Shown here: piece after piece, positions 1 to 64,000 of the stretch
Position numbering within the stretch: position 1 is the stretch's first letter
How the letters are laid out: each line of letters begins with the position of its first letter
Assembly: GCA_905221615.1 (NCBI GenBank)
Contig: CAJNDT010003235.1
Span: 690,560-754,559, forward strand
Length of the DNA: 64,000 nt
From: Symbiodinium sp. CCMP2592
Lineage: Eukaryota > Sar > Dinophyceae > Suessiales > Symbiodiniaceae
Reading direction: 5' to 3'
The notes under the pieces: model-generated
Database searches by the model: none
The model's input: the letters and a program-made list of their open reading frames with translations, nothing else
What the model was told of the DNA's origin: nothing
Made by a program: the position numbers and the translations under genes

Positions 1-985
1 GCCTGCCGGCTTCTAACAGCGGGTCGGACACGCCCGCAACGCCGCCCCCTCATTGCCGCCCCGCCCCGCCCTCCCATGGCTCTGCGCCCCCCCCTTCCCC
101 TATAGCTCTTCGGACGCCCGCGACGCCCCCATTTTCGGTGCTGCCAGCAACAGTGGGTCCCCGAAACACCCAACCCCCCCTCCCCCGCCGCAAGGTTTGG
201 CTCTGCACCCCCCCCTGAGGCCCTGCACCCCCCCGTGTTGAGACTCTTGCTATGTTTCTTTATCTTTTTTGATCGAACCATCTTTCTATTCTATTGCTGC
301 TCCAGCACGACCACCCGGCATGCCGGACACGCCGGACACGCCCGCGACGCCGCCCTTTCGGCGCCCCCCCCCCCAAGGTTTGGCTCTGCACCCCCTCTGG
401 ACACGCCGGACGCTGCCCCCTCGTTGCCGCGCCCCCCCCCGCCAAGGTTTGGCTCTGCAACGCCGCCCTTTTTTGATTCTCTTCTATTGACACGCCGGAC
501 ACGCCGGACACGCCCGCGACGTCGCCCCCTCGTTGCCGCTTCCCCGCGCCCCAAGGTTTGGCTCTGCACCCCCTGCCGCTCGGGTTGAAAGTCTTGCTAT
601 GTTTCTATTTTTTTTCTCTATTTTTCGATTCTATTCTATTCTATTCGCTGCCCCAGCACAACCGCGACGCCGCCCTTTCCGTGCTACCACCTGCCACGCC
701 TGCCTACCCCGGCCTCTAACAGCGGGTCCCCGCACACGCCGCTGGGGTGAGGCTCTGTCCCTTTTCGGGGGCGTTCTAAATTTTTCTATTCTATTGCTGC
801 CCCAGCACGACCACCCGGCACGCCGGACACGCCCGCGACGCCGCCCTTTCGGTGCTACCACCTAGCAGGCCTGCCCACCCCCCGCTCCTAACAGCGGGTC
901 CCCGGGACACGCCGGACACGCCCGCGACGCCGCCCCCTCGTTGCCGGCCCCCCCCCGGACACGCCCGCGACGTGCAATCCAAGAC
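1..985. repeat. GC-rich C-tract tandem/dispersed short repeats
   Basis: This stretch is built from a few recurring modules: CAAGGTTTGGCTCTGC (four copies, near 190, 373, 443 and 551), CGGACACGCCCGCGACG blocks (near 331, 500, 828 and 911), and TCTATTCTATTGCTGC followed by a CCAGCACGACCACCCGGCA-type block (near 287 and 783). C-runs of 6-10 bases separate them. Several frames are open only because the DNA is C-rich; their translations are Pro/Arg/Ala repeats and I do not call them genes. Confidence 0.75.
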
Positions 986-2170
986 ACATTACAGATCGAG
1001 CAGCCACGGAGCCATCCCGAACTTCTCTGACACGCATCTCGCCAACGGAAGCCTCTTGCCGGCCTCGCTTGAGAAGCTCTGCCTACAAAACGATATCGTG
1101 GGTTACTCCTACGTCTCTGCTGCGGCCACATGCAGCCGGAACACTAGTCGAAAACGCAACATGAAGAGTCGCGCTGCCGCTGCGTTAAAGAACGCTCTGC
1201 TCAGCCGCCGCACACCTTCCAGTGGCCGCGCCGAGGCCTCCAGCGCCGCGCGCCGCTGCATCACCGCCGCACGCTGTGCCATGAGCACCGTCCGGGGGAT
1301 CTCGCTTCGCAGACGCCGTTCGGAGATGTCGCCTTCACGAAGGAAAAAAATGGGCCTGACGACGCCCGTGAACACAACCCCCAACCCCCAGCGCGCCTGG
1401 CATCATTGCTGCCAGCAGGAGCTGCCGCAGCTTGGCTAGACCCTTACATCGCCGCCGCGCGCGCTTCAACGCGCGCTCTGCGTTGCGCCGCGCATTGCTG
1501 CTTTTCGACATGCCGCCCCCGCGGCCGCTACAGAGCCGGAATGGCGGGCTGCAGGACTTGCGGTTTGGGGGTGCCCTCCTACTTCATGCCGCCTACCTGC
1601 GCCGGGCGCCTGGGAGCGGGGTCGGCGGCACCGGCGCAGCCCTTCAATCGGGCAGCGCTTCGCTGCCCTGTATGGACTGAGCTATGGCTCAGACGAATGG
1701 GCTTGTCTTGCGAAGCAAAAGCCATGACGGGTTGTGCCGCCGACCCGCCGCCGACCCAGCATCATCGGACCTTCGTTTCTCCATCGGGCCGCGCGGGCCC
1801 TCGCCCGGAGGCTTCTCGGAACACGCGCGCGTTTTGCAGCCATTCCCCACGGTATGGCGGGTTTCGGGGTCGCCGTGGACGACCCCAGGAGGCCAGCCGG
1901 CGAGCATCATGAGCCCTCGGGCGCCCGTAACCGGTCCTGTGGCCGGAGGCTATGTTTTTTAGTATGTTTTGTTAGTTTTTGAATTGGTTTGGGAAGCCTC
2001 AAAGGGGCGCGCATCATGAGCATCAGCGGGGTTCGGCGGAGGGCGAGTGCCGGCTGCCGACGAGGGCTGAGAGGGCAAGGGGAGGGGAAAACACAAGGGC
2101 GGGTGCGTGGCCCAGCTTCAGGCTTCTACCTGCGCTGCCCGCACCTGGGCGCAGCCCCTAGAATATATAA
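986..2170. other. GC-rich unique region, no defendable gene
   Basis: The repeats end and the sequence becomes non-repetitive and GC-rich. Overlapping open frames exist on both strands, for example a minus frame at 1109-1384 (91 residues, Arg/Ala-rich, contains REGDISERRLRSEIPRTV) and a plus frame at 1432-1962 interrupted by one TGA at 1678. None shows a family I recognise. An exon of an unknown gene is possible but unproven. Confidence 0.3.
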
Positions 2171-2986
2171 GTATAACCAGAGAAATATGTAGAAGGGGAA
2201 CAGCATTGCAAATTTTTTAAGTGGCACAAATCTAGAACGTCCTACACCCTCCAACAAAAACAAACTCAAGCATCATGCATAAGGGCTTGGGGTTTAAGGT
2301 CCGGGATGTTGCTGTAGAGTGAAAGTTTAGGGTGTGCATTCTGAAGCTTCAAGTCGGAGGCTGAGAGAAGACTGCAGAACTATACATGGCATATCCTTAA
2401 GTCCGAACCTGTGTGACCGCGCGTTCGTGCGCTGATTTTGGTTGTTCGGCGTGGGTCTGAGCCGCTTAACAGTCAAAAGGTCGTTTGTCCACATGTTCAT
2501 GGTCCCCTAAACCCTACTGTAAACCCTAAACCCCTAAACCCTAAAACCACAAACCCCGTGGTCCCAAGGCACTTGATTATACGCATGGGGAACTACCCTG
2601 AAGCTCCCAGGAAACTCAGCACCGGGGTGGATGAGCCAAGATATAATATCTGCAACAGCCAGGGCTGCTTTCGATTCAAGGACGTGCGGTTTAGGGGTGT
2701 AAAGGTTAGATGTAAGTTTTAAGCTTGAGATCCTCAGTCGCGTGGCGTAAAGTCAATCTTTAAAGTTGAATTTTCTACCGGCTCAGAGTCTACAGTCTAG
2801 AGTTTACTCAAACAACCCTGCATCCGAGATCCTAAGCTTGCTCTCCACACTCTCAGCCGGAGATTCTGAATTCAAACACAAGGCCTTACAAGGAACAGAA
2901 GACTTCAACATCGCGAAGCGAAGGTCCAGGAACCAAAGAACAAAGAAAGTGTGAGGGCCGTAGTTGTCCTTAGAGTACAGGGAACT
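2171..2986. other. Start of telomere-like repeat compartment
   Basis: AT content rises sharply here and the first CCCTAAA-like runs appear (2508-2550). Apart from these degenerate runs I see nothing coding; the longest open frames are short and unremarkable. Confidence 0.5.
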
Positions 2987-3071
2987 CCAGAAAGTTGGAA
3001 TATGGTTTCATGGTAGGATACCCTATAATTTACCATAGAAGGGTTAGGATAATCATATTCCAACTTTCTGG
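2987..3071. mobile_element. MITE-like palindrome, family A copy 1
   Basis: Terminal inverted repeats CCAGAAAGTTGGAATATG and its complement bound an 85-bp element with no coding capacity. A second copy with the same ends and a similar centre (CCCTATAATTTACC) lies 330 bp downstream, which supports a mobile non-autonomous element rather than a chance hairpin. Confidence 0.7.
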
Positions 3072-3136
3072 CTTCTACCTTAGGGTTTTGGGGTACAACA
3101 TGATTACTATCTGACAAATAATCTTGATACTTGTTC

Positions 3137-3237
3137 GGGTAGTTGTCAAAAGTATGGCCCCTTTTCGGGTACCCTAAATATTAGGTGCCGCATCATAATG
3201 GGGACCCAAAACGGGACCATAATTCTGACAACCACCC
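3137..3237. mobile_element. MITE-like palindrome, family I copy 1
   Basis: The ends GGGTAGTTGTCA and TGACAACCACCC are inverted; the centre holds GGCCCCTTTTCGGG opposite ACCCAAAACGGGACC. A related right half (CTTGACAACTACCC) recurs at about 15710-15789. About 100 bp, non-coding. Confidence 0.55.
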
Positions 3238-3340
3238 CTCAACCCTACACTACTCCTAAACCCTGATCTACCCCTATAAACCCTAAACCCTTAGCACTGA
3301 ACCCCTAAACCCTAAACCCTGAACCCTAAACCACCCAGTC
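3238..3340 (-). repeat. Degenerate interstitial telomere-like repeat (CCCTAAA)
   Basis: Irregular runs of CCCTAAACCC and CCTAAACCCTGAACCC, the plant/alveolate-type telomere unit with frequent substitutions and extra C residues. Not a chromosome end, because unique sequence continues on both sides. Confidence 0.75.
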
Positions 3341-3397
3341 AGGCTTCCGTGGAACCCCTCGCTGAAACGACCCTGGCTCTCGGGTTTAAAGGGAACT

Positions 3398-3484
3398 CCA
3401 GAAAGTTGGAATATGGATTAATGGTAGGATCCCCTATAATTTACCTTAAAGGGGTTACGATAATGATATTCCAACTTTTTCTGG
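3398..3484. mobile_element. MITE-like palindrome, family A copy 2
   Basis: Same terminal inverted repeats as the element at 2987 (CCAGAAAGTTGGAATATG / ATATTCCAACTTTTTCTGG) with a diverged centre. Both copies are preceded by GGAACT and followed by CTTCTAC, so the flanking bases may belong to the element. Confidence 0.7.
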
Positions 3485-4044
3485 CTTCTACTGTATCGGC
3501 TGAGGCACGCAGTACTCGGGGTTGTCGTGGAGACAGCACCTCAACCCGACTTCTAGCTTGCGGCTTAGGCTTCAGAGCTCCATGAAGGCTGTATGTGGTT
3601 TTGTCAGTACTTCTTTGCTTACTTGCTGAGTTCACAAGCCCCCAAAACTGTACACTTTCAGTCAGTTTTATAGTGGGCAATATTATCCCAAGAAGTGTGA
3701 AGTGTATCCACTCAGCTACTAAGTTTAGGCTTTGAAGGTTTGTTTGTGACCAGAAGCTCGCTCTGTATGTTGTGACTATAACTTCCCAAGGTTCTGTCGA
3801 ATACGGCCACGGACACTTAGATTCTACGGGGTTCTGTGTATGTGCCTTCATATCTACATGTATATATGCATCTAATTGTTCATTTACTTGCTAGTTTATT
3901 CATTTATGTTTTTTATTTTACCTCGATGATGCAAATGAAACCTCCGGATCCCATGCCAGCGCCTTTGCACCAAGAAATTTCAACCTTGAACCGACACCAA
4001 ATCAGCTTCTAGAGGCCCTTTGACAATGGTTTTCGGCTCTCGGG
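3485..4044. other. No feature recognised
   Basis: AT-rich sequence without a repeat or convincing coding potential. A 136-residue minus open frame (3441-3851) overlaps MITE A2 at its end and resembles no family I know; I regard it as chance. Confidence 0.4.
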
Positions 4045-4192
4045 CCTTTTAGGGTTCAGGGTTTAGGGGTTTAGGAGTTAGGGTTAAGGGTTAAGGGTTT
4101 AAGGGTTTAGGGTTTAGGGGTTTAGGGGTTAGGGTTCAGGGTTTAGGGGTTTAGGGTTTAGGGGTTAGGGTTTAGGGTTTAGGGGTTAGGGC
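4045..4192 (+). repeat. Interstitial telomere-like repeat (TTTAGGG)
   Basis: About 20 consecutive units of TTTAGGG or GTTTAGGGG with scattered changes. Orientation is opposite to the run at 3238-3340. Confidence 0.85.
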
Positions 4193-5040
4193 CTCCTCTG
4201 GGGGACGACTTGGGGTTGAAACTCGTATTACGAAGCTGTGACCCTGCCCTGGGCCTCAGAGACCTGGGCGTTTAAGTCACCAGGTAGGAAAGAGTATAAA
4301 CTTGTATTTCATAATGGTCCCTTTAAGAAAGAGGCATTAAAGTATGGTACTCCAAAGGCCCAGATTCTGATCTAAGGAGTCTATTCCGCACAGGAATTTA
4401 AAGGGCAGTGGATGCATGATTCAGGGCTTGGGGATTCTTTGTGATTTTGGGGTTTGGGGTGTTGGGGTTCAGCGTAAAGAATCAGACCGTTGGTTGACAA
4501 GTGCAAAACTCTTGCAAGCGTGTAGGGTTTAGGGTTTAGGGTTTAGGTTTTAGGGGCTCCTCAACCAACTAAGCCTTAAGCTTTGAAAAAAATTGAACCC
4601 TAACGCAGCTATGGTAGAAGCATGGACAGTTGCGAATATTATTCGTTGCGGCTCCGTGATATGAGCGTATTTTGCAGGCCCCAAAACCCCAAGGCTTCTG
4701 TATTGGATTTACGAAGCCTCAAGAACCCCTAAACCCACAAATCCTCAATCTGAGGCCCCAGAACCCAAAATCCCCCCCAATTCGAGAATGAAGCAACCGA
4801 GTATCTAGGGAAAGGTAGCTCTTAAACCGAAACTGCACAAAACAACCCCAAACATATAACTTTCACGCAGTGGTGGGCCTAAACCCTGAACCCCTAAACC
4901 CCTAAACCCCTAAACCCCTGGAACCCTAAACCCTAAACCCGAAGCCTTCAGCCCGAAGCCCCGACCAGAAGCCCAAACCAAAAGCTGAGGCCGCCGCCAC
5001 GTCCGCTTGCTGTGAGACCAGCTCACCCTTGGAAAGGGAG
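4193..5040. other. Degenerate telomere-like filler
   Basis: Short TTTAGGG runs (4525-4550) and CCCTAAA runs (4881-4940) are embedded in unique AT-rich DNA. No coding signal seen. Confidence 0.5.
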
Positions 5041-5043
5041 TAA

Positions 5044-5153
5044 AGGGTTTAGGGCTTAGGGGTTTAGGGGGTTTAAGGTTTAGGGGTTTAGGGGTTCAGG
5101 GTTTAGGGTTTAGGGGTTTAGGGTTTAGGGGTTTAGGGTTTAGGGTATAGGGT
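5044..5153 (+). repeat. Interstitial telomere-like repeat (TTTAGGG)
   Basis: About 14 TTTAGGG/TTTAGGGG units in a row, opposite in orientation to the CCCTAAA run 100 bp to the left. Confidence 0.85.
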
Positions 5154-5635
5154 CGGAGTCCGAACAGCTGGAATAGGGTTGCCATTACAGCGACAAGGAA
5201 CGGTAAAGGGTCCAATACAGGGGCCTTGGTGTTGGGGTATTCCGACCTCTACAGTAACCCGGCAAGTGCTGGAGTGTAGGGGTTCCAGGCTTTTTTGGGC
5301 TCCGGGTAAACGCTAAACCATGCGGGTAGAGGCGAGGCTTGGGCTTTTAGTGTTTCTGGGCTTGAGGGTTTAGGATTTAGGGTTTCTGGGCTTGAGGGTT
5401 GTGTAGGATTTTACCGGGGGTCGGAGTTGGCAAAAGGGTTTAAGATATCTCGAAACCCTGGCACGTAACAGCATCCACCATCTCGAAAACCGGTGAAGTA
5501 AGGAACGCTTGATGCTTCATCAAGACTCCACATCGAAAAAATAAACACAAAGCCCCACAACCGTACACAGCCCCTTATAAATCCGTACGTTTAATACAGA
5601 CTTCGAAAGACAAGCGTTGATCGATCTGTGTATCT

Positions 5636-5732
5636 ATGCTGGATGTGTGCATGCATGCACATACATACATACATGCATACATACATGCATGCATAGATAC
5701 ATAAATACATGTGTGTATGCATGTATCTATAC
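5636..5732. repeat. CATA/TGCA tetranucleotide microsatellite
   Basis: Interrupted ATACATACATACATGC units. The overlapping open frame encodes only Cys/His/Thr repeats and is an artefact. Confidence 0.8.
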
Positions 5733-6211
5733 AACCACGACTTGCTTCATGAAGATACGTGGGAACCGCGCTTCCAGTGGTTCTTTCCGGCGTCGCAGTC
5801 GTAGCGAAGCTCCGGCGCTTCTTCCTTGGGTTTAGATTTTAGAGGAGCTTAGGGGGTTTAGGGGGAATTGGGGATTTTCGGGATTTCGGGAGTAGGATTT
5901 CAAGTTTACGGAGTAATATGGTGAAATATTCGCTGCCAGAACAAGTAGATATGGGGCTTGGGGTATATGATGCTGTAACTATGCAAGGAGATTGTACAAT
6001 TTTAGGACTTCAGGTTAGCACTTACATTGCTTAGGGCTTGCAGGGCTTGGTGGCGGGGACCTGACCCTGCAACCCAACCCGAGATTATATCCGAAAGGCT
6101 ACAGTCCTCGCATCAAAACCCCAAAGCTCCTCATGAATCCTAGACCTTAAAACCTAAACCACACAAGTCGCTTTCATCTTCTTGCATAACGTGTGTAGAT
6201 CAAACGTGTAC

Positions 6212-6213
6212 AG

Positions 6214-6253
<40 letters not shown>

Positions 6254-6256
6254 ATA
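6212..6256. repeat. AT dinucleotide microsatellite
   Basis: (AT)n run with a few TT interruptions. Confidence 0.9.
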
Positions 6257-6429
6257 CATGTACGTTTATGCGCATCTACAGAGCATGGTGTTTCTGGCAA
6301 CGCAAATACATCCCATCTAAATGCTCATTGCTGCAGGTCTATGTTCTTATACATCGCACGTATGTAGATGCATAGGTACATACGTACACACTTACATGCG
6401 TAGCTGCATTGCGGGTCGCGGCGTGGCCT

Positions 6430-6530
6430 GTCTGAGCCTAGCATAGCACAGCATGCCATGGCATGCCATAGCATAGCATGGCATACCCCAGCCCAGCATG
6501 GCCTAGCATACCATACCAGAACAGACCATG
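6430..6530. repeat. GCATAGCATGGC pentanucleotide-like repeat
   Basis: Irregular units AGCATAGC, GCATGCCATG and CCAGCATGGC form about 100 bp of simple sequence rich in self-complementary CATG. Confidence 0.7.
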
Positions 6531-6678
6531 GGAGCTTCGGAAATCCTAGGCATCTTCCTGCAAATCAAGCGAAGCCACGCAGAAGTGCGTGCTGTCGTGA
6601 TGGCAGCACCTGAAGGCCGTCCAACGTTTCGGATGGAACCCTTGCTTAAGGCTTAACTTCTTGGAACTACGACGGCGA

Positions 6679-6770
6679 TGTTTCTCTTCATGAGTATTTT
6701 GACCTGTCTCCTATGTAACATTTTTTACTACGATATTGCTCTTCATGAGTATTTTGACCTGTCTCCTAGG
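6679..6770 (+). repeat. Two-copy direct repeat
   Basis: The segment CTCTTCATGAGTATTTTGAC followed by CTGTCTCCTA occurs twice, about 54 bp apart. It is a simple tandem duplication. Confidence 0.8.
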
Positions 6771-7269
6771 AAGGTGGCGTGGCTTGCCACGCGCTATATC
6801 CTGCAGCCGGCTTTTGGTTCTTCTACGCCCGGAGGCCTTTTTTGGGATTCCTTGACGGCTTCAATATAGGGGCTTTAATTAACAAGAATAAGGCGTGGGG
6901 GTATATTATACTACAATATAATAAGGACCCCCTTAAAAATCGTATTGGTAGTGAGTCAAGCCCCTACATTAGGGTCCTTCAAAGGCTCGTTTGAGACTTC
7001 CTTTCAGGCTCTGTTTCACAGTTTCTTAATGATTGGGCGGCTTGGGCGTCATTCTCGCGATGGTGGGTGCTCCAATTCTTATTGTAGCAATGCAACACTA
7101 GATACGACCATGAACCCTAAAACCCCTACACCCGAAACCGAGGCGACGGCGCCAGAAACCGGAAACTCCGAAACCCTTTAACCAAGAAATCTGCCCTCAT
7201 TTGTGAACCCTAAACCCAAAGCCCGAAAACCCTCACAGGAAACCTGAAAAAGACTCCGAAGGGTTTTGG

Positions 7270-7372
7270 AGCCTTTCGGAAACCTAAACCCTAAATCTCT
7301 AAACCCCTAAACCCTAAACCCTAAAACCCCTAAACCCTAAACCCTAAAAACCCCTAAACCCTAAAAAAAGGG
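7270..7372 (-). repeat. Interstitial telomere-like repeat (CCCTAAA)
   Basis: About 12 CCCTAAA units with extra A or C, ending in a short A-run. Confidence 0.85.
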
Positions 7373-7435
7373 GGCGAAAGAGATCTGAGGGCTGGACCAC
7401 ACCTTCTTGTCGTCGGACCACCCGAGCCTTAGCTT

Positions 7436-7660
7436 GGGTTAGTAGGGAATAGGGCGCATAGGGCTCCTTTAAAGAGATCTTTACCTTTGGTTAGTAGGGA
7501 ATGGAGGAATGGGGTACCATTATAGCTACTATTGCTACCATTCTTCCATTCCCTACCTAACCAAAGGTAAGTTATAGGATTATTAAGGCCCCTCTATTAT
7601 GGTATCCTTATATAGAACCCTTATAGTAACCCTTATAGTTCCCTACTAACCAAAGGTAAG
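7436..7660. mobile_element. Possible outer family B MITE carrying a second B copy
   Basis: GGTTAGTAGGGAAT at 7436 and its complement ATTCCCTACTAACC-like GTTCCCTACTAACCAAAGG at about 7638 bracket the complete B element at 7491-7570. This suggests one family B copy landed inside another, although the outer pair is less perfect. Confidence 0.4.
7491..7570. mobile_element. MITE-like palindrome, family B copy 1
   Basis: An 80-bp near-perfect palindrome with arms of about 33 bp starting TTACCTTTGGTTAG and ending CTAACCAAAGGTAA. The same ends bound the interrupted copy at 14130-14321. Confidence 0.8.
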
Positions 7661-7789
7661 GAGCCTGAAACACTCAGAGGCTTCCTGGGTTTAGTTTAGG
7701 ACGTAGGACTTAGGAACCAGGAGCCGCTTCCTAAAATCGCGGAGCCTCTGCGGCAAGGACCCACTTTCTTGGGGTCTATCTTCGAAGCT

Positions 7790-7883
7790 GCCCCCACCCT
7801 GTAATAGTGACCATAAGGATTATATTAGGGCCCTATTATATTCCTGTTATGTTCCTATTATACCACTATTACAGGGTGGGGGC
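7790..7883. mobile_element. MITE-like palindrome, family H
   Basis: Perfect 20-bp terminal inverted repeats GCCCCCACCCTGTAATAGTG / CACTATTACAGGGTGGGGGC flank an AT-rich centre. Only one copy in the window. Confidence 0.65.
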
Positions 7884-8850
7884 CCCTCCTAAGGTCTATC
7901 TTTCAGGTCTTGGGGCCACTCATTTTCGGACACTTCTTCGTTCGAACTTTCGGCCCAAAAAATTCCCCTACACCAAATCAAACCTTGACCCAAAACCCCA
8001 AACCCAAAACCCCAACTGCTTGGCTTCTCATACAAGACTATGACTTGAACCTCCACTGGACGGACCGAGGGATCTATATAATCAGGATAACATATAGTAG
8101 CCTCGTCACCATCGGAACATCTTCGACGGGGTACATACTCTACACCACAAACATCGTTAACCCCGCAAAACACCGTTGAGTAAAAACCCCTAAGAAGTCA
8201 CCGCTAGACAGAAAGCAAAATCCTCAACCCCCACAAAAACCTAAAACGCCTGAATCCTGAACTCTGTAACCCGAAAACTCCGGCCCGCCCCCCTCCAAAA
8301 AAAAATAACAAAATAATAACAATAATGAAAACTAAACTTTGTACTCTACAGCCTAAATCTTCAAACCTAAAGCAAAGTTCCCGCCCACTGTGCCTCCAAT
8401 TGTGGAGGCCCATGCTGCAGTCGTACATGCCACTGGTGGAGTAGACCTAAACGGCTCCCATGCTTTGGGGCTTTTGGGGTTTAGGGTTGACGGTTTAGCG
8501 TTCAGGAGTTTAGGGTTTGGGGTTTCGGTTTCAATGCTTTTACAGTTTAGAGGGGTTCACGGGGTTCAACAAGTCTCCACATGGTTGCTGTAACGGTTCG
8601 GGTTCTACCAGGTTCAGGCTCCAAGGTCTAGGGTTCAGGATTTTGGGCTTTGTCGCTTTGGGGCTCATTTGGGTGTATGAAAGGGCTTCGAACAGCATAT
8701 CAGGTCACGATTGAGCGACCATTCCAGTGCAGATGGTGTTGTGCCAAGCTCCAACTTCATAAGCATGTTGCAGTGCACGAAGCTCGCCAACACGGATCGT
8801 TTATCCAGACATTATGACATCGTGCCTATGATGTCTGGTGCCTGGCCGAT
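7884..8850. other. No gene recognised
   Basis: Unique DNA with isolated TTTAGGG words (8475-8530). Open frames up to about 94 codons exist on both strands without recognisable motifs. Confidence 0.4.
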
Positions 8851-9222
8851 ATGGTGCCGTTGGACAGGCGCAGTATGGTGCAACAGCACCTGCACAGAAA
8901 GCTGGCCTGCTTGCACCGTTGCGCCCGTGTAGTCCCTCCACTGGACTTGCCGAGCATCCGTGAAGCCGAGTCTGCGGACCACCTCCGTGCCAGCCTGGCA
9001 ATCCTAACTCCTTTTGCAGCCGCCCCTGCATTGGCTGCGGTTAGCCCCAGGTTGCCCACGTACACGCGAGCAACCTCAGCCCTTGACGAGAACGAGTTGA
9101 CTGCAGAGCGCAGGCATCGACTTTACCCGCCTTCCGCTGCAATCGACACGTGGATCGAGGACTCGTGTCAAGGGCACACGCCAGAGGGGCGCCCCGTGCC
9201 GGCGCGGTTGGTTGCTCTCTGA
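8851..9222 (+). CDS. Unrecognised ORF of 123 residues, doubtful
   Basis: An ATG-to-TGA frame with ordinary amino-acid composition (no low complexity), for example PPLDLPSIREAESADHLRAS and DENELTAERRHRLYPPSAA. It lies in a GC-rich island inside the AT-rich compartment, and minus frames overlap it. I recognise no domain. It may be an exon or a fragment of a decayed transposon. Confidence 0.25.
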   Translation: MVPLDRRSMVQQHLHRKLACLHRCARVVPPLDLPSIREAESADHLRASLAILTPFAAAPALAAVSPRLPTYTRATSALDENELTAERRHRLYPPSAAIDTWIEDSCQGHTPEGRPVPARLVAL

Positions 9223-9515
9223 GGCGCCCGAGTTGGGGCTCTACGGTCCGAAGGAGAACCAGACAACGTAAGGGCCTTGGACTATGGTTTTTGTGCATTG
9301 TCTAGTAAACCTATCTAGGTCTTCAGACCCCAAAGCAAAAAGCACCTCGAAGTCTCTGCCCAGTATCCCCTTGATACTCAATACTAAGAGTACCCTTTCT
9401 TCCATTCATGTGGAACCAAACCCTGCAGAGCCCTAAACCCTTCAAAACCCGTAAAAGCCGCATTATCAGACCTCTTCAGAGACCGAGAAACCTCGAAAAA
9501 GCACTAAACCCCAAA

Positions 9516-9640
9516 CCCTCAACCCTCAACTTCAAACCCTAAACCCTAAACTAAACCTTTCCTAAACCCTAAACCCTAAACCCTCAACCTTAAACCCTAA
9601 ACCCTAAACCTTACCTAACCCTAAACCCTAAAGACCTCAC
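9516..9640 (-). repeat. Interstitial telomere-like repeat (CCCTAAA)
   Basis: About 15 CCCTAAA/CCCTCAA units. It faces an opposite-orientation block at 9706-9925, forming a loose head-to-head pair separated by about 65 bp. Confidence 0.85.
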
Positions 9641-9705
9641 CATCCGAGTCCCTGGCAGTCCCGCCGACATGATGGACCTTGGCTCTTCTTTCACTTCTAA
9701 ATTAA

Positions 9706-9925
9706 GGGTTTAGGGTTCACGGTTTAGGGTTTAGGGTTCAGGGTTGAGGGTTCACTTCTGAAGCCAAAGTTTAGGGTTAAGGGTTTACTTCTGAAGCCAA
9801 AATTTAGAAACAGGTTTTTATGGGATTAAGGTTAGGGTTTAAGGTTTAGGGTTGAGGGTTCTGAATAAGGGTTTAGGGTTATGGGTTGTTCGTTCAAGGT
9901 TTGGGGTTTAGGGTTCAGGGTTCAG
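9706..9925 (+). repeat. Degenerate TTTAGGG block
   Basis: TTTAGGG and TTCAGGG units interspersed with a repeated ACTTCTGAAGCCAAA segment (9755 and 9788). Confidence 0.75.
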
Positions 9926-9929
9926 CGGT

Positions 9930-10970
9930 TTTTTCAGGATTCCGAAAGGTGCTTTGCAGGGTTTGACGTTTAGGGCCCGTGGGGCTCAGGGGTTCCGTGT
10001 GCTTGGGAAAGCCCCAAGATGTAAGCATCAGGGGCCCCATGATTGCAGCCAGGGTGTGCCGATTCATATTATGAGATAACAGCCCAGCTACGATGTGGTG
10101 CACGACGTGATGGCTGCCCGTGGGGACGTAGTCGCTGAGGTGCGCCCATGAAGGAATCTCCTGCGTACTCGCAAAACCGTTCCGAGGACGCCCTAAAGCC
10201 ACGTCCCTAAATCAGCTACTCGTGCGTACCATAACGGGCACTACAAACAGTACTATGTAAACCCTAAACCGAAACCCGAAACCGCCGTAGATTTGGGGAC
10301 CTTAGCTGAAAATAGGGTTTTGGAGTATCCTGTACCGTTCTTGTATTGGGAACCCTAAAAAGTACTTTTGCAAAGGTTTGACAGGCATCAATACTATCTT
10401 GTAAATCCCCCGTGCAATCTCTGTACTATCCTATAAATCCCCCTGATAGTCTCTATACTCCAGTGATCCCCCGTACTGCGCCTCAGACGGCCCGCCGACT
10501 ATGCAATACATTACGACCGGGTTTGTAACGTGTTGGACCAGCCTCCGGGTATGCGTCAAGTAGCGGAGAATCCACCATACATATATGCGTGTACGGGACT
10601 GCCCTCCCCCTCAGAATGTCTCTCCCGTTCTTGCTGCAGCTGCTAGCACAAGTTCAGGACTGCCACCTGTTTTTTCCCCACTCGGCTGCGTATATTGTAT
10701 GGAAGCAACTTGACCGCTCCGTTAATTAGGGATCACCGAAGGCTGTAATGCATTGGTATATTTTCGCTTTAAGGATTGAGAGGCTTATGCTCCCATCTAT
10801 GAGGCTTTCGAATTCGGATTTCTGTGGACCTGCACTGCTTGGGAAGTCGGTTTTGGTAGGCAGAATCCTTGTCCATTCGGAATGTATTGGACCAGTGGGC
10901 TACCTATAGATCCCCCTTAGAGTCTCGGGCTCGGGGTTTGTAGCTCGATCTTTGGACCCAGGTCAGAGGA
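9930..10970. other. No feature recognised
   Basis: Unique sequence without tandem structure. The minus frame at 9915-10202 (95 residues) is not recognisable. I see nothing else here. Confidence 0.4.
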
Positions 10971-11075
10971 GAGGGTTTAGGGGTGTTTAGGGTTTAGGGT
11001 TTCGGGGTTAAGGTTTAGGGGTTTCGGGTTTAGGGTTTAAGGCTTAAGGGTTCAAGCTTTAGGGTTTTATAGAAA
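10970..11075 (+). repeat. Degenerate TTTAGGG block
   Basis: About ten imperfect TTTAGGG units with TTTCGGG variants. Confidence 0.75.
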
Positions 11076-11099
11076 TTGTTGAAGGTTTGTGTGCCAAAA

Positions 11100-11275
11100 A
11101 GGTTTGTTGATGGGCCGGGCTCGGTTGGGCTGGGACTGAGCTGCGGGGGCCGGGGGTGGGGTGGGTAGGGGCCGGGAGTTCTGTGACTAGAACCTTCTTT
11201 CGAATTGGGGGTTAGGAGGCGATGTGAGGGGCCGCCGCTCGGGGGCCGGAACGCGAGTTTTGCGACTGGTCGTTT
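11100..11275. repeat. G-rich diverged minisatellite, left copy
   Basis: Contains GGGAGTTCTGTGACTAGAACC and a shorter GCGAGTTTTGCGACTGGTC unit, the same family as the array at 12640-12835. The two copies are about 1.5 kb apart. Confidence 0.6.
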
Positions 11276-11721
11276 TGAACCCTAAACCCTAAACCCTTTC
11301 GGCTTATGCTTCGGTACTGGGTCCATGACACTCACAAGACACAAGTCATAGCTCAAGGCATGTTGGACATGTTTATAAACGGTACGCCATGTGGTTCTCT
11401 TGGCTTCATGCAGTTCTGGTCTGCCCAGACAGCACTCCCATTCTAAAAGGTTTCAAGGAGCCAATCTTGGTATTGACCTGAGATTCCAAAGCAGCCCGTT
11501 CTTGCTATGGCTCTTGCTGGGCTGCTGGAAGTGCCGTGAACCTCAGACCCTTAAAGCCTTAATTCTGAACTTGAAGACGGAAAAGCTTCGCACGGCTCGG
11601 CCTTTTTTCACAAACCGAAAACGCGGTTGTGGGTGCCCCAGAACTTGTCGTCTGGACTGTGCCAGTCGCACTTTGGCACCTCGACACGTGGGTCGACCTC
11701 CGCGGTAGTGCCAGACTTCCA

Positions 11722-11991
11722 TTAACAAAAGCATGCAAGGCAGCCAGTTGATTGGGCCTCGTCAGCGTTTGGATCCTCTGCTTCGCGGCACACAGGCTCC
11801 TGCTTCGACACGTGAGTTCTTGCCTCTTCCTCCTCCTCTTGCTCACTGCAGTCGAGGATTTCGTTCGAATCGCTGGTCTCCTGTGTCATTGAGTATACAA
11901 AAGACACTGCTCCTCGCTGGCAGCAGCTGGCTCTTCGACCATCCAACCACGTTGTTCGGCGCATTGTTGACCAAAAAACTTTGCGAGTCAC
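11722..11991 (-). CDS. Unrecognised ORF of 89 residues, possible exon
   Basis: The frame holds an acidic stretch (CSEQEEEEEARTHVSKQEP) and ends in GCLACFC. It lies about 190 bp downstream, in the minus direction, of another plausible frame at 12182-12442, so the two could be exons of one gene. Overlapping plus frames make this uncertain. Confidence 0.25.
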   Translation of the reverse strand: MTRKVFWSTMRRTTWLDGRRASCCQRGAVSFVYSMTQETSDSNEILDCSEQEEEEEARTHVSKQEPVCREAEDPNADEAQSTGCLACFC

Positions 11992-12181
11992 AAGCTTTTA
12001 TCGTTAGAAATGAGGCAGCGGCAGAGGAAAGTCGGGTGCTCCGAACAGCCCTGCGGCTCTTCGCTTGAGAAACTGTCCGGGCAGTGGCACATCTTGGAGC
12101 ATGAATGAATTTGAAATGAGACTCAGACAAAGCCGGGAAGCTCAAACAATACAATGGACATGTTGCCACTACAAGTTCTGT

Positions 12182-12442
12182 CTATGCAGCTGCCGGCTTT
12201 CTTGATGGAGATCTGTCAAAGCCATTGTAAATACACGTCCAAATGTCCTGTAGGACGGTGGTCGGTTTGTAACCCATGGATCTGAGGTCTTCGCTCTGGG
12301 CCCTGTCAAGCGTGGAATCAGCTCGAACTTCCTTCGTCGCCGGCAGGAGCCATCGGCGCACCTCTTCTGTCTGAGAATCTGCTTTGAAGACCTCGCAAGC
12401 ACTTTGCTCAGCTTCTGCAGATTTACGCATAGACGCACTCAT
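12182..12442 (-). CDS. Unrecognised ORF of 86 residues, possible exon
   Basis: Starting at the ATG at 12442 the frame reads MSASMRKSAEAEQ, then an amphipathic stretch TEEVRRWLLPATKEVRAD, and ends SPSRKPAAA. Composition is protein-like, and the upstream part of the same open frame is repeat-derived, which argues for this internal start. No known domain. Confidence 0.3.
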   Translation of the reverse strand: MSASMRKSAEAEQSACEVFKADSQTEEVRRWLLPATKEVRADSTLDRAQSEDLRSMGYKPTTVLQDIWTCIYNGFDRSPSRKPAAA

Positions 12443-12499
12443 GACGACAACCAAGTTTAGAGATCTGTGCACTGTTGTAAGAATAAATAGGAACCTCCG

Positions 12500-12835
12500 G
12501 CCCACTGTATAGGTGAAACGGAAGGCCCGGAACCTGGAGCCTCTAGCCCACTGTAGAAGTGAAACGGAACCTGAAGTCTCTGGCCCACTGTAGCGTTGAA
12601 ATGGAAAGTGTGGAACCTGGGCAGAAACTGGGGCTGGGACTGGCTGGGCTCGGTTGGGTGGGCTGGTGGGCGGGGGGCGGGAGTTCTGTGACTGGAACCT
12701 GATTTTGAATTGGGGCTGGCACAGCCGCAGCGGGAGTTTTGCGACTGCAACCGTATTTTGAGGCCCACACCGGGCGGGAGTTTTGTGATTGAAACCTGAT
12801 TTGGATTCTGTTGGGGGGGAGGGCTGGAGGCTGGG
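12500..12835 (+). repeat. Two short-unit minisatellites
   Basis: 12500-12620 holds three units around GCCCACTGTAGAAGTGAAAC (about 50 bp each). 12660-12810 holds three units around CGGGAGTTTTGTGACTGGAA (about 55 bp each). The second family is shared with 11100-11275. Confidence 0.75.
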
Positions 12836-13307
12836 GCTGGGGGCTGGCACTGCAGATTGAATTTAGGTTGGAGTTGAAATTGACGGTTTAGGGGATTCAA
12901 CGCAAGCAATGACAAGCAATTTCTATTTATTTCTTTCTTGAGGGTTTGGGGTTTAGGGTTCGGGGGTTGGGGTGCATGGAACCTGGGATGTGCTTAGCCT
13001 TTCCCGAAAGGGACTGGAGTTTGAACCGCTAGGGCTAGAAAAATCAGGACTTGAGTTAAATGGTTTAGGGCTAGAAGTTCCAGCGTTGAAAGCTCAGTCT
13101 GTACGGTTTCGAACTCAAAACGTTAAGGCTTCCAGTTCGGGCTCAGGGCTGAGATGTAGACGCTTAGCATCTTGGGATTTCTAGGCCCAGCATGGACACC
13201 TGCAATTTTGGGGTTTAGCGTTCAGAGCTTTGGCTCTGCAGATTTACGGCCGAAGGCTTTGAGTGCTAGGGTGGAGATGTGGTGCAGGGAGTGCAAGTCT
13301 GGGTCCT

Positions 13308-13512
13308 ACGGTTGATGATATTAATCCTGCATTACCCATAATAAGGAATATACCATAATTCCCATAGTTTAGGGCCCTTAAAGTCATGCAGGATTGATAT
13401 CATAATCCCTAAACCCTATAGATCCCCTTAAAGGTACCCTTATAGATCCCTTTAAAGGAACCCTTATAGATCCCCTTCTAAAGGAACCCCTAGCATTTAT
13501 ATCATCAACCGT
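13308..13512. mobile_element. MITE-like element, family C, internally expanded copy
   Basis: The outer ends TACGGTTGATGATAT and ATATCATCAACCGTA are perfect inverted repeats. The inner pair AATCCTGCA/TGCAGGATT is also present. Between the inner right arm and the outer right end sits about 105 bp of tandem TAGATCCCCTTAAAGG units, the same unit found alone at 19790-19865. Confidence 0.65.
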
Positions 13513-14129
13513 AGCATGGCGGATTCGTGATGCAAGCTTTGGCGGCTTGTGGGATCTCGGGATTGGGATGGACGATGTCAGGCCGAGCCGGCCGAAGGAC
13601 TCTGCGTTAAATCCAAACGCCACGATTACTGGGTTCTTGTTAAGGAACTTAGTTTAAGTTCTCACAGTCAGGAAACCATGTAATTTACGATAGATCGCAT
13701 TTCGGTACTTCAAATGGTTCCTTGACATTAACCCAGATTTGCAAACGCAGTCATCGAAAGCTCCTCGTGGTAGTCGTACCTTAAAGGCTTGGGGCGTAGG
13801 GACGAGGAGTTGCCCGGCAGAAGGTGGAATCGCTGACATCTTAATGTGGGCTTCTCACGATATTAAGGGGTCCTTTTGGAGGGGCTTTTCAGAATAAGGG
13901 TCTCACTGAGAGTCTCACTGCTTAGGATGTATGCTGAGGCCCCTAATGTTATGAAAGGCTTAACGCCATACACATGGTCCTGCACATGGATTCTGCTTCG
14001 GGCTGAAAAACGTTCTGGGTTTATGGGTTCGGGGCTCGAAGGGTTCAGGATTTAAGGCTTCGGAGAGCTCGAACCATCGACGCAACTCGGCGCGGGCGAC
14101 CGAGGGCCTGACCCCTTAGAAGCCTAAAC
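13513..14129. other. No gene recognised
   Basis: Unique sequence. Minus open frames (13654-13839, 14045-14293) carry no recognisable motif, and the second overlaps a MITE. Confidence 0.4.
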
Positions 14130-14321
14130 TTACCTTTGGCTACTAGGGAATGGAGGAATGGGGTACAATTATAACTACCACTGCTGATGGACAAAATCCT
14201 GCATGACCCTAAGGACTCTGAACTATGGGAACTATGGTATATTCCTTGTAAAGGGTAGTGCAGGATTTTGTCCATCAACAGTATTACTACCATTCTTCCA
14301 TTCCCTACTAACCAAAGGTAA
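14130..14321. mobile_element. Family B MITE disrupted by a family C MITE
   Basis: The outer ends TTACCTTTGG and CCAAAGGTAA match the 80-bp family B copy at 7491-7570. Its centre is interrupted by a 93-bp element that is itself a family C palindrome (14185-14277). Removing the insert restores a B element of normal length. Confidence 0.8.
14185..14277. mobile_element. Family C MITE nested inside family B
   Basis: Inverted ends TGATGGACAAAATCCTGCA and TGCAGGATTTTGTCCATCA. Homologous copies are at 13308, 21735 and 32157. The nesting shows C was active after this B copy had inserted. Confidence 0.8.
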
Positions 14322-14329
14322 GTAGAATG

Positions 14330-14880
14330 TGAGCCAGAGTCACAACGGTGTAGCGCTCAGGGCACTACTGTGTAGGGTTTCAGGGTTTGGAGTTTAGAGC
14401 TTCAGGGTTCAGGGCGCATCTAGGGTTTGGTTTCAGGCTTCTCTCAGCAGCAACACTACTGTCACCAAGCCTGTCAACAGTACAAAGAGCAAGAGGTATC
14501 ACAAAGATGCGCATCCTAAGTGTGACAATGATACTGTAATGCCCCCGACAATCTCCCCCAAACCCTAACCCCTAAACTCCCAAACCCTCAACTCCCCAAG
14601 CTCCTAACCCCTAAACCCCAAACCTCAACTCCCCAAACCCCTAACCCTGAACTCCCAAAAAAGCCAAGAGGCTCCCGGATGTGCGCGGCGACGACTGGCT
14701 TGGCAGACTGCAATGACGATATGACGGGTGGCCTGTAGACCGCTTCTCCTGTGCAACATTGAGGGCTTAAGGGTTCATTAGCACCAGTAGGAATATTATC
14801 AGAAGCACTATTTGTACCAGCATCTTTTGTTAATAATTGCCGTGGATCTTTTTATATTAGCATCAGAACTGTAACCGTAA
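14330..14880. other. Degenerate telomere-like filler
   Basis: Loose CCCTAAACC and CCCCTAACCC words (14560-14660) in unique DNA. Nothing coding seen. Confidence 0.45.
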
Positions 14881-14899
14881 AAACTCTAAACCTCGAAGC

Positions 14900-15245
14900 C
14901 CTGAACACGCTAAACCTTCTGACCACTGGCCTGATCTCAAGCCTTACTTGCCTCGAGCTGGCCCAAAATCCTAAACTCCAATGAACCCTGAACCAAAATG
15001 CCATGAACCCCACTACTACCCTAAAAAAACATGACTCCAGCTACCCTGCGTGCCCGATTGACCTCCACCTTGCAGCCCTGAACACGCTAAACCTTCCGAC
15101 CACTGGCCCTGGCCTTTGATCTCCGGCCTTACTTGCCTCGAGCTGGCCCAAAATCCTAAACTCCAATGAACCCTGAACCCGAATGCCATAAACCCCACCA
15201 CCCCAAAACATCATGACTCCAGCTACCCTGCGTGCCCGATTGACC
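14900..15245 (+). repeat. Two-copy tandem duplication, ~176-bp unit
   Basis: GAACACGCTAAACCTTC begins each copy (14902 and 15078). Each runs through a block containing ACTTGCCTCGAGCTGGCCC and ends in CTGCGTGCCCGATTGACCT. The copies differ by point changes and small indels. Confidence 0.85.
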
Positions 15246-15373
15246 TACACCCCTAAACCCTAAACCCTAAACCCTAAACCCCTAAACCCTAAACCCTAAA
15301 CCCCTAAACCCTAAACCCTAAACCCCTAAACCCCTAAACCCTAAACCCTAAACCCTAAACCCTAAACCCCTTG
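15246..15373 (-). repeat. Best-preserved telomere-like run (CCCTAAA)
   Basis: About 17 near-perfect units of CCCTAAA with occasional CCCCTAAA. The length and purity suggest a relatively recent insertion or expansion compared with the degenerate runs nearby. Confidence 0.9.
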
Positions 15374-16261
15374 CACCCCAAAGCTTCAACCCTTGGAACT
15401 TCTGGGTTCTGGCCTGAGGCATTGTTGGCCGCAGCCGGGTCAGAGGTCCTTTCCGCTGCGGGCTCCGAAGGGCGAAGATTCTTGTAGAGTCATAGCTCTA
15501 AACCCTAAATGTAAAATTTTCAAAATTAAATACACATTTTAAATATAATAATAATAATAATTTCAGATTTAATCGTTAAATCTGAGACCTGAACCCTGAA
15601 CCCTAAACGCCTCTTCGAAATATCCAGACCCTCAAGATGGAGCTCAAGGCCCGAAACCTTCGACTAAGATACTTGAAACGCTTCGATGAAACAGGCTAAA
15701 GCTTAGGGTCACTTTTTGGGTCCTTATTATAATACGGCACCTATTATTTGTGCTATACAAAAAGGGACCTTAATCTTGACAACTACCCATATTGCTACTT
15801 CTACGACATATTTCTAGCCGTATGGTAGGTTTCGGGCGCATCGAGGATTCGCATTGCCTTAGAAAGGGGCAGTGCAACGAGGATTGGCGAGTATCAGAGG
15901 AGCTGGCATCTAGTGCTCAAGGTTCAGGAAGGACGTGAGAATGTGAGTCGGAAGCAATACGAGCTAGACCTCAGTGAGTAGCGAAGCTGACAACGAATAC
16001 CGTATCAAGTCGTCCAGTGAGATCAAGTGGTGATTTCGATCAAGGATAAGCAAACCGCGCGTCTGAAACCGGAGTCCCCACCAACCGACGTAAACGGCTT
16101 TGCAGTTTAACCCTTAAACCCCAAACTTGCCATAAACCCTTAAACCTAAACATCCCTAAGCCCGAAGCCCCCGAAGCCACCTGACCATCTGGCCGGGTGC
16201 GGCCAGGAAATCGGGCTTCGTCATCTCGTCGGCCCTGCCAAGCACAACAGCTTGAAGGCTT
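15374..16261. other. No gene; one half MITE
   Basis: Unique DNA. ATAATAATAATAATTT at 15548 is a short AT repeat. The right end of a family I element lies at about 15710-15789 (CTTGACAACTACCC). No coding signal. Confidence 0.45.
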
Positions 16262-16370
16262 CCCAGAGACTCCAATATCCCTTAATTACGGAGTATTCCT
16301 GAAATCATAGTAGGATCCCTAGTCTGATTTAAGGCATATTCCTGAATTAAAGGATATTGGAGTCTCTGGG
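16262..16370. mobile_element. MITE-like palindrome, family J
   Basis: Arms CCCAGAGACTCCAATATCC and GGATATTGGAGTCTCTGGG are perfect inverted repeats; inner TTAATT/AATTAA extends the pairing. Single copy in the window. Confidence 0.7.
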
Positions 16371-16675
16371 TTCTTGGTGAAACATACAGGGTCATCCTAT
16401 CAGCATGTACCAAGCTTGTATGACATGCATACATGTATGAAGCTTTTCATAGGGCGTTACGCGGTGGTATAATAAGGGTTTATAAATAGGCTTTGCGGAT
16501 AAAGCTCGAGGTTTGAGTCGTAAGGCATTTCGGCCTGAGCCCGTCGGGATTCCAAACACGGAACCCTGAACCCGAAAAAACCCTAAACAATAACCTCCAA
16601 GGCCTAAACCCCAAATCCCACGCAAGGATTCGGAACATGTCGGGTAGTTGCCTTACTTCCGTGAACGTACCCTAA

Positions 16676-16796
16676 ACCCCAAATCCTAAACCCTAAACCC
16701 TAATCTGGGCTTCGTTAAAAGAATTCAGATTTAGGGTTTTCCGTTTGGGGCTTAGGGTTTAGGGTTTAGGGTTTAGGGTTTAGGGTTTAGGGTTCA
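16676..16796. repeat. Head-to-head telomere-like runs
   Basis: CCCTAAACCCTAAACCC at 16688-16710 is followed within 40 bp by seven TTTAGGG units (16747-16796), giving an inverted pair. Confidence 0.85.
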
Positions 16797-17196
16797 GCAG
16801 CTCTGACTTTGAAGATTTAAGGTCAAGCTATTTCTAGTCAAGCTATCTTCAAGAATAAACCCCACCCGCCCAGAGAATCCCCTCACATTAGAATTATAGT
16901 TTTATTTCTTTTGGCTTGAATTATTAAATACTAACTTACATACGACTCACGACTCAAAGAATCTATCATATTTGCAACCGTCGTCGATTCGCAAGTAGAC
17001 CGTAAGTTACCGTTAAAATGTTGAAAGTGTAAGAAGAAAGCACTACCCACAGCAGCTGAGGCTGCGGTCACGCCATCGCTTTACAGTAGCAACTGCAGCT
17101 ATCAAGCTTCTTTGCGATGACCGTTCAAGGCAGCGCATTGAGCAACTGATCAAGAACGACTCAAAACCTTGGCCGTGGCACACTAACAAGCACACC
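16797..17196. other. No feature recognised
   Basis: Unique sequence between telomere-like runs and the 47-bp minisatellite. Nothing seen. Confidence 0.4.
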
Positions 17197-17700
17197 TTCG
17201 TGTGCAACTAGCATCCTTGGTTTTGCCTTGTCAGATGGAAACCAGCGTGGTCAACTAGCATCCTTCTTTTTGCCTTGTCAGATGGAAACAGGTCAACTAG
17301 CATCCTTGTTTTAGCCTTGTCAGATGGAAACCAGCATGGTCAACTAGCATCCTTTTTTGCCTTGGCACACGGAAACCAGCGTGTGCAACTAGCATCCTTC
17401 TTTTTGCCTTGCAAAATGGAAACCAGCGTGGTCAACTAGCATCCTTGTTTTTGCCTTGCAAAATGGAAACCAGCGTGGTCAACTAGCATCCTTGTTTTTG
17501 CCTTGTCAGATGGAAACCAGCGTGGTCAACTAGCATCCTTGTTTTTGCAGGAGGAAACCAGAGTGTCCAACTAGCATCCTTCTTTTTGCCTTGCAAAATG
17601 GAAACCAGCGTGGTCAACTAGCATCCTTGTTTTTGCCTTGCAAAATGGAAACCAGCATGGTCAACTAGCATCCTTCTTTTTGCCTTGTCAGATGGAAACC
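17197..17700 (+). repeat. Minisatellite, ~47-bp unit, 11 copies
   Basis: Each unit contains CAACTAGCATCCTT, a T-run, GCCTTG and GGAAACCAGC. The variable part is GTCAGAT versus CAAAATG, which alternates between units. One unit (about 17530) lacks the GCCTTG half. Confidence 0.9.
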
Positions 17701-18481
17701 GTAGGCCGCTAAACACTGGGGGCCCTGGCCCTAAACCCCAGGCCCCTAAACACTGGAGCCTTAAACCCGAGGCTGCTAAACACTGGAAGCCAGGGAGGGG
17801 AGGGGAGGAGAGGGGAGGGGAGGGGAGGGGCGGGGAGGGGAAGGGGGTAGGGGAGGGGAGGGGAGGGGAGGCGAGGGGAGGCGAGGGGAGGAGGGGAGGC
17901 GAGGGGAGGGGAGGGGAGGGGGAGGGGAGGGTAGGGGAGGGGAAAGGAGGGGAGGGGGGGGGCAGGGGAGGGCAGGGGAGGGGAGGGGAGGGGAGGGAGG
18001 GGAGGGGAGGGGGGGGAGGGGGAGGGGAGGGGAGGGAGGGAGGGGAGTGAGGGGAGGGGAGGGGGAGGGGAGGGGAGGGGAGGGGGAGGGAAGGGGAGGG
18101 AGGGGAGGGGAGGGGAGGGGAGGGAAGGGGAGGGAGGGGGAGCCCTAAACCCGAGGCCCCTAAACACTGGGGCCCTAAACCGTAGGCCGCTAAACACTGC
18201 AAGCCCTGGCTCTAAACCCGAGGCCCCTAAACACTGGAGCCCAAAACCCTAGGCCCTAAACCCTGGAGCCCTAAACCCGAGGCTGCTAAACACTGGAGAA
18301 ACGTCAAAAGCCACGAGTTTTGATCAAGAGCCAGCCCTAAACCCAAGGCCACTGGGGCCCTAAACCGTAGGCCGCTAAACACTGGGGGCCCTGGCTCTAA
18401 ACCCGAGGCCCCTAAACACTGGGTCCCTAAACCCTAGGCCCTAAACCCTGGAGCCCTAAACCCGAGGCTGCTAAACACTGG
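17701..18481 (+). repeat. CCTAAACACTGG repeats around a polypurine tract
   Basis: Units of CCCTAAACCCGAGGC and CCTAAACACTGGGGCC (telomere-like words inside a longer 30-bp unit) flank a purine block on both sides and continue to 18481. A single copy of the 20-mer repeat appears early, at 18305-18330. Confidence 0.8.
17788..18141 (+). repeat. Polypurine GGGGA tract (~355 bp)
   Basis: Almost only G and A on the plus strand, in GGGGAGGGGA units with a few C and T. The overlapping long open frames (Pro/Ser/Leu on minus, Gly/Arg on plus) are composition artefacts. Confidence 0.95.
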
Positions 18482-18782
18482 AAAAACGTCAAAAGCCACG
18501 AGTTTTGATCAAAAGCCACGAGTTTTGATCAAAAGCCACGAGTTTTGATCAAAAGCCACGAGTTTTGATCAAAAGCCACGAGTTTTGATCAAAAGCCACG
18601 AGTTTTGATCAAAAGCCACGAGTTTTGATCAAAAGCCACGAGTTTTGATCAAAAGCCACGAGTTTTGATCAAAAGCCACGAGTTTTGATCAAAAGCCACG
18701 AGTTTTGATCAAAAGCCACGAGTTTTGATCAAAAGCCACGAGTTTTGATCAAAAGCCACGAGTTTTGATCAAAAGCCACGAA
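18482..18782 (+). repeat. 20-bp satellite, ~14.5 copies, self-complementary
   Basis: The unit AAAAGCCACGAGTTTTGATC repeats without variation from 18490 to 18780. Across each junction GATCAAAA and TTTTGATC are inverted around GCCACGAG, so every unit can form an 8-bp stem. No spacers and no cas genes are present, so it is not a CRISPR array. Confidence 0.95.
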
Positions 18783-18813
18783 GTCATTAGGGTTTAAATT
18801 ACTATAGGTAGAG

Positions 18814-18895
18814 AGGTTTAGGGTTTAGGGTTTAGGGTTTAGGGTTTAGGGTTTAGGGTTTAGGGTTTAGGATTTGGGGTTTAGGGTTTAGGGTT
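18814..18895 (+). repeat. Telomere-like run (TTTAGGG)
   Basis: About 11 units, the first eight nearly perfect. Confidence 0.9.
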
Positions 18896-19544
18896 GAGGT
18901 TGCGTGGCGGGGGAAGAATAGTTTGGGTCAAGCGCGTTGGGTTCAGGGTTTGGAACTGGGGCGAGACCACAAACTTTGAACCCTCAACGACCCTAAACCC
19001 CAAACCCCCCTCAACGATTTAGGGCTGATCTTTTAAGGTAAACCAAGGCCACAACCGCCCCCCGAGGCCCTTGACTCGCCCTCGAGATGAGGTCTCTCGC
19101 GGAGTGCTTCACGAGCACCAATGACAGACGAAGGGCACGTTGAATAGCAATCGACAAGCAATAATCAACATAGTGATGACAGCCAAACCCTACAGTACAC
19201 CCAAACCCAAGCCCTAAACCTGGCCTAACCAAACCCAACTGCAGACCCTATCTAAACCCTCCATTACTATGTCTTCAGGCTGCCTAACCCCTAAACCCGA
19301 ACCTCAAAAGCCAAATCCACAAGCAAGGACAAGAGAAGTCGTCGGCCCCACCCAGGAGAGTAGGAGCGGCTGAATCCGCCCTGGCACGACAGCCGGAATT
19401 TACGATGCTTATCTCGTGCTTTATAGGGTTCCATAGGCTTGAGGATGGAGAACTTCGCGGCGAGGGTTCAAAGTCCGGGGTTTAGAGTGTAAGGTTCAAG
19501 GTTTCGGCGGCTGAGGAGGAGCTTTCTTCGGGCCTGAGGCTGTT
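18896..19544. other. No gene recognised
   Basis: Unique DNA with scattered telomere-like words. The 75-codon minus frame at 19011-19238 has no recognisable motif. Confidence 0.4.
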
Positions 19545-19598
19545 AGGGTTTAGGGTTTAGGGTTTAGGGTTTAGGGTTTAGGGTTTAGGGTTTAGGGA
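19545..19598 (+). repeat. Telomere-like run (TTTAGGG)
   Basis: Seven consecutive units. Confidence 0.9.
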
Positions 19599-19789
19599 AG
19601 TAAAGCTATCTGAAGCCGGAGACCATAAGGCTTTGGGCTGTACTGGGAAGGGATTTTGATTCGGACGGACACGGATTGATGTAGGTTGCAGTCATAAAAA
19701 CCTCTGAAACCCTGAGCCCTAAACCCGAAACCCCAAAGCCCTAGACCCTAAACCCAAAGCCCTAAACCCTAAACCCGAAACCCCAAGAA

Positions 19790-19865
19790 ACCCTTATAGA
19801 TCCCTTTATAGATCCCTTATAGATCCCTTTAAAGGAACCCTTATAGATCCCTTTAAAGGACCTAA
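19790..19865 (+). repeat. TAGATCCCTTTAAAGG tandem units
   Basis: ACCCTTATAGATCCCTTTAA repeats about four times. The same unit fills the expanded family C element at 13308-13512, so it probably spread by copying between loci. Confidence 0.75.
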
Positions 19866-20407
19866 ACCCGAAACCCTAGCTTCCGTGCCCGGCGCGCCCG
19901 CTGCAGGACCACCGCGATTGGAGCCTCGGACTTAAATCTTCAGAGGAGAACCCAGTAGTATAAGGACCTTGATAATTAGAATAAGGTTTTGGGGTACATG
20001 ATAGTTTAATGACAATAAGGAGCCCCCAAAACTAGTAGTTGTAGTTATCCAGGCCTCTACAGTAGGTCCGTGGCTTAACCCAAAAGGAAGTCTTCATACG
20101 GTTTACGGTCCATGCATTCCTCAACAGACAGCTTCTGTGTTTCTGAAAGGCAGGGACGACGCTTTCTGGCCTGAGGAAGATCATGACTACAATCATAGTC
20201 ATTAGCACATTATTTGCAACACAAGTGCCTTCTGCCCCGAAAGCTTGCTAAACCATAAACCCTCCAAACCCGAAACCTGCAACCGTGTCTTTGGCCCTCA
20301 TTGGCCTGCGGGCTCAGGCACCGGAGGGTGAGTCCTACACAGTGGTTACGGCGGTTGTAGGATTTAGCTTTAAAAGGCGTGTAGCCTTCAACAAAAGTGA
20401 GGATGCT
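19866..20407. other. Possible decayed MITE, otherwise empty
   Basis: GATAATTAGAATAAGGTTTTG at about 19969 resembles the left part of the element at 22457, and CCCCCAAAACTA opposes it at 20023. I see no gene. Confidence 0.35.
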
Positions 20408-20514
20408 GAGAGGGTTTTCGAAAACAGGGGGTACCTTGTTTTGGGGTCCTTGTAATAAGGATCGTACTATTTAGGGTACTATATTAGGGTCCCCTATTTT
20501 CGGAAACTCTCATA
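20408..20514. mobile_element. MITE-like palindrome, family E copy 1
   Basis: Ends GAGAGGGTTTTCGAAAA and TTTTCGGAAACTCTC, centre GGTCCTTGTAATAAGGATC. Shares its centre with copies at 21263 and 31961. Confidence 0.7.
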
Positions 20515-21262
20515 AATCGCTATATCATGTCATAAGAGCGTGCAGAATAAGCCTGGAACCCGTAAGATATGGGTGCCTACATGCATCGACCAGGGTTTTG
20601 GGGGGCTTCGTAGTGTAAAACATACTTAGGAGCTAAGGGATAATGTTGCTGGTTTAGTTCTTTAGAGTCCCTGAGCACGTCATGACTCCAATATCAGTTT
20701 TAAGGTCTTAGTTGGAGTAGAGTTTCTCGCTGTTCTACTCATACGGGCACAAAAAGTAATGTTATTACAAAGCATTTTCTATGAGCCTTACCCCTACACC
20801 CTAAACTCTAAACCCTGAGCCTTAACCCTAAACCCTGAACCGTTGCACCAGTGTTAGGATGTCAGGTAAGGCTGCGCTGCTAAGGGCTCTGAATGCCCGA
20901 AAATGAAACTAGGTTGGCCCTTTAAAGCCTCTGAAAAATATTCGTAAATAGGGTCCTACTAAGCCCAATGAGGGAAAATATAAAATGTCCCAAAGGCCTA
21001 CCTAGGAAACCAATGAAGTGTAAGACTCTATATTTAAACAAACTACAATATCCTGTAGTCTAACAGACACGACAATGTACTATAAACCACTGTGATATGT
21101 TGTACTATGCTGTAGTAAAACCAGCATATACAATAATATATTGTATACTATACTATGACGGCAAGAACCCTAAACCGAGCCCTGTTCAGGATTCTGGTGC
21201 TTAGGGTCAAAAATCGATGCTATGGCTCAGGCTAAGTCTGGGAGGTTGCTTCCAGCTCTAGG
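20515..21262. other. No gene recognised
   Basis: AT-rich unique sequence with CCCTAAA words near 20790-20835 and an ATATACAATAATATATTG palindromic stretch at about 21125-21150. Confidence 0.4.
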
Positions 21263-21371
21263 ATATGGGACTTTCCGAAATTAGGGGTACCATATTTGGG
21301 GGTCCTTCTAATAAGGATCCTACTATTTAGGGTACTATATTAGGGTCCCCTATTTTCGGAAACTCCCATAT
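21263..21371. mobile_element. MITE-like palindrome, family E copy 2
   Basis: Ends ATATGGGACTTTCCGAAA and TTTTCGGAAACTCCCATAT pair with one mismatch; the centre contains AATAAGGATCCTACTATTTA. Confidence 0.75.
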
Positions 21372-21734
21372 TAGCGAAGCGCTCCCACGTAGCTACCCGA
21401 GGGCCCGGGGGGAGCACGAGAAGAAGGATCAGCAGAAAGATGGCGCACACGGGGATCATCGACCTCAGCCGCGATTGGGTTTAGGGTTTAACCCTAAGGG
21501 TTTAGGGTTTAGGGTTTACCCGGAACCGCTGGCAATAGTAAAGCAAGGCAAACACGGAGCCGAAAGAATTTCCAGTTTGTGCGTGGCGCCTACACATGCC
21601 AGCCATGATGAGACTCGACCCCACACCCCAAAGCAAAACAGCATGAGCTCGACCTTCACAAAAGCCGCCCAAAACGTCGTCAAGGTTTAGGGTTGATGGG
21701 CTTAGGGTTGAGAGCTCATGACTGCCTGCACTAC
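21372..21734 (+). other. Short unique stretch with telomere-like words
   Basis: A few TTTAGGG words at 21478-21515. The 71-codon plus frame here is translated partly from the repeat and I do not call it. Confidence 0.4.
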
Positions 21735-21839
21735 TACGGTTGATGATATATATCCTGCATTACCCATAATAAGGAATGTACCATAAATCCCATAGTTTAG
21801 GGCTCTTAAGGTAATGCAGGATTTCTGTCATCAACCGTA
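21735..21839. mobile_element. MITE-like palindrome, family C copy
   Basis: Complete 105-bp copy with ends TACGGTTGATGATAT and TCATCAACCGTA and inner ATCCTGCATTACC / GGTAATGCAGGAT. It is the clearest reference for the family. Confidence 0.8.
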
Positions 21840-22144
21840 CCACTCATTAGCCTGCGCAGGTGGCTTCTTCTCTGAGGCTAGCACCCCCACTGGAAGCCGT
21901 ACGACTTGCCTTTCGATGCAGAAGAAGTGATTTCGAGGGCCAAGCTTGGATAATAGTATGCATGATATTGTTTTTTATCTATATGCTGAAAAGTTTTTCA
22001 TTTATATATCTGTGTTGGAATATTTTAGTAACTAGTTTGTATTTATCCAACTTCTTTATGTATTCATCTGATTTCATATGAGATTGTCGTGATTTAGCGT
22101 TCTGGTTTAGGATCTTTGATTCGGCAGCTTCTGGGGTCCAGTGC

Positions 22145-22280
22145 TACTTGGAGGGTCGGGGGACTTAGTAAGTAGGTAGTAAGTAGACTTATAAGTACCC
22201 TAAAAGGGACCCTAATTGGGGTTATGGTACTTATAAGTCCCTAAAATAACCAGTTACTAAGTCCCCCGACCCTCCAAGTA
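22145..22280. mobile_element. MITE-like palindrome, family D copy 1 (complete)
   Basis: Ends TACTTGGAGGGTCGGGGGAC and GTCCCCCGACCCTCCAAGTA are perfect 20-bp inverted repeats extending into ACTTAGTAA/TTACTAAGT. 136 bp, non-coding. Confidence 0.85.
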
Positions 22281-22456
22281 TGGTTTAGGCTGCTGTCCAC
22301 CACCCGAAGTCTGTTTATGGTTTAGGGTTTAGAGTTTAGGGTTGAAGACCCTGAAATAGAATAGGCGTTCCTTTAAGGGGATCCTATAAAGGGGTCTATA
22401 GGGGATCTATGAAGACTCTGATGATAAACCCTAAACTCCTAGACCTAAAGACCCGA

Positions 22457-22560
22457 ATATAGGGGCACTAATAATTAGAATAGGGTTTTGGGGCATTTTA
22501 TACTATAAGTATACTCAGGAACCCCACGATAGTATTGGTACTAATCTAGGCCCCTATACT
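22457..22560. mobile_element. MITE-like palindrome, family F
   Basis: TATAGGGGCACTAATAATTAG pairs loosely with CTAATCTAGGCCCCTATA. Related AATAATTAGAATAGG sequences occur at 19969 and 30342. Weaker ends than other families. Confidence 0.5.
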
Positions 22561-23114
22561 AGTCCCTAAACTCTAAAACCAGGCCTTGAATGCCTGAATG
22601 GTGGCAGCCATGCCGGTCCGAATCAATAACCGGTCGACCTCATAATCGAACAGTCGAACAGTTATCCACTCAACAACTTCTGGGTTGGCCCCAAACGACA
22701 ACATAGTCTGATTCTGTGTAGTTCACTTGTATTTCGGGAGCGAAAACGACCCACGGCTTTTGGCTTCCGGGCCCCTGGCAGCGTGACGTTGCTTGATTTT
22801 TGAGTGCACGCACAAGAAGAAAAGTTTCGGATTCTGGGTGCACGAACTCGAAGGTCGAGGCTTTTCAGCTTGCCAGGGTTCTAGAAGGGTTGACATAAAG
22901 CTTAGGACAAAAACAAAACCTAAGAGCCTAACACCCTAAACCTAAGACACTTCCCCCTAAATCCAAAACCCTAAAACAGAAAGCAAAGGCGAACCCTGAA
23001 ACCCCTCAACCCAAAACCTCTCTGATGGCACGCCTTCCCTCACCCGTGGCTCGCGGAGATCGGGGGGTCCCTTGGCTGCTGGAAGCTGAATTTGGGGTCA
23101 GAAGGTGTGCTTCC
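22561..23114. other. No feature recognised
   Basis: Unique DNA with sparse CCCTAAA words (22940-22985). Nothing coding. Confidence 0.4.
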
Positions 23115-23237
23115 AAGGGTAAGAGGGACCCTTAATAAGGACCCCTAGGTATATACCCTTAATATAGCTATTACATGCCCATTATATAGCTCGTTATAGA
23201 GTAGGGGTCCCCATTAAGGGTCCCTCCCTTTCCCCTT
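23115..23237. mobile_element. MITE-like palindrome, family K
   Basis: Arms AGAGGGACCCTTAATAAGGA and CCATTAAGGGTCCCTCCCTT are imperfect inverted repeats around an AT-rich centre. Single copy. Confidence 0.55.
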
Positions 23238-23327
23238 TGAGTGCGGCATGGGCCTTGTGGGGTTCAATATAGGTTGGACGGGGCCTTACGTGCTTCTATG
23301 TGGGTCTGATGTGTTTTAGTCTTGCAA

Positions 23328-23538
23328 AATGAATGAACAAACGAACGGACGAACGAACAAGTGAATAAGCGAATGAGCAAATGAATGGGTAGCGATGAAG
23401 AATGAACCAACGCAGGAATGAACGAACGACTGAACGAATGAATGAACGAACAAAGGCACGAACGAACGAACGAACGAATCAACGAACGAACCGATTTCTT
23501 GTTCAATGAAGGAGGAAGGAAGGAAGCAAAGATGAACA

Positions 23539-23573
<35 letters not shown>

Positions 23574-23640
23574 TTGTCCGTTCGTTGGTCCGTCCGCCTG
23601 CCTGTCTGGATGGGATGGATGGATGGATGCAGATAGTATA
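23328..23640. repeat. GAAC, TCTG/TCCG and GGAT tetranucleotide blocks
   Basis: Three successive four-base microsatellites: GAACGAACGAAC-type (23330-23500), CTGTCTGTCCGTCC-type (23540-23600) and GGATGGATGGATG (23608-23630). They lie just past the 3' end of the methyltransferase gene. Confidence 0.9.
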
Positions 23641-23861
23641 TAGACGGCCATTTTGTGTTCCTATCTGTACTAAATAAAGGAAGTAACTCAGGCTTGGGAA
23701 GGCCGGCTGACGTGCAGGCAGACAGTGGATGGTATGATATGGTATGTATACAGGCCAGGTTTTGGGCCTTAAACCCACGGGCTTGCGCAAAAAATAAGGG
23801 AAAGCTTCGGGACTTCGGTGGTCGGAGGCCGAAGTTGAGACACGCACCACGGATTTCTCGT

Positions 23862-24656
23862 CTACAACTCCTCTGTTCCAGGAGCTCTCCTTCCACACAG
23901 TGCTTGCTGGACCTTCCATGTGAAGAGGCCTTCGCTTTGCCACGTCACTGAGCCGGAAAACTGCCCCATGCTTCGGAAGCAGGGGCCCATGAGATTCCAG
24001 TAGGAAACCACCCAAGATCCTGGCCTCAAAGCTTCGGCGAGGCGTGAGAAGCCTTCCATCAACTCCTCCGGGAAGAGCACGGAATTCGCGAAGATGATGT
24101 CCGCATCGGAGAAATCCACATCCAGGAGGCTGCCATGAACGAAGCTTGGGGGGATGAGGTCCTTCGCAGTTCCTGGGCCTTCTAAGCGTTCTAACCGCCT
24201 GGCCGCCTCCTGTGCTGCCAGGGATCGACGCTCCACGACCTCTACACCAGTGGCGTTCAGGCCCAGCAGCGCTGCTACCAGCACCGTCTTGCCGGTGCCG
24301 CTTCCGAGGTCGTAGTAACGGGCGCCGGGTTTCAGGCCCAGGCATCGCAACATGGCGGCCGTGGAGGAAGGGTGGATCTCTCCATAAAGATATGTATCCT
24401 CAGCAAGCTCTTCCTTGGATCCCTTTGCATGCTGGATGTGTTCTCTAGCCACCTCCACGCTGTCCAAAGACATCCAAGAAGCGTTCAGAGCTTGCTCGTC
24501 GTATGCCTTGCTGAGGGCGTCTAGGATTTGGGGCATATGCTCTTGATGAGCAGCACCAGCTGCAGCATCGGCACCCTCGACATCACACTCTGATGGAGGG
24601 CTTTCGCCAAAGGCGATACAGAGTGTATAGCCAACAGCCATGTGCCACAGAATCAT
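23862..24656 (-). CDS. DOT1-family SAM-dependent methyltransferase
   Basis: A 264-residue intronless frame. The ATG at 24656 is preceded in frame by TAA, so the 5' end is complete. Visible family features: YGEIHPS at 91-97 (counterpart of the DOT1 YGE loop), SAM motif I DLGSGTGK at 116-123, acidic motif II GVEVVE at 137-142, HGSLLDV near 174, ADIIFANSVLFPEEL at 185-199 (counterpart of the DOT1 VNNFAFGPE segment) and SVTW at 236-239. Known DOT1 enzymes methylate histone H3 Lys79. Here the catalytic fold is nearly alone, and the N-terminus (MILWHMAVGYTLCIAF) is hydrophobic like a signal sequence, so the substrate may not be nucleosomal. No neighbouring gene; it is surrounded by repeats. The methyltransferase assignment is firm, the substrate unknown. 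Confidence 0.88.
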   Translation of the reverse strand: MILWHMAVGYTLCIAFGESPPSECDVEGADAAAGAAHQEHMPQILDALSKAYDEQALNASWMSLDSVEVAREHIQHAKGSKEELAEDTYLYGEIHPSSTAAMLRCLGLKPGARYYDLGSGTGKTVLVAALLGLNATGVEVVERRSLAAQEAARRLERLEGPGTAKDLIPPSFVHGSLLDVDFSDADIIFANSVLFPEELMEGFSRLAEALRPGSWVVSYWNLMGPCFRSMGQFSGSVTWQSEGLFTWKVQQALCGRRAPGTEEL

Positions 24657-25201
24657 TGCTGTGCTTTAGAAACCCCGAACAATCGTGTCTGGGCTTTGGT
24701 TGCGGCTATTCATGACAAGCCTTCACGAAGCGAGGATCCCGCCATGAAGTTCTCTACACACCATATCAGACCCTAGACGAGAAACCCAATCCCAAACCCG
24801 AAACTTGAAACCCCACAGACTCTGGACCCTAAGCCTTTTTGGCTTCGGACCCACATCCGAGTCATCCGAGCTTGCTTCGGATCAACGACAGAGGCCCAGG
24901 TTCAGAGATACTTTACGAGTATTAGGGTTTCGGCTTTAAGGTGTTAGGGCTTAGAGCTCATGGATTTCTGTAGGGCGATAGGGTGCAAGGCTTCTTTGGG
25001 CAGTCGAACGAAACAACAAAAAAGGACATCGCCAGAAGGACGAATCGGTTCTTGGATCAGCCTTCACGGGCCTTCATGAGCTTTTATTGAGGAGTGAGAC
25101 GACGGGCCTCCGGGTATACGGCTACCGCGCACTGAAGCTTCTACATACATTCATACGGTGCAGGGCGTAGAACATAGACTTGTTCGAAGTTCAGGGGTCA
25201 A
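24657..25201. other. Upstream region of the methyltransferase gene
   Basis: Unique sequence with no TATA-like box I can defend and no LE leader element of the kind seen at 49-64 kb. Nothing else recognised. Confidence 0.4.
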
Positions 25202-25339
25202 GGGTACTTATCAGTCGGGTTATTAGCAGGGTAACCATGCATATAACCCATATTAGGGGACTTATAGCCCCACTTTTAACTACCGGGTTATAAGTTATAA
25301 GTATAGTTACCCTAGATGTAACCCTACTTATAAGTACCC
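25202..25339. mobile_element. MITE-like palindrome, family G copy 1
   Basis: Ends GGGTACTTATCAGT and ACTTATAAGTACCC; inner GGGTTATTAGCAGGGTAACC opposes GTTACCCTAGATGTAACCC. About 138 bp. Confidence 0.6.
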
Positions 25340-25534
25340 ATGAGATGTGAGAGCTTCGGGGTCAGGCTTGCTGCACTTCCTTGCTACAACACTTGGTTCC
25401 CTGATTCTTTCGAGAGCCCTACTGCACCTTGTGAGACCTTGTGGTGCAGGGACCCTGAAGCAGGTGTCCTAAGAGGGGGGCGTGACCTATGCAAGAGCAT
25501 CTGCTGGCGTTGAGAACAAGCAGCTCGGTGTCAA

Positions 25535-25655
25535 GGGACTTAGTAACTGGTTATTTTAGGGACTTATAAGTACCACAACCCCACTTACGGTCCCTTTTAG
25601 GGTACTGATAAGTCTACTTACTACCCACTTACTAAGTCCCCCGACCCTCCAAGTA
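25535..25655. mobile_element. MITE-like element, family D copy 2 (left end lost)
   Basis: The right end GTCCCCCGACCCTCCAAGTA is intact and GGACTTAGTAACTGG marks the left inner arm. The outer CTTGGAGGGTCG of the left terminus is missing, so this copy is 5'-truncated relative to 22145-22280. Confidence 0.75.
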
Positions 25656-26873
25656 GCAGGACCGCAGCTTTGCACGTGGCCTCCCTGGAATGTTGAAATG
25701 GCATCACAAGCACCCTCGACTCTGGAACCTTAACGGGCCCTACTAAAGCATAGATTCCCAAACCCCTAAACCTGAAACCCCTACATGCGAAGCGAACGAC
25801 CCCACCCTACCCGAACGGCACGCTCACCCTCAGGCTCCGGCGGTAATTCCTCCTTTCGCAGGGCTTATTGTTGGATTCGTGTTGGAGTTGTGGTTTAGCT
25901 TTGTCGGACATGCGGCCGAGAACAGGTGTTGAGAGGACTTTGGGCCAATTGGGTCTTGGGTCTAGTAGGGTGCGACAGCTAGTCCTTCCTGCTTGGTGCA
26001 ACAAGTCAGCCTTTGACATCAAGGACTATCGGTCCCTTTCGGCAAGTGCATGCCAAAAGACGCCCCTGCCTGACTTCCCGACAAGAAAGTTGCCACAAAG
26101 TGCTGAGTACCCTCAACCCTAAACTCTACAACTGAAGGCCCTAAGCCATGCCTGAGAAAGCAGATGGAAACTAAACTTCAGGGGGTTCGCGCATCCACGT
26201 TGTGGGAGCAGAGCACAACACCTCCTCAAGCTGAAGCTAAGGGGAAAATGCGAAACCCTTGTGACTCATAAAACCTAGCGCACCCACAGGCTCTATAGAT
26301 CATAGAGGGCTTTTCCGCCCCCTAAGCCGTAAACCCTGAAAGCTGAATCCCATGTAGGCCCCTAAACAAACCCGTACCCTAAGTCCTAAACCCAAGAAGG
26401 TCTCTGACATCCGGGCCTGTCACGATCAAGTCTTGACCTCTCGGTCCCGCTCCCGACACCACCCTTGGTCCGTCACACTTTGGGGCCTTGAGGCTTTTTA
26501 CCCTAAACCCTGAACCCTATACACTTAACCCCAAACCACCCCAAACCCCAAACCCTAAACAATAAGCCCAAAACCACCCCAAACCCAAAACCCTAAACCA
26601 ATAGAACTTTTCGGAACTTGAGGCAGGGCTTTCGGGGCTGCAAGCTTCTGGCAGTTTCCGCATGTTGCAAAAGATCTCGCTCTTGTATTAGGGTTTAGGG
26701 ATTAGGGATTAGGGTTTAGGGTTTAGGGGCTACAAACCTTCTGGAACCCTCATAACGTAGGAGCACTGACACTGGCCCTGTTTGGGATTCAAAGACTGCG
26801 GGTTCTAGCAGTTTGGGTTTCGTCTTTTATAGGGGGTTCAACATGGGGACGATGCGGATCTGGGGCTTGGTGG
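25656..26873. other. No gene recognised
   Basis: Unique DNA with degenerate CCCTAAACCC words (26500-26600) and a TTTAGGG run (26690-26725). The plus frame 25868-26122 and its minus shadow show no recognisable domain. Confidence 0.4.
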
Positions 26874-26959
26874 ATATGGGAGCTTCCGAAAAGAGGGGAC
26901 CCTAATATGGCACCCTGCCCCAAAATAAGGTACCCCCTAATTTTCGGACACTCCCGTAT
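26874..26959. mobile_element. MITE-like palindrome, family E copy 3 (diverged)
   Basis: ATATGGGAGCTTCCGAAAA and TTTTCGGACACTCCCGTAT are imperfect inverted ends; the centre differs from other E copies (CACCCTGCCCCAAAATAAGG). Confidence 0.65.
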
Positions 26960-27600
26960 GGGTTAGGGGGCTTGAGAATTTATTTAGGGAGAAGGGTTTA
27001 GGATTTAGGTTTTCGTTTAAGAGTGTGTCGGGCTTTTGCTCTTGCATTCACACATGTTGGGGCTCACACTGAGGGTTTAGGACTTTGCATTAGGGTTCCG
27101 GGTTGAAGGTTTCGGCTTGGATCTACAATGACCCGGAATCTAAAACCCTAGGCCTCAGACAATTGCAAGGTCTTGACAATGCCTGATGCAAGGTTGGCGA
27201 TGTGTAAGGGTTAGGGAAGCTTGGGAGATTTCAGATCAGGAGAAGCAAAGGCCTAAGCCCCAAACCTTACAACCTAAGCTGTCGACCATAAACCTCCAAC
27301 CTATACACACAGCTACATCCAACACAGTCTTCATTCACAGCCTTAGTGCCGAAACCGGTTTTCGGGTTCAGGGCTGGGGCTAAATGCTTGAGGCTTAAGG
27401 CTGGATTCGGGCATGTTGGGGTCAAAAGCAGCACATCTGGTCTCTGTAGCAAACGGATGGAGGATGGAAAGGTCCACCTTCTTTCAAGCACCCTCTGAGC
27501 CTCCCGCACGATATCATCATCCTCACGTGGGAAAAGGAACGCTTGACCATCAAAACTGAATCCGCCAACAATCACCAGAGTTCTGCACTGACCCTATTCC
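26960..27600. other. No gene recognised
   Basis: Unique sequence with TTTAGG words. A 102-codon minus frame (27267-27575) has no recognisable motif. Confidence 0.4.
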
Positions 27601-27905
27601 CTATTGCCTACATCTGGCCCTGAAACCCAAAACCCTACCCCGCAGTGTAGTCGCCCCAATCCGGCCACCAGCAAGCATAGGCTAACCACACATCTTATGC
27701 CATATACCCCCCCCTACGCTTTTACTTCAATTCTCGACCCGCCTAACACTTCAACCTTCCAAAACACCAATACACAAAGCACCTCCCAACACAAAAGCAA
27801 TAATCCCAAAACAAAGCAACCCACCAATAAATACAACAATCCATCACACAATCCAAAACCCAAAGCACCTAAACAAACCCTACCCTCAACCATAAAATAA
27901 CCCAT
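27601..27905. other. G-depleted A/C-rich tract
   Basis: For about 300 bp the plus strand is almost free of G, made of CCA, AAC and CAA words. The 98-codon plus frame (Pro/Asn/Thr/Lys) is a composition artefact. Confidence 0.6.
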
Positions 27906-27914
27906 ATCCTAATA

Positions 27915-28250
27915 TGGGTGTGGGGAAAGACCCTAATCGAAAAATCACCAAAATATTCGCCTCGGCCCCGGCCGAAGCGGTCAGAGGTTCCTATTCGGAT
28001 TCCTCTATCCCCACCTCTTAATCCCCTTTCCAGTGACCCCACCCCCAAAAAAACCACCCCCCCCCCACCTGGAAACGTGTCGATGAGCCCCAGGTCCCAC
28101 AGTGAATTTTCGCCTTCTCCAGTGGATTTTGGTCTTCTGTAGGCAGTCCCACCCAATTTTCTTCCCCCCTCCCCCCTCCTCCCCCCTCCCCCCTCCCCCC
28201 TCCCCCATCGCCTTCCCCCCCCCCTCCCTTCCCTTCTCCACTTGCTGACA
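27915..28250. repeat. C-rich polypyrimidine stretch
   Basis: Long C-runs with T (28040-28070 and 28165-28235). Gly/Arg/Glu frames on minus are artefacts of this. Confidence 0.8.
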
Positions 28251-29685
28251 GTGCGAGTTTTGTGCAGCTTGCTGCAGATACTAGCCACTCGCCGCATGCC
28301 TGTACAGCCGGGCCGAGGCGGACGACGCGCAGCGTTTCAAATTATAACCCTTGTTTTGCACCCGAACCCGCAAACCCCAAAGACACACACGTTGAACGTC
28401 GCCCAAACCCTAGACCATAAGGCTCCAAGAGCCTGAAATCCATGAGCCCCAAACACGTCTCGGCTGGCTGAGGGCCCAGCTCGAACAGGTCCTGGCGGCG
28501 GGCACGCTGTGCAAAGCTGCTGTTCAGATACGTGAGGCCTGAAGCTAGGGTTTAGTATCATGATTAGCAGTATAGGATTTAGGATTTGGCCTGAAAAGTT
28601 GCTTGCTTTTTAAAGGGCCCTTTTGGATGAAAAAGCTTAGGGTTCGGGGCTCCAAGAAGCTCATGAGCCTCCAAGCGCCATCGTAAACCAAAAGCTCTGG
28701 ACCAATTGCCTCTTTGGGTGTCGATGAACCGACGACCCCAGGCCTTAAACCCCAAGATTATTTATAAGTAGGGCTCTATACTTGACACTAGCGGAAACCA
28801 ACAGTGATCCCAAATCGATACCTAGTTAAACACCAAGCAAGCGGAAGATTCGGCATCACCCAGCCCTACAGCACTCCGGTGCAGGGTTTGGGTGCATAGC
28901 GAAGTATTACGAGTTGTTCGAAGAACAGCTGGAGCTTACAAAGAAGAGTTCTTGCTGTCAAAGCCATTGCCCAAAAAGCCCAACACCCCTTTAGTTAAGC
29001 AGTTTACCTCAAATCATACTAAGGACAGCTCTATGACTCAAAGAATACTCCTTGACAACGGAGCATCTGGGCTCTCGGGGCATCGCAGTGCTCTACGAGA
29101 CTCTACCATCAATTCCAGTGCGTTGTCCCGTTATCAATAATGAAACGATTTAGGACGCTTATGAGGTGTCTGGGGATACATGTACCCGAAACCCTGAACC
29201 GGAACCATGAACCAAGCCTGAGGCTGCTAAGCCCTTGAAAACTCCATGACGCCAGCAAAACGCCACGCCTACCAAGGGAGCGCGGCTGTCGGTGTCACCC
29301 CTGGATTGGGGGCACAAGCTTTTCCCGAACAGAACCCAGGGATGCATACGGAACCGGTTCAACCCTAATTCCTAGATCCCATCAGCCCCACATCCTAAAG
29401 TCTGAACCACCCTTGCATCCTGATCCCTATCAAAAACCAAACCCAAAATTCAAAATGCTGGACCTAAACCCTAAACCCCCAAACCCTCAACCCCAAACTT
29501 TAATCTTACACTTCACCTAAACCCTTTCAGCCCTAAGTCAAGCGACCTGCGCCTTGAACAAAACCCTATGCCAAACTCCATGAAGCCAGATACCCCCCCC
29601 CCCCCCATGCAGCCCTAAACTAAACGCTGGACCGTCGATTTCTGCATGCCATGCTCGGTAGAGCCTGTGAAGCTCGGCTGGGGCC
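28251..29685. other. No gene recognised
   Basis: Unique DNA with scattered CCCTAAA words (29460-29525) and a C-run at 29595. The plus frame 28892-29140 (82 residues, starts MHSEVLRVVRRTAGAYKEEF) has natural composition but no domain I know. Confidence 0.35.
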
Positions 29686-29750
29686 TACTTGGAGGGTCGG
29701 GGGACTTAGTAACTGGTTATTTTAGGTACTTATAAGTACCATAACCCCAC
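29686..29750. mobile_element. MITE-like element, family D copy 3 (left half only)
   Basis: Starts with the intact terminus TACTTGGAGGGTCGGGGGAC and continues to about ACCATAACCCCAC, where it breaks off. The right terminus is absent. Confidence 0.75.
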
Positions 29751-30120
29751 CGAGGTCCGCACAATTCTATTCCCTTCAATTTCGATTAGAAGTCTTGGTT
29801 GGCTTTAAAGTTACCATACTAGTAACATATGGTAGGCTAACCTGGTTTCCTTGCCATGCGAACTAAGAACTAAACTCCTTCACGAGAGCTCTGCAAAGCC
29901 TACAATGCCACAAACACCCAAACATACCCCAGAAAAAAAAAAAAAAGAAAACGCATGAAGACCCTGCAAGAACCCCAAACAGACCCCATAAAAGACCACA
30001 TGCAGAACCTGCAAGAACGCTCTCAAAACCCTCTAAAGACCCCATAATCTTAAGCGCCCCATTCCCCGATGCCAGGGCCCCGCGCATGTCTTGTTTCGGC
30101 GCAGCCTCGGCTTTGGGGTT
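29751..30120. other. No feature recognised
   Basis: Unique DNA; an A-run at 29933-29946 is the only notable feature. Confidence 0.4.
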
Positions 30121-30243
30121 GCTTTGGTTTAGGGTTTAGGGTTTAAGGGTTTAGGGTTTAAGGGTTTAGGGTTTAGGGTTTAGGGTTTAGGGTTTAGGGT
30201 TTTGGTTTGGGGAATTTGGGGGTTTAGGGTTTAGGGTTTAAGG
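30121..30243 (+). repeat. Telomere-like run (TTTAGGG)
   Basis: About 15 units with TTTAAGGG variants and a short GTTTTGGTTTGGGGAATTTG interruption. Confidence 0.9.
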
Positions 30244-30974
30244 AGGATGCGGGCAGACTTGGAAAGATGGGGCTCCAGTGCTGGCTCTGATTCGGGTTTG
30301 CGGGGTCAGACGGGGCAGTTTTCACCTCGGAAGCCAAGGGCCTCAATAATTAGAATAGAGATCCATTTAAAGGGTCCTATAAAAAGATCTATAAGGGATC
30401 TATAGTAGGGCTCTACATTGGGAGCCTCAATAATTTGGATAGGGTTTTTGGGGCCCATGATACCATAACTATAATCAGGAACGCCTAAAATCTCGGCTTC
30501 CGGACACTATGCCCTGTCCGCAACGACCAAGCACGGGAATGTCCGGAAAGCTGGGACGCTGCTACACATCCCCAACTCGGGGACTCGAGGTCAATGCCAT
30601 CTCGTCTCAAAGCCCCCATCCGGATTTAGGTGTGTAGATGTCATTGCTTGGAATTCCGGCCCCAAACTCGGCCACGCACACGCACGAAAGATAACTGTCG
30701 GCCCTCCCTGAATCCCCAAAAACCCCAGGAAACACCGCAGTCCCTGAAGCTCCTAGCCGGCCCCAGCCCCTCCACGGGCCGCAATGCCAGAAAGTGCCGC
30801 CGAGCCGCTGCTTTAAGCTGAAGCCGCAACACTGAGAAGCTGAATGACTTCGGAGCCGAAACCGCTGCTTCCGGGGGGGGTTTGGGGCGTAGGACTTCGA
30901 GACTTTTGAGGATTTAGGGCCAGGGTTTAGGGTCCCTGGAGGGCTTCGGAACCCCTACTTCCAGGTTCATGGGT
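30244..30974. other. Decayed MITE remnants, no gene
   Basis: CCTCAATAATTAGAATAG (30342) and CCTCAATAATTTGGATAGGG (30426) are two copies of the family F left end about 84 bp apart, with TAGATC-type units between. A 63-codon frame here is not recognisable. Confidence 0.45.
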
Positions 30975-31047
30975 TGTTATAAGTGGGTTATGAGTAGGAT
31001 AACTATGGTTATAACCATAGTTGTCCTACTTATAACCCCACTTATTA
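30975..31047. mobile_element. MITE-like palindrome, family G copy 2
   Basis: An almost loop-free hairpin: ATAAGTGGGTTATGAGTAGG and its complement CCTACTTATAACCCCACTTAT, joined through ACTATGGTTATAACCATAGT. Shares GGGTTAT/ATAACCC words with the copy at 25202. Confidence 0.7.
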
Positions 31048-31782
31048 CTACTCCAAGTATACTCTAGGCCCTAATCCCCAAACTTATGCTTTCGGAGCTT
31101 CCCGGTCTTCGAAGAAGGCTCGAAGATACCAAGAACTTTACAATGGTTTCGTTGGGGTTCGCTGACAGGGGGGTTGTGGGCTTTGCATTTTAGAGCGCTT
31201 TTTTGGTTCACAAAGTTCAATGTAGGGTTTCTTGAGATATTGTGGCCGAACAACAAGGCCTAGCTGCTCTGAGGAGAGCACCCCAAGCCGAAGCACTGTT
31301 CTACTGTGTCATACACGCCCTGGAAAGCTTTAAGTATGGCATCCCTGGAGATCTCGAGCGTCGTAGCACTTCCGGGTCAAGACGTTATACTTTAGGTTTG
31401 GGTGATGAGGGCTGATTTTTCGGACTACAGTCGTCGAACGACAGCTATCCCGCAACTACTTGTTACGACCATAAAAGTGCAGGCGAAGGATGCGTTCCCC
31501 TTGCGCGAAAGTGCTAGAAGACATCTCAACAAGGCCTTCGCATTCTGCGAATCCCGCGAACTTCCCGGATACGCTGCTACAAGCTGGACGCCCTAAATCC
31601 CAAAACCTGAAAACGAGACTCTGAACCGCGAATCCCTAAACTAAACCCTTAACCCCAAACTTGAACCCTGAACCCTAAAGCCCGTGGCCGGAAGGTGAGC
31701 TGGGCCCCCTGGAGCCCCCACGCTTCTGCTTGGCTGCCTTCGCCCGGGCACGAACCTGGAGGCGGACAAAAAACCCTGACAA
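31048..31782. other. No gene recognised
   Basis: Unique sequence; open frames under 65 codons only. Confidence 0.4.
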
Positions 31783-31870
31783 GCCTTAATGATTACCTAT
31801 ACTGTTTTGGGGGTTGCTTATTATAACTATAGTATAATGGGCCCCAAAACCCTACTCTAGACATTAAGGC
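31783..31870. mobile_element. MITE-like palindrome, related to family F
   Basis: GCCTTAATG and CATTAAGGC close the element; inside, GTTTTGGGGGTTGC opposes GGGCCCCAAAAC around TATAACTATAGTATAA. Confidence 0.65.
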
Positions 31871-31960
31871 CCGTTGAAACTTTGGGCCGCAGTGTCCTCT
31901 GAAACGATGCGGTTTAGGTTGAAAGAGCTCAGCGTCTAAGAGCCTGGGGCATCGGCCTAC

Positions 31961-32066
31961 ATGGGAGTTTCCGAAATTAAGGGTACCTTATTTAGGGGTC
32001 CTTATAATAAGGATCCTACTATTTAGGGTGCTATATTAGGGTCCCTATTTTCGGAAACTCCTACAT
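31961..32066. mobile_element. MITE-like palindrome, family E copy 4
   Basis: GGAGTTTCCGAAA and TTTTCGGAAACTCC form the ends. The centre TAATAAGGATCCTACTATTT is nearly identical to copies 1 and 2, which implies recent common ancestry. Confidence 0.75.
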
Positions 32067-32156
32067 CAAAACCTCCAAAAGCCCCGAGTCCCTGAGCCTC
32101 CTAAGCCCTACCGGCACCAACGGGCGAAATGCAGAACTGCTAAGCTGTATACCTGA

Positions 32157-32272
32157 TACGGCTGATGGACAAAAATCCTGCATTACCCATAATAAGGAGT
32201 TTACCATAATTCCCATAGTCTAGGGTCATTAAGGTCATGCAGAGTTTATATCATCAACCGTATCATACTTTT
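32157..32272. mobile_element. MITE-like palindrome, family C copy
   Basis: Ends TACGGCTGATGGAC and TATCATCAACCGTA; centre CATTACCCATAATAAGGA as in the copies at 13308 and 21735. The left arm resembles the nested copy (GATGGACAAA) and the right arm resembles 21735, so the two halves match different relatives. Confidence 0.75.
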
Positions 32273-34190
32273 GGTCGCTCTGCTAATTTGATAAAGGCTC
32301 CTTGATTCTAGGGGCTGTGGGCTCTCTGAACTACGAACCCTAGACTATTCTGAAAGCATGTACATACAATACCAACAAACACCCTTCTGAGTCCAAAAGA
32401 CTCCGAAAAAAAAAGCACCCTAGAATACAAAGCCCTAAAAGAAATCCTTATCAAGCCCTTCTAAACCCTAAACCCTCTAAAGGTCCCTTTGGAACTCCCT
32501 GAAACCCTCAGAGTCACCTCAGAAATCCCCACAAGACCCTTCGGACACCTGCGGAAACACTCACGGCCGTTAAAAGCGCCTTCTTCCGCTTTTGGTCGGC
32601 CTTCACTGCCCTGCGTGGCGGGGACTGCTTCAGAGTTACTTAAAGGCTCGGGGGCACGGCTGACGGTTTAGGGCTTACGGCTTAAGGCTTTTGTAGAGTT
32701 CCCAGTTAGGGAAGGATTAAGGGGGATTAGGGCTTCGGGGCATCCCCGAGGCTTCTAGCCCCCCTCACCCAAGGAAGATGTCGCATATTACTCGAGGGTT
32801 TAGTACGAGCTTCATATCTGGTCTGTAGAATGAAGATCACCAGCTATAAGCGGATTCTTTGGCATGATGTAAAGTATGTGCTCTGTGATTGACGGATTTG
32901 GAGTTGGGTTTGGGGCTGAAGGCTTTCTAGGTTGGTCGATTGTTAATGTAAAATGCTAGCGGTTTTCCAGGTTTCTAGGGTTTGGCTACTTTGGTGGGGC
33001 GTCGAGGTATCAAAAACTTTCAGAAATTTTGTTCAGAGCTCCCCCGGTCAGCATCCGAAAGCCCACATACACCTTGGGGTTTAGGGATCGGGCACCGGGC
33101 ACAGGGTGGGGAACCCCAGAAACCACACAACGCCCTGAACCCCAAACCATGATCCCTAAACGTCAATCCCATAAAACCCGAAACCCCAGGAGCCCTAATA
33201 AACCCTGATCGAAACCCTTAACCCATAATACGGCGGCAGCAGACCCCTAAAAAGATCCTAACTTGGAGAACTACCCAAATCCTGAACCCCGGATCCGTAA
33301 CTTCTCCGCATGAGCACAGCGATCCCCCCGACCCTCGGTTCGTCGTGGACTTGCTCTTGGCCACCTTTGTCTTCTTGACCTCATAGTGCTTCGGATTTAG
33401 GGCTCAGGGTCTTGAGGGGCACCACCGGCTCGATGCCGTCGGAACATACCCGACTCAAGTACAAGATGGTGGCGCGGGTTAAGGGTCTAGGATTGAAAGA
33501 GTGCAGTGTCCAGGGGGGGTTTGATTTTCGATTATCAAGCTTATGTTTGTTGGTTCTGGGGTCGACGATGTGGAAGTTCAGAGGAAGTTGTTTCTTGACT
33601 GCGGGGTCCTACTGTCAGGCATCCTATTGCTTAGAGTTTATAATTTGCGTGCCATTCTGTTCTGAAACTCCTAGGTAAGACCCCACTGGCCCAAAAAAGG
33701 CAGATCCCCCGAATGCCAGCACCCGGAGTTAAGCTTTCGGACTATAGAGTTTAGTGGAACCCAAAGAACCCAACATGGGCGAAGCAGGTTTCGTGCCAAA
33801 AATCCCCAATACTTCACCTTAAATTCATCTCTTCGGGTTTGTGGTTAGGTCGCTGGCTGTACGGTTTCAGGTTTCTTGCAGGGTACCAAGTTTGCCGGTC
33901 TTCCGGAACCTCTTTGTGGGGTTTGGGGTTTGCGCGGCTCATCCCAACTATCAAGGTCGCAACCCCCAACCTTTACCATCCCAACAGCACGGCTCTTGGG
34001 CCCGGACATACTTGCCCATGGCAGCCACAACCGCCAAGTGCAGGTCTCTGTATGGGGCTTCGCTTAATTGAAGCATCTTCTGAGATATCGGGAGATGAGC
34101 CTTGGGTTGGAAGCTTACGGCTTCGGGTGGAGGTGTTTTTGTGTTTTCCAGTCATTAGCGCATGTGGTTGCCATTGAACCACGAACCGAG
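32273..34190. other. No gene recognised; end of telomere-like compartment
   Basis: Unique DNA with only isolated CCCTAAA words. Plus and minus frames of 60-112 codons overlap each other at 33840-34370 without recognisable motifs. Beyond about 34 kb neither telomere-like runs nor MITEs are seen. Confidence 0.45.
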
Positions 34191-34416
34191 CCGTGAAGAA
34201 CCGGGAACCGCAAGAACCGAATCCCTTGGAACCGAATAGCTGGGAGAACTGCTTTTGACAGAAACAAACCGAACAGAACACAACAGACGGACAGGTCGAG
34301 GCCAGCTGAGCCAACAGCAACGCCGGCAGAGCGCGACATGCTGCGAATGAACTAGTCGGCGTGAACAACAAACCGCCAAAGGCTGCGCGCGTGCACTTTC
34401 CTAGGAAAAATACATA

Positions 34417-34919
34417 TCATCTAAGCCCACTACAACGAGACAAAACGACAACCACTACAACGGCGATTGCGACTTCGACTGCAGTTGCACTGGACTCCTT
34501 GGGCACGTCAAGGCCCTTGCTGTGCCCCGAGGAAATACACAGAGCTTGGGAGGGCATGGTCTCCCCCACCTCTGGGCGAGCCGACGAGATTCTTCCCAGC
34601 GGCACAAAGCTCGAGATTCTGAAAGGCTTGAAAGCTCTTTGGCCCGTCACAAGAAGCTGTTTGTCTTTCAGAACCCAGTCGTGGCGAAGGAGAACGAAAG
34701 CTGCTGCGGACAACGAGGTCGCCGGGGCCGGGCTGTCATTGAAGCTGAGCCTCTGATATCTTCATGCAGTTCGTAGCAGTGGTGAAAGTTGTGCTTGTCG
34801 TCTTTGGTATCGGACGAAGCCTGGCTGTCTAGCAAACTGGGGTCAGATAGCTTTTGTGAGCACTGCCATGGGTGCTCTACAACCTTGCCTCGGTACAAGT
34901 CTTCACAAGCTTTTGACAT
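34417..34919 (-). CDS. Possible two-exon minus gene, unrecognised
   Basis: Two protein-like minus frames overlap. 34668-34919 starts MSKACEDLYRGKVVEHPWQC and runs to HNFHHCYELHEDIRGSAS. 34417-34713 reads FVLLRHDWVLKDKQLLVTGQ and ends in a valine-rich stretch. TTGTCCGCAG just before the second could be an acceptor. A plus frame (34361-34756) overlaps it, so strand and existence are uncertain. No domain recognised. Confidence 0.3.
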
Positions 34920-35335
34920 TTTCGCGGTTCACGGGCTTCGCTTCAGAAGCGGCTTCCAGCCTTGGGCTTTCTGGCAATCCTCCTTGCTGAAATATCGGGG
35001 TTATCGCATTCCCGCATAGTTGTTGCAAATTCCTCCTTTTTTTTTGCTTGGGCGGGCTTCGGTGGCAGCGGCTGCTGCGCTCAGTCCCTATCGAAATTAC
35101 CGAACATCAAAACGACAATAAAAGTGAAACGGGAAGCGCCTAAGCAAAAAGTGCTGCGGCTTGTAGGCTTAGTCAACATTAGCCGTTCAGCAAACTACCG
35201 GGCTGTGGCATCCTCAGCAGCCGTTCAGGAGCAACAAAAGGTCGGCACCCAAAATTGCCCGGCTAGCGGGAAGAGCAGCGGGAGCAACTGTGGTGCACAA
35301 GTGACCAGACCAATCTTCAAGCAAGACGCACAAAG

Positions 35336-35542
35336 ATGGCAAACCGGGTAAAGATGCCGAAACGAGAATTCGCCATTGCTGCTGTGCACGGAAATGCGCA
35401 GTTGGCACCAAGTGGTGACTTCCGTCGCATTGCACCCGCTTTCGATGTAGCAGGAGAAGAAAGAGCAAACTGGCAGCAGCCGACCCCACTATCACGGAGT
35501 GCACCAGCAGGTGGAGCTTGTGGTTGTGGGAGCAAATCATAA
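35336..35542 (+). CDS. Small unrecognised ORF (68 residues)
   Basis: MANRVKMPKREFAIAAVHGN at the start and a Gly/Cys tail GGACGCGSKS at the end, with an A-rich stretch before the ATG. Natural composition, no known family. An overlapping minus frame (35214-35555) is hydrophobic and could be the real one. Confidence 0.3.
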   Translation: MANRVKMPKREFAIAAVHGNAQLAPSGDFRRIAPAFDVAGEERANWQQPTPLSRSAPAGGACGCGSKS

Positions 35543-35559
35543 GACGGGAAGGCATAGGT

Positions 35560-36133
35560 GAGCCCCGTTGCCAGTTCGACCATGCGCCTCATGTGCTTGC
35601 TTCCACTCCTTACATGCATCAGAGCCGCCTAATCTGAACTGGCAGAGTGCAGGTAACACGGGTCAAGACTGTTTATGGCTCGGAGCTTGGCATTGGCCGG
35701 GTGGCAGCAGCTCTCGCTGCCCACAAACACACAACCGTGCCAAACAGAAACAGCAGTGAAACGGGAGTGCTACCACCTACCAAGAGAGTTGCGCAACTGT
35801 GGCGTGCGAACTTTTGTCAGCAGAACTGTTGGCGCTGCGCTTGGTAAGAGTGCAGCAAGTTTCAACTTGATTTTTTCAAAGGCCCTCGGCTGTACTCAGA
35901 GGCACTAAAAACGGGTCCGATTTCCGGACCCATTTTTGAAGCCGCTTCCCACTCTTTTTTTTGAATTCTCAACTCCAAAAAAGTGATCACCGTTTCTCTT
36001 CTTGCTTACGCAGCCAGTCCATCCAACAGCACAGCTTATTGAGCTGTTGCAGATTCATGGACAACGACAGCAACAATGTTCTGTGGCTTAAGCTATGAAA
36101 TCGAACAAATGTAGAAAAAGATACTCCCGCAAC
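35560..36133. other. No gene recognised
   Basis: GGGTCCGATTTCCGGACCC at 35914-35932 is a 7-bp stem hairpin followed by a T-run, which has the shape of a terminator-like element but no assignable gene. Minus frame 35987-36250 continues into the duplicated segment. Confidence 0.35.
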
Positions 36134-36390
36134 TGGGGAGGCCCCTGTGGTGCACACGTTTTCGAAGGGTTTTTCGGCCTCGAATATGAGCCCGTCAAAT
36201 CTGTCAAAATAAGGTCGAGACAAGGTCCAAGATATTCGGGAGGCTTCCACATGAGTTTGCCCTGTGCAGCCTACAATTTCGGTTTGCTCTGCGGCTCTCT
36301 GTTATGTCTCATTGTGTGGAACCCCATCCGCAAAAAACGTTAAACCCAACACACAACATCAAACGTGCGGTTTCGACTAAAAGCACGCGG
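36134..36390 (-). repeat. Duplicated segment, left copy (0.93 kb period)
   Basis: Near-identical to 37059-37315. Both contain AGGCCCCTGTGG, TTCGAAGGGTTTTTCGGCCT and CATGAGTTTGCCCTGTGCAG. Read on minus, both carry the protein-like words FDGLIFEAEKPFENV and FDGLMFEAEKPFENV, so a decayed or spliced minus coding segment is possible. Confidence 0.8.
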
Positions 36391-36399
36391 GTTTCTCTT

Positions 36400-36660
36400 A
36401 TCCTAAACCCTCCTGCAAGGCCGCTGAGACGTTTTGACTTGCATCAAACTATACCAGCTCTTTCTAGTCTGATTTACCAGAACGTCGCATGGAGTAACGA
36501 TTTCGTAGCAACTGCTACAGTTTCAGCTACTCCGTGCCCCACTACTCCGCGCGACTCTGCAGGGCCGCTGAAACGTTTTGACTTGCTTCAAACTATACCA
36601 GCTCTTTCTATTCTGGTTTAGTAAAACGTCGCATGGACATAAACACAACTGAGATTTTCA
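36400..36660 (+). repeat. Tandem repeat, ~145-bp unit, first block
   Basis: Two units, each with GCCGCTGAGACGTTTTGACT-like sequence, an AACGTCGCATGGA core and CTGCTACAGTTTCAGCTACT. The same unit continues at 37320-38120. Confidence 0.85.
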
Positions 36661-37058
36661 GACTTCCTCCTGAGTCATCTTGAGAACAGGTTCCTGAACT
36701 TCTGGAGTAAAATCCCCGTTGCCCCATCAGCAATGTCGTGTTGCGATACGCAGCAAGCGTTGTGCGTTTGCTGAAGGTTGCTGACATTTGGAGATGCTGT
36801 TGCGCAGGCTCGAAGAAACGGGTTGGATACTTTGAAAATGCCCTGGATTGGAATGTACTTGCAACATTGATGCGGAGGTGCGGGGGACTGCCGTTGCTTT
36901 TCTTGCGGCGACTCATTGCGCGAGCTTTTCCTGAAGCTTCATGAGCACCTTCCCCCAGAAGCTTCTGCAAACTGCTGTCAATGTCATCAGCATGGAACCA
37001 TCTGCTGCGTTGTCAACAAATCCGGTCGAATTTTGATTTTGTTCACGTTCCCTGTACT
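36661..37058. other. Spacer between duplicated blocks; ORF on each strand
   Basis: A minus frame (36608-36970) and a plus frame (36738-36944, with VADIWRCCCAGSKKRVGYF) overlap. Neither is recognisable. Confidence 0.3.
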
Positions 37059-37315
37059 GGGAAGGCCCCTGTGGCGCACGTTTTCGAAGGGTTTTTCGGC
37101 CTCGAACATGAGCCCGTCAAATCCGTCAAAATGAAGGTCGAGACAAAGTCCAGGATATTCGGGAGGCTCCCACATGAGTTTGCCCTGTGCAGCCTACAAT
37201 TTCGGTTTGCTCTCCGGCTCTCTGTTATGTCTCATTGTGTGGAACCCCATCCGCAAAAAACGCTAAACCCAACACACAACATCAAACGCGCGGTTTAAAC
37301 CGAAACACGCGGGTT
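37059..37315 (-). repeat. Duplicated segment, right copy
   Basis: Partner of 36134-36390 with about a dozen substitutions. The duplication includes the following tandem block, so the whole 0.93-kb unit was copied. Confidence 0.8.
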
Positions 37316-37319
37316 TGCT

Positions 37320-38120
37320 GTTATCCTAAACCCTGCAAGGCCGCTTAAACGTTTTGACTTGCTTCAAACTAAACCAGCTCTGACTAATCTGATTTACTAA
37401 AACGTCGCATGGAGTCACGAATTCGTAGCACCTGCTACAGTTTCAGCTGATCCGTACCCCACCACTGCGCGCGACTCTGCTGGGCCGCTGAGACGTTTTG
37501 ACTTGCTTCAAACTAAACCAGCTCTGACTAATCTGATTTACTAAAACGTCGCATGGAGCAACGATTTCGTAGCAACTGCTACAGTTTCAGCACTCCACAC
37601 CCCACTACTCCGCTCGACTCTGCTGGGCCGCTGAGACGTTTTGACTTGCTTCAAACAAAACCAGCTCTTTCTTGTCTGATTTATCCTAAAACGTCGCATG
37701 GAGTCACGAATTCACAGCAACTGCTACAGTTTCAGCTACTCCGTGCCCACTACTCCGCGCGACTCTGTCAGAAGGTAGCTCTTTCACCACATCCTAAAAC
37801 ACAGCTCTTTGCCATTCGGATTTACGAAAACGTCGCATGGAGTAACGAATTCGTAGCAACTGCTACAGTTTCAGCTACTCCGTGCCCACTACTCCGCGCG
37901 ACTCTGTCAGAAGGTAGGGCAAATGCCTCGCAAATACTAGCTCTTTCACCACATCCTAAAACACAGCTCTTTGCCATTCGGATTTACGAAAACGTCGCAT
38001 GGAGTAACGAATTCGTAGCAACTGCTACAGTTTCAGCTACTCCGCACTCCACTACTCCGCGCGACTCTGTTAGAAGGTGCTGCAGATTCCTCGCAAATAC
38101 CAGCGCTTTCACCACATTCT
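37320..38120 (+). repeat. Tandem repeat, ~145-160-bp unit, second block
   Basis: Five units with AACGTCGCATGGA cores near 37402, 37547, 37691, 37831 and 37991. The last two share an inserted CTCTTTCACCACATCC and TTTGCCATTCGG, a younger subfamily. GAATTCGTAGCAACTGCTAC inside the unit is partly palindromic. Confidence 0.9.
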
Positions 38121-38194
38121 AAAACACTGCATGAAACAAGGACGGACGGCGGAGTGGGATTCAAGGACAAACTCGTTTTAAATATATACTACCA

Positions 38195-38509
38195 TTGAAC
38201 AAGGGCGGCAAAGGAACAAGAGGCTCCACGAAGCTACTGCAAAAAAGGGCAGACGCTCCTTTGGAGTGGTTGGAAAATCAACGCTGCCTTTTGGCATTTT
38301 TGGAGATCGCAGTCATTCGCCGACGTATCGCGTGCGCTGCTACAGCCAGAAACTTTAAGAAACTCAGCACCACCAAAAACCGCATTTATTGTAGTGGAAC
38401 TTTCAAACAGGAGCACTTTAATTCAAGCCCATCGCTGGGCAGCACACAATGCAGCATGCTGGCCTTTCAGGGCCGGGTCCCACATTCCATTTGGTTTTAT
38501 AAAGTTTAG
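38195..38509 (+). CDS. F-box-like ORF, doubtful
   Basis: A 104-residue plus frame with an N-terminal stretch NQRCLLAFLEIAVIRRRIAC followed by AATARNFKKL, which has the spacing of hydrophobic residues seen in F-box helices. F-box proteins bind SKP1 and select substrates for ubiquitination. No upstream stop check supports the ATG, and no C-terminal repeat domain follows. It may be one exon. Confidence 0.3.
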   Translation: MNKGGKGTRGSTKLLQKRADAPLEWLENQRCLLAFLEIAVIRRRIACAATARNFKKLSTTKNRIYCSGTFKQEHFNSSPSLGSTQCSMLAFQGRVPHSIWFYKV

Positions 38510-39424
38510 GTAAGATGGGACCCATGAACGGTTTTTTGCAAAAGATAATGACCGGATTCGACAGAACAGAGTGATAAGTCTGCATCACGATGACAGCTGG
38601 AAACAAGCTTCTTGATGATTTGCAATTAGCAACTATTAAGTTCCCATATCACGAACAACGCTGTAGCATTCTGATGGCTGTTTCCAAACTATGGGCCGAA
38701 CTCTAATTCTGCTCAAAAATCTCAATTATTTTTCAAAAATTTGTTGCCGAAGCTCGTCCTGCCACGCTGCCTGGGGTCTGCTTTGGAGAAGCCAGGGACG
38801 GGAGCTTGGGAGGAGCGCCCGCTCTCCAAATTCTTTCTATTTTCCAGGGAAATGGAGAGAAATTAAAAAAAGTTAAAGAAAATACGTCCAACACTGGCAA
38901 AGCCTGTGCGCCGCAGCCAGCTTTTTTCCTCTTTAACAAGTCTGTTGAGTTTGTAGGGACTGAGTGCTGCAGCTGTTGTCAAAAAAAGAGAAAAGCTTTA
39001 GAGAAATTAGGGAGAAAAGTGTTTTGAAAGAAACTTGAGATGCACTGGCCGATCTTACCTGTAAAAGTCATCTTGAGCAGTTGCAGAAGCTATCACACAC
39101 CAGACGACACTGTGCGTTTTGCGCCTCCAGCGCTTTTTTTTTGGCGTATGCGGGCCTCGTCGACTACACGCTGCAGCACTCGGTCCCTGTAAGAAAAGAG
39201 AGCAACTAACAAGAAATGAATAAGCTGTACAAAAATGCTAGGTGAAACAGGAGCTGCGACATACAGACTTGGTCGGCGAAATCGTTCAGCTCTGATATAT
39301 ACACTGGCCCTCGGATCACTGGCCCTGCTCCCCGTAAGACATGGGTCGCGCAATGGCCACCATCATCAAAATTGTCAGGTTGGTGGCAGTTCGCAACACA
39401 AGAGCAAAAGGTGAGTTGCCATGC
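38510..39424. other. No gene recognised
   Basis: AT-richer unique DNA. Short frames only. Confidence 0.4.
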
Positions 39425-39458
39425 GCCCAGCTTCCCTTCCAATGGGTCTCGCAAGGGC
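39425..39458 (+). repeat. Hairpin element, copy 1 of 4
   Basis: Invariant GCCCAGCTT, then a small stem CCC-TTCCAAT-GGG, then invariant TCTCGCAAGGGC. The outermost GCCC and GGGC can also pair. Confidence 0.75.
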
Positions 39459-39532
39459 GAATCACTCATTCAGAGAGCCAGTGTCGTAGAGCAGCCCGTC
39501 ACAAACAGGCCGCTGTATCCTGGGATGTCAGT

Positions 39533-39564
39533 GCCCAGCTTCCCTCACAGGGTCTCGCAAGGGC
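39533..39564 (+). repeat. Hairpin element, copy 2 of 4
   Basis: Same invariant ends; stem is CCCT-CAC-AGGG. Confidence 0.75.
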
Positions 39565-39611
39565 AAATAGAGAAGGAGCACCACAAGAGTGCAACTCCTC
39601 CACATCTCAAT

Positions 39612-40136
39612 TCAATAAGGTATCGGAGACCGCAAGCGCGTTATGGGGAGTGCTTGTATCGGTTCCAAGTTGAAAGAAGGCGTAGTGCGCAAGTTAGGCC
39701 AACCCAAGGTCCACGGCTGTATACCATCCACTGCATCATGGATGGCCGACGCACGCAGAAAGTCAGTGCCCTCGTATAGTCCAACGACCGCTCGACAGGT
39801 ATGGCGGGAGACCGCGGCGAGCGTCATCAATGCCTCGAGATCAACTTGGATAATAGTGGCGCCGACTTGGAAGCCAAGCCGAACCCATAGTTGGAGTCTG
39901 CGCTCTATTTGCCAAAACACAAACACACACCGATCCAGGTATGCGGCTACCGACCGTTGGTATGCCGTCAGCTGTTGCCGAAAGGCAAGACCGGCCGTTT
40001 TGCGCTCTCGCGAGCCCACAGCACTCAATAGCTGCCGCGTAGCGACATTCGGCGGAGCGCAGTAGAGCAGCGAGAGGGGTTGAACAGAGACATAGGTGGC
40101 GACACGTAAGAGAGTGTTCTCTGATAAATCCGCCAT
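39612..40136 (-). CDS. F-box-like protein, 174 residues
   Basis: A single minus frame. The first 40 residues (MADLSENTLLRVATYVSVQP then LSLLYCAPPNVATRQLLSAV) have F-box-like hydrophobic spacing. The rest is helical-looking (ERRLQLWVRLGFQVGATIIQ, VDLEALMTLAAVSRHTC), ending at IRLRSPIPY-like TRLRSPIPY. A diverged, frameshifted homologue at 41134-41415 supports real coding history on this strand. Function beyond a possible ubiquitin-ligase adaptor is not inferable. Confidence 0.5.
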   Translation of the reverse strand: MADLSENTLLRVATYVSVQPLSLLYCAPPNVATRQLLSAVGSRERKTAGLAFRQQLTAYQRSVAAYLDRCVFVFWQIERRLQLWVRLGFQVGATIIQVDLEALMTLAAVSRHTCRAVVGLYEGTDFLRASAIHDAVDGIQPWTLGWPNLRTTPSFNLEPIQALPITRLRSPIPY

Positions 40137-40486
40137 GGCCAGGTATCTACAACCTTACGGAAGGGCAAGGCACATATGATGAGCCCAGCTGCACAGTTGA
40201 AAAGATGTCGAGCGTGTAGTGGAGTCACATGGCTGAGCTAAGTCCGATGCAGGCGCAGGGCCCTAGCAGGCGGGCACGATCGCTGCCACCCGCAGATTCA
40301 ACTTTTTGCAGCAATGACGCCGGTGGCAGCTGCATAGTCTGCGTCTCAAGCCGCGGAGCTCGGCCGTGCCGGTTATCCCGCCGCCCGGGATGGTAATCGT
40401 AGTACCTATCTTCCCAGACCAAGACACTGTACGAACTGGCCCCGCAGAGCTGGTCCTCGATTACCCTGCATTCGAGGCCCTATCGC

Positions 40487-40524
40487 GCCCAGCTTCCCGC
40501 TTCCCAATCGGGTCTCGCAAGGGC
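40487..40524 (+). repeat. Hairpin element, copy 3 of 4
   Basis: Same invariant ends; stem is CCCG-CTTCCCAAT-CGGG, so the fourth base pair is G-C here but T-A in copy 2. Confidence 0.75.
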
Positions 40525-41079
40525 ACTGAACGTATGGTAAGGCCAGTCCTCTGAGATCGATGGACCCTTTGGGCATCCCGAGGGCCATGCAATGCAGAGC
40601 TGGGCGTAGACTATGCCATAGCGTATGTGTCGTCACCAGTAAACCCGGCAGCCGGTTTGATGCGCCATGGTGCTGCCCATGCTTGGCATCATTCAAGCAA
40701 TGAGAGAGACGCCCGTAAGCACGCACATGGGCAGCCTGTCAAGCTGCCTCACTGGGGGCGACGCCAGGGTGATGATCAAGGTACGCAGGCAAAGCCTGAC
40801 AAGAGAAAGTGAAACCCCTAAACGGGGAGCACGGACTTGCCTTGGGGAGCACAACCACGAAAGGTGGTGGAGCTGAGCAGTTATCCCAGCCAGCCTAGCG
40901 GCCTAGCAGTTTTCCTTGAATGCAACGAAGGGCCAGTGCAAGCCAGGCATGCTGGCAGCCCTAAACACGACTCTACTCCGTGCTTGCAGTCCGGCCACCC
41001 GGGGTGTCAGGCGCAGGGGCACAATGCCCCGTCCACAAAGGAGGGGTGATTCCCACGGCTCGTGTTCAGAGCCCACCTC

Positions 41080-41112
41080 GCCCAGCTTCCCACTGGTGGG
41101 TCTCGCAAGGGC
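41080..41112 (+). repeat. Hairpin element, copy 4 of 4
   Basis: Same invariant ends; stem is CCCAC-TG-GTGGG. Confidence 0.75.
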
Positions 41113-41133
41113 TAAAGTATGGCCAGTCAAGGG

Positions 41134-41415
41134 TCATGGCTCAGGGCTAAGTCCGACAGCGGTAGCCGCAGGCGTGTAAAAGGTAGTTCCCCCCCGTTCG
41201 ACAGAAAAGTAGGGCAGCCCCCACTGCTCCATGCATGCGAAGGACCACGGCTGCAACTCAACAAGGGCCTCCTGAATGGCTGGTGTTCGAAGGAATGCCG
41301 CTTGCTGGAGGGACTGAGAAACTAGCTCGTAGGCCTCCCGACACCGATGCCAGCGTGACAACATGCTCTAAATCAATTTGTCGCTTGGTGACTTTGGCCT
41401 CCCAGCTAGGATCTC
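41134..41415 (-). pseudogene. Frameshifted homologue of the 39612-40136 gene
   Basis: One minus frame reads AKVTKRQIDLEHVVTLASVS and aligns with GATIIQVDLEALMTLAAVS. The next frame continues REAYELVSQSLQQAAFLRTP, AIQEALVELQPWSF, aligning without gaps with the 18-residue RHTCRAVVGLYEGTDFLR and then ASAIHDAVDGIQPWTL. The frame change falls exactly at the serine, so the copy looks broken by a small indel. An unrecognised intron is a less likely alternative. Confidence 0.6.
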
Positions 41416-42712
41416 AGGCATGGTGGTACTCATGCCTCCCCCCTTTGCAGGTTTTGGGATCTCCCCCCCTTTGGCTTTGCCACAGACAACCACTAAGCTA
41501 AAGGAGCTTAGGAACCACCCTAAAACTTAACTAAGCTCCGCGCAGCGGCTTAAATTTTTAGAAGGACAAAGCCAAAGAGAGGGACGGGTATCCAACCCCT
41601 ACAAAGTGCCAGGCGCAGCCTTGGGCGTCACCGTTTCCAAGCTGGCAAAAACTAGAAGTGGCCTTGTCTCTCTCGTGAGCGTTGCTGTGATTCGTTGGTG
41701 TGCTGCCTCCCCACATTCCGCGAATTCGCTCGCACGATCCACCATACACAGATTGACAGCTCCGATAGACACAAGCCCAGAGTTTGCCCTGTTGCTGGTT
41801 GTTGGGCTGTAGTTGCTCATTCTGCTGGTCTGTTAGCCCTGCGTTGCTCAGACCCACGAATGTGTGGAAATTCTGTAGCAACCGATTAGAGGGATTTGAC
41901 CAGCACAAGCCGTTGGCTCCCCTGTGCAGTATACGGTGTCCTTGTGTGATGTAGAGGTGGGTAAGGACGATCAGCAGAAGGTTGCGCAGGTCCTCGACGT
42001 GCCAGGTCCGGTGTATGGTCTCGGACTCCGGAATTTCCAGGAAGCGTAAGCCTGGCTGCCACTGCCCTCGAGGATCGCGGTTGGCCGGGCCGCATCCCGA
42101 GCACTCCTGCGGGGGGCTGCAATCCTACCGATGGTTGGCACTCCTGGATGCCGTCCCGTTGTCAGGCACCATTGCACGGCTTGCGCGTATCTCACCGCCG
42201 TTATCAGGAGGTAGACTTCCGTTAGCAGGCGAGCCTGTGAAAAACGCAGAGCAAGTCTCTTTTCACTCCACGCTTGAGCCAAACACCGAAGTGTTCAGCA
42301 AGGTCTCTTGCGGAGTCTCGCGCAGCAAATTCCGTCTCAACTTTGCTAAACAAAGGAGGAATGACATGCAACTGTCCTAACACTTCTCAGGACTTCTGTA
42401 CTCACTCAAACAGCAGTGCACAGCCACTCTGTCCCTTGGCCTGTTCCCACCGGCACGAGCGAAGCGAGGGTCGGCGGAAAACAGCAACAGTGCAGTCAGA
42501 GCAACACGCACTTCTTCAAGGATGCCCAAAAAGCATCTCTAGTGCTGTAAGCGCTCATCACGGTCTTCAAGACAAGTGCAAACATGCTAAAACATGTGTT
42601 CGCCATGCAAATGCCTGTTCAAGCTTCCAAAACAACAGTTCAAGGCAAAAAGGATGAAACCCTTTCTCATGCGCAAAATAAGCATGTCGGTACTCAAGGG
42701 CACACCTAAAAG
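41416..42712. other. No firm gene
   Basis: A minus frame at 41971-42282 contains SEKRLALRFSQARLLTEVYL and a second minus frame at 41558-41908 is Gln/Asn-rich; neither is recognised. At about 42271-42281 the minus strand reads TTTGGCTCAAG, matching the last 11 bases of the dinoflagellate spliced leader. Confidence 0.35.
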
Positions 42713-44465
42713 GAGCAAAACTTTTCTCGGCCTTGCGCACTGAGTCGCGGCCGCCGAAACGGCAAGTTCGGTCTGGGCTGTGCTCTGACAGCAGAAGAGG
42801 CTTCCCCGAGCCAAGCCTGGGAGGAAAAAGCCTTGACACCTACAGCTTACACCCACAGTCGTGTTGACTAGGCGTGCTTGCCTACTGGCACTGTATACCC
42901 GGTCGCTTTCCAGGCAGGTGCTAAACTCAAAACTCCGCAGGGGAAAGGAGGTGAGAAAAGAAAGCCAGGCTTTGCTAGCTACAGGACCTACGCCGTCACT
43001 AGGAAGGTCTCAGGAGGTAAACCCCCTATGCCTCCCTTTGGAGCTGCAAAGCAGCGGCTAGGCCTCACTGTGCTGCTATTCAGCCCCTCAGCTTCAGTAG
43101 GGAGGAGAAGCCCCCCAAGGCCTTGGAGCGGAGGGCCTTCATCTCACCTTTTGCGAGAAGGACGCTGGGTGGTGACAGTGAGGTGGCCCTTGCGTTCTCG
43201 CTCTTACTAACAAGGGCCAGAGCACCCATGCCGCAGCAGCTCTGGGCACTCGGCTACCTCCACCACCCAAAAAGCTGCAGGGTCCCAACCAAAAGCGACT
43301 GCGAGTCAGGCCGGCGCTGAGCCCTCTCAATTAAAGCGCGAGGGCAAACGCACCCCTTCCACTATGCACAAGGCGCAGGAGTCGACGCTCCCCTCAACAA
43401 GCGCGGGGACCACGCCGCACCAGCCACGAGCCACAGCCACTGTTACTTGGGCCTGCACCAAAGTCCACCGTATGCAAAGGCAGTGGATTGCACAACTGCC
43501 TTGCATCAAGGCAGACAGCAGAGTGACCACAAGGCCCCCTGTCTGCCGTACGTACCTCCAGCCCGGAGGAGAGAACCAATTCGCTGAGCCCTCTCAATTA
43601 AAGCGCGAGGGCAAACGCACCCCTCAAGGCGCAGGAGTCGACGGAGCAAAACTTTTCTCGGTCTTGCGCACAGAGTCGCGGCCCGTGAGGGCAAGTCTGA
43701 AAGCTGTACTCTGACAGCCAAAGAAGCAGCTTCCTTGTGTTAAGGAGCGCTCAGGCTAGGTCCTACTCTCTAAGACCCCCGACCTCCCAGTTCATGCTGG
43801 TGAGGTACGCGGAGGGAACTACTTCAGGTCCTAACACAGGTCCTACCTCCCGGTCCCTGCCAGTGAGGTTGAAGAAGCAGCTCACTCAGCCTGTAGGCCC
43901 TTTCCCTCCCACCATTAGGGAGGTTCTAGGAAGCCAGTCCCTCCCAGGAGAACCAAGACCAGCAAGGGCCGCTTTCTCCAGGGTGGGCCAGACCCCCTAG
44001 TTGTGGAGAGCTTTAGGTGAGCTGGCCGTGCCCCGCTGCTCGGTAGGGAGGAGAACCCCCCAAGGCTTGGAGCAGAGAACCTAAGACTCACGAGCTTGGG
44101 TTGGACGCTGGGCGGCAACTGAGGTGGCCCTTGCGTTCTCGCTCTTACTAACAAGGGCCAGAGCACCCATGCCGCAGCAGCTCTGGGCACTCGGCTACCT
44201 CTGCCAACCAACTCCACCCCAGTAACGGGCAGTGGAAGCAAACTACCTTGGCTAAAAGGCTCGAGCAGCAGAGTGACCACAGGCCCCCTGTCTGCCGAGA
44301 GAAACCTCAACTCGGAGGGATCCGCCGCGAGGCTCTGCACGATCCGCGCCAAACTAACAGAGCTGTGCAATTGAGCAAAACTTTTCTCGGTCTTGCGCTC
44401 TGAGTCGCGGCCGCCGGAGCGGCAAGTTTGGTCTGGGCTGTACTCTGACAGCAAAAGGAGGAGGG
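42713..44465. repeat. Interleaved long direct repeats
   Basis: Family 1 (GAGCAAAACTTTTCTCGG ... CTCTGACAGC, about 90 bp) occurs at 42713, 43643 and 44373. Family 2 (GGTGGCCCTTGCGTTCTCGC ... GGGCACTCGGCTACCTC, about 78 bp and virtually identical) occurs at 43182 and 44123, preceded by AACCCCCCAAGG-type sequence. The spacing suggests a 0.94-kb segment duplicated and partly deleted. Minus frames through family 1 share RTCRFGGRDSVRKAEKSFA-type words, but no gene is recognisable. Confidence 0.8.
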
Positions 44466-44721
44466 CAGCCTTGTTTAAGGCGTCCTCCACTAGGCCTACT
44501 CCTATCCCCCGTTCCTCCCAATCCCCGTTGGGAGGTTGCCGGAGGCTTCGGACCTAGTCTAGCCCTCCTCCCAGGCTTTTGCTGGCGAGGTTGAAGCAAC
44601 CTCAGGATTTGGCCCTATGCCTCCCGGTGCCGGTGAGGAAAGGAAGCCGGCCATGGCCTCAGCTGTTCACCTCCTTGTGCCCCCTGCCTAGGTGGGCTCT
44701 GCTGGTCTTTGACCACCTCCC

Positions 44722-45597
44722 TCAGCCCCCTTCTTGAGGTGGGTCTTTGAGGCTGAGGAGATCCCAGTCTCCGCTGGTGAAGACATTGGCTCGCGACCTG
44801 AGCAAACAGATCTCATCCCGGGGGGAAAAGCAGAGGATGCGCTGAGCATGGAGTGAAGCCACCACCCATTGCCCAGCATCGCTCCGGCTAAGTTCCTCTA
44901 CCAAGGTGCGAGCCAATGCCCGGTGGTCTCGGTGCAGGGATTCCACTTGCACCCTCAACCAGTCCGCTGTTGAGGGATCACTGTGGTGGATCCAGTTCCA
45001 CCAACTTTCAAGCTTCCTCCTTGGAGGAAAGCCTGGTGGTGCAGACTGCGGCTCCCAATCTGCAGCGTCGATGACAACGATCTCCTCCACGCAGGAAGCT
45101 GGTGACATCTTTCTGATGCCCCAGTTGCCACGATTTAAATCGCGGCACATCATGCCCGCACAGCTGACCCCCAGGATAACCATCGCCATGTGCAAAATCC
45201 TTGCACTGGATGGTTCCGGGTACATTGGGCTTAGCCGTTCCACCTCCAAAATGGTCACAGGTACCGTGCCCCATGTACCAATCTGGAGGATTCCAGGGCC
45301 CACTTCCCGGGTCTTGCCTGAGCATATCCCGGGGATCACTTGCCCTAGGCGGCTCTCTGGCCCATGGCCAGACCGGCGGCTTGGATCCTGCTCGCTGGAA
45401 GCAAGTTTCCAGCACAAGGCGGGATTTCCCGGGCATTCGAAGGTTGCCCGGCTGCCCCCTATTCCAAGGAGGGCATAGCTGTCGCTGAAACGCCTTAGTT
45501 GGAGCGAGTCCCCAACCTGAGCAAGCCAGTGGATAGTGTTGTGAGACCTCTTCACATGTGGCGTGAAGAGGATCAGGGGTTCTTCCCCCACTTCCAC
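44722..45597 (-). CDS. Protein-kinase-like fold protein, 291 residues
   Basis: One open minus frame. In order: a glycine-rich loop LGIGGSRATFEC (44-55), a possible ATP-binding lysine in CWKLA (Lys64), a catalytic-loop-like CRDLNRGNWG (151-160) where Asp153 and Asn158 have the Asp+5=Asn spacing of protein kinases, and VVIDAADWE (174-182) with Asp177 at the place of the DFG aspartate. The C-lobe is short and the DFG glycine is absent, so it may be an atypical kinase, an aminoglycoside-kinase-like enzyme or a decayed copy. It follows a LINE tail on the same strand by about 60 bp. The start ATG is the first after a stop-free upstream that differs in composition. Confidence 0.5.
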   Translation of the reverse strand: MEVGEEPLILFTPHVKRSHNTIHWLAQVGDSLQLRRFSDSYALLGIGGSRATFECPGNPALCWKLASSEQDPSRRSGHGPESRLGQVIPGICSGKTREVGPGILQIGTWGTVPVTILEVERLSPMYPEPSSARILHMAMVILGVSCAGMMCRDLNRGNWGIRKMSPASCVEEIVVIDAADWEPQSAPPGFPPRRKLESWWNWIHHSDPSTADWLRVQVESLHRDHRALARTLVEELSRSDAGQWVVASLHAQRILCFSPRDEICLLRSRANVFTSGDWDLLSLKDPPQEGG

Positions 45598-45655
45598 CGG
45601 CCATGTTGGCCTGGAGAGGCCCTCCTCACTATTTGGGTGAGTCGGACTCCTCGAC

Positions 45656-46265
45656 TCACCGTTTGGCCTGCTTGTTCACTTTGGGCCTCGCTAGGGTGGG
45701 TCGGGCCCCCTTGTGCGGCTGAGGGTTGGCTTTGCTCTTGGCCCGGGTGGGTCGGGCCCCCCTCCTTTGCCACGCGGCCTCCTTTGGGGGAGGTTCTTTG
45801 GAGTCCGAGGACTCCTCTTTCACTTCCTCCGCCGGGCTTGTGGCCTCGTCTGTCAGCTCTGCCTCGGCCTCGGCTGGTTTCGCCTTGGGTTCTGGGGCAG
45901 GTTCCTGCCTAGCCGGGGGTGTGCGGCTCCGCTCTGTGCCGCTTTCACTCCCTTTGTTAGGCGAGGATTGGGGTGACAGGTGTGGCTCCCTGTCTTCCCC
46001 TTGGCCTCCCCCCCGGCGTTGCGGTGGGTCAGGCTCGCTCTCGCTGCCCTGGCCTTTGCCCTCCCCCCGTTGGTGCGGTGGGTCCGGCTCGCGGTCTCGT
46101 TCCCCCCGGTAGCGCGGTGGGTCGGGCTCTCGATCTCTGTCCCCCCGTCGGTGCGGTGGGTCGCTCTCTGTCCCTGTACCCCCGGTAGTGCGGTGGGTCG
46201 GGCTCTCTGTCCCTGCCCCATTCCCCCCGATATCTCGGTCTCCCTTTGTTGCGGGTTGGGGTTCG
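45656..46265 (-). CDS. Low-complexity tail of a LINE, Arg/Pro/Glu-rich
   Basis: The open frame (open up to 46549) encodes tandem units such as RDREPDPPRYRGE and DREPDPPHQRGEG, then an acidic stretch (EEVKEESSDSKEPPPKEAAW) and a basic end (KARPKVNKQAKR-like). The RNase H frame upstream stops at 46266 in another frame, so one frameshift would join them. The repeat unit lies in DNA as GGTGCGGTGGGTCGGGCTC. Whether this was ever one protein is inference. Confidence 0.35.
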
Positions 46266-46916
46266 TTAGGCCCCCCCTCTGGCCGTGGGCGGCCCATGGG
46301 AGGAGAGCTGGCCTGCCGTGTCAGCTTCACCGCCGGATTGCTCTGGAGCCCCTGTGGGCGTGGATGTTTCATCGGCGGGCTGGGGCTTCTTGCCTTTCTC
46401 CCCCCCGTGGGCCGGTGGGGTTTTGCCTTTCTTGGTCCGTCTTTTCTTTTGAAACGAAGACCTGCTGGTCGAGGGGCTGGACGACTCTGCCGATTTTTCC
46501 TCGCCAGTCTTCCTGGGGTACACAACCTGTGGGCCTTGATCTTTGTCATACCCCATCAAGGCTTGCATGCGCCTTCCCAGGAAAAGTGCAACCGACTCTG
46601 CCAGCGCATCAGATTGCTTGAGGGCAGTTGCTCGGTCTTTCGCTTCCTTTGTGGCTGCCCGCGCCCCAACGAGACGATCGACTTCATCATTGATGACTCT
46701 GCGCCATTCTTGGCCCGGCCCTACTTGCTCCAAAAATTCGGAAGCTGTAAGGTGTGAGGGGACCCAATGCAGATCCAGCTGCTCCGTGGGGGCCGTTCCA
46801 AAGATGTCAAGATGGCGGCCTTTCGTCGTGGTGCCGCGGCGGCTTCTCGCCACAGCGCCTTTGCAGTCACTTGTGACATCAGCCCCGGGCTGGAGCTGCT
46901 TGGGCAACACCGTCAC
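46266..46916 (-). mobile_element. 5'-truncated LINE: RNase H domain remnant
   Basis: The 216-codon frame carries RNase H signatures in order: VTSDCKGAV (first catalytic Asp), LHWVPSHL and INDEVDRLVGA (last catalytic Asp). This arrangement follows the reverse transcriptase in many non-LTR retrotransposons. No reverse transcriptase is found upstream; repeats begin at once at 46930, so the element is 5'-truncated. The second half of the frame is Lys/Ser/Gly-rich linker. Confidence 0.6.
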
Positions 46917-46929
46917 TTACGCAAATAAA

Positions 46930-47230
46930 ATCGCGTCGCTTGCGCAAAGATTTGCCAAGTCGCTTGCGCAAAGACGGGTGTCGAATCCATTGTAAAAACC
47001 ATATGAACGTGCACTTCGGTCTTTTCCGGAAATGGCTTCAACATGCACGGAAAAGTGTAGAATCCATTGTAAAAACCATAGGAAAGCCCACTTTGCAAGT
47101 TAGCCTCAATAGACGACTTTTGCGCGCCAAAGTGCCGAATCCATTGTAAAAACCATAGGAAACTGCAGTTGCCCAGTTGGCAAACGCTGGCCGAAAAGTG
47201 CGTTTCGAGGCGTTTTAGGAAACATCTGAC
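46930..47230. repeat. Short direct repeats at the LINE break point
   Basis: TCGCTTGCGCAAAGA occurs twice (46937 and 46961). GAATCCATTGTAAAAACCAT occurs three times (about 46985, 47069 and 47147), with a 73-85-bp period. Confidence 0.85.
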
Positions 47231-48425
47231 AGACCATCGAAAATGCACTTTTGGAGTCTCGAAAAGAATGTTTTCGTTGGTTTCCGGAGAAGCGTTTTCA
47301 GAGCATGCTTGGGGGCTGACGTGGGGGTGGGTGGGGGGTTGGGGTCGCGGCCGAGAACTTCCGCGTTTGACGCGTGCAGCAAGGGCAGCCTCAGCGGAAT
47401 CATCGAAAACGTACTTTTGGAAGCCCCAAAAGCACGTTTTGGTTGGTCCTGGGTGGGGCCGGGGGTGGGGGGGTGGGGTGGGGTGGGGGCTAATGACGTC
47501 CGTGTTTGACGCGTGCAAGAAGAGCAGTCTCATTGGAACCCTAGAACAGGTAAGCTCCGCGGGTGGGGGCGGAGGGGGGGTGGGGTGGGAGGCTAATAAC
47601 GTCCGTGTTTGACGCGAGCAGCAAGAGTACTTTCATTGGAACCCTGGAAAACGCAAGCTCGGAGGCTGGAAACGCACCTTCCGGTTGGTCTCGGGGGGGT
47701 GGGGCGGGGTGGGGTGGGGGGCTAATAACGTCCGTGTTTGACGCGTGCAGCAAGAGCAGTCTCAGCGGAACCTTGGAACAGGCAAGCTCGGCGGGTGGGG
47801 GCGGGGGGGGGGGGTGGGGGCTAATAACGTCCGTGTTGCGTGCAGCAAGCAGTCTCCTTGGAACCCTGGAATAGGCAAGTTCGCGTGGTGGGGGGGGGGG
47901 GTGGGGCGGGGGGGGGTGGGGGGCTAATAACGTCCGCGTTTGCGTGCAGGGCCGCTAATAACGTCCGTGTTCGACGCGGTGGGGGCGGAGGGGGGGTGGG
48001 GTCGGAGGCTAGTGTTTGACGCGAGCAGCAAGAGTACTCTCATTGGAACCCTGGAAAACGCAAGCTCGGAGGCTGGAAACGCACCTTCCGGTTGGTCTCG
48101 GGGGGGTGGGGCGGGGTGGGGTGGGGGGCCAATAACGTCCGTGTTTGACGCGTGCAGCAAGAGCAGTCTCAGCGGAACCTTGGAACAGGCAAGCTCGGCG
48201 GGTGGGGGCGGGGGGGTGGGGTGGGGGCTAATAACGTCCGTGTTGCGTGCAGCAAGCAGTCCCCTTGGAACCCTGGAATAGGCAAGTTCGCGTGGTGGGG
48301 GGGGGGGTGGGGCGGGGTGGGGTGGGGGGCTAATAACGTCCGTGTTCGACGCGTGCAGCAAGAGTATTCTCATGGAACCTTGGAAAACGCAAGCTCGGAG
48401 GCTGGAAAAGCATCTTTTTCCGCTT
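47231..48425 (+). repeat. G-rich tandem array with exon-like cores and higher-order duplication
   Basis: About ten units of 90-130 bp. Each has a G-run spacer, CTAATAACGTCCGTGTTTGA, CGCGTGCAG, then a core CAAGAGCAGTCTCATTGGAA ending at GAACAG or AAAAC, followed by GCAAGCTCGG or GTAAGCTCC. Units 3-5 (47585-47935) and 7-9 (47980-48325) are near-identical in order, so a ~380-bp three-unit block was duplicated. Core edges resemble TGCAG| and |GCAAG splice sites, but core length (31 nt) is not a multiple of three. Confidence 0.85.
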
Positions 48426-48691
48426 GCTTCGAGGGGGGGGGGGCGCCAACAACGTCCGCACGATTTGGTTGTCTTGGGTGGGTTGGGGGTTGTGTGGGGG
48501 GCTAATAACGGGGGCAGGGTCGGAGAGACGCTTCTTTGCCCCGTCGAGGAAGTCGGCTTCTTTCGGCCTGCAGGTGCTTGGCAAACGCAAATGCGAAAGG
48601 TTGGGGTGCAAGCATGGCATGCAAAAGAAAGCGAGCTGCTTTTATTCTTTTGAGCCATCGTCCGCAAACGAGAAGTTTGGCGCAGTGCTGA
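48426..48691. other. Tail of G-rich array and downstream of the PDZ gene
   Basis: Unique sequence, 3' flank of the PDZ gene on minus. No polyadenylation signal I can defend. Confidence 0.4.
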
Positions 48692-49261
48692 CTAGCTTTT
48701 TGCACAACGGCTGGGCGCATCGTCAATCTTGCATGGGTAAGCGACCTCCGAAGCCGTTCTTTTCAGAACCAAGAAGAGCTCCGTCGATCTTTTTAGTTCG
48801 AGTCTCATCTCCGCGATGTCAGTCTTTCCGTTGACTGAGTCGATGATGTCGTCAGGAAGAACTTGATGATAGTAACAGAGCGAGGTACCGAAATGCCAGG
48901 CCATGCGATCGTTGTGAGCGGCCAGAAGTCCATTTGCTTGAACACTAACCACTTTGAGCTTGCCTTCTCTGTTGGCAAAGCGCAGACCTATGCTAGTCGT
49001 TTCATCCGTGCGAAGCAGTTGTATTTGGAAGTGGAAATCCGGGTGTCCTGACGGCAGCTGATAATCTTCCAGCAAGACTTCTTTTTTTCGTCGTCGAGAC
49101 ATCAGCCGCACTTTGTCTGCTACCGCAGCACGGCCGCCAGGCATGCTCGTCGCAGAGAATTCTGGTCTGCAACGCGAGGCCTCAACGGACGGCGCTTTCG
49201 AGGACGACGCACTCGAAGATGCGGGACGGTGAATAGCTTCGTCTGATACTCGAGAATCCAT
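48692..49261 (-). CDS. PDZ-domain protein, 189 residues
   Basis: In-frame ATG at 49261 (MDSRVSDEAI). Residues 1-70 are Ser/Ala-rich then basic (MSRRRKKEVLLEDYQLP). Residues ~76-168 form a PDZ-like domain: FHFQIQLLRTDETTSIGLRF with the carboxylate-binding GLxF-type loop as IGLRF, LKVVSVQANGLLAAHND, VLPDDIIDSVNGKTD (the conserved turn before the second helix) and ELFLVLKR as the last strand. PDZ domains bind C-terminal peptides. The last ~20 residues look unlike a PDZ end, and GAG|GTCGCT near 48755 could be a donor, so the true 3' end may be in another exon. An LE leader lies 95 nt upstream (49356-49392). Confidence 0.65.
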   Translation of the reverse strand: MDSRVSDEAIHRPASSSASSSKAPSVEASRCRPEFSATSMPGGRAAVADKVRLMSRRRKKEVLLEDYQLPSGHPDFHFQIQLLRTDETTSIGLRFANREGKLKVVSVQANGLLAAHNDRMAWHFGTSLCYYHQVLPDDIIDSVNGKTDIAEMRLELKRSTELFLVLKRTASEVAYPCKIDDAPSRCAKS

Positions 49262-49355
49262 AGCAGGCGGTATCAAACAGCAAGTGATGGATCTTCCCAG
49301 GAGCTCAACGAACAAAATGGCTCTCAACTATTCCCAGCGAAAACGTTTCGGAAGG

Positions 49356-49392
49356 CGGCTTCGTCTGGCTACAGAGCCGAGACGTCTGCGAT
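49356..49392 (-). repeat. LE leader element upstream of the PDZ gene
   Basis: On minus: ATCGCAGACGTCTCGGCTCT followed by GTAGCCAGACGAAGCC. It matches the element repeated 12 more times to the right. It is the leftmost copy, 95 nt before the PDZ start codon. About 30 nt further on, minus reads AGCCATTTTG, a 10-base match to the middle of the dinoflagellate spliced leader. Confidence 0.65.
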
Positions 49393-49556
49393 CGCCTCGT
49401 GCGTCCGTCTGGACAGAAGCAGGTCACGTTAATGAGACAGCACAAAAAGCACGAGGGCGGGCGCAGTAGCATTTTTGCTGACGGCAGTTTTTTTTTCCCG
49501 AGGAACACTGTCAAAGGCTTGTTGGGAGGCTGCACAGCACGTTCTTGTCTTTCCTC
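49393..49556. other. Spacer with T-run
   Basis: Between the LE element and the Cys-rich repeat. TTTTTTTTCCCGAGG at 49488 on plus. No gene seen. Confidence 0.4.
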
Positions 49557-49800
49557 AGAAGCAATCGGAGAGCAACGACCTCGGATAAATTTCGGATAAC
49601 GGGGAGCACCTGCCGCTGTTTGGTTTCTGCTTGTTATGTAGGAACAGGTCATGGCACTTAATGCAGCAACACGGCACGTCATCGAAGTCGTCGACTTCCG
49701 GAATTGCCAGAGGAGTGCCTGCAAGCCGAACGAGAATCTCTTGCTCGGGTTCTAGAACAGGAAACGCATCAGCACCTAATGCAGAACGCGTTACCTTTCT
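49557..49800 (-). CDS. Cys-rich exon, tandem copy 1
   Basis: The minus frame reads VLEPEQEILVRLAGTPLAIP, EVDDFDDVPCCCIKCHDLFL, HNKQKPNSGRCSPLSEIYPR, ending SLLSDCF and a stop. CCCIKC plus the following Cys could bind zinc. A homologous copy with about eight amino-acid changes and no frameshift lies immediately to the right, so reading frame was kept after duplication. It is probably an exon; preceding codons (RKVTRSALGADAFP) lie just after a GGAGAAAG|GTAACG donor-like site. Confidence 0.5.
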
Positions 49801-50062
49801 CCATCACAAGAGCAATCGGAGAGCAACGACCTCGGATAAATTTCGGATAACAGGGAGCATCTGCCGCCGTTTTGTTTCTGCTTGTTATGTAGGAACAGGT
49901 CATGGCACTTAATGCAGCAACACGGCACGTCATCGGAGTAGTCGACTTCCGGAATTGCCAGAGGAGTGCCTGCAAGCCGAACGAGAATCTCTTGCTGGGG
50001 TTCTAGAACAGGAAACGCATCAGCACCTAATGCAGAACGTGTTACTTTTCTCCATCACAAGA
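49801..50062 (-). CDS. Cys-rich exon, tandem copy 2
   Basis: Reads VLEPQQEILVRLAGTPLAIP, EVDYSDDVPCCCIKCHDLFL, HNKQKQNGGRCSLLSEIYPR, then SLLSDCSCDGER before a stop. The C-terminus differs from copy 1 because copy 1 lost the shared CTCTTGTGATGGAGA end. Unknown family. Confidence 0.5.
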
Positions 50063-50302
50063 GTGGTCGACCTGAGAGCAGCACTTTCGTAGATTTGGCA
50101 AGCTCAATCGACACGTGCAACTTTCTTGGAAATTTTTGCCAACCGGCGCTGACCACGCCAGTTCGCTGGATTCAGGCGCTGTTCGGTGAACCTTAGCACA
50201 AGGAAGTTATTAGTATCGCTTAGAAAACTCCGAGTCGTTCAGCGTATGAAGAAGGAGTGGGTTGTGCACCCGAAAAAAAAACCTTTCGGCAAAGACTTTC
50301 TG
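50063..50302. other. Spacer, no gene recognised
   Basis: Includes an A-run at 50273. Nothing else seen. Confidence 0.35.
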
Positions 50303-50454
50303 GCTGCCAATTTCACCACGGCCGTCTGTACACGTGTCCGGTAGCCAGCGTCTTCTGCGCAGTCTGCCGAGGGATGTCCGGCACATCGTCTTTTCGGAGA
50401 ACATCGAGAACAGCCGCAGTTGTTTCCGTCGCTCAGCGACAGTGTCGAACGGTG
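50303..50454 (-). repeat. Module M copy 1 (exon-like)
   Basis: Starts on minus after TTTGTACAG| and ends near AAATTGGCAGCC. The frame stays open throughout: CRVQTAVVKLAARKSLPK-like TRVQTAVVKLAARKSLPKGF preceded by CGCSRCSPKRRCAGHPSADC. Relative to copies 2-6 it is one base shorter in the middle, so it and they cannot share one frame end to end. Confidence 0.6.
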
Positions 50455-50543
50455 CTGTACAAAGTACGACGAAGCATGCACCAACGCCTTGGTTTTGTAG
50501 TTGATTGATTGCGTTCGATTAGCCTAGCCATTTCAAATAGCTA

Positions 50544-50600
50544 TCAAGGTTCGTCCAGGACCAGGCCCACGGTCACATAGGTTCGCGAGGATTTGTATCA
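50544..50600 (-). CDS. Terminal exon fragment (TYVTVGLVLDEP)
   Basis: The minus frame ends RTYVTVGLVLDEP and a stop. The equivalent place in unit 3 (53339-53415) reads RHYVAVRLVLDED and a stop. The similarity between two units at a C-terminus after a likely donor in block B suggests a short last exon. Only these two units keep it. Confidence 0.4.
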
Positions 50601-50751
50601 GGTGGAAGAAATTTTTTGCGTCCCAATGCAGCCGAGTTTTTGGAGGCATCTCCTCGTCAGCCGTATCACGACGGCTGTTGCATCGGGTCCAGAAAATATT
50701 TGTATGTGCTACAGCGAAGAGCACGACGGCACACAGATCTGGCATGCCCGT

Positions 50752-51160
50752 TACCTCGGCAGTTCCATCCTTGGAACCCCACGAGGCCTCGCTGCGACGG
50801 AGAAACCTCCCAGGTTCGCAAGCCCACCCTCCGTCGCAGTCTCCCTCCCCTCCGCCCGTGGCCTGGCCACGTTCTTGCGAGCTTAGTGCAATGGTGGGGC
50901 GAATCGGATATGCTCGGCTTTTAGCAAAGCACATCCGCGTCGCGCCCCATTGCGTTGGAAGCTGTGTCTTCGGCAGGACCGCTTTGCATTTACACTGAAG
51001 TTCCATGGAGCGTTTTCTGCAATGCGACGCACACAGCTGCCGAAGACAGCGGCCCTTTTTCGGATCCAGCATGGAACTGGGCCCAGGTTCATGTCGTGTC
51101 TTATAGGCAGCTGCAAGGGCATTCGGCGTGGTCTGGCTAGAGAGCCGAGACTCCTGCGAT
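50752..51160 (-). repeat. Block B copy 1 (multi-hairpin, exon-like) with LE
   Basis: Conserved ~330-410-bp block. Inverted pairs on plus: GTTCCA/TGGAAC; CTGCGACGGAG/CTCCGTCGCAG; CGTGG/CCACG; a ~25-bp arm from CAATGGTGGGGCG to GCGCCCCATTG; GTCTTCGGCAG/CTGCCGAAGAC; then LE (51123-51159). On minus the block ends exactly at CTGCCGAG|GTAAC, a good donor site. The minus frame is open across it (CKAVLPKTQLPTQWG ... SWGSKDGTAE). Confidence 0.7.
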
Positions 51161-51410
51161 GGTTGCACTCAAACGTGTGGCTGGTGCATGGTGATTACTT
51201 CAAAAACACACTGGGGTTCCTGGCCGCTTAGCTCTCTGCGCGGTTTGGTGGACCTCGGCGCACGTTTCTGCATCTGAGCCCCGCCTGATGTCGGCGTAGA
51301 ACAGTTTTGCACCTCTTCGTCAGCTTGCGTTCATTCTTTAAGAAGCAGCAGCCGACCTGAGGCAAGATAAGATCGATTAGGCAGACGTCAGCGTCAGAGG
51401 CAAGATCTTA
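51161..51410. other. Inter-module spacer of the array
   Basis: Contains CTGGGGTTCCTGG, a relative of the AAGCAACTGGGGTCTCC motif found about 45 bp past LE in other units, and GGACCTCGGCGCACGTTT, which also recurs. Confidence 0.5.
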
Positions 51411-51564
51411 GGCTGCCAATTCCACCCTGGCCGTCTGTACATCTGTCCAGCAGACGCCGTCTTCTGCGGCGTCAGCGGAAGCAGGCTCCGGCATGTCGTC
51501 TTGTCGGAGCACACCGAAAACAGCCGCAGTTGCCTCCGGTGTTCAAAGACAGTGTCGAAAGGTG
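51411..51564 (-). repeat. Module M copy 2
   Basis: Acceptor-like TTCCTTAATTGTACAG| on minus. Words ASADAAEDGVCWTDVQTARV and ELAA are readable in one frame, then a stop. On plus it also reads GCQFHPGRLYICPADAVFC, so strand assignment is not proven by openness alone. Confidence 0.6.
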
Positions 51565-52089
51565 CTGTACAATTAAGGAAGAAGCACGCATTAACTCTTC
51601 ATACGCTTTCGCTTGCTGCAGCTGCAAAATCGCGGCAGCTCTGGAAAAAGATTTGAACGGTGGTGTCTTTCTCTTTTCGTTTGTTATCCAAGCGAGATCT
51701 CCTCGACGGCGCGGCATGTTTCTGCCGGCATCAAGCCGGTCCGGGCGGCAGTGTGCGGCGTTGACGGATCGGACGGTGGCACAAAAGCTGAATATTTTTC
51801 TTGTGCAGTCCGAGGTCGACGTGCTCCGAGCTTTCGTTTGGTGATCACGGAGCCAGCTTCTGGCCGCCAGGCCAAGAATCCAAGCAGATGCGAAATCTAT
51901 GCACGGGATCGACGTAGACGCATACCGACCTGGCTGTAGCGGAAGACAGAGCAGCAGTCTTTCTGATGGCCGCGCACAATCCAAACGCAGCAGTCGAAGT
52001 ACCGCGAATACCTCTCCGGTCTTCACAGCTCTTCAGCCGGCCGGCGCACCTTGTCGGCCGACCGAGGCGCAGATTTAACGTGCCTTTTT
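51565..52089. other. Inter-module spacer; shared with 55960-56070
   Basis: The segment around TCCGAGGTCGACGTGCTCCG through GATGCGAAATCTATGCAC recurs at about 55966-56062, showing the units once shared longer flanks. Confidence 0.6.
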
Positions 52090-52499
52090 TACCTCGGCGG
52101 TTCCAGTTTTGGAACCCCATGAGGCCTCGCTGCGACGGAGAAACCTCGAAGGTTTGCAAGCCCACCCTCCGTGGCAGTCTCCCTCCCCTCCGCCCGTGGC
52201 CTGGCCACATTCTTGCGAGTTCAGTGCAATGGTGGGGCGAACCGGATATGCTCGGCTTCTAGCAAAGCACATCCGGTTCGCGCCACATTGCGTTGCAAGC
52301 TGTGTCTTCGGCAGGACAGTTCTGCATCTTCGCTCCAGTTCCATCGCGTGGGTCGTGCAATGTTACGTCCATGGTTGTACAAGACGGCGGTTCGGTTTTT
52401 TCGGATCTTGCATGGCCTGGGGTCCAGGTTCATGTTACGTCCTGGGCAGTTGCGAGGGCACTCGGCTTATTCTGGCCAGAGAGTTGAGACTGCTGCGAC
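52090..52499 (-). repeat. Block B copy 2 with LE
   Basis: First stem is extended here (GGTTCCA/TGGAACC). Second stem carries one mismatch (CTCCGTGGCAG). Donor-like CCGAG|GTAAAA at 52090. LE (52461-52499) is the most diverged of the array (GAGTTGAGACTGCTGCGA). Confidence 0.7.
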
Positions 52500-52776
52500 T
52501 GTCGCATCCAAATCGGTACTTGGGGCATGGTGCTGACTTCACCATGTGACTGGGGTCTCCGACTGCTCAGACCGATGAGCGGTTCGGCAAACCTCGGCGC
52601 ATGTTTGTGGAGCTCAGTATATCGCGACGCGACGGAGCTGAGGGCGACACCGGAGGAACCTGAAATAGGTCTGGATCTTGTCGACAACCTGCAGTTCTTT
52701 TGCTAGAACCAGAAATTGACCTTAGAGCAGATAACAGCAAGTAGGCAGACGTAAGCGACACGAGCAAGATCTTTTG

Positions 52777-52928
52777 TTGCCAATTCCACCGCGGCCATCT
52801 GTACATGTGCCCGGCAGGCAGCGTCTTTTGCGTCTTTTGCCTGACCAGGCTTCGGCACGTTCTCTTATCGGAGAACATCGAAAACAGCCGCAGCTGCCCC
52901 CGGTGTTCAGCGACAGTGTTGAAAGGTG
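52777..52928 (-). repeat. Module M copy 3
   Basis: Acceptor-like TTCCTAAATTGTACAG|. The minus frame 52567-53082 stays open for 171 codons through it (CTAPFNTVAEHRGQLRLFSM). The left edge has TTGCCAAC instead of TTGGCAGCC. Confidence 0.6.
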
Positions 52929-53338
52929 CTGTACAATTTAGGAAGAAGCGTGCAGGAACTCCTCGATGTAGTGCCTTGCTGCAAGAGACAGCAAACTTCA
53001 GTACTTTTCGGTTCGGTTGCTTTGTAGGAAAGGATAGCTCTCCCCGATGGTCTGTGCGGCGTTTAGCATGCGCTCGCAGCATTGGGCAAGCGCCTCACGG
53101 GAACGCCCTGCAGTGGAGCGCGCTCAGGCAAACAGGGAGGACCAAGACCGACTAGAGGGTCTCCCACTCCTGGATTCTGTCCTCGGAGAAGCTGTCCAGA
53201 AAACATTCCTCGACAACATGGCCGTTGAGTGCGGCACGCGGACGTCGGAGGTCCGCGTGCAGCATCAAACCCAGCAGTAGAAGTACCGCGACTCGAAAAA
53301 CACGCGTCTTCCGGAATAGGAGGAGACGCCCAACGGAG
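52929..53338. other. Spacer between units
   Basis: Unique to this unit. A short minus frame includes LRRPRAALNGHVVEECFLDS. Not recognised. Confidence 0.35.
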
Positions 53339-53418
53339 TCAATCTTCGTCCAAGACCAGGCGCACGGCCACGTAGTGTCGTGGGTTGGCACGCGATCTTC
53401 TCGTCAGACAGAATCTTG
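53339..53418 (-). CDS. Terminal exon fragment (RHYVAVRLVLDED)
   Basis: Minus frame RFCLTRRSRANPRHYVAVRL then VLDED and a stop, in the same relative place as the fragment at 50544. Lies just after the block B donor at 53436 with too little room for a normal intron, so the true acceptor is unclear. Confidence 0.4.
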
Positions 53419-53435
53419 CGGCCCCTTTTTTTGGT

Positions 53436-53815
53436 TACCTCGGCAGTTCCATTTTTGGAACCCCACGAGGCCTCGCCGCGACGGAGAAACCTCCAAGGTT
53501 CGCAAGCCCACCCTCCGTCGCAGTCTCCCTCCCCTCCGCCCGTGGCCTGGCCACGTTCTTGCGAGTTCAGTACAATGGTGGGGCGAACCGGATATGTTCG
53601 GCTTCCAGCAAAGCACATCCGGCTCGCGCCCCATTGTGCTGCAAGCAGTGTCTTCGGCAGGACAGTTTTGCAGTCGTGCAACGCCACGCCTCCGGCTGCA
53701 GAAGACGGCGGCGGTGTTTCGGATCCTGTATGGCTTCGGTCCAGGTTCATGTTATGTCTTAGGCATTAGCAAGGGCATTCGGCTTTGTCTGGCCAGAGAG
53801 CCGAGACTCCTGCGA
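53436..53815 (-). repeat. Block B copy 3 with LE
   Basis: Donor-like CTGCCGAG|GTAACC at 53436. The part between the 25-bp hairpin and LE is shorter and contains GCCTCCGGCTGCAGAAGAC, shared with copy 4. LE at 53779-53815. Confidence 0.7.
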
Positions 53816-54068
53816 TGTTGCATGCAAATGTCTAGCTGGTGCATGATCACGACCGCAATAAGTCACCGGCGCGTTCGGTTGCTTTGTTTTAGGTATGGTT
53901 CGGTAGACCTCGGCGCATGTTTTTTGGAGCTCTGCGCGACATGTTGTCAGCGTATCACGGCATTGCACTTGTCTTCGAGAACTTGTGGTTCTTCTGCAAG
54001 AAGAAGTAGCTGACCTCAGAGCAGACCAGATCGAGCAGGCACACGTCAGCGACTTGAGCAAGAGCTTT

Positions 54069-54222
54069 GGCTGCCAATTCCACCCTGGCCGTCTGTACAT
54101 CCGTCCAGCAGACGCCGCCTTTTGCGTCGTCCGCAGAAGCGGGCTCCGGCACGTCGTCTTGTCGGAGAACACCGAAAACAACCGCAGTTGCCTCCGATGT
54201 TCAAGGACGGTGTCGAAAGGTG
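54069..54222 (-). repeat. Module M copy 4
   Basis: Acceptor-like TTCCTAAATTGTACAG|. One minus frame reads PEPASADDAKGGVCWTDVQT, ARVELAAKALAQVADVCLLD, LVCSEVSYFFLQKNHKFSKT. This is the most protein-like reading of the module and continues past its left edge. Confidence 0.6.
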
Positions 54223-54554
54223 CTGTACAATTTAGGAAGAAGCGTGCAAGAAATCGTCACTTGCATTCGTCTTCTGCTGCCCCAAAAGCGCAGGCCCTCC
54301 GGCATGCGATTTGCACGGTATTTTCTCTCCGGTGAATTTTCTTGATTGTTCAAGCAAAGGTCGGCGTTTGCAGTGTGGCAGTGACGCAGGTTGAAGTATC
54401 GCAACATGTATTCTGGATTTCTAAGCTGTCTCGAAAACAATCGGAGACAGCGTGGCCGTCGGCATGTCGCACTGCGGCTTGCAGGCTGGCTCGAGGCCAA
54501 AGCGTCTCGCCGGGTCAAGCACAATGTGTTGACATTGTTTTCGGACGAAAAAGT
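54223..54554. other. Inter-module spacer
   Basis: Contains TCGGAGACAGCGTGGCCGTCGG, a segment also present at 55650 and (duplicated) at 57375. Confidence 0.5.
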
Positions 54555-54959
54555 TACCTCGGCAGTTCCAGTCTGGGAACCCCATGAGGCCTCGCCGCGA
54601 CGGAGAAACCTCCAAGGTTCGCAAGCCCACCCTCCGTCGCAGTCTCCCTCCCCTCCGCCCGTGGCCTGGCCACGTTCTTGCGAGTTCAGTGCAATGGTGG
54701 GGCGAACCGGATATGTTCGGCTTCTAGCAAAGCATATCCGGCTCGCGCCCCGTTGCGTTGCAAGCTGTGTCTTCCGCAGGACAGTTTCGCGTCGTCGCTC
54801 GAATTCCATCCCGTGGGTCGTGCAACGCCACGCCTCCGGCTGCAGAAGACGGCGGCGGTGTTTCGGATCCTGCATGGCTTCGGTCCAGGTTCATGTTATG
54901 TCCTAGGCATTTGCAAGGGCATTCGGCTTGGTCTGGCCAGAGAGCCGAGACTCCTGCGA
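54555..54959 (-). repeat. Block B copy 4 with LE
   Basis: Donor-like CTGCCGAG|GTAACT. The minus frame through the block is part of a 224-codon opening (54201-54875). LE at 54922-54959. Closest to copy 3. Confidence 0.7.
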
Positions 54960-55198
54960 TGTTGCATGCAAATGTCTAGCTGGTGCATGATCTCGACCGC
55001 AATAAGTCACCGGCGTGTTCGGTTGCTTTGTCTTAGGTGACCTCGGCGCATGTTTTTGGAGCTCTGCGCGACATGTTGTGAGCGTCGAACAGTACTGCAC
55101 TTCTTCGAGAACTTGTAGTCCTTCTGCAAGAAGAAGTAGCCGACCTCAGAGTAGACCAGATCGAGCAGGCACACACCAGCGACCCGACCGAGATCTTT

Positions 55199-55352
55199 GG
55201 CTGCCAATTCCACCCTTGCCGTCTGTACATCCGTCGAGCAGACGCCGCCTTTTGCGTCGTCCGCAGAAGCGGGCTCCGGCACGTCGTCTTGTCGGAGAAC
55301 ACCGAAAACAACCGCAGTTGCCCCCGATGTTCAAGGACGGTGTCGAAAGGTG
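55199..55352 (-). repeat. Module M copy 5
   Basis: Almost identical to copy 4; minus reading PEPASADDAKGGVCSTDVQT, ARVELAAKDLGRVAGVCLLD, LVYSEVGYFFLQKDYKFSKK. The upstream acceptor reads TTCCTAAACTGTACAG|. Confidence 0.6.
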
Positions 55353-56249
55353 CTGTACAGTTTAGGAAGAAGCGTGCAAGAAATCGTCACTTGCTGTCGC
55401 TTGCTGCAGACACGAAAGCGTCACTTGCTGTCGCTTGCTGCAGCCGCAAACCCGCAGCAGCCTTGGCACGCGGTTTGCACGGTGGTTTCTTTGTTTTTTT
55501 TGTCACTTTTTTGGCGACCTCCTTCTGATAGTCCACGCGGCGGTCGGCATGTTCCTGCCGGCCTGAAGCTGGACTGGACGGCAGTGTGGCAGTGAGGCAG
55601 GTCCAAGCATCGCTACATCTATTTTGGATGGCTAAGCTGTGCTGAAAACATTCGGAAACAGCGTGGCCGTCGGAAGTCGCCCGCTGCATCTGCAGGCTTT
55701 CCTGGCGTCAGACGGTCCCGCGGGTACGTCGCAGGTCTGTCTTCAGACGGTCCTTGTGTCAGACGCTCGAGTCGGCGTGTCAAATGCACAGATCACGTTT
55801 TCCGACCCGCTCAGATCGAAACTTCTTTTCGGTGTAGTCTCCGGCTCAAGAACAGCTCGGTTCTCTGACCCGCTCAAGCCGTTCTTTTTACTCTGTTGTC
55901 ATGGTTCTCATCTGGAATTCACGGAGCAGACGGTTCAACAGAAGCCGTACTTTTTTTCCGTGTAGTCCGACGTCGATGTGCTTCGAGCGGTCGTCTGGCG
56001 ATCACGGACGCAGCTTCTAGCAGCCAGGCCAAGCATCCGATCAGATGCGAAATCTATGCACTGGTTACTAGCGTGAACGTACGCGCGGCTTAATGGGAGC
56101 CAGAAATCCATCCGCCGGAGCATTCGCGACATCATGATGGCAGTCATCATAGCGCAGCTGTTCTCCTTGGAGCTCGTGGTCGACGAGTTTCTTCTTGTCC
56201 TCAGAGCATAGATGTCGGCAGCCAAGATCTTGCACACTGCATTGCCTGC
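55353..56249. other. Long inter-module spacer
   Basis: Contains a small direct repeat (TCACTTGCTGTCGCTTGCTGCAG twice at 55387 and 55422) and segments shared with other spacers. Frames such as SRSAAG-rich minus readings are not recognised. Confidence 0.45.
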
Positions 56250-56622
56250 TACCTCGGCAGTTCCAGTCTTGGAACCCCATGAGGCCTCGTTGCGACGGAG
56301 AAACCTCCAAGGTTCGCAAGCCCACCCTCCGTCGCAATCTCCCTCCCCTCCGCCCGTGGCCTGGCCACGTTCTTGCGAGTTCAGTACAATGGTGGGGCGA
56401 ACCGGATATGCTCGGCTTCTAGCAGAGCACATCCGCTTCGCGCCCCGTTGCGCTGCAAGCTATGTCTTCGGCAGGACCATTCCGGTTCCATCGCGTGTGT
56501 CGTGCAATGCGACGGCGGCGGTGCTTCTGATCTTGCATGGTTTCGGTTCAGGTTCACGTCATGTCCTGGGCAGGTGCAAGGGCATGCGGCTTAATCCGGC
56601 CAGAGAGCCGAGATTCCTGCGA
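56250..56622 (-). repeat. Block B copy 5 with LE
   Basis: Here the second stem reads TTGCGACGGAG/CTCCGTCGCAA: the C-G pair of the other copies is replaced by T-A on both sides. Donor-like CCGAG|GTAGCA. LE at 56586-56622. Confidence 0.7.
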
Positions 56623-56761
56623 AGCTCGCACTCAAACCGGTTGCGGGGGCATGCTGATTGTTTCAGAAAGCAACTGGGGTCTCCGGCTGTTCAGACCGAT
56701 GCGCGGTTCGGCAGACCTCGGCGCACGTTTCCGGAGCTAGCTTCGCGCGACGCGACACTGC

Positions 56762-56763
<2 letters not shown>

Positions 56764-56801
<38 letters not shown>

Positions 56802-56872
56802 GATATATATATATATACATACATACGTATATATATATATATATATATGTATACGTATATATGTATATTTGC
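56764..56872. repeat. AT/ATAC microsatellite
   Basis: (AT)n with TATATACATACATACG interruptions, inserted in the unit between LE and module M. The Ile/Tyr open frame is an artefact. Confidence 0.95.
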
Positions 56873-56993
56873 TTCTTATAGACAAGTTCCAGACATTCTG
56901 CAGGAAGAAGCAGCTCACCTTACAGCAGACAAGACGAAGTAGAGACCGACCATGCAGACGACAGCGATAGGGGTAAGATCTTTGGCTGCCAAT

Positions 56994-57139
56994 TCCACCC
57001 TGGCCGTCTGTACATCTGTTCAGCAGGCGCCGTCTTTTGCGTCGTCGGCAGAAGCAGAAAAAAAGGCACGTCGTCTTGTCGGAGAACACCGAAAACAACC
57101 GCAGCTGCCCCCGGCTTTCAAGGACGGTGTCGAAAGGTG
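56994..57139 (-). repeat. Module M copy 6
   Basis: Acceptor-like TTCCTAAATTGTACAG|. A deletion and an A-run (AGAAAAAAAGG on plus) change the central frame. The downstream minus frame reads ELAAKDLTPIAVVCMVGLYF then VLSAV before AAG|GTGAGC, a canonical donor-like site. Confidence 0.6.
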
Positions 57140-57881
57140 CTGTACAATTTAGGAAGAAGCGTGCACGAACTTCCGACTTGCTTTCGATTTCCGCAGCAGC
57201 TCTGTCAGGCGATTTGCGCGTTGGTTTCTCGTCCACACTCTCATTGCTGGATCCGGCGATCCTTTTCGTCAAAGCGATCGCAGTTGATTCTGCGGTCCGG
57301 TTTCTTTTCTCGCTAGGCAGGCCCTAGCATCGCAAAGTGCATTCTGGATTGCCAAGCCGTCCTGGAAACCATCGGAGACAGCGTGCCGTCCTGGAAACCA
57401 TCGGAGACAGCGTGGCTGTCGGCACCTCGCAGCTCGCGGTCCTTTTGTCGGACGGTCTCGAATGGGTGCGGGCATGTCAAGCCGAAACTTCTCTTCGCGA
57501 AGTGTCCAGCTCTCGGAGCGCGGTTCCTGACCCGCTCAAGCCGAAACGAGTTTATCTGCAGTCACCAGCTCTCGTCTGGCCTTCACCGAGCAGACGCTTC
57601 GATGAAAGCCGAGTATCCTTCTTGTGTACTCCGAACCCGAAGTGCATCTGGCGGTCATCTGGCGATAAGAGAGCCAGCTCTGCTGCTTCATGCCATCGAG
57701 CCACGGCCGTGAGCCGAAGCATTCGCGACGGCATGGCAGAGAATATATGGAAGATCTGTGCGCCGCGCACTCCGAATCCGAAGTGCATCTAGGGGTCGTC
57801 TGTCTATAACGGAGCCAGCGTCGCGGGAGCCATTACAGCACAGATCTTGGCATTCCAGATCTTGCACACTGCGTTCTTTGT
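57140..57881. other. Inter-module spacer with internal duplication
   Basis: GCCGTCCTGGAAACCATCGG plus AGACAGCGT occurs twice in tandem (57356 and 57386). CCGAAGTGCATCT occurs at 57639 and 57777. Confidence 0.6.
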
Positions 57882-58290
57882 TACCTCGGCAGTTCCATTT
57901 TTGGAACCCCATGAGGCCTCGCTGCGACGGAGAAACCTTCAAGGTTGGCAAGCCCACCCTCCGTCGCAGTCTCCCTCCCCTCCGCCCGTGGCCTGGCCAC
58001 GTTCTTGTGAGTACAGTGCAATGGTGGGGCGAACCGGATATGCTCGGCTTCTAGCAAAGCACATCCGGCTCGCGCCCCATTGCGTCGCAAGCTGTGTCTT
58101 CGGCAGGACAGTTCTGCCTCTCCACTGCAGTTCCACATTGTCGGTCGTGCAATGCGACGCCCACGGCTGCCGAAGACGACGGCGGGTTTTTCGGATCCCG
58201 CATGGCTTCGGGCCCGGGTTCATGTCATGTCTTGGGCAGTTGCAAGGGCATTCGTCTTATTAGTCCGGCCAGAGAGCCGAGACTCCTGCC
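57882..58290 (-). repeat. Block B copy 6 with LE
   Basis: GAACCTTGG is changed to CAACCTTGA on minus, which puts a stop in the frame open in copies 1-5. Donor-like CTGCCGAG|GTAACA is intact. LE (58250-58290) carries a 3-bp insertion and starts CGTCTTATTAG. Confidence 0.7.
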
Positions 58291-58546
58291 ACGGTTACAT
58301 CCAAATTGCTAGCTGGGGCATGACGATTGCTTCACGAAGTCGCTGGGGTCTCCGGCTGCTCGGACCGATGCGCGGTTCGGCAAACCTCGGCGCAGGTTTG
58401 TGGAGCTCAGTTTGGCGTGACACGAGACTGCAAGATTGTTGCTCCCTATCGACAAGTTCCAGACTTGCTGCAAGAAGAAGCAGTTGACCTTACAGCAGAC
58501 AAGACCAAGTAGAGACTCATACGTACGGTACACGAGGAAGATCTCG

Positions 58547-58640
58547 GGCTGTCTATTTTGTGTCGCCCGTCTGTACTTGTGTCCAGCAGCTATAGTCTCC
58601 TGCTTTGTTTGCAGAAGCGGAAGCGGGCTCCGGCGCGTCG
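58547..58640 (-). repeat. Module M copy 7 (diverged, partial)
   Basis: Only the left half is recognisable (CGTCTGTACTTGTGTCCAGCAG on plus); the acceptor end is lost. Confidence 0.5.
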
Positions 58641-58732
58641 ACTCGTTACACAAGATCGATAGTTTGTCTAGTCTGTCTAGTTTATTCATGCAGGCTGTGC
58701 CGGTCTTTTTCTCTTTCAGGAGGACGTACTGC

Positions 58733-59422
58733 TCACTCGTTGGCGACCGGCGTGGACGCTCGCCCCACCATCCTCTGTCGCTGGAAGAGTCCTTGAACGA
58801 GAAGCAAGAGATCGTCCAGAAGAACGGAGAGGTCGTAACAAAAATCCAGAACGGTCGGGTTCTGCGTCTTCTCGCAAATGTATCTAAGCAGTGTGAGACA
58901 ACGAGGAAGAGCCAGAAGCAACAGACGCGAAGTGGCATCTTTCAATGACCCCCAGGCCATTGTGGCTTTTACGTCGAAAGGCAAGTTTCTGCCGAGGGAC
59001 ACCGCCGCTTCCAGGTCGGCACGGCGGATGCATTCTTCCACGTCCAGGATGCGCTCGTCGCCGACTTGCAATTGATCTTCGGGAGTGTGCCTGAATTATC
59101 ACAAAGCTGCAAGAAGAGCGTCCGCACTCATAGCTTCTATTTAGGGTATTCGGCAACGCAACAGCACAACTTTGTATTCTTGCTGCATACAAAGCGACAA
59201 AAGCGTGCTGAGCACGTCGGCGGAGAATGCTAATGTTTGTAGCGAGACAGCAGGACCGACGCGAAGAACTCGGTAGGCGGCCAGCACAACCGCGTGAAGG
59301 TCCTGCCACGCATTGTCGACGCTCCGCCGTAGTTCATCGCTGTTCGGGGACAGTGCCCGCCGAGCGGAGTGCATGGCGGCGGCGGTGTTCCACACGCCAA
59401 ACGCGCAGGGCGCCAGGTCCAT
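58733..59422 (-). CDS. Two-exon gene with a GC-AG intron, 198 residues, unknown function
   Basis: Exon 1 59184-59422 (MDLAPCAFGVWNTAAAMHSA ... ADVLSTLLSLCM) and exon 2 59090-58733 (HTPEDQLQVGDERILDVEEC ... QRQRMVGRASTPVANE, stop). The proposed 93-nt intron starts GCAAGA and ends TTCAG followed by G; it splits one Gln codon and keeps frame (597 nt in total). The protein is rich in Leu/Ala helices (LLLLALPRCLTLLRYICEKT, DLSVLLDDLLLLVQGLF) and may be a helical bundle; no known family. An LE element (59465-59500) lies 43 nt before the ATG. GC-AG introns with AG|G are a known dinoflagellate feature. Confidence 0.6.
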
Positions 59423-59464
59423 GTGGGTGTTGCGGCTGCAGGAACCAATGATGTCGTGTCGACT

Positions 59465-59500
59465 GCGGCTTGGCCTGGCTAGCGAGCCGAGACCCTGCGA
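59465..59500 (-). repeat. LE element upstream of the two-exon gene
   Basis: On minus TCGCAGGGTCTCGGCTCGCT then AGCCAGGCCAAGCCGC. The plus strand can fold GGCCTGGCT/AGCCGAGACC with a bulge. Confidence 0.8.
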
Positions 59501-59994
59501 CTGTGCCGTCCGAATCCAGTGCTCTTTCTGGGTTCACACAAGCAACTGGGCATTCTGGCCTCTGCTCTGGGCTGCGCTTTGGTCGTCAAGCGCTGGAAGT
59601 GATTGGACCTTGGTTCCATGGTCGACAAAGCAGAAAACATTGGAACGAAGACGTTGTTCAAAGGCGCAGCAAGTCTTGGCAACAAACGCACGCAGCAGTT
59701 TTTTTTGGGGCCTTCCATGGAAGAGTTCGGGTCATCCAAGGCAACGTCATTTTCGGGGGGGGCCACCGGGCACGTTAGCTCATGAGTCCAGATGTCATGG
59801 TCGGATGCCCGCCGACCGTTGGCCCCAACCCCCCCCATATGCTCCAGGACCAACGATTTTTGTTCGGTCTCTGTCAAGAAGCAATAGACCTTGGTGTACG
59901 TAGAACGAGATCTGAGATGGTTTTGCAACACAACGGTCGAGACGCAAAACTACATGCACTCCGTCTCTTTTTGGGACCGTGGCCACTGACAGGA
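59501..59994. other. 3' flank of the MVPF gene copy A
   Basis: 59870-59994 is near-identical to 62828-62952 and belongs to the 2.96-kb tandem unit. The rest is unique; a G-run and C-run pair at 59755/59830 is notable. No other gene. Confidence 0.5.
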
Positions 59995-60468
59995 CTAGTA
60001 GACTCTCACTTCGCGAAGGAGCATGTAGATTAATGCACTCAACTGCTTTGCCGTCATTACGCTGGCCGAAGTGTTGTGAGCCAACACGTCAGGATGCACG
60101 GCCACGAGCTGCATTCGGAGCCAGCTTGTAAACTTCGGTTTGTTCATTTCCTTTCTGGTGTCGAAGTCGTGCAGTACGAAGGATCCGCTTCGTTGGTCTC
60201 CTGAGTTGTATTGGGGTAGCCAGGAAGGAGGCAAATCCTTTGGTGGCACGTTCAGGATCGTTTCCACGCCAGTCTCAGATGCCTTGCTCCAGGGTTCTGC
60301 CGATGCTGTCCCGGTCGATGTTCCTGCGGCCGACGCTGCGGCCGTTTCCGTTTCCTTCGATGTCGAGGGGAGATCTAGATCCGGCGGCCCGGGAAGCCGG
60401 CGTGGTTCCATGTTCCCAACCTGCAAGCTAGGGCTGCGATGGCTGTTCTCAATCCCAAATGGAACCAT
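59995..60468 (-). CDS. MVPF gene, copy A (157 residues, unknown)
   Basis: Reads MVPFGIENSHRSPSLQVGNM, a Ser/Thr/Ala linker (TETAAASAAGTSTGTASAEP), then a conserved C-terminal half (LNVPPKDLPPSWLPQYNSG, KPKFTSWLRMQLVAVHPDVL, TAKQLSALIYMLLREV). About 80% identical, without gaps, to the copy at 62953-63426. No known family. LE ends 39 nt before the ATG, with a leader containing TTAGACACTAGAGACAGACTC. Confidence 0.55.
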   Translation of the reverse strand: MVPFGIENSHRSPSLQVGNMEPRRLPGPPDLDLPSTSKETETAAASAAGTSTGTASAEPWSKASETGVETILNVPPKDLPPSWLPQYNSGDQRSGSFVLHDFDTRKEMNKPKFTSWLRMQLVAVHPDVLAHNTSASVMTAKQLSALIYMLLREVRVY

Positions 60469-60506
60469 GGCTAGGAGGCAAGGAGTCTGTCTCTAGTGTC
60501 TAATAT

Positions 60507-60541
60507 CAGCTTGGCCTGGGCAGACAGCCGAGACCTTGCGA
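60507..60541 (-). repeat. LE element upstream of MVPF copy A
   Basis: On minus TCGCAAGGTCTCGGCTGTCT then GCCCAGGCCAAGCTGA. Its acceptor-like start is CGCAAG|G. Confidence 0.8.
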
Positions 60542-60681
60542 TTCGCGGATGGAACTTCTCTTGCATTTATTGGGTAGGCAACCCAACACACGTCGAACCG
60601 ACATGCAGCGACCAGACACGTTTTGGCGGTCGCCACGGACGTTTAGTTTCTGGAAACATGAAGAGCGGCATCGGATGATTC

Positions 60682-61452
60682 TCAGGTTTCGTCGGCCTTG
60701 GGCTGCGGCGATCCACTGTCCGTTCTTTGGCATAAACCACTGTCGTATTTTATATCGACACGCCAGACGGGCATTTTCCATGCTGTCTCGATTGCCACAG
60801 CGCGTAGTCGGAGAGGATCCGGCCGCTCCAATAGACGGATGAAGACGAGGCGTCTCCAATTTCCATAGTTGTGGACGATGCGTTTAATCTCACGAGGCAA
60901 TCCGGCAACTAGACAGAGCATAGGCAAGAAAGTTCGCTGGGTTCGGAAAAAGTCTAGTTTTTTCAGAGAGACGTTCTCAAGGTATTTCTCCCAGCAGAAC
61001 GAGGCGAGCCGCCAGCTGTCCTGGAGGGTCCTGATAGCATGCCGCAAGATTGATTTGCAGGTAGCGCACAGGAGCTGCGATTGCATCGTCCCAGCTTGCA
61101 GGAAGCGCACCTTGATCTCTCCAGTCTGGTGGTCCGTGAGCACTGAAAGCCGAGGTAGTCTGCCCTTCCAGGCTCGCAGGTTGGCCTTGACCTCTTCGTC
61201 CGTTAGGCGCGGCCAGCTGTACAGGAATTTGCCTTCTTCGTCTTGGTATCGATAAACACGTTCTACATTTTCCCGGGGTTCGCAGAGACATAGTTTCGCC
61301 CGCACCAAGCATGCATATCGAAAAATGCGCTCGAGCAAAATTGCCGGCAAAGCCAGAAGGTCTGTATTCTTCCCGAAAAGCAGCTCTTTTCCGGATGCTG
61401 TCGATCTAGAAAGGGAATCATGGCCGGAAGGCAAGGCGTTCGTGTCTAACAT
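60682..61452 (-). CDS. F-box-like protein, copy A (256 residues)
   Basis: From the ATG at 61452 (MLDTNALPSGHDSLSRS). Residues ~31-60 (DLLALPAILLERIFRYACLV) look like an F-box or related LP..LL..IF..A helix. Next is a charged middle (RYQDEEGKFLYSWPRLTDEE), CATCKSILRHAIRTLQDSWR, then LCLVAGLPREIKRIVHNYGN and RPDPLRLRAVAIETAWKMPV. A second in-frame-shifted ATG (61427, MIPF...) shares its first residues with the MVPF genes. F-box proteins recruit substrates to ubiquitin ligases; that role is inferred. LE is directly upstream. Confidence 0.6.
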   Translation of the reverse strand: MLDTNALPSGHDSLSRSTASGKELLFGKNTDLLALPAILLERIFRYACLVRAKLCLCEPRENVERVYRYQDEEGKFLYSWPRLTDEEVKANLRAWKGRLPRLSVLTDHQTGEIKVRFLQAGTMQSQLLCATCKSILRHAIRTLQDSWRLASFCWEKYLENVSLKKLDFFRTQRTFLPMLCLVAGLPREIKRIVHNYGNWRRLVFIRLLERPDPLRLRAVAIETAWKMPVWRVDIKYDSGLCQRTDSGSPQPKADET

Positions 61453-61488
61453 CAGCTTGGTCCGGCCAGAGAGCCGAGACCTTCGGGA
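61452..61488 (-). repeat. LE element directly before the F-box-like gene
   Basis: Minus strand: CCGAAGGTCTCGGCTCTCTG then GCCGGACCAAGCTG, followed at once by ATGTTAGACACGAACGCC. The leader after it matches the MVPF leader (TTAGACAC, CCTTGCCT, GCCATG). Confidence 0.75.
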
Positions 61489-61607
61489 TTGTAGCAAAGG
61501 TGCGACTTGTTGGGGGGGGGGGGGAGGAAATCGAGTATCCTGCGTTAATGAGGGTGTTCTGATAATTGGAGCCTTCGATCTTGTCTAGTCCTATTTACGA
61601 AACGAGG

Positions 61608-62690
61608 CTAGTACTGAAGAATCGTTTGTTTTCTGTGCCACTTGTTAAGAGCGTTCGGCTTGGTCTGGCTAGCGAGCCGAGACCCTGCGAACGCAACCTT
61701 CGAGAAACGATCTGGAATGTTTTCATCGAAGCGACCGGGGTCTCCGACCGCAGACACGTGGATCTTTGTTTCGTCCCCTGCGTGCGCCGGGGACGAAAGG
61801 CAGGCGACGTACTTGCCTTCTGGTTCAAGTCCACGTAGTTCTCTATCGGTTCGAGGGAGTTCCGAAACCTGCTGGCAAGGGCAGCGGGGATTTACTGCTT
61901 GCACAAGCGATCCGTCCTGTGTGTTTCCGTTTGATAGCTTCACGTGAAGGGTGGGTACGAGGCTGCCATCTGGTAGAGTAGAAAACCCAAGTGTTGAAGA
62001 GCTTCCCCCGCTGGCATCGAGTGGGTCATCATCTCACACAGACTACTGGCTAGCCAGAACGTGCGCACACATAAAGGCAAAAAGTCCTCGAGTAAGGCTC
62101 GCGCGGCAAAGCACCGACGAACGAAGTCGTAGAGCGCGAGAAATCACCTGCGATGTGAGGGGAGCGTGGCAGCGGTTGGTCAGGATGCTAGCGATCCTCT
62201 TGGAGATCAACACAAAGAGCGAGAGAACTTTTTCATGCGTGATAAGCCCGCTGCAAGCGTGGTACGTCACTCCGAAAGAAACCAATGAGGTTCAGGAAGA
62301 TGGCTCGAACTTCACGATTGCACACACGCAATGCCTTGGAGGCAGAGAATCCCAGATGTAGGAGCAGGAGCGCGGAGGAACGAGCTGCTCCAAGCAAGTT
62401 GCGCAAATCGGCGCGTGTCTGTCCGGGACGCAGAAGGATCTCGGAGCGCCAGCCAGGAATCAGGGTTTGCTCCTGCAGCCATAATAGAATCAATCGTCCT
62501 CGCGGGACTCTTGCTACCTGAGTGAAGCGTCGACGGAGGCGCTCGGGGCCGGAGGTCATTCGTTTCGGTCGGACGGGGGGCATTTTTTTTGGCCGTGGGG
62601 CCAAGGATAGTTTTTTTTTCTCATCATTTGCTAGAATCTTCTGTGCTCGAAGCAGGTCTCGAGGCCGACAGTTGTCGGCATTCTTTTACA
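61608..62690 (-). CDS. Multi-exon minus gene candidate, unknown function
   Basis: Three protein-like minus segments lie in order. (a) ~62290-62685: DLLRAQKILANDEKKKLSLA, then LRPGQTRADLRNLLGAARSS, KALRVCNREVRAIFLNLIG. (b) 62043-62250: HACSGLITHEKVLSLFVLIS ... GLFAFMCAHVLASQ. (c) ~61690-62030: DDDPLDASGGSSSTLGFSTL, PDGSLVPTLHVKLSNGNTQD, GSLVQAVNPRCPCQQVSELP, ending FDENIPDRFSKVAFAG. Segments are in different frames, so introns or frameshifts separate them. An LE element overlaps the end of (c), so the coding part probably stops before 61690. No ATG identified for (a). Confidence 0.4.
61653..61690 (-). repeat. LE element between candidate genes
   Basis: Minus strand: TTCGCAGGGTCTCGGCTCGC then TAGCCAGACCAAGCCGAACG. 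No clear ATG-initiated ORF follows within 100 nt, unlike its neighbours. Confidence 0.8.
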
Positions 62691-62702
62691 GTTGCTAGAA
62701 GC

Positions 62703-62740
62703 GTTCGGCTTGGTCTGGCTAGCGAGCCGAGACCCTGCGC
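62703..62740 (-). repeat. LE element upstream of the multi-exon candidate
   Basis: Identical core to the copy at 61653 (GGGTCTCGGCTCGCTAGCC). The open frame of segment (a) begins about 15 nt further on. About 65 nt before it on minus is CAGTTGCTTCGATTAACC, the recurrent LE-flank motif. Confidence 0.8.
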
Positions 62741-62952
62741 TGGCGGCGAAAAAGCTTGCGTCTGATTCCTGGTTAATCGAAGCAACTGGGCCGCCCGGCC
62801 GCTGGCGCGTGCAATTCTTGTTCTGTCGTTGTCAAGAAGCAATAGACCTTGGTTTACATAGAGTCAGATTTGAGATGGTTCTGCAACACAACGGTCGAGA
62901 CGTAAAACTGCATGCACTCCATCTCTTTTTGGGACCGTGGCCACTGTCAGGA

Positions 62953-63426
62953 CTAGTAGACTCCCACTTCGCGAATGACCATGCAGATAAATGCCCTCAG
63001 CTGCTTTGCCGTCATTACGCTGGCCGAAGTGTTGTGATCCGCCACGTTAGGATGCACGGCCATGAGCTGCATTCGCAGCCACGTTCTAAACTTCGGTTTG
63101 CTCATTTCCTTGCTGGTGTCGAAGGCGTGCAGGATGAAGGATCTGCTTCTTTGGCTTCCTGAGTTGTAGTGGGGTAGCCAGGAAGGAGGCAAATCCTTTG
63201 GTGGCACGCTCAGGATTGTTTGCACGCTCGTCGAAGACGCCTTGCCCCAGGGTTCTGCCGATGCTGTCCCGGTCGATGTTCCTGCGGCTGACGCCGCAGC
63301 CGTTTCCGTCTCCTTCGATGTTGAGGGGAGGTCTAGACCCGGCGGCCTGGGAACCCGGCGTGGTTCCATGTTCCCAACCTGCAAGCGAGGGCTGCGATGG
63401 ATGTTCTCAATCCAAAATGGAACCAT
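62953..63426 (-). CDS. MVPF gene, copy B (157 residues, unknown)
   Basis: Reads MVPFWIENIHRSPRLQVGNM and ends FICMVIREVGVY. Same length as copy A, no indels, many conservative changes in the C-terminal half. Lies 2958 bp from copy A. Same unknown function. Confidence 0.55.
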   Translation of the reverse strand: MVPFWIENIHRSPRLQVGNMEPRRVPRPPGLDLPSTSKETETAAASAAGTSTGTASAEPWGKASSTSVQTILSVPPKDLPPSWLPHYNSGSQRSRSFILHAFDTSKEMSKPKFRTWLRMQLMAVHPNVADHNTSASVMTAKQLRAFICMVIREVGVY

Positions 63427-63463
63427 GGCTAGGAGGCAAGGAGTCTGTCTCTAGTCTCTAATC

Positions 63464-63499
63464 TCAGCTTGGCCTGGCCAGAGAGCCGAGACCTTGCGA
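63464..63499 (-). repeat. LE element upstream of MVPF copy B
   Basis: Minus strand: TCGCAAGGTCTCGGCTCTCT then GGCCAGGCCAAGCTGA. Same position relative to the ATG (38 nt) as in copy A. Confidence 0.8.
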
Positions 63500-63691
63500 G
63501 TCGCGGATGGCATTTCGCGCCTTTTTTCTTGGGCAGGCAACCCAACATGCATCGGACGGACATGCAGCGGCAGGAGACGTTTTGGCGGTCGCCACGGACA
63601 CGCGATTCTTGGAAACACTTACAGCGGCATCGGAAATTGCTCAGGTGTCGTCGGCCTCGGGCCGCGGCGATCCGCTATCCGGTCTTTGGCC

Positions 63692-64000
63692 TTAACATTC
63701 GTCAAACAAGGGATCGATACGCCAGACGGGCATTTTCACTGCAGTTTCGATTGCCACAGCGCGTAGTCGCAGAGCATCTGGCTGCTCCAATAGACCGTTG
63801 ACCACGAGGCGTCTCCAATGTCCGTGGTTGTGGACGATGCGTTTAATCCCATGAGGCAATCCCGGAACGAGACAGAGCATAGGCAACAAAGAGCGCTTGG
63901 TCCTGAAAAAGTCTAGTTTCTTCAGAGACACGCTCTGGAGGTATTTCTCCCAGGAGAACGAGGCGAGCCGCCAGCTGTCCTGGAGGGTCCTGATAGCATG
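63692..64000 (-). CDS. F-box-like protein, copy B, 3' part (runs off window)
   Basis: The frame enters from the right edge as HAIRTLQDSWRLASFSWEKY and continues SLKKLDFFRTKRSLLPMLCL, VPGLPHGIKRIVHNHGHWRR, ending WRIDPLFDEC. Where copy A has TTA, copy B has TAA, so it stops early. After the stop the same frame still reads QRPDSGSPRPEADDT, matching the copy A tail QRTDSGSPQPKADET. The early stop is therefore recent, or the tail is dispensable. Confidence 0.6.
   Translation of the reverse strand, partial: HAIRTLQDSWRLASFSWEKYLQSVSLKKLDFFRTKRSLLPMLCLVPGLPHGIKRIVHNHGHWRRLVVNGLLEQPDALRLRAVAIETAVKMPVWRIDPLFDEC

Follow-up and report, generated by a model that had tools for sequence, protein, structure and literature searches.

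What is the short sequence that recurs ahead of unrelated genes in a dinoflagellate gene array, and is it read as DNA or as RNA? Excerpts of PMC12787238 describe dinoflagellate gene expression as mainly post-transcriptional, and the part of PMC5029490 consulted records a long-standing remark that the spacers of tandem genes lack recognisable sequence elements. We analyzed 64,000 nt of Symbiodinium sp. CCMP2592 (assembly GCA_905221615.1, contig CAJNDT010003235.1, positions 690,560-754,559 of the forward strand). This stretch is called the window, and its first letter is position 1 of all coordinates given here. A preliminary description had reported 13 copies of a short leader-like element (LE) in a single orientation. 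Both statements hold, as 13 matches with ≤3 mismatches were found, against none in 100 dinucleotide shuffles, and all of them are on the minus strand. The same 13 copies were recovered with either of two models, a nucleotide profile or a covariance model; the weakest scored 32.0 bits and the next match 14.9, and no match of similar strength was observed in positions 1-49 kb.

LE copies and candidate genes in the window

Six copies, all within 51122-58284 and spaced by 1.1-1.7 kb, belong to one tandem-unit family (minus strand and covariance-model scores throughout): 51122..51152 (45.5 bits), 52461..52491 (40.4 bits, with a degenerate stem), 53778..53808 (46.0 bits), 54922..54952 (51.0 bits), 56585..56615 (43.4 bits, with the outermost two pairs A-U, not G-C) and 58254..58284 (32.0 bits over 58260-58284, with a diverged 3′ tail). 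After the LE, these units carry a conserved segment (54549..54848, minus strand) that, in 29 unique copies, lacks codon periodicity and has strong predicted structure on both strands. The tandem-unit block downstream of LE is probably non-coding.

The other copies are associated with minus-strand open reading frames (ORFs). LE 49354..49384 (42.2 bits) precedes a 189-aa ORF termed "PDZ" (48692..49261), and LE 59464..59494 (48.0 bits) a 93-aa ORF (MDLAP..., 59141..59422), described earlier as exon 1 of a two-exon gene. LE 60505..60535 (41.6 bits) and LE 63463..63493 (51.8 bits) precede the 157-aa ORFs MVPF A (59995..60468) and MVPF B (62953..63426), which are 81% identical. LE 61451..61481 (48.4 bits) overlaps the start of a 256-aa "F-box-like" ORF (60682..61452), with a further copy, 61654..61684 (51.2 bits), 203 bp upstream of it, and LE 62704..62734 (51.2 bits) precedes a 116-aa ORF (MPPVRP..., 62233..62583). 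Counted from the last position of the 31-nt model, the distances to the candidate ATG are 92 nt (PDZ), 41 nt (two-exon gene), 36 nt (both MVPF ORFs), 120 nt (116-aa ORF) and -2 nt (F-box-like, where the ATG overlaps the model end). Within the window, then, the position of LE ahead of candidate gene starts was correctly described: it lies 36-120 nt upstream of five candidate starts and overlaps a sixth.

These contexts are not all separate. The MVPF region is duplicated with an offset of 2,958-2,959 bp, and the leader of the F-box-like ORF resembles the MVPF leader also outside LE. With six copies belonging to a single tandem family and two to the duplicated MVPF gene, the window holds about seven distinct contexts, not 13. 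The proteins had been called unrelated; among nine compared this applies to all except MVPF A and B, the other cross-matches having E values of 0.27 or worse. The names PDZ and F-box are unconfirmed, because no Pfam domain was found in these ORFs at E up to 0.1; none was found in the frame around the 116-aa ORF either. Substitutions in the PDZ ORF are coding-like, with a third-position excess (8.67/5.67/13.33 in 3 unique copies) that supports its being coding. Among 2-3 unique copies each, this excess was weak for the F-box ORF and absent for the MVPF ORF.

Consensus, fold and covariation

Alignment of 24 context representatives, one row each, gave a sharply bounded 30-mer, GGTCTCGGCTnnnTRGCCAGRCCAAGCCGA, with poorly conserved flanks. 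The representatives comprise 21 of 39 clusters plus 3 apparently isolated copies; 2 mis-anchored and 16 related clusters were left out. Positions 2-10 are invariant in 24/24, which partly reflects selection, because the copies were found with the window profile and anchored on TCTCGGC. The view that conservation belongs to the short element rather than to the proteins is borne out. The start CGCAG or CGCAAG ascribed to it is present in 11 of the 13 window copies, ≤3 bases ahead of LE, and fails at 58263 (GGCAG) and 61460 (CCGAAG).

LE is predicted to fold into a nine-pair stem (1-5/19-23, a bulged C6, and 7-10/15-18), after which comes the conserved tail CCAAGC. Of 72 unique rows, 58 have a loop of 4 nt and 9 one of 3 nt; in the rest the loop has other lengths from 1 to 13. 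From 36 rows chosen by hand among 67 unique rows plus further copies, RNAalifold returned this stem unaided. On a wide alignment, with 11 weak rows and gapped loops, it returned pairs 2-5 only (-0.83 kcal/mol). An alternative stem (5-10/25-30) was rejected: it showed no both-side changes, and 500/500 shuffles were equally good. Pairing of the tail with the 5′ arm was also unsupported.

In the 36-row set 96.0% of the 324 stem cells are paired. Both-side changes occur at 3 pairs, a count reached by 6/500 shuffles, and the covariation score was reached by 0/500. Among 145 model-found rows (77 distinct), 94.8% of the cells are paired and both-side changes occur at 5 pairs (21 cells; 0/500 shuffles), a result that leans towards the given stem because the rows were fitted to the model. 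Weaker shuffle measures, with further pair types, gave 35/500 and 28/500 for the two sets, respectively. The LE rows are not independent, because many copies are segmental duplicates.

The individual pairs were followed in 72 unique rows, taken after dropping the 11 weakest of the 145, which the 145-row covariation count had kept. Pair 3-21 is U-A in 38 rows, U-G in 27 and C-G in 6, with 1 gap and no mismatch, and pairs 5-19 and 10-15 are likewise free of mismatches. These three pairs vary only in ways that preserve pairing in the sense RNA. Genome-wide, the C3-G21 form has 61 matches, which are repeats of few contexts, and the C3·A21 combination has 2, by a looser pattern. Over pairs 2-10 in 37 sequences outside the tandem type we counted 245 Watson-Crick, 41 sense-wobble, 0 A·C and 10 other cells. 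The tandem family does break LE pairs: over all 495 cells there are 17 A·C and 23 other. For these counts 4 of 134 matches were excluded, 2 misaligned loop-insert rows were kept, and one window copy was counted twice. The stem is backed by compensatory changes, as expected of a structured cis-regulatory RNA, more weakly on the wide alignment without a given structure. Judged from these sequence patterns, selection most likely acts on a hairpin of the sense-strand RNA. The predicted fold is slightly more stable for the antisense strand than for the sense strand (-14.6 vs -13.2).

Copies across the genome

In the 1.1 Gb genome LE has at least 557 matches with ≤2 mismatches, against 3 for a reversed control, and a variable-loop pattern has 409, against 0. 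Among the matches listed, most are clustered, and several loci contain 2-4 copies in close succession. The claim of one orientation extends beyond the window, a single strand being kept in each of 30 loci (matches ≥22.8 bits). Elsewhere in the genome LE lies about 28 nt upstream of the ATG of a 1,671-aa ORF, and about 49-55 nt upstream of 581-585-aa ORFs, two of them with ankyrin repeats (Pfam). A perfect copy is located within a helicase-like ORF outside the window, where its 30 nt keep the frame. A general enrichment ahead of gene starts was not borne out by a crude test: an ORF start follows LE in 14/27 context groups and, counted per match, in 70/125, vs a same-strand random expectation of 43%.

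No Rfam family reached its gathering score anywhere in the window, and 50200-58700 gave only matches below that score. Six 16-mers of LE had no match in the literature texts searched. A viral or prokaryote origin was considered and set aside, one exact LE pattern having no match in the viral or in the prokaryote contigs.

Candidate roles of LE

We give about an even chance to LE being a discrete RNA element of 30 nt that acts in cis in the unidirectional gene arrays of this dinoflagellate and is transcribed, folded and read by a shared factor. LE would be transcribed with each gene's pre-mRNA, as part of its leader or spacer, and would fold there as a hairpin. The hairpin and its tail would be read by a single common factor, for which an RNA-binding protein or a processing complex is the simplest candidate, and unrelated array neighbours would thereby be processed or controlled together. 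LE may thus serve as a shared post-transcriptional signal. A stronger version, which we put forward only tentatively, is that a dedicated RNA-level system uses LE as its recognition hairpin, in which one factor would read the transcripts, coding and possibly non-coding, of dozens of unrelated array genes and set their processing or translation jointly. If true, a single 30-nt word would here spell out an operon at the post-transcriptional level. A structured element whose consensus is defined, which has hundreds of copies and which offers natural compensatory variants can be tested directly.

Iron-responsive elements are cis-acting mRNA stem-loops recognised by one protein. LE resembles such stem-loops in its short stem, which carries a bulged C, in its position in putative leaders of unrelated genes, and in its strand specificity. 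It differs in its upper stem of 4 pairs, a loop usually of 4 nt, and its occurrence also within an ORF; it is known here from one dinoflagellate genome alone and matches no Rfam family.

It is unlikely that the spliced leader joins at the AG|G of the LE start, with the hairpin as the first structure of the mature mRNA and an enhancer of trans-splicing. The genome does carry the canonical dinoflagellate leader (636 matches with ≤1 mismatch, against 0 for the control), and AG touches the LE start in 22/28 context groups (background 19%) and in 20/26 in a second count; such contact is partly expected, because LE itself begins with G. General features of a splice acceptor are a pyrimidine tract and an AG-free zone upstream. 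Pyrimidines make up 0.41-0.47 of the last 32 nt ahead of LE, with no tract, and a further AG lies at a median of 11.5 nt upstream of the LE start. At locus L020 the pyrimidine runs are downstream of LE, close to the ATG. None of the 4 helicase-ORF copies examined has AG at the start (in L014 it lies two bases earlier). According to the part of PMC2488372 consulted, acceptors in Amphidinium carterae have no simple primary consensus besides AG, and the 5′UTRs are 51-369 nt, which the LE-to-ATG distances fit. LE has in common with the spliced leader, and with relict copies of that leader in genomes, that it is short and lies at or close to the 5′ ends of genes that are not related; its sequence differs, however, and the canonical leader is separate. 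A looser fusion pattern gave 47 matches against 0 in the control, but the matches examined fall in 18 distinct places, 0 continue into the 3′ half of LE, and a stricter pattern found 0 fusions in the genome. On these patterns a relict leader fused to LE was rejected, and no leader-derived sequence was found in the window. The earlier proposal that LE contains the acceptor is not supported: a pyrimidine tract is missing, other AGs lie close upstream, and the stricter pattern found no fusion of leader and LE.

The preliminary description had also proposed a promoter or 5′UTR control element. The latter fits a sense-RNA hairpin. That LE is instead a DNA promoter element, a palindromic site for a dimeric factor marking each array gene, appears improbable. 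LE is an imperfect inverted repeat close to gene starts, and a conserved 13-nt spacer sequence upstream of the tandem Lingulodinium lcf and pcp genes had earlier been put forward as a promoter (PMC5029490, in the part consulted). That sequence, described for two genes and with no RNA structure mentioned in the excerpt, does not match LE by eye. By our own standard, a palindromic site would have equally constrained half-sites at a fixed spacing. In LE the two half-sites are not equally variable: U3, U5 and U10 are mostly constant, and their partners vary between A and G. A DNA promoter is disfavoured because the wobble (41 cells outside the tandem type, vs 0 A·C) suits sense RNA alone, and because the loop-length changes would shift the phasing of the half-sites.

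We consider it just as improbable that LE has no function for the genes and is either a hairpin micro-element that spreads by itself or a passenger carried along by segmental duplication and gene conversion. Introners and MITE-type repeats are short palindromic DNA repeated at many sites. LE shares this, and its sharp ends, many contexts, many segmental duplicates, frame-keeping copy within an ORF and close tandem copies would suit a spreading or passenger element. It differs in keeping one strand per locus; moreover, pairing is maintained through compensation, and LE is conserved where its flanks are lost. No empty site was found in three helicase paralogs, which are uninformative because too decayed (L053 enters other sequence; L054 and L055 have decayed too far). 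Homology at LE was one-sided in 98 pairs upstream and 112 downstream, and on both sides in 750, with 7,296 remaining (8,256 pairs); as evidence of recombination at LE these counts were set aside, one family dominating the listed examples.

Finally, an intercistronic processing hairpin, cutting a polycistronic pre-mRNA or ending the upstream transcript, seems very improbable: LE does lie between closely spaced same-strand genes, as with the about 146 nt from the stop of the F-box ORF (60682) to LE 60505-60535, but in the window genes measured it is closer to the next ATG than to the previous stop, and one copy is within an ORF.

Copies of LE in the window and in the genome

Searching the window with up to three mismatches gave 13 matches to LE, the 30-nt leader-like element, and none in shuffled sequence. 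A nucleotide profile and a covariance model recovered the identical 13 copies, on the minus strand throughout, which bears out the number and the single orientation in the preliminary description; neither model found LE in window 1-49 kb. Six of the 13 copies belong to the tandem family (LE copies 51122-58284; unit spacing 1.1-1.7 kb) and two sit in a duplicated region with an offset of 2,958-2,959 bp, so that about seven distinct contexts are represented. The window (G000:C3235:690560-754559) lies at the end of its contig. Many telomere-type TTTAGGG/CCCTAAA tracts, internal to the contig, are interspersed over 2520-30240, and at 46266-46916 (-) an ORF resembles, by eye, a retroelement RNase H region.

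The exact consensus occurs 63 times in the genome. An assembly search, proposed in the preliminary description, found LE with up to two mismatches in at least 557 places (3 for the reversed control), and a pattern with a variable loop was present in 409 places (0 for the control). Among the variable-loop matches listed (100 of 409), contigs with two or more copies carried them all on a single strand. The surroundings were examined in 19 stretches at exact matches, one of which (L011) is the window's own end, at 6 apparently isolated sites and in 6 more, all picked around LE and hence a non-random sample.

With 24 representatives, one per context, the information content rose steeply at positions 1-2 and dropped past position 30; the flanks were low, with a weak signal at CGCAG on the 5′ side and a slight one on the 3′ side. 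Copies were collected by a window-derived profile anchored on the TCTCGGC core, and the invariance of positions 2-10 is therefore partly due to selection. The proteins behind LE had been described as unrelated; this holds for the nine compared, except that MVPF A (59995..60468, -) is related to MVPF B (62953..63426, -).

The LE hairpin

LE contains a stem of pairs 1-5/19-23 and 7-10/15-18, with C6 bulged and a loop, usually of 4 nt, in which the length changes are located. In 36 chosen rows, 96.0% of the cells were paired, the covariation score exceeded all 500 shuffles, and RNAalifold yielded the same stem without guidance. The pairing counts held in 145 model-found rows (77 distinct); when RNAalifold was given this wide alignment, which kept its weak rows and gapped loops, it returned only pairs 2-5, at low energy. 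In 72 unique rows, pair 3-21 took the forms U-A, U-G and C-G and was never mismatched, a single row having a gap; genome-wide, the C-G form occurs at 61 places, of few kinds, and a C.A combination at 2. Outside the tandem-family type we counted 41 sense-wobble cells, 0 A.C and 10 others, the A.C cells coming from the looser tandem-family copies. Bases opposite U thus vary as A or G, which fits a sense RNA, unlike an antisense RNA. Folding energy alone slightly favours the antisense over the sense strand. Pairing of the conserved tail with the 5′ arm was unsupported by covariation.

The six tandem units (50746-58175) also share a conserved 300-nt block (reference 54549-54848, minus strand). Across 29 unique copies this block lacks codon periodicity, carries indels of 1-2 nt and is predicted to be strongly structured on either strand. 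The predicted structure includes an imperfect hairpin with about 25 pairs, precursor-miRNA-like in shape, whose variation is largely wobble-compatible (19 unique copies).

Genes near LE

In the window, LE lies 36-120 nt 5′ of five candidate starts and overlaps a sixth. The substitution pattern backs coding for the PDZ ORF (48692..49261, -), and not clearly for MVPF. Outside the window, LE precedes ORFs of 581-585 aa by about 49-55 nt, two of them with ankyrin repeats (Pfam Ank_2, E 1.4e-14 and 6.5e-14). One leader is common to four of the six apparently isolated sites, and three of these four (L028, L030, L031) show, by eye, a probable intron with a candidate ATG after it. The expected enrichment of LE before gene starts did not emerge in a crude ORF version of the test (14/27 groups vs 43% random), which is weakened by the ORF density on the array strand. 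In another stretch, L020 7592-8857 (-), four LE-like copies are spaced 259-603 bp apart, with pyrimidine runs after them; a candidate ATG follows three of the four, and the last opens a lysine-rich basic ORF, MTKPKLPVAKAAKKAAGK.

Some 28 nt 5′ of the ATG of an intronless, helicase-like ORF of 1,671 aa (2264-7279, -, of stretch L018), LE is present as well. This ORF has relatives; a 401-aa part of it gave 20 matches in the genome. Walker-type (GAGAGKT) and DEAQ motifs were seen by eye, Pfam returned ResIII alone (E 0.06), and the whole ORF had no PDB match at E up to 0.1. A second LE, a perfect copy, lies in frame between the two motifs and reads SRLSGQTKPK.

Possible roles of LE

Structure, strand and placement of LE are observed. 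Its transcription, the factor and the effect we infer: in the reading we favour, LE would be transcribed and act in cis as a hairpin, which a single shared factor would recognise. Rival explanations would make LE an acceptor element for trans-splicing, a promoter at the DNA level, a hairpin that spreads, or a site of cutting between cistrons. Stem-loop control elements are well known as a kind. LE itself appears new within Rfam and the literature searched: Rfam gave zero families at gathering score for the window, the matches in 50200-58700 were all sub-threshold, and six of its 16-mers had no occurrence in that literature. For unrelated genes in dinoflagellate arrays to use LE in common would be unusual.

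The trans-splicing acceptor put forward in the preliminary description is not favoured: AG abuts the LE start in 22/28 or 20/26 groups (two counts), yet no pyrimidine enrichment was found 5′ of LE, further AGs lie close upstream, and the pattern used detected no spliced-leader/LE fusion in the genome. With at most one mismatch allowed, the canonical dinoflagellate spliced leader itself is present at 636 sites of the genome and its reversed control at 0, which marks the genome as that of a dinoflagellate. In stretch L034, two relict spliced leaders stand in tandem; stretches L041, L043 and L051 have one each, with TCTCGGCT, a sequence distinct from LE, only a few bases after it.
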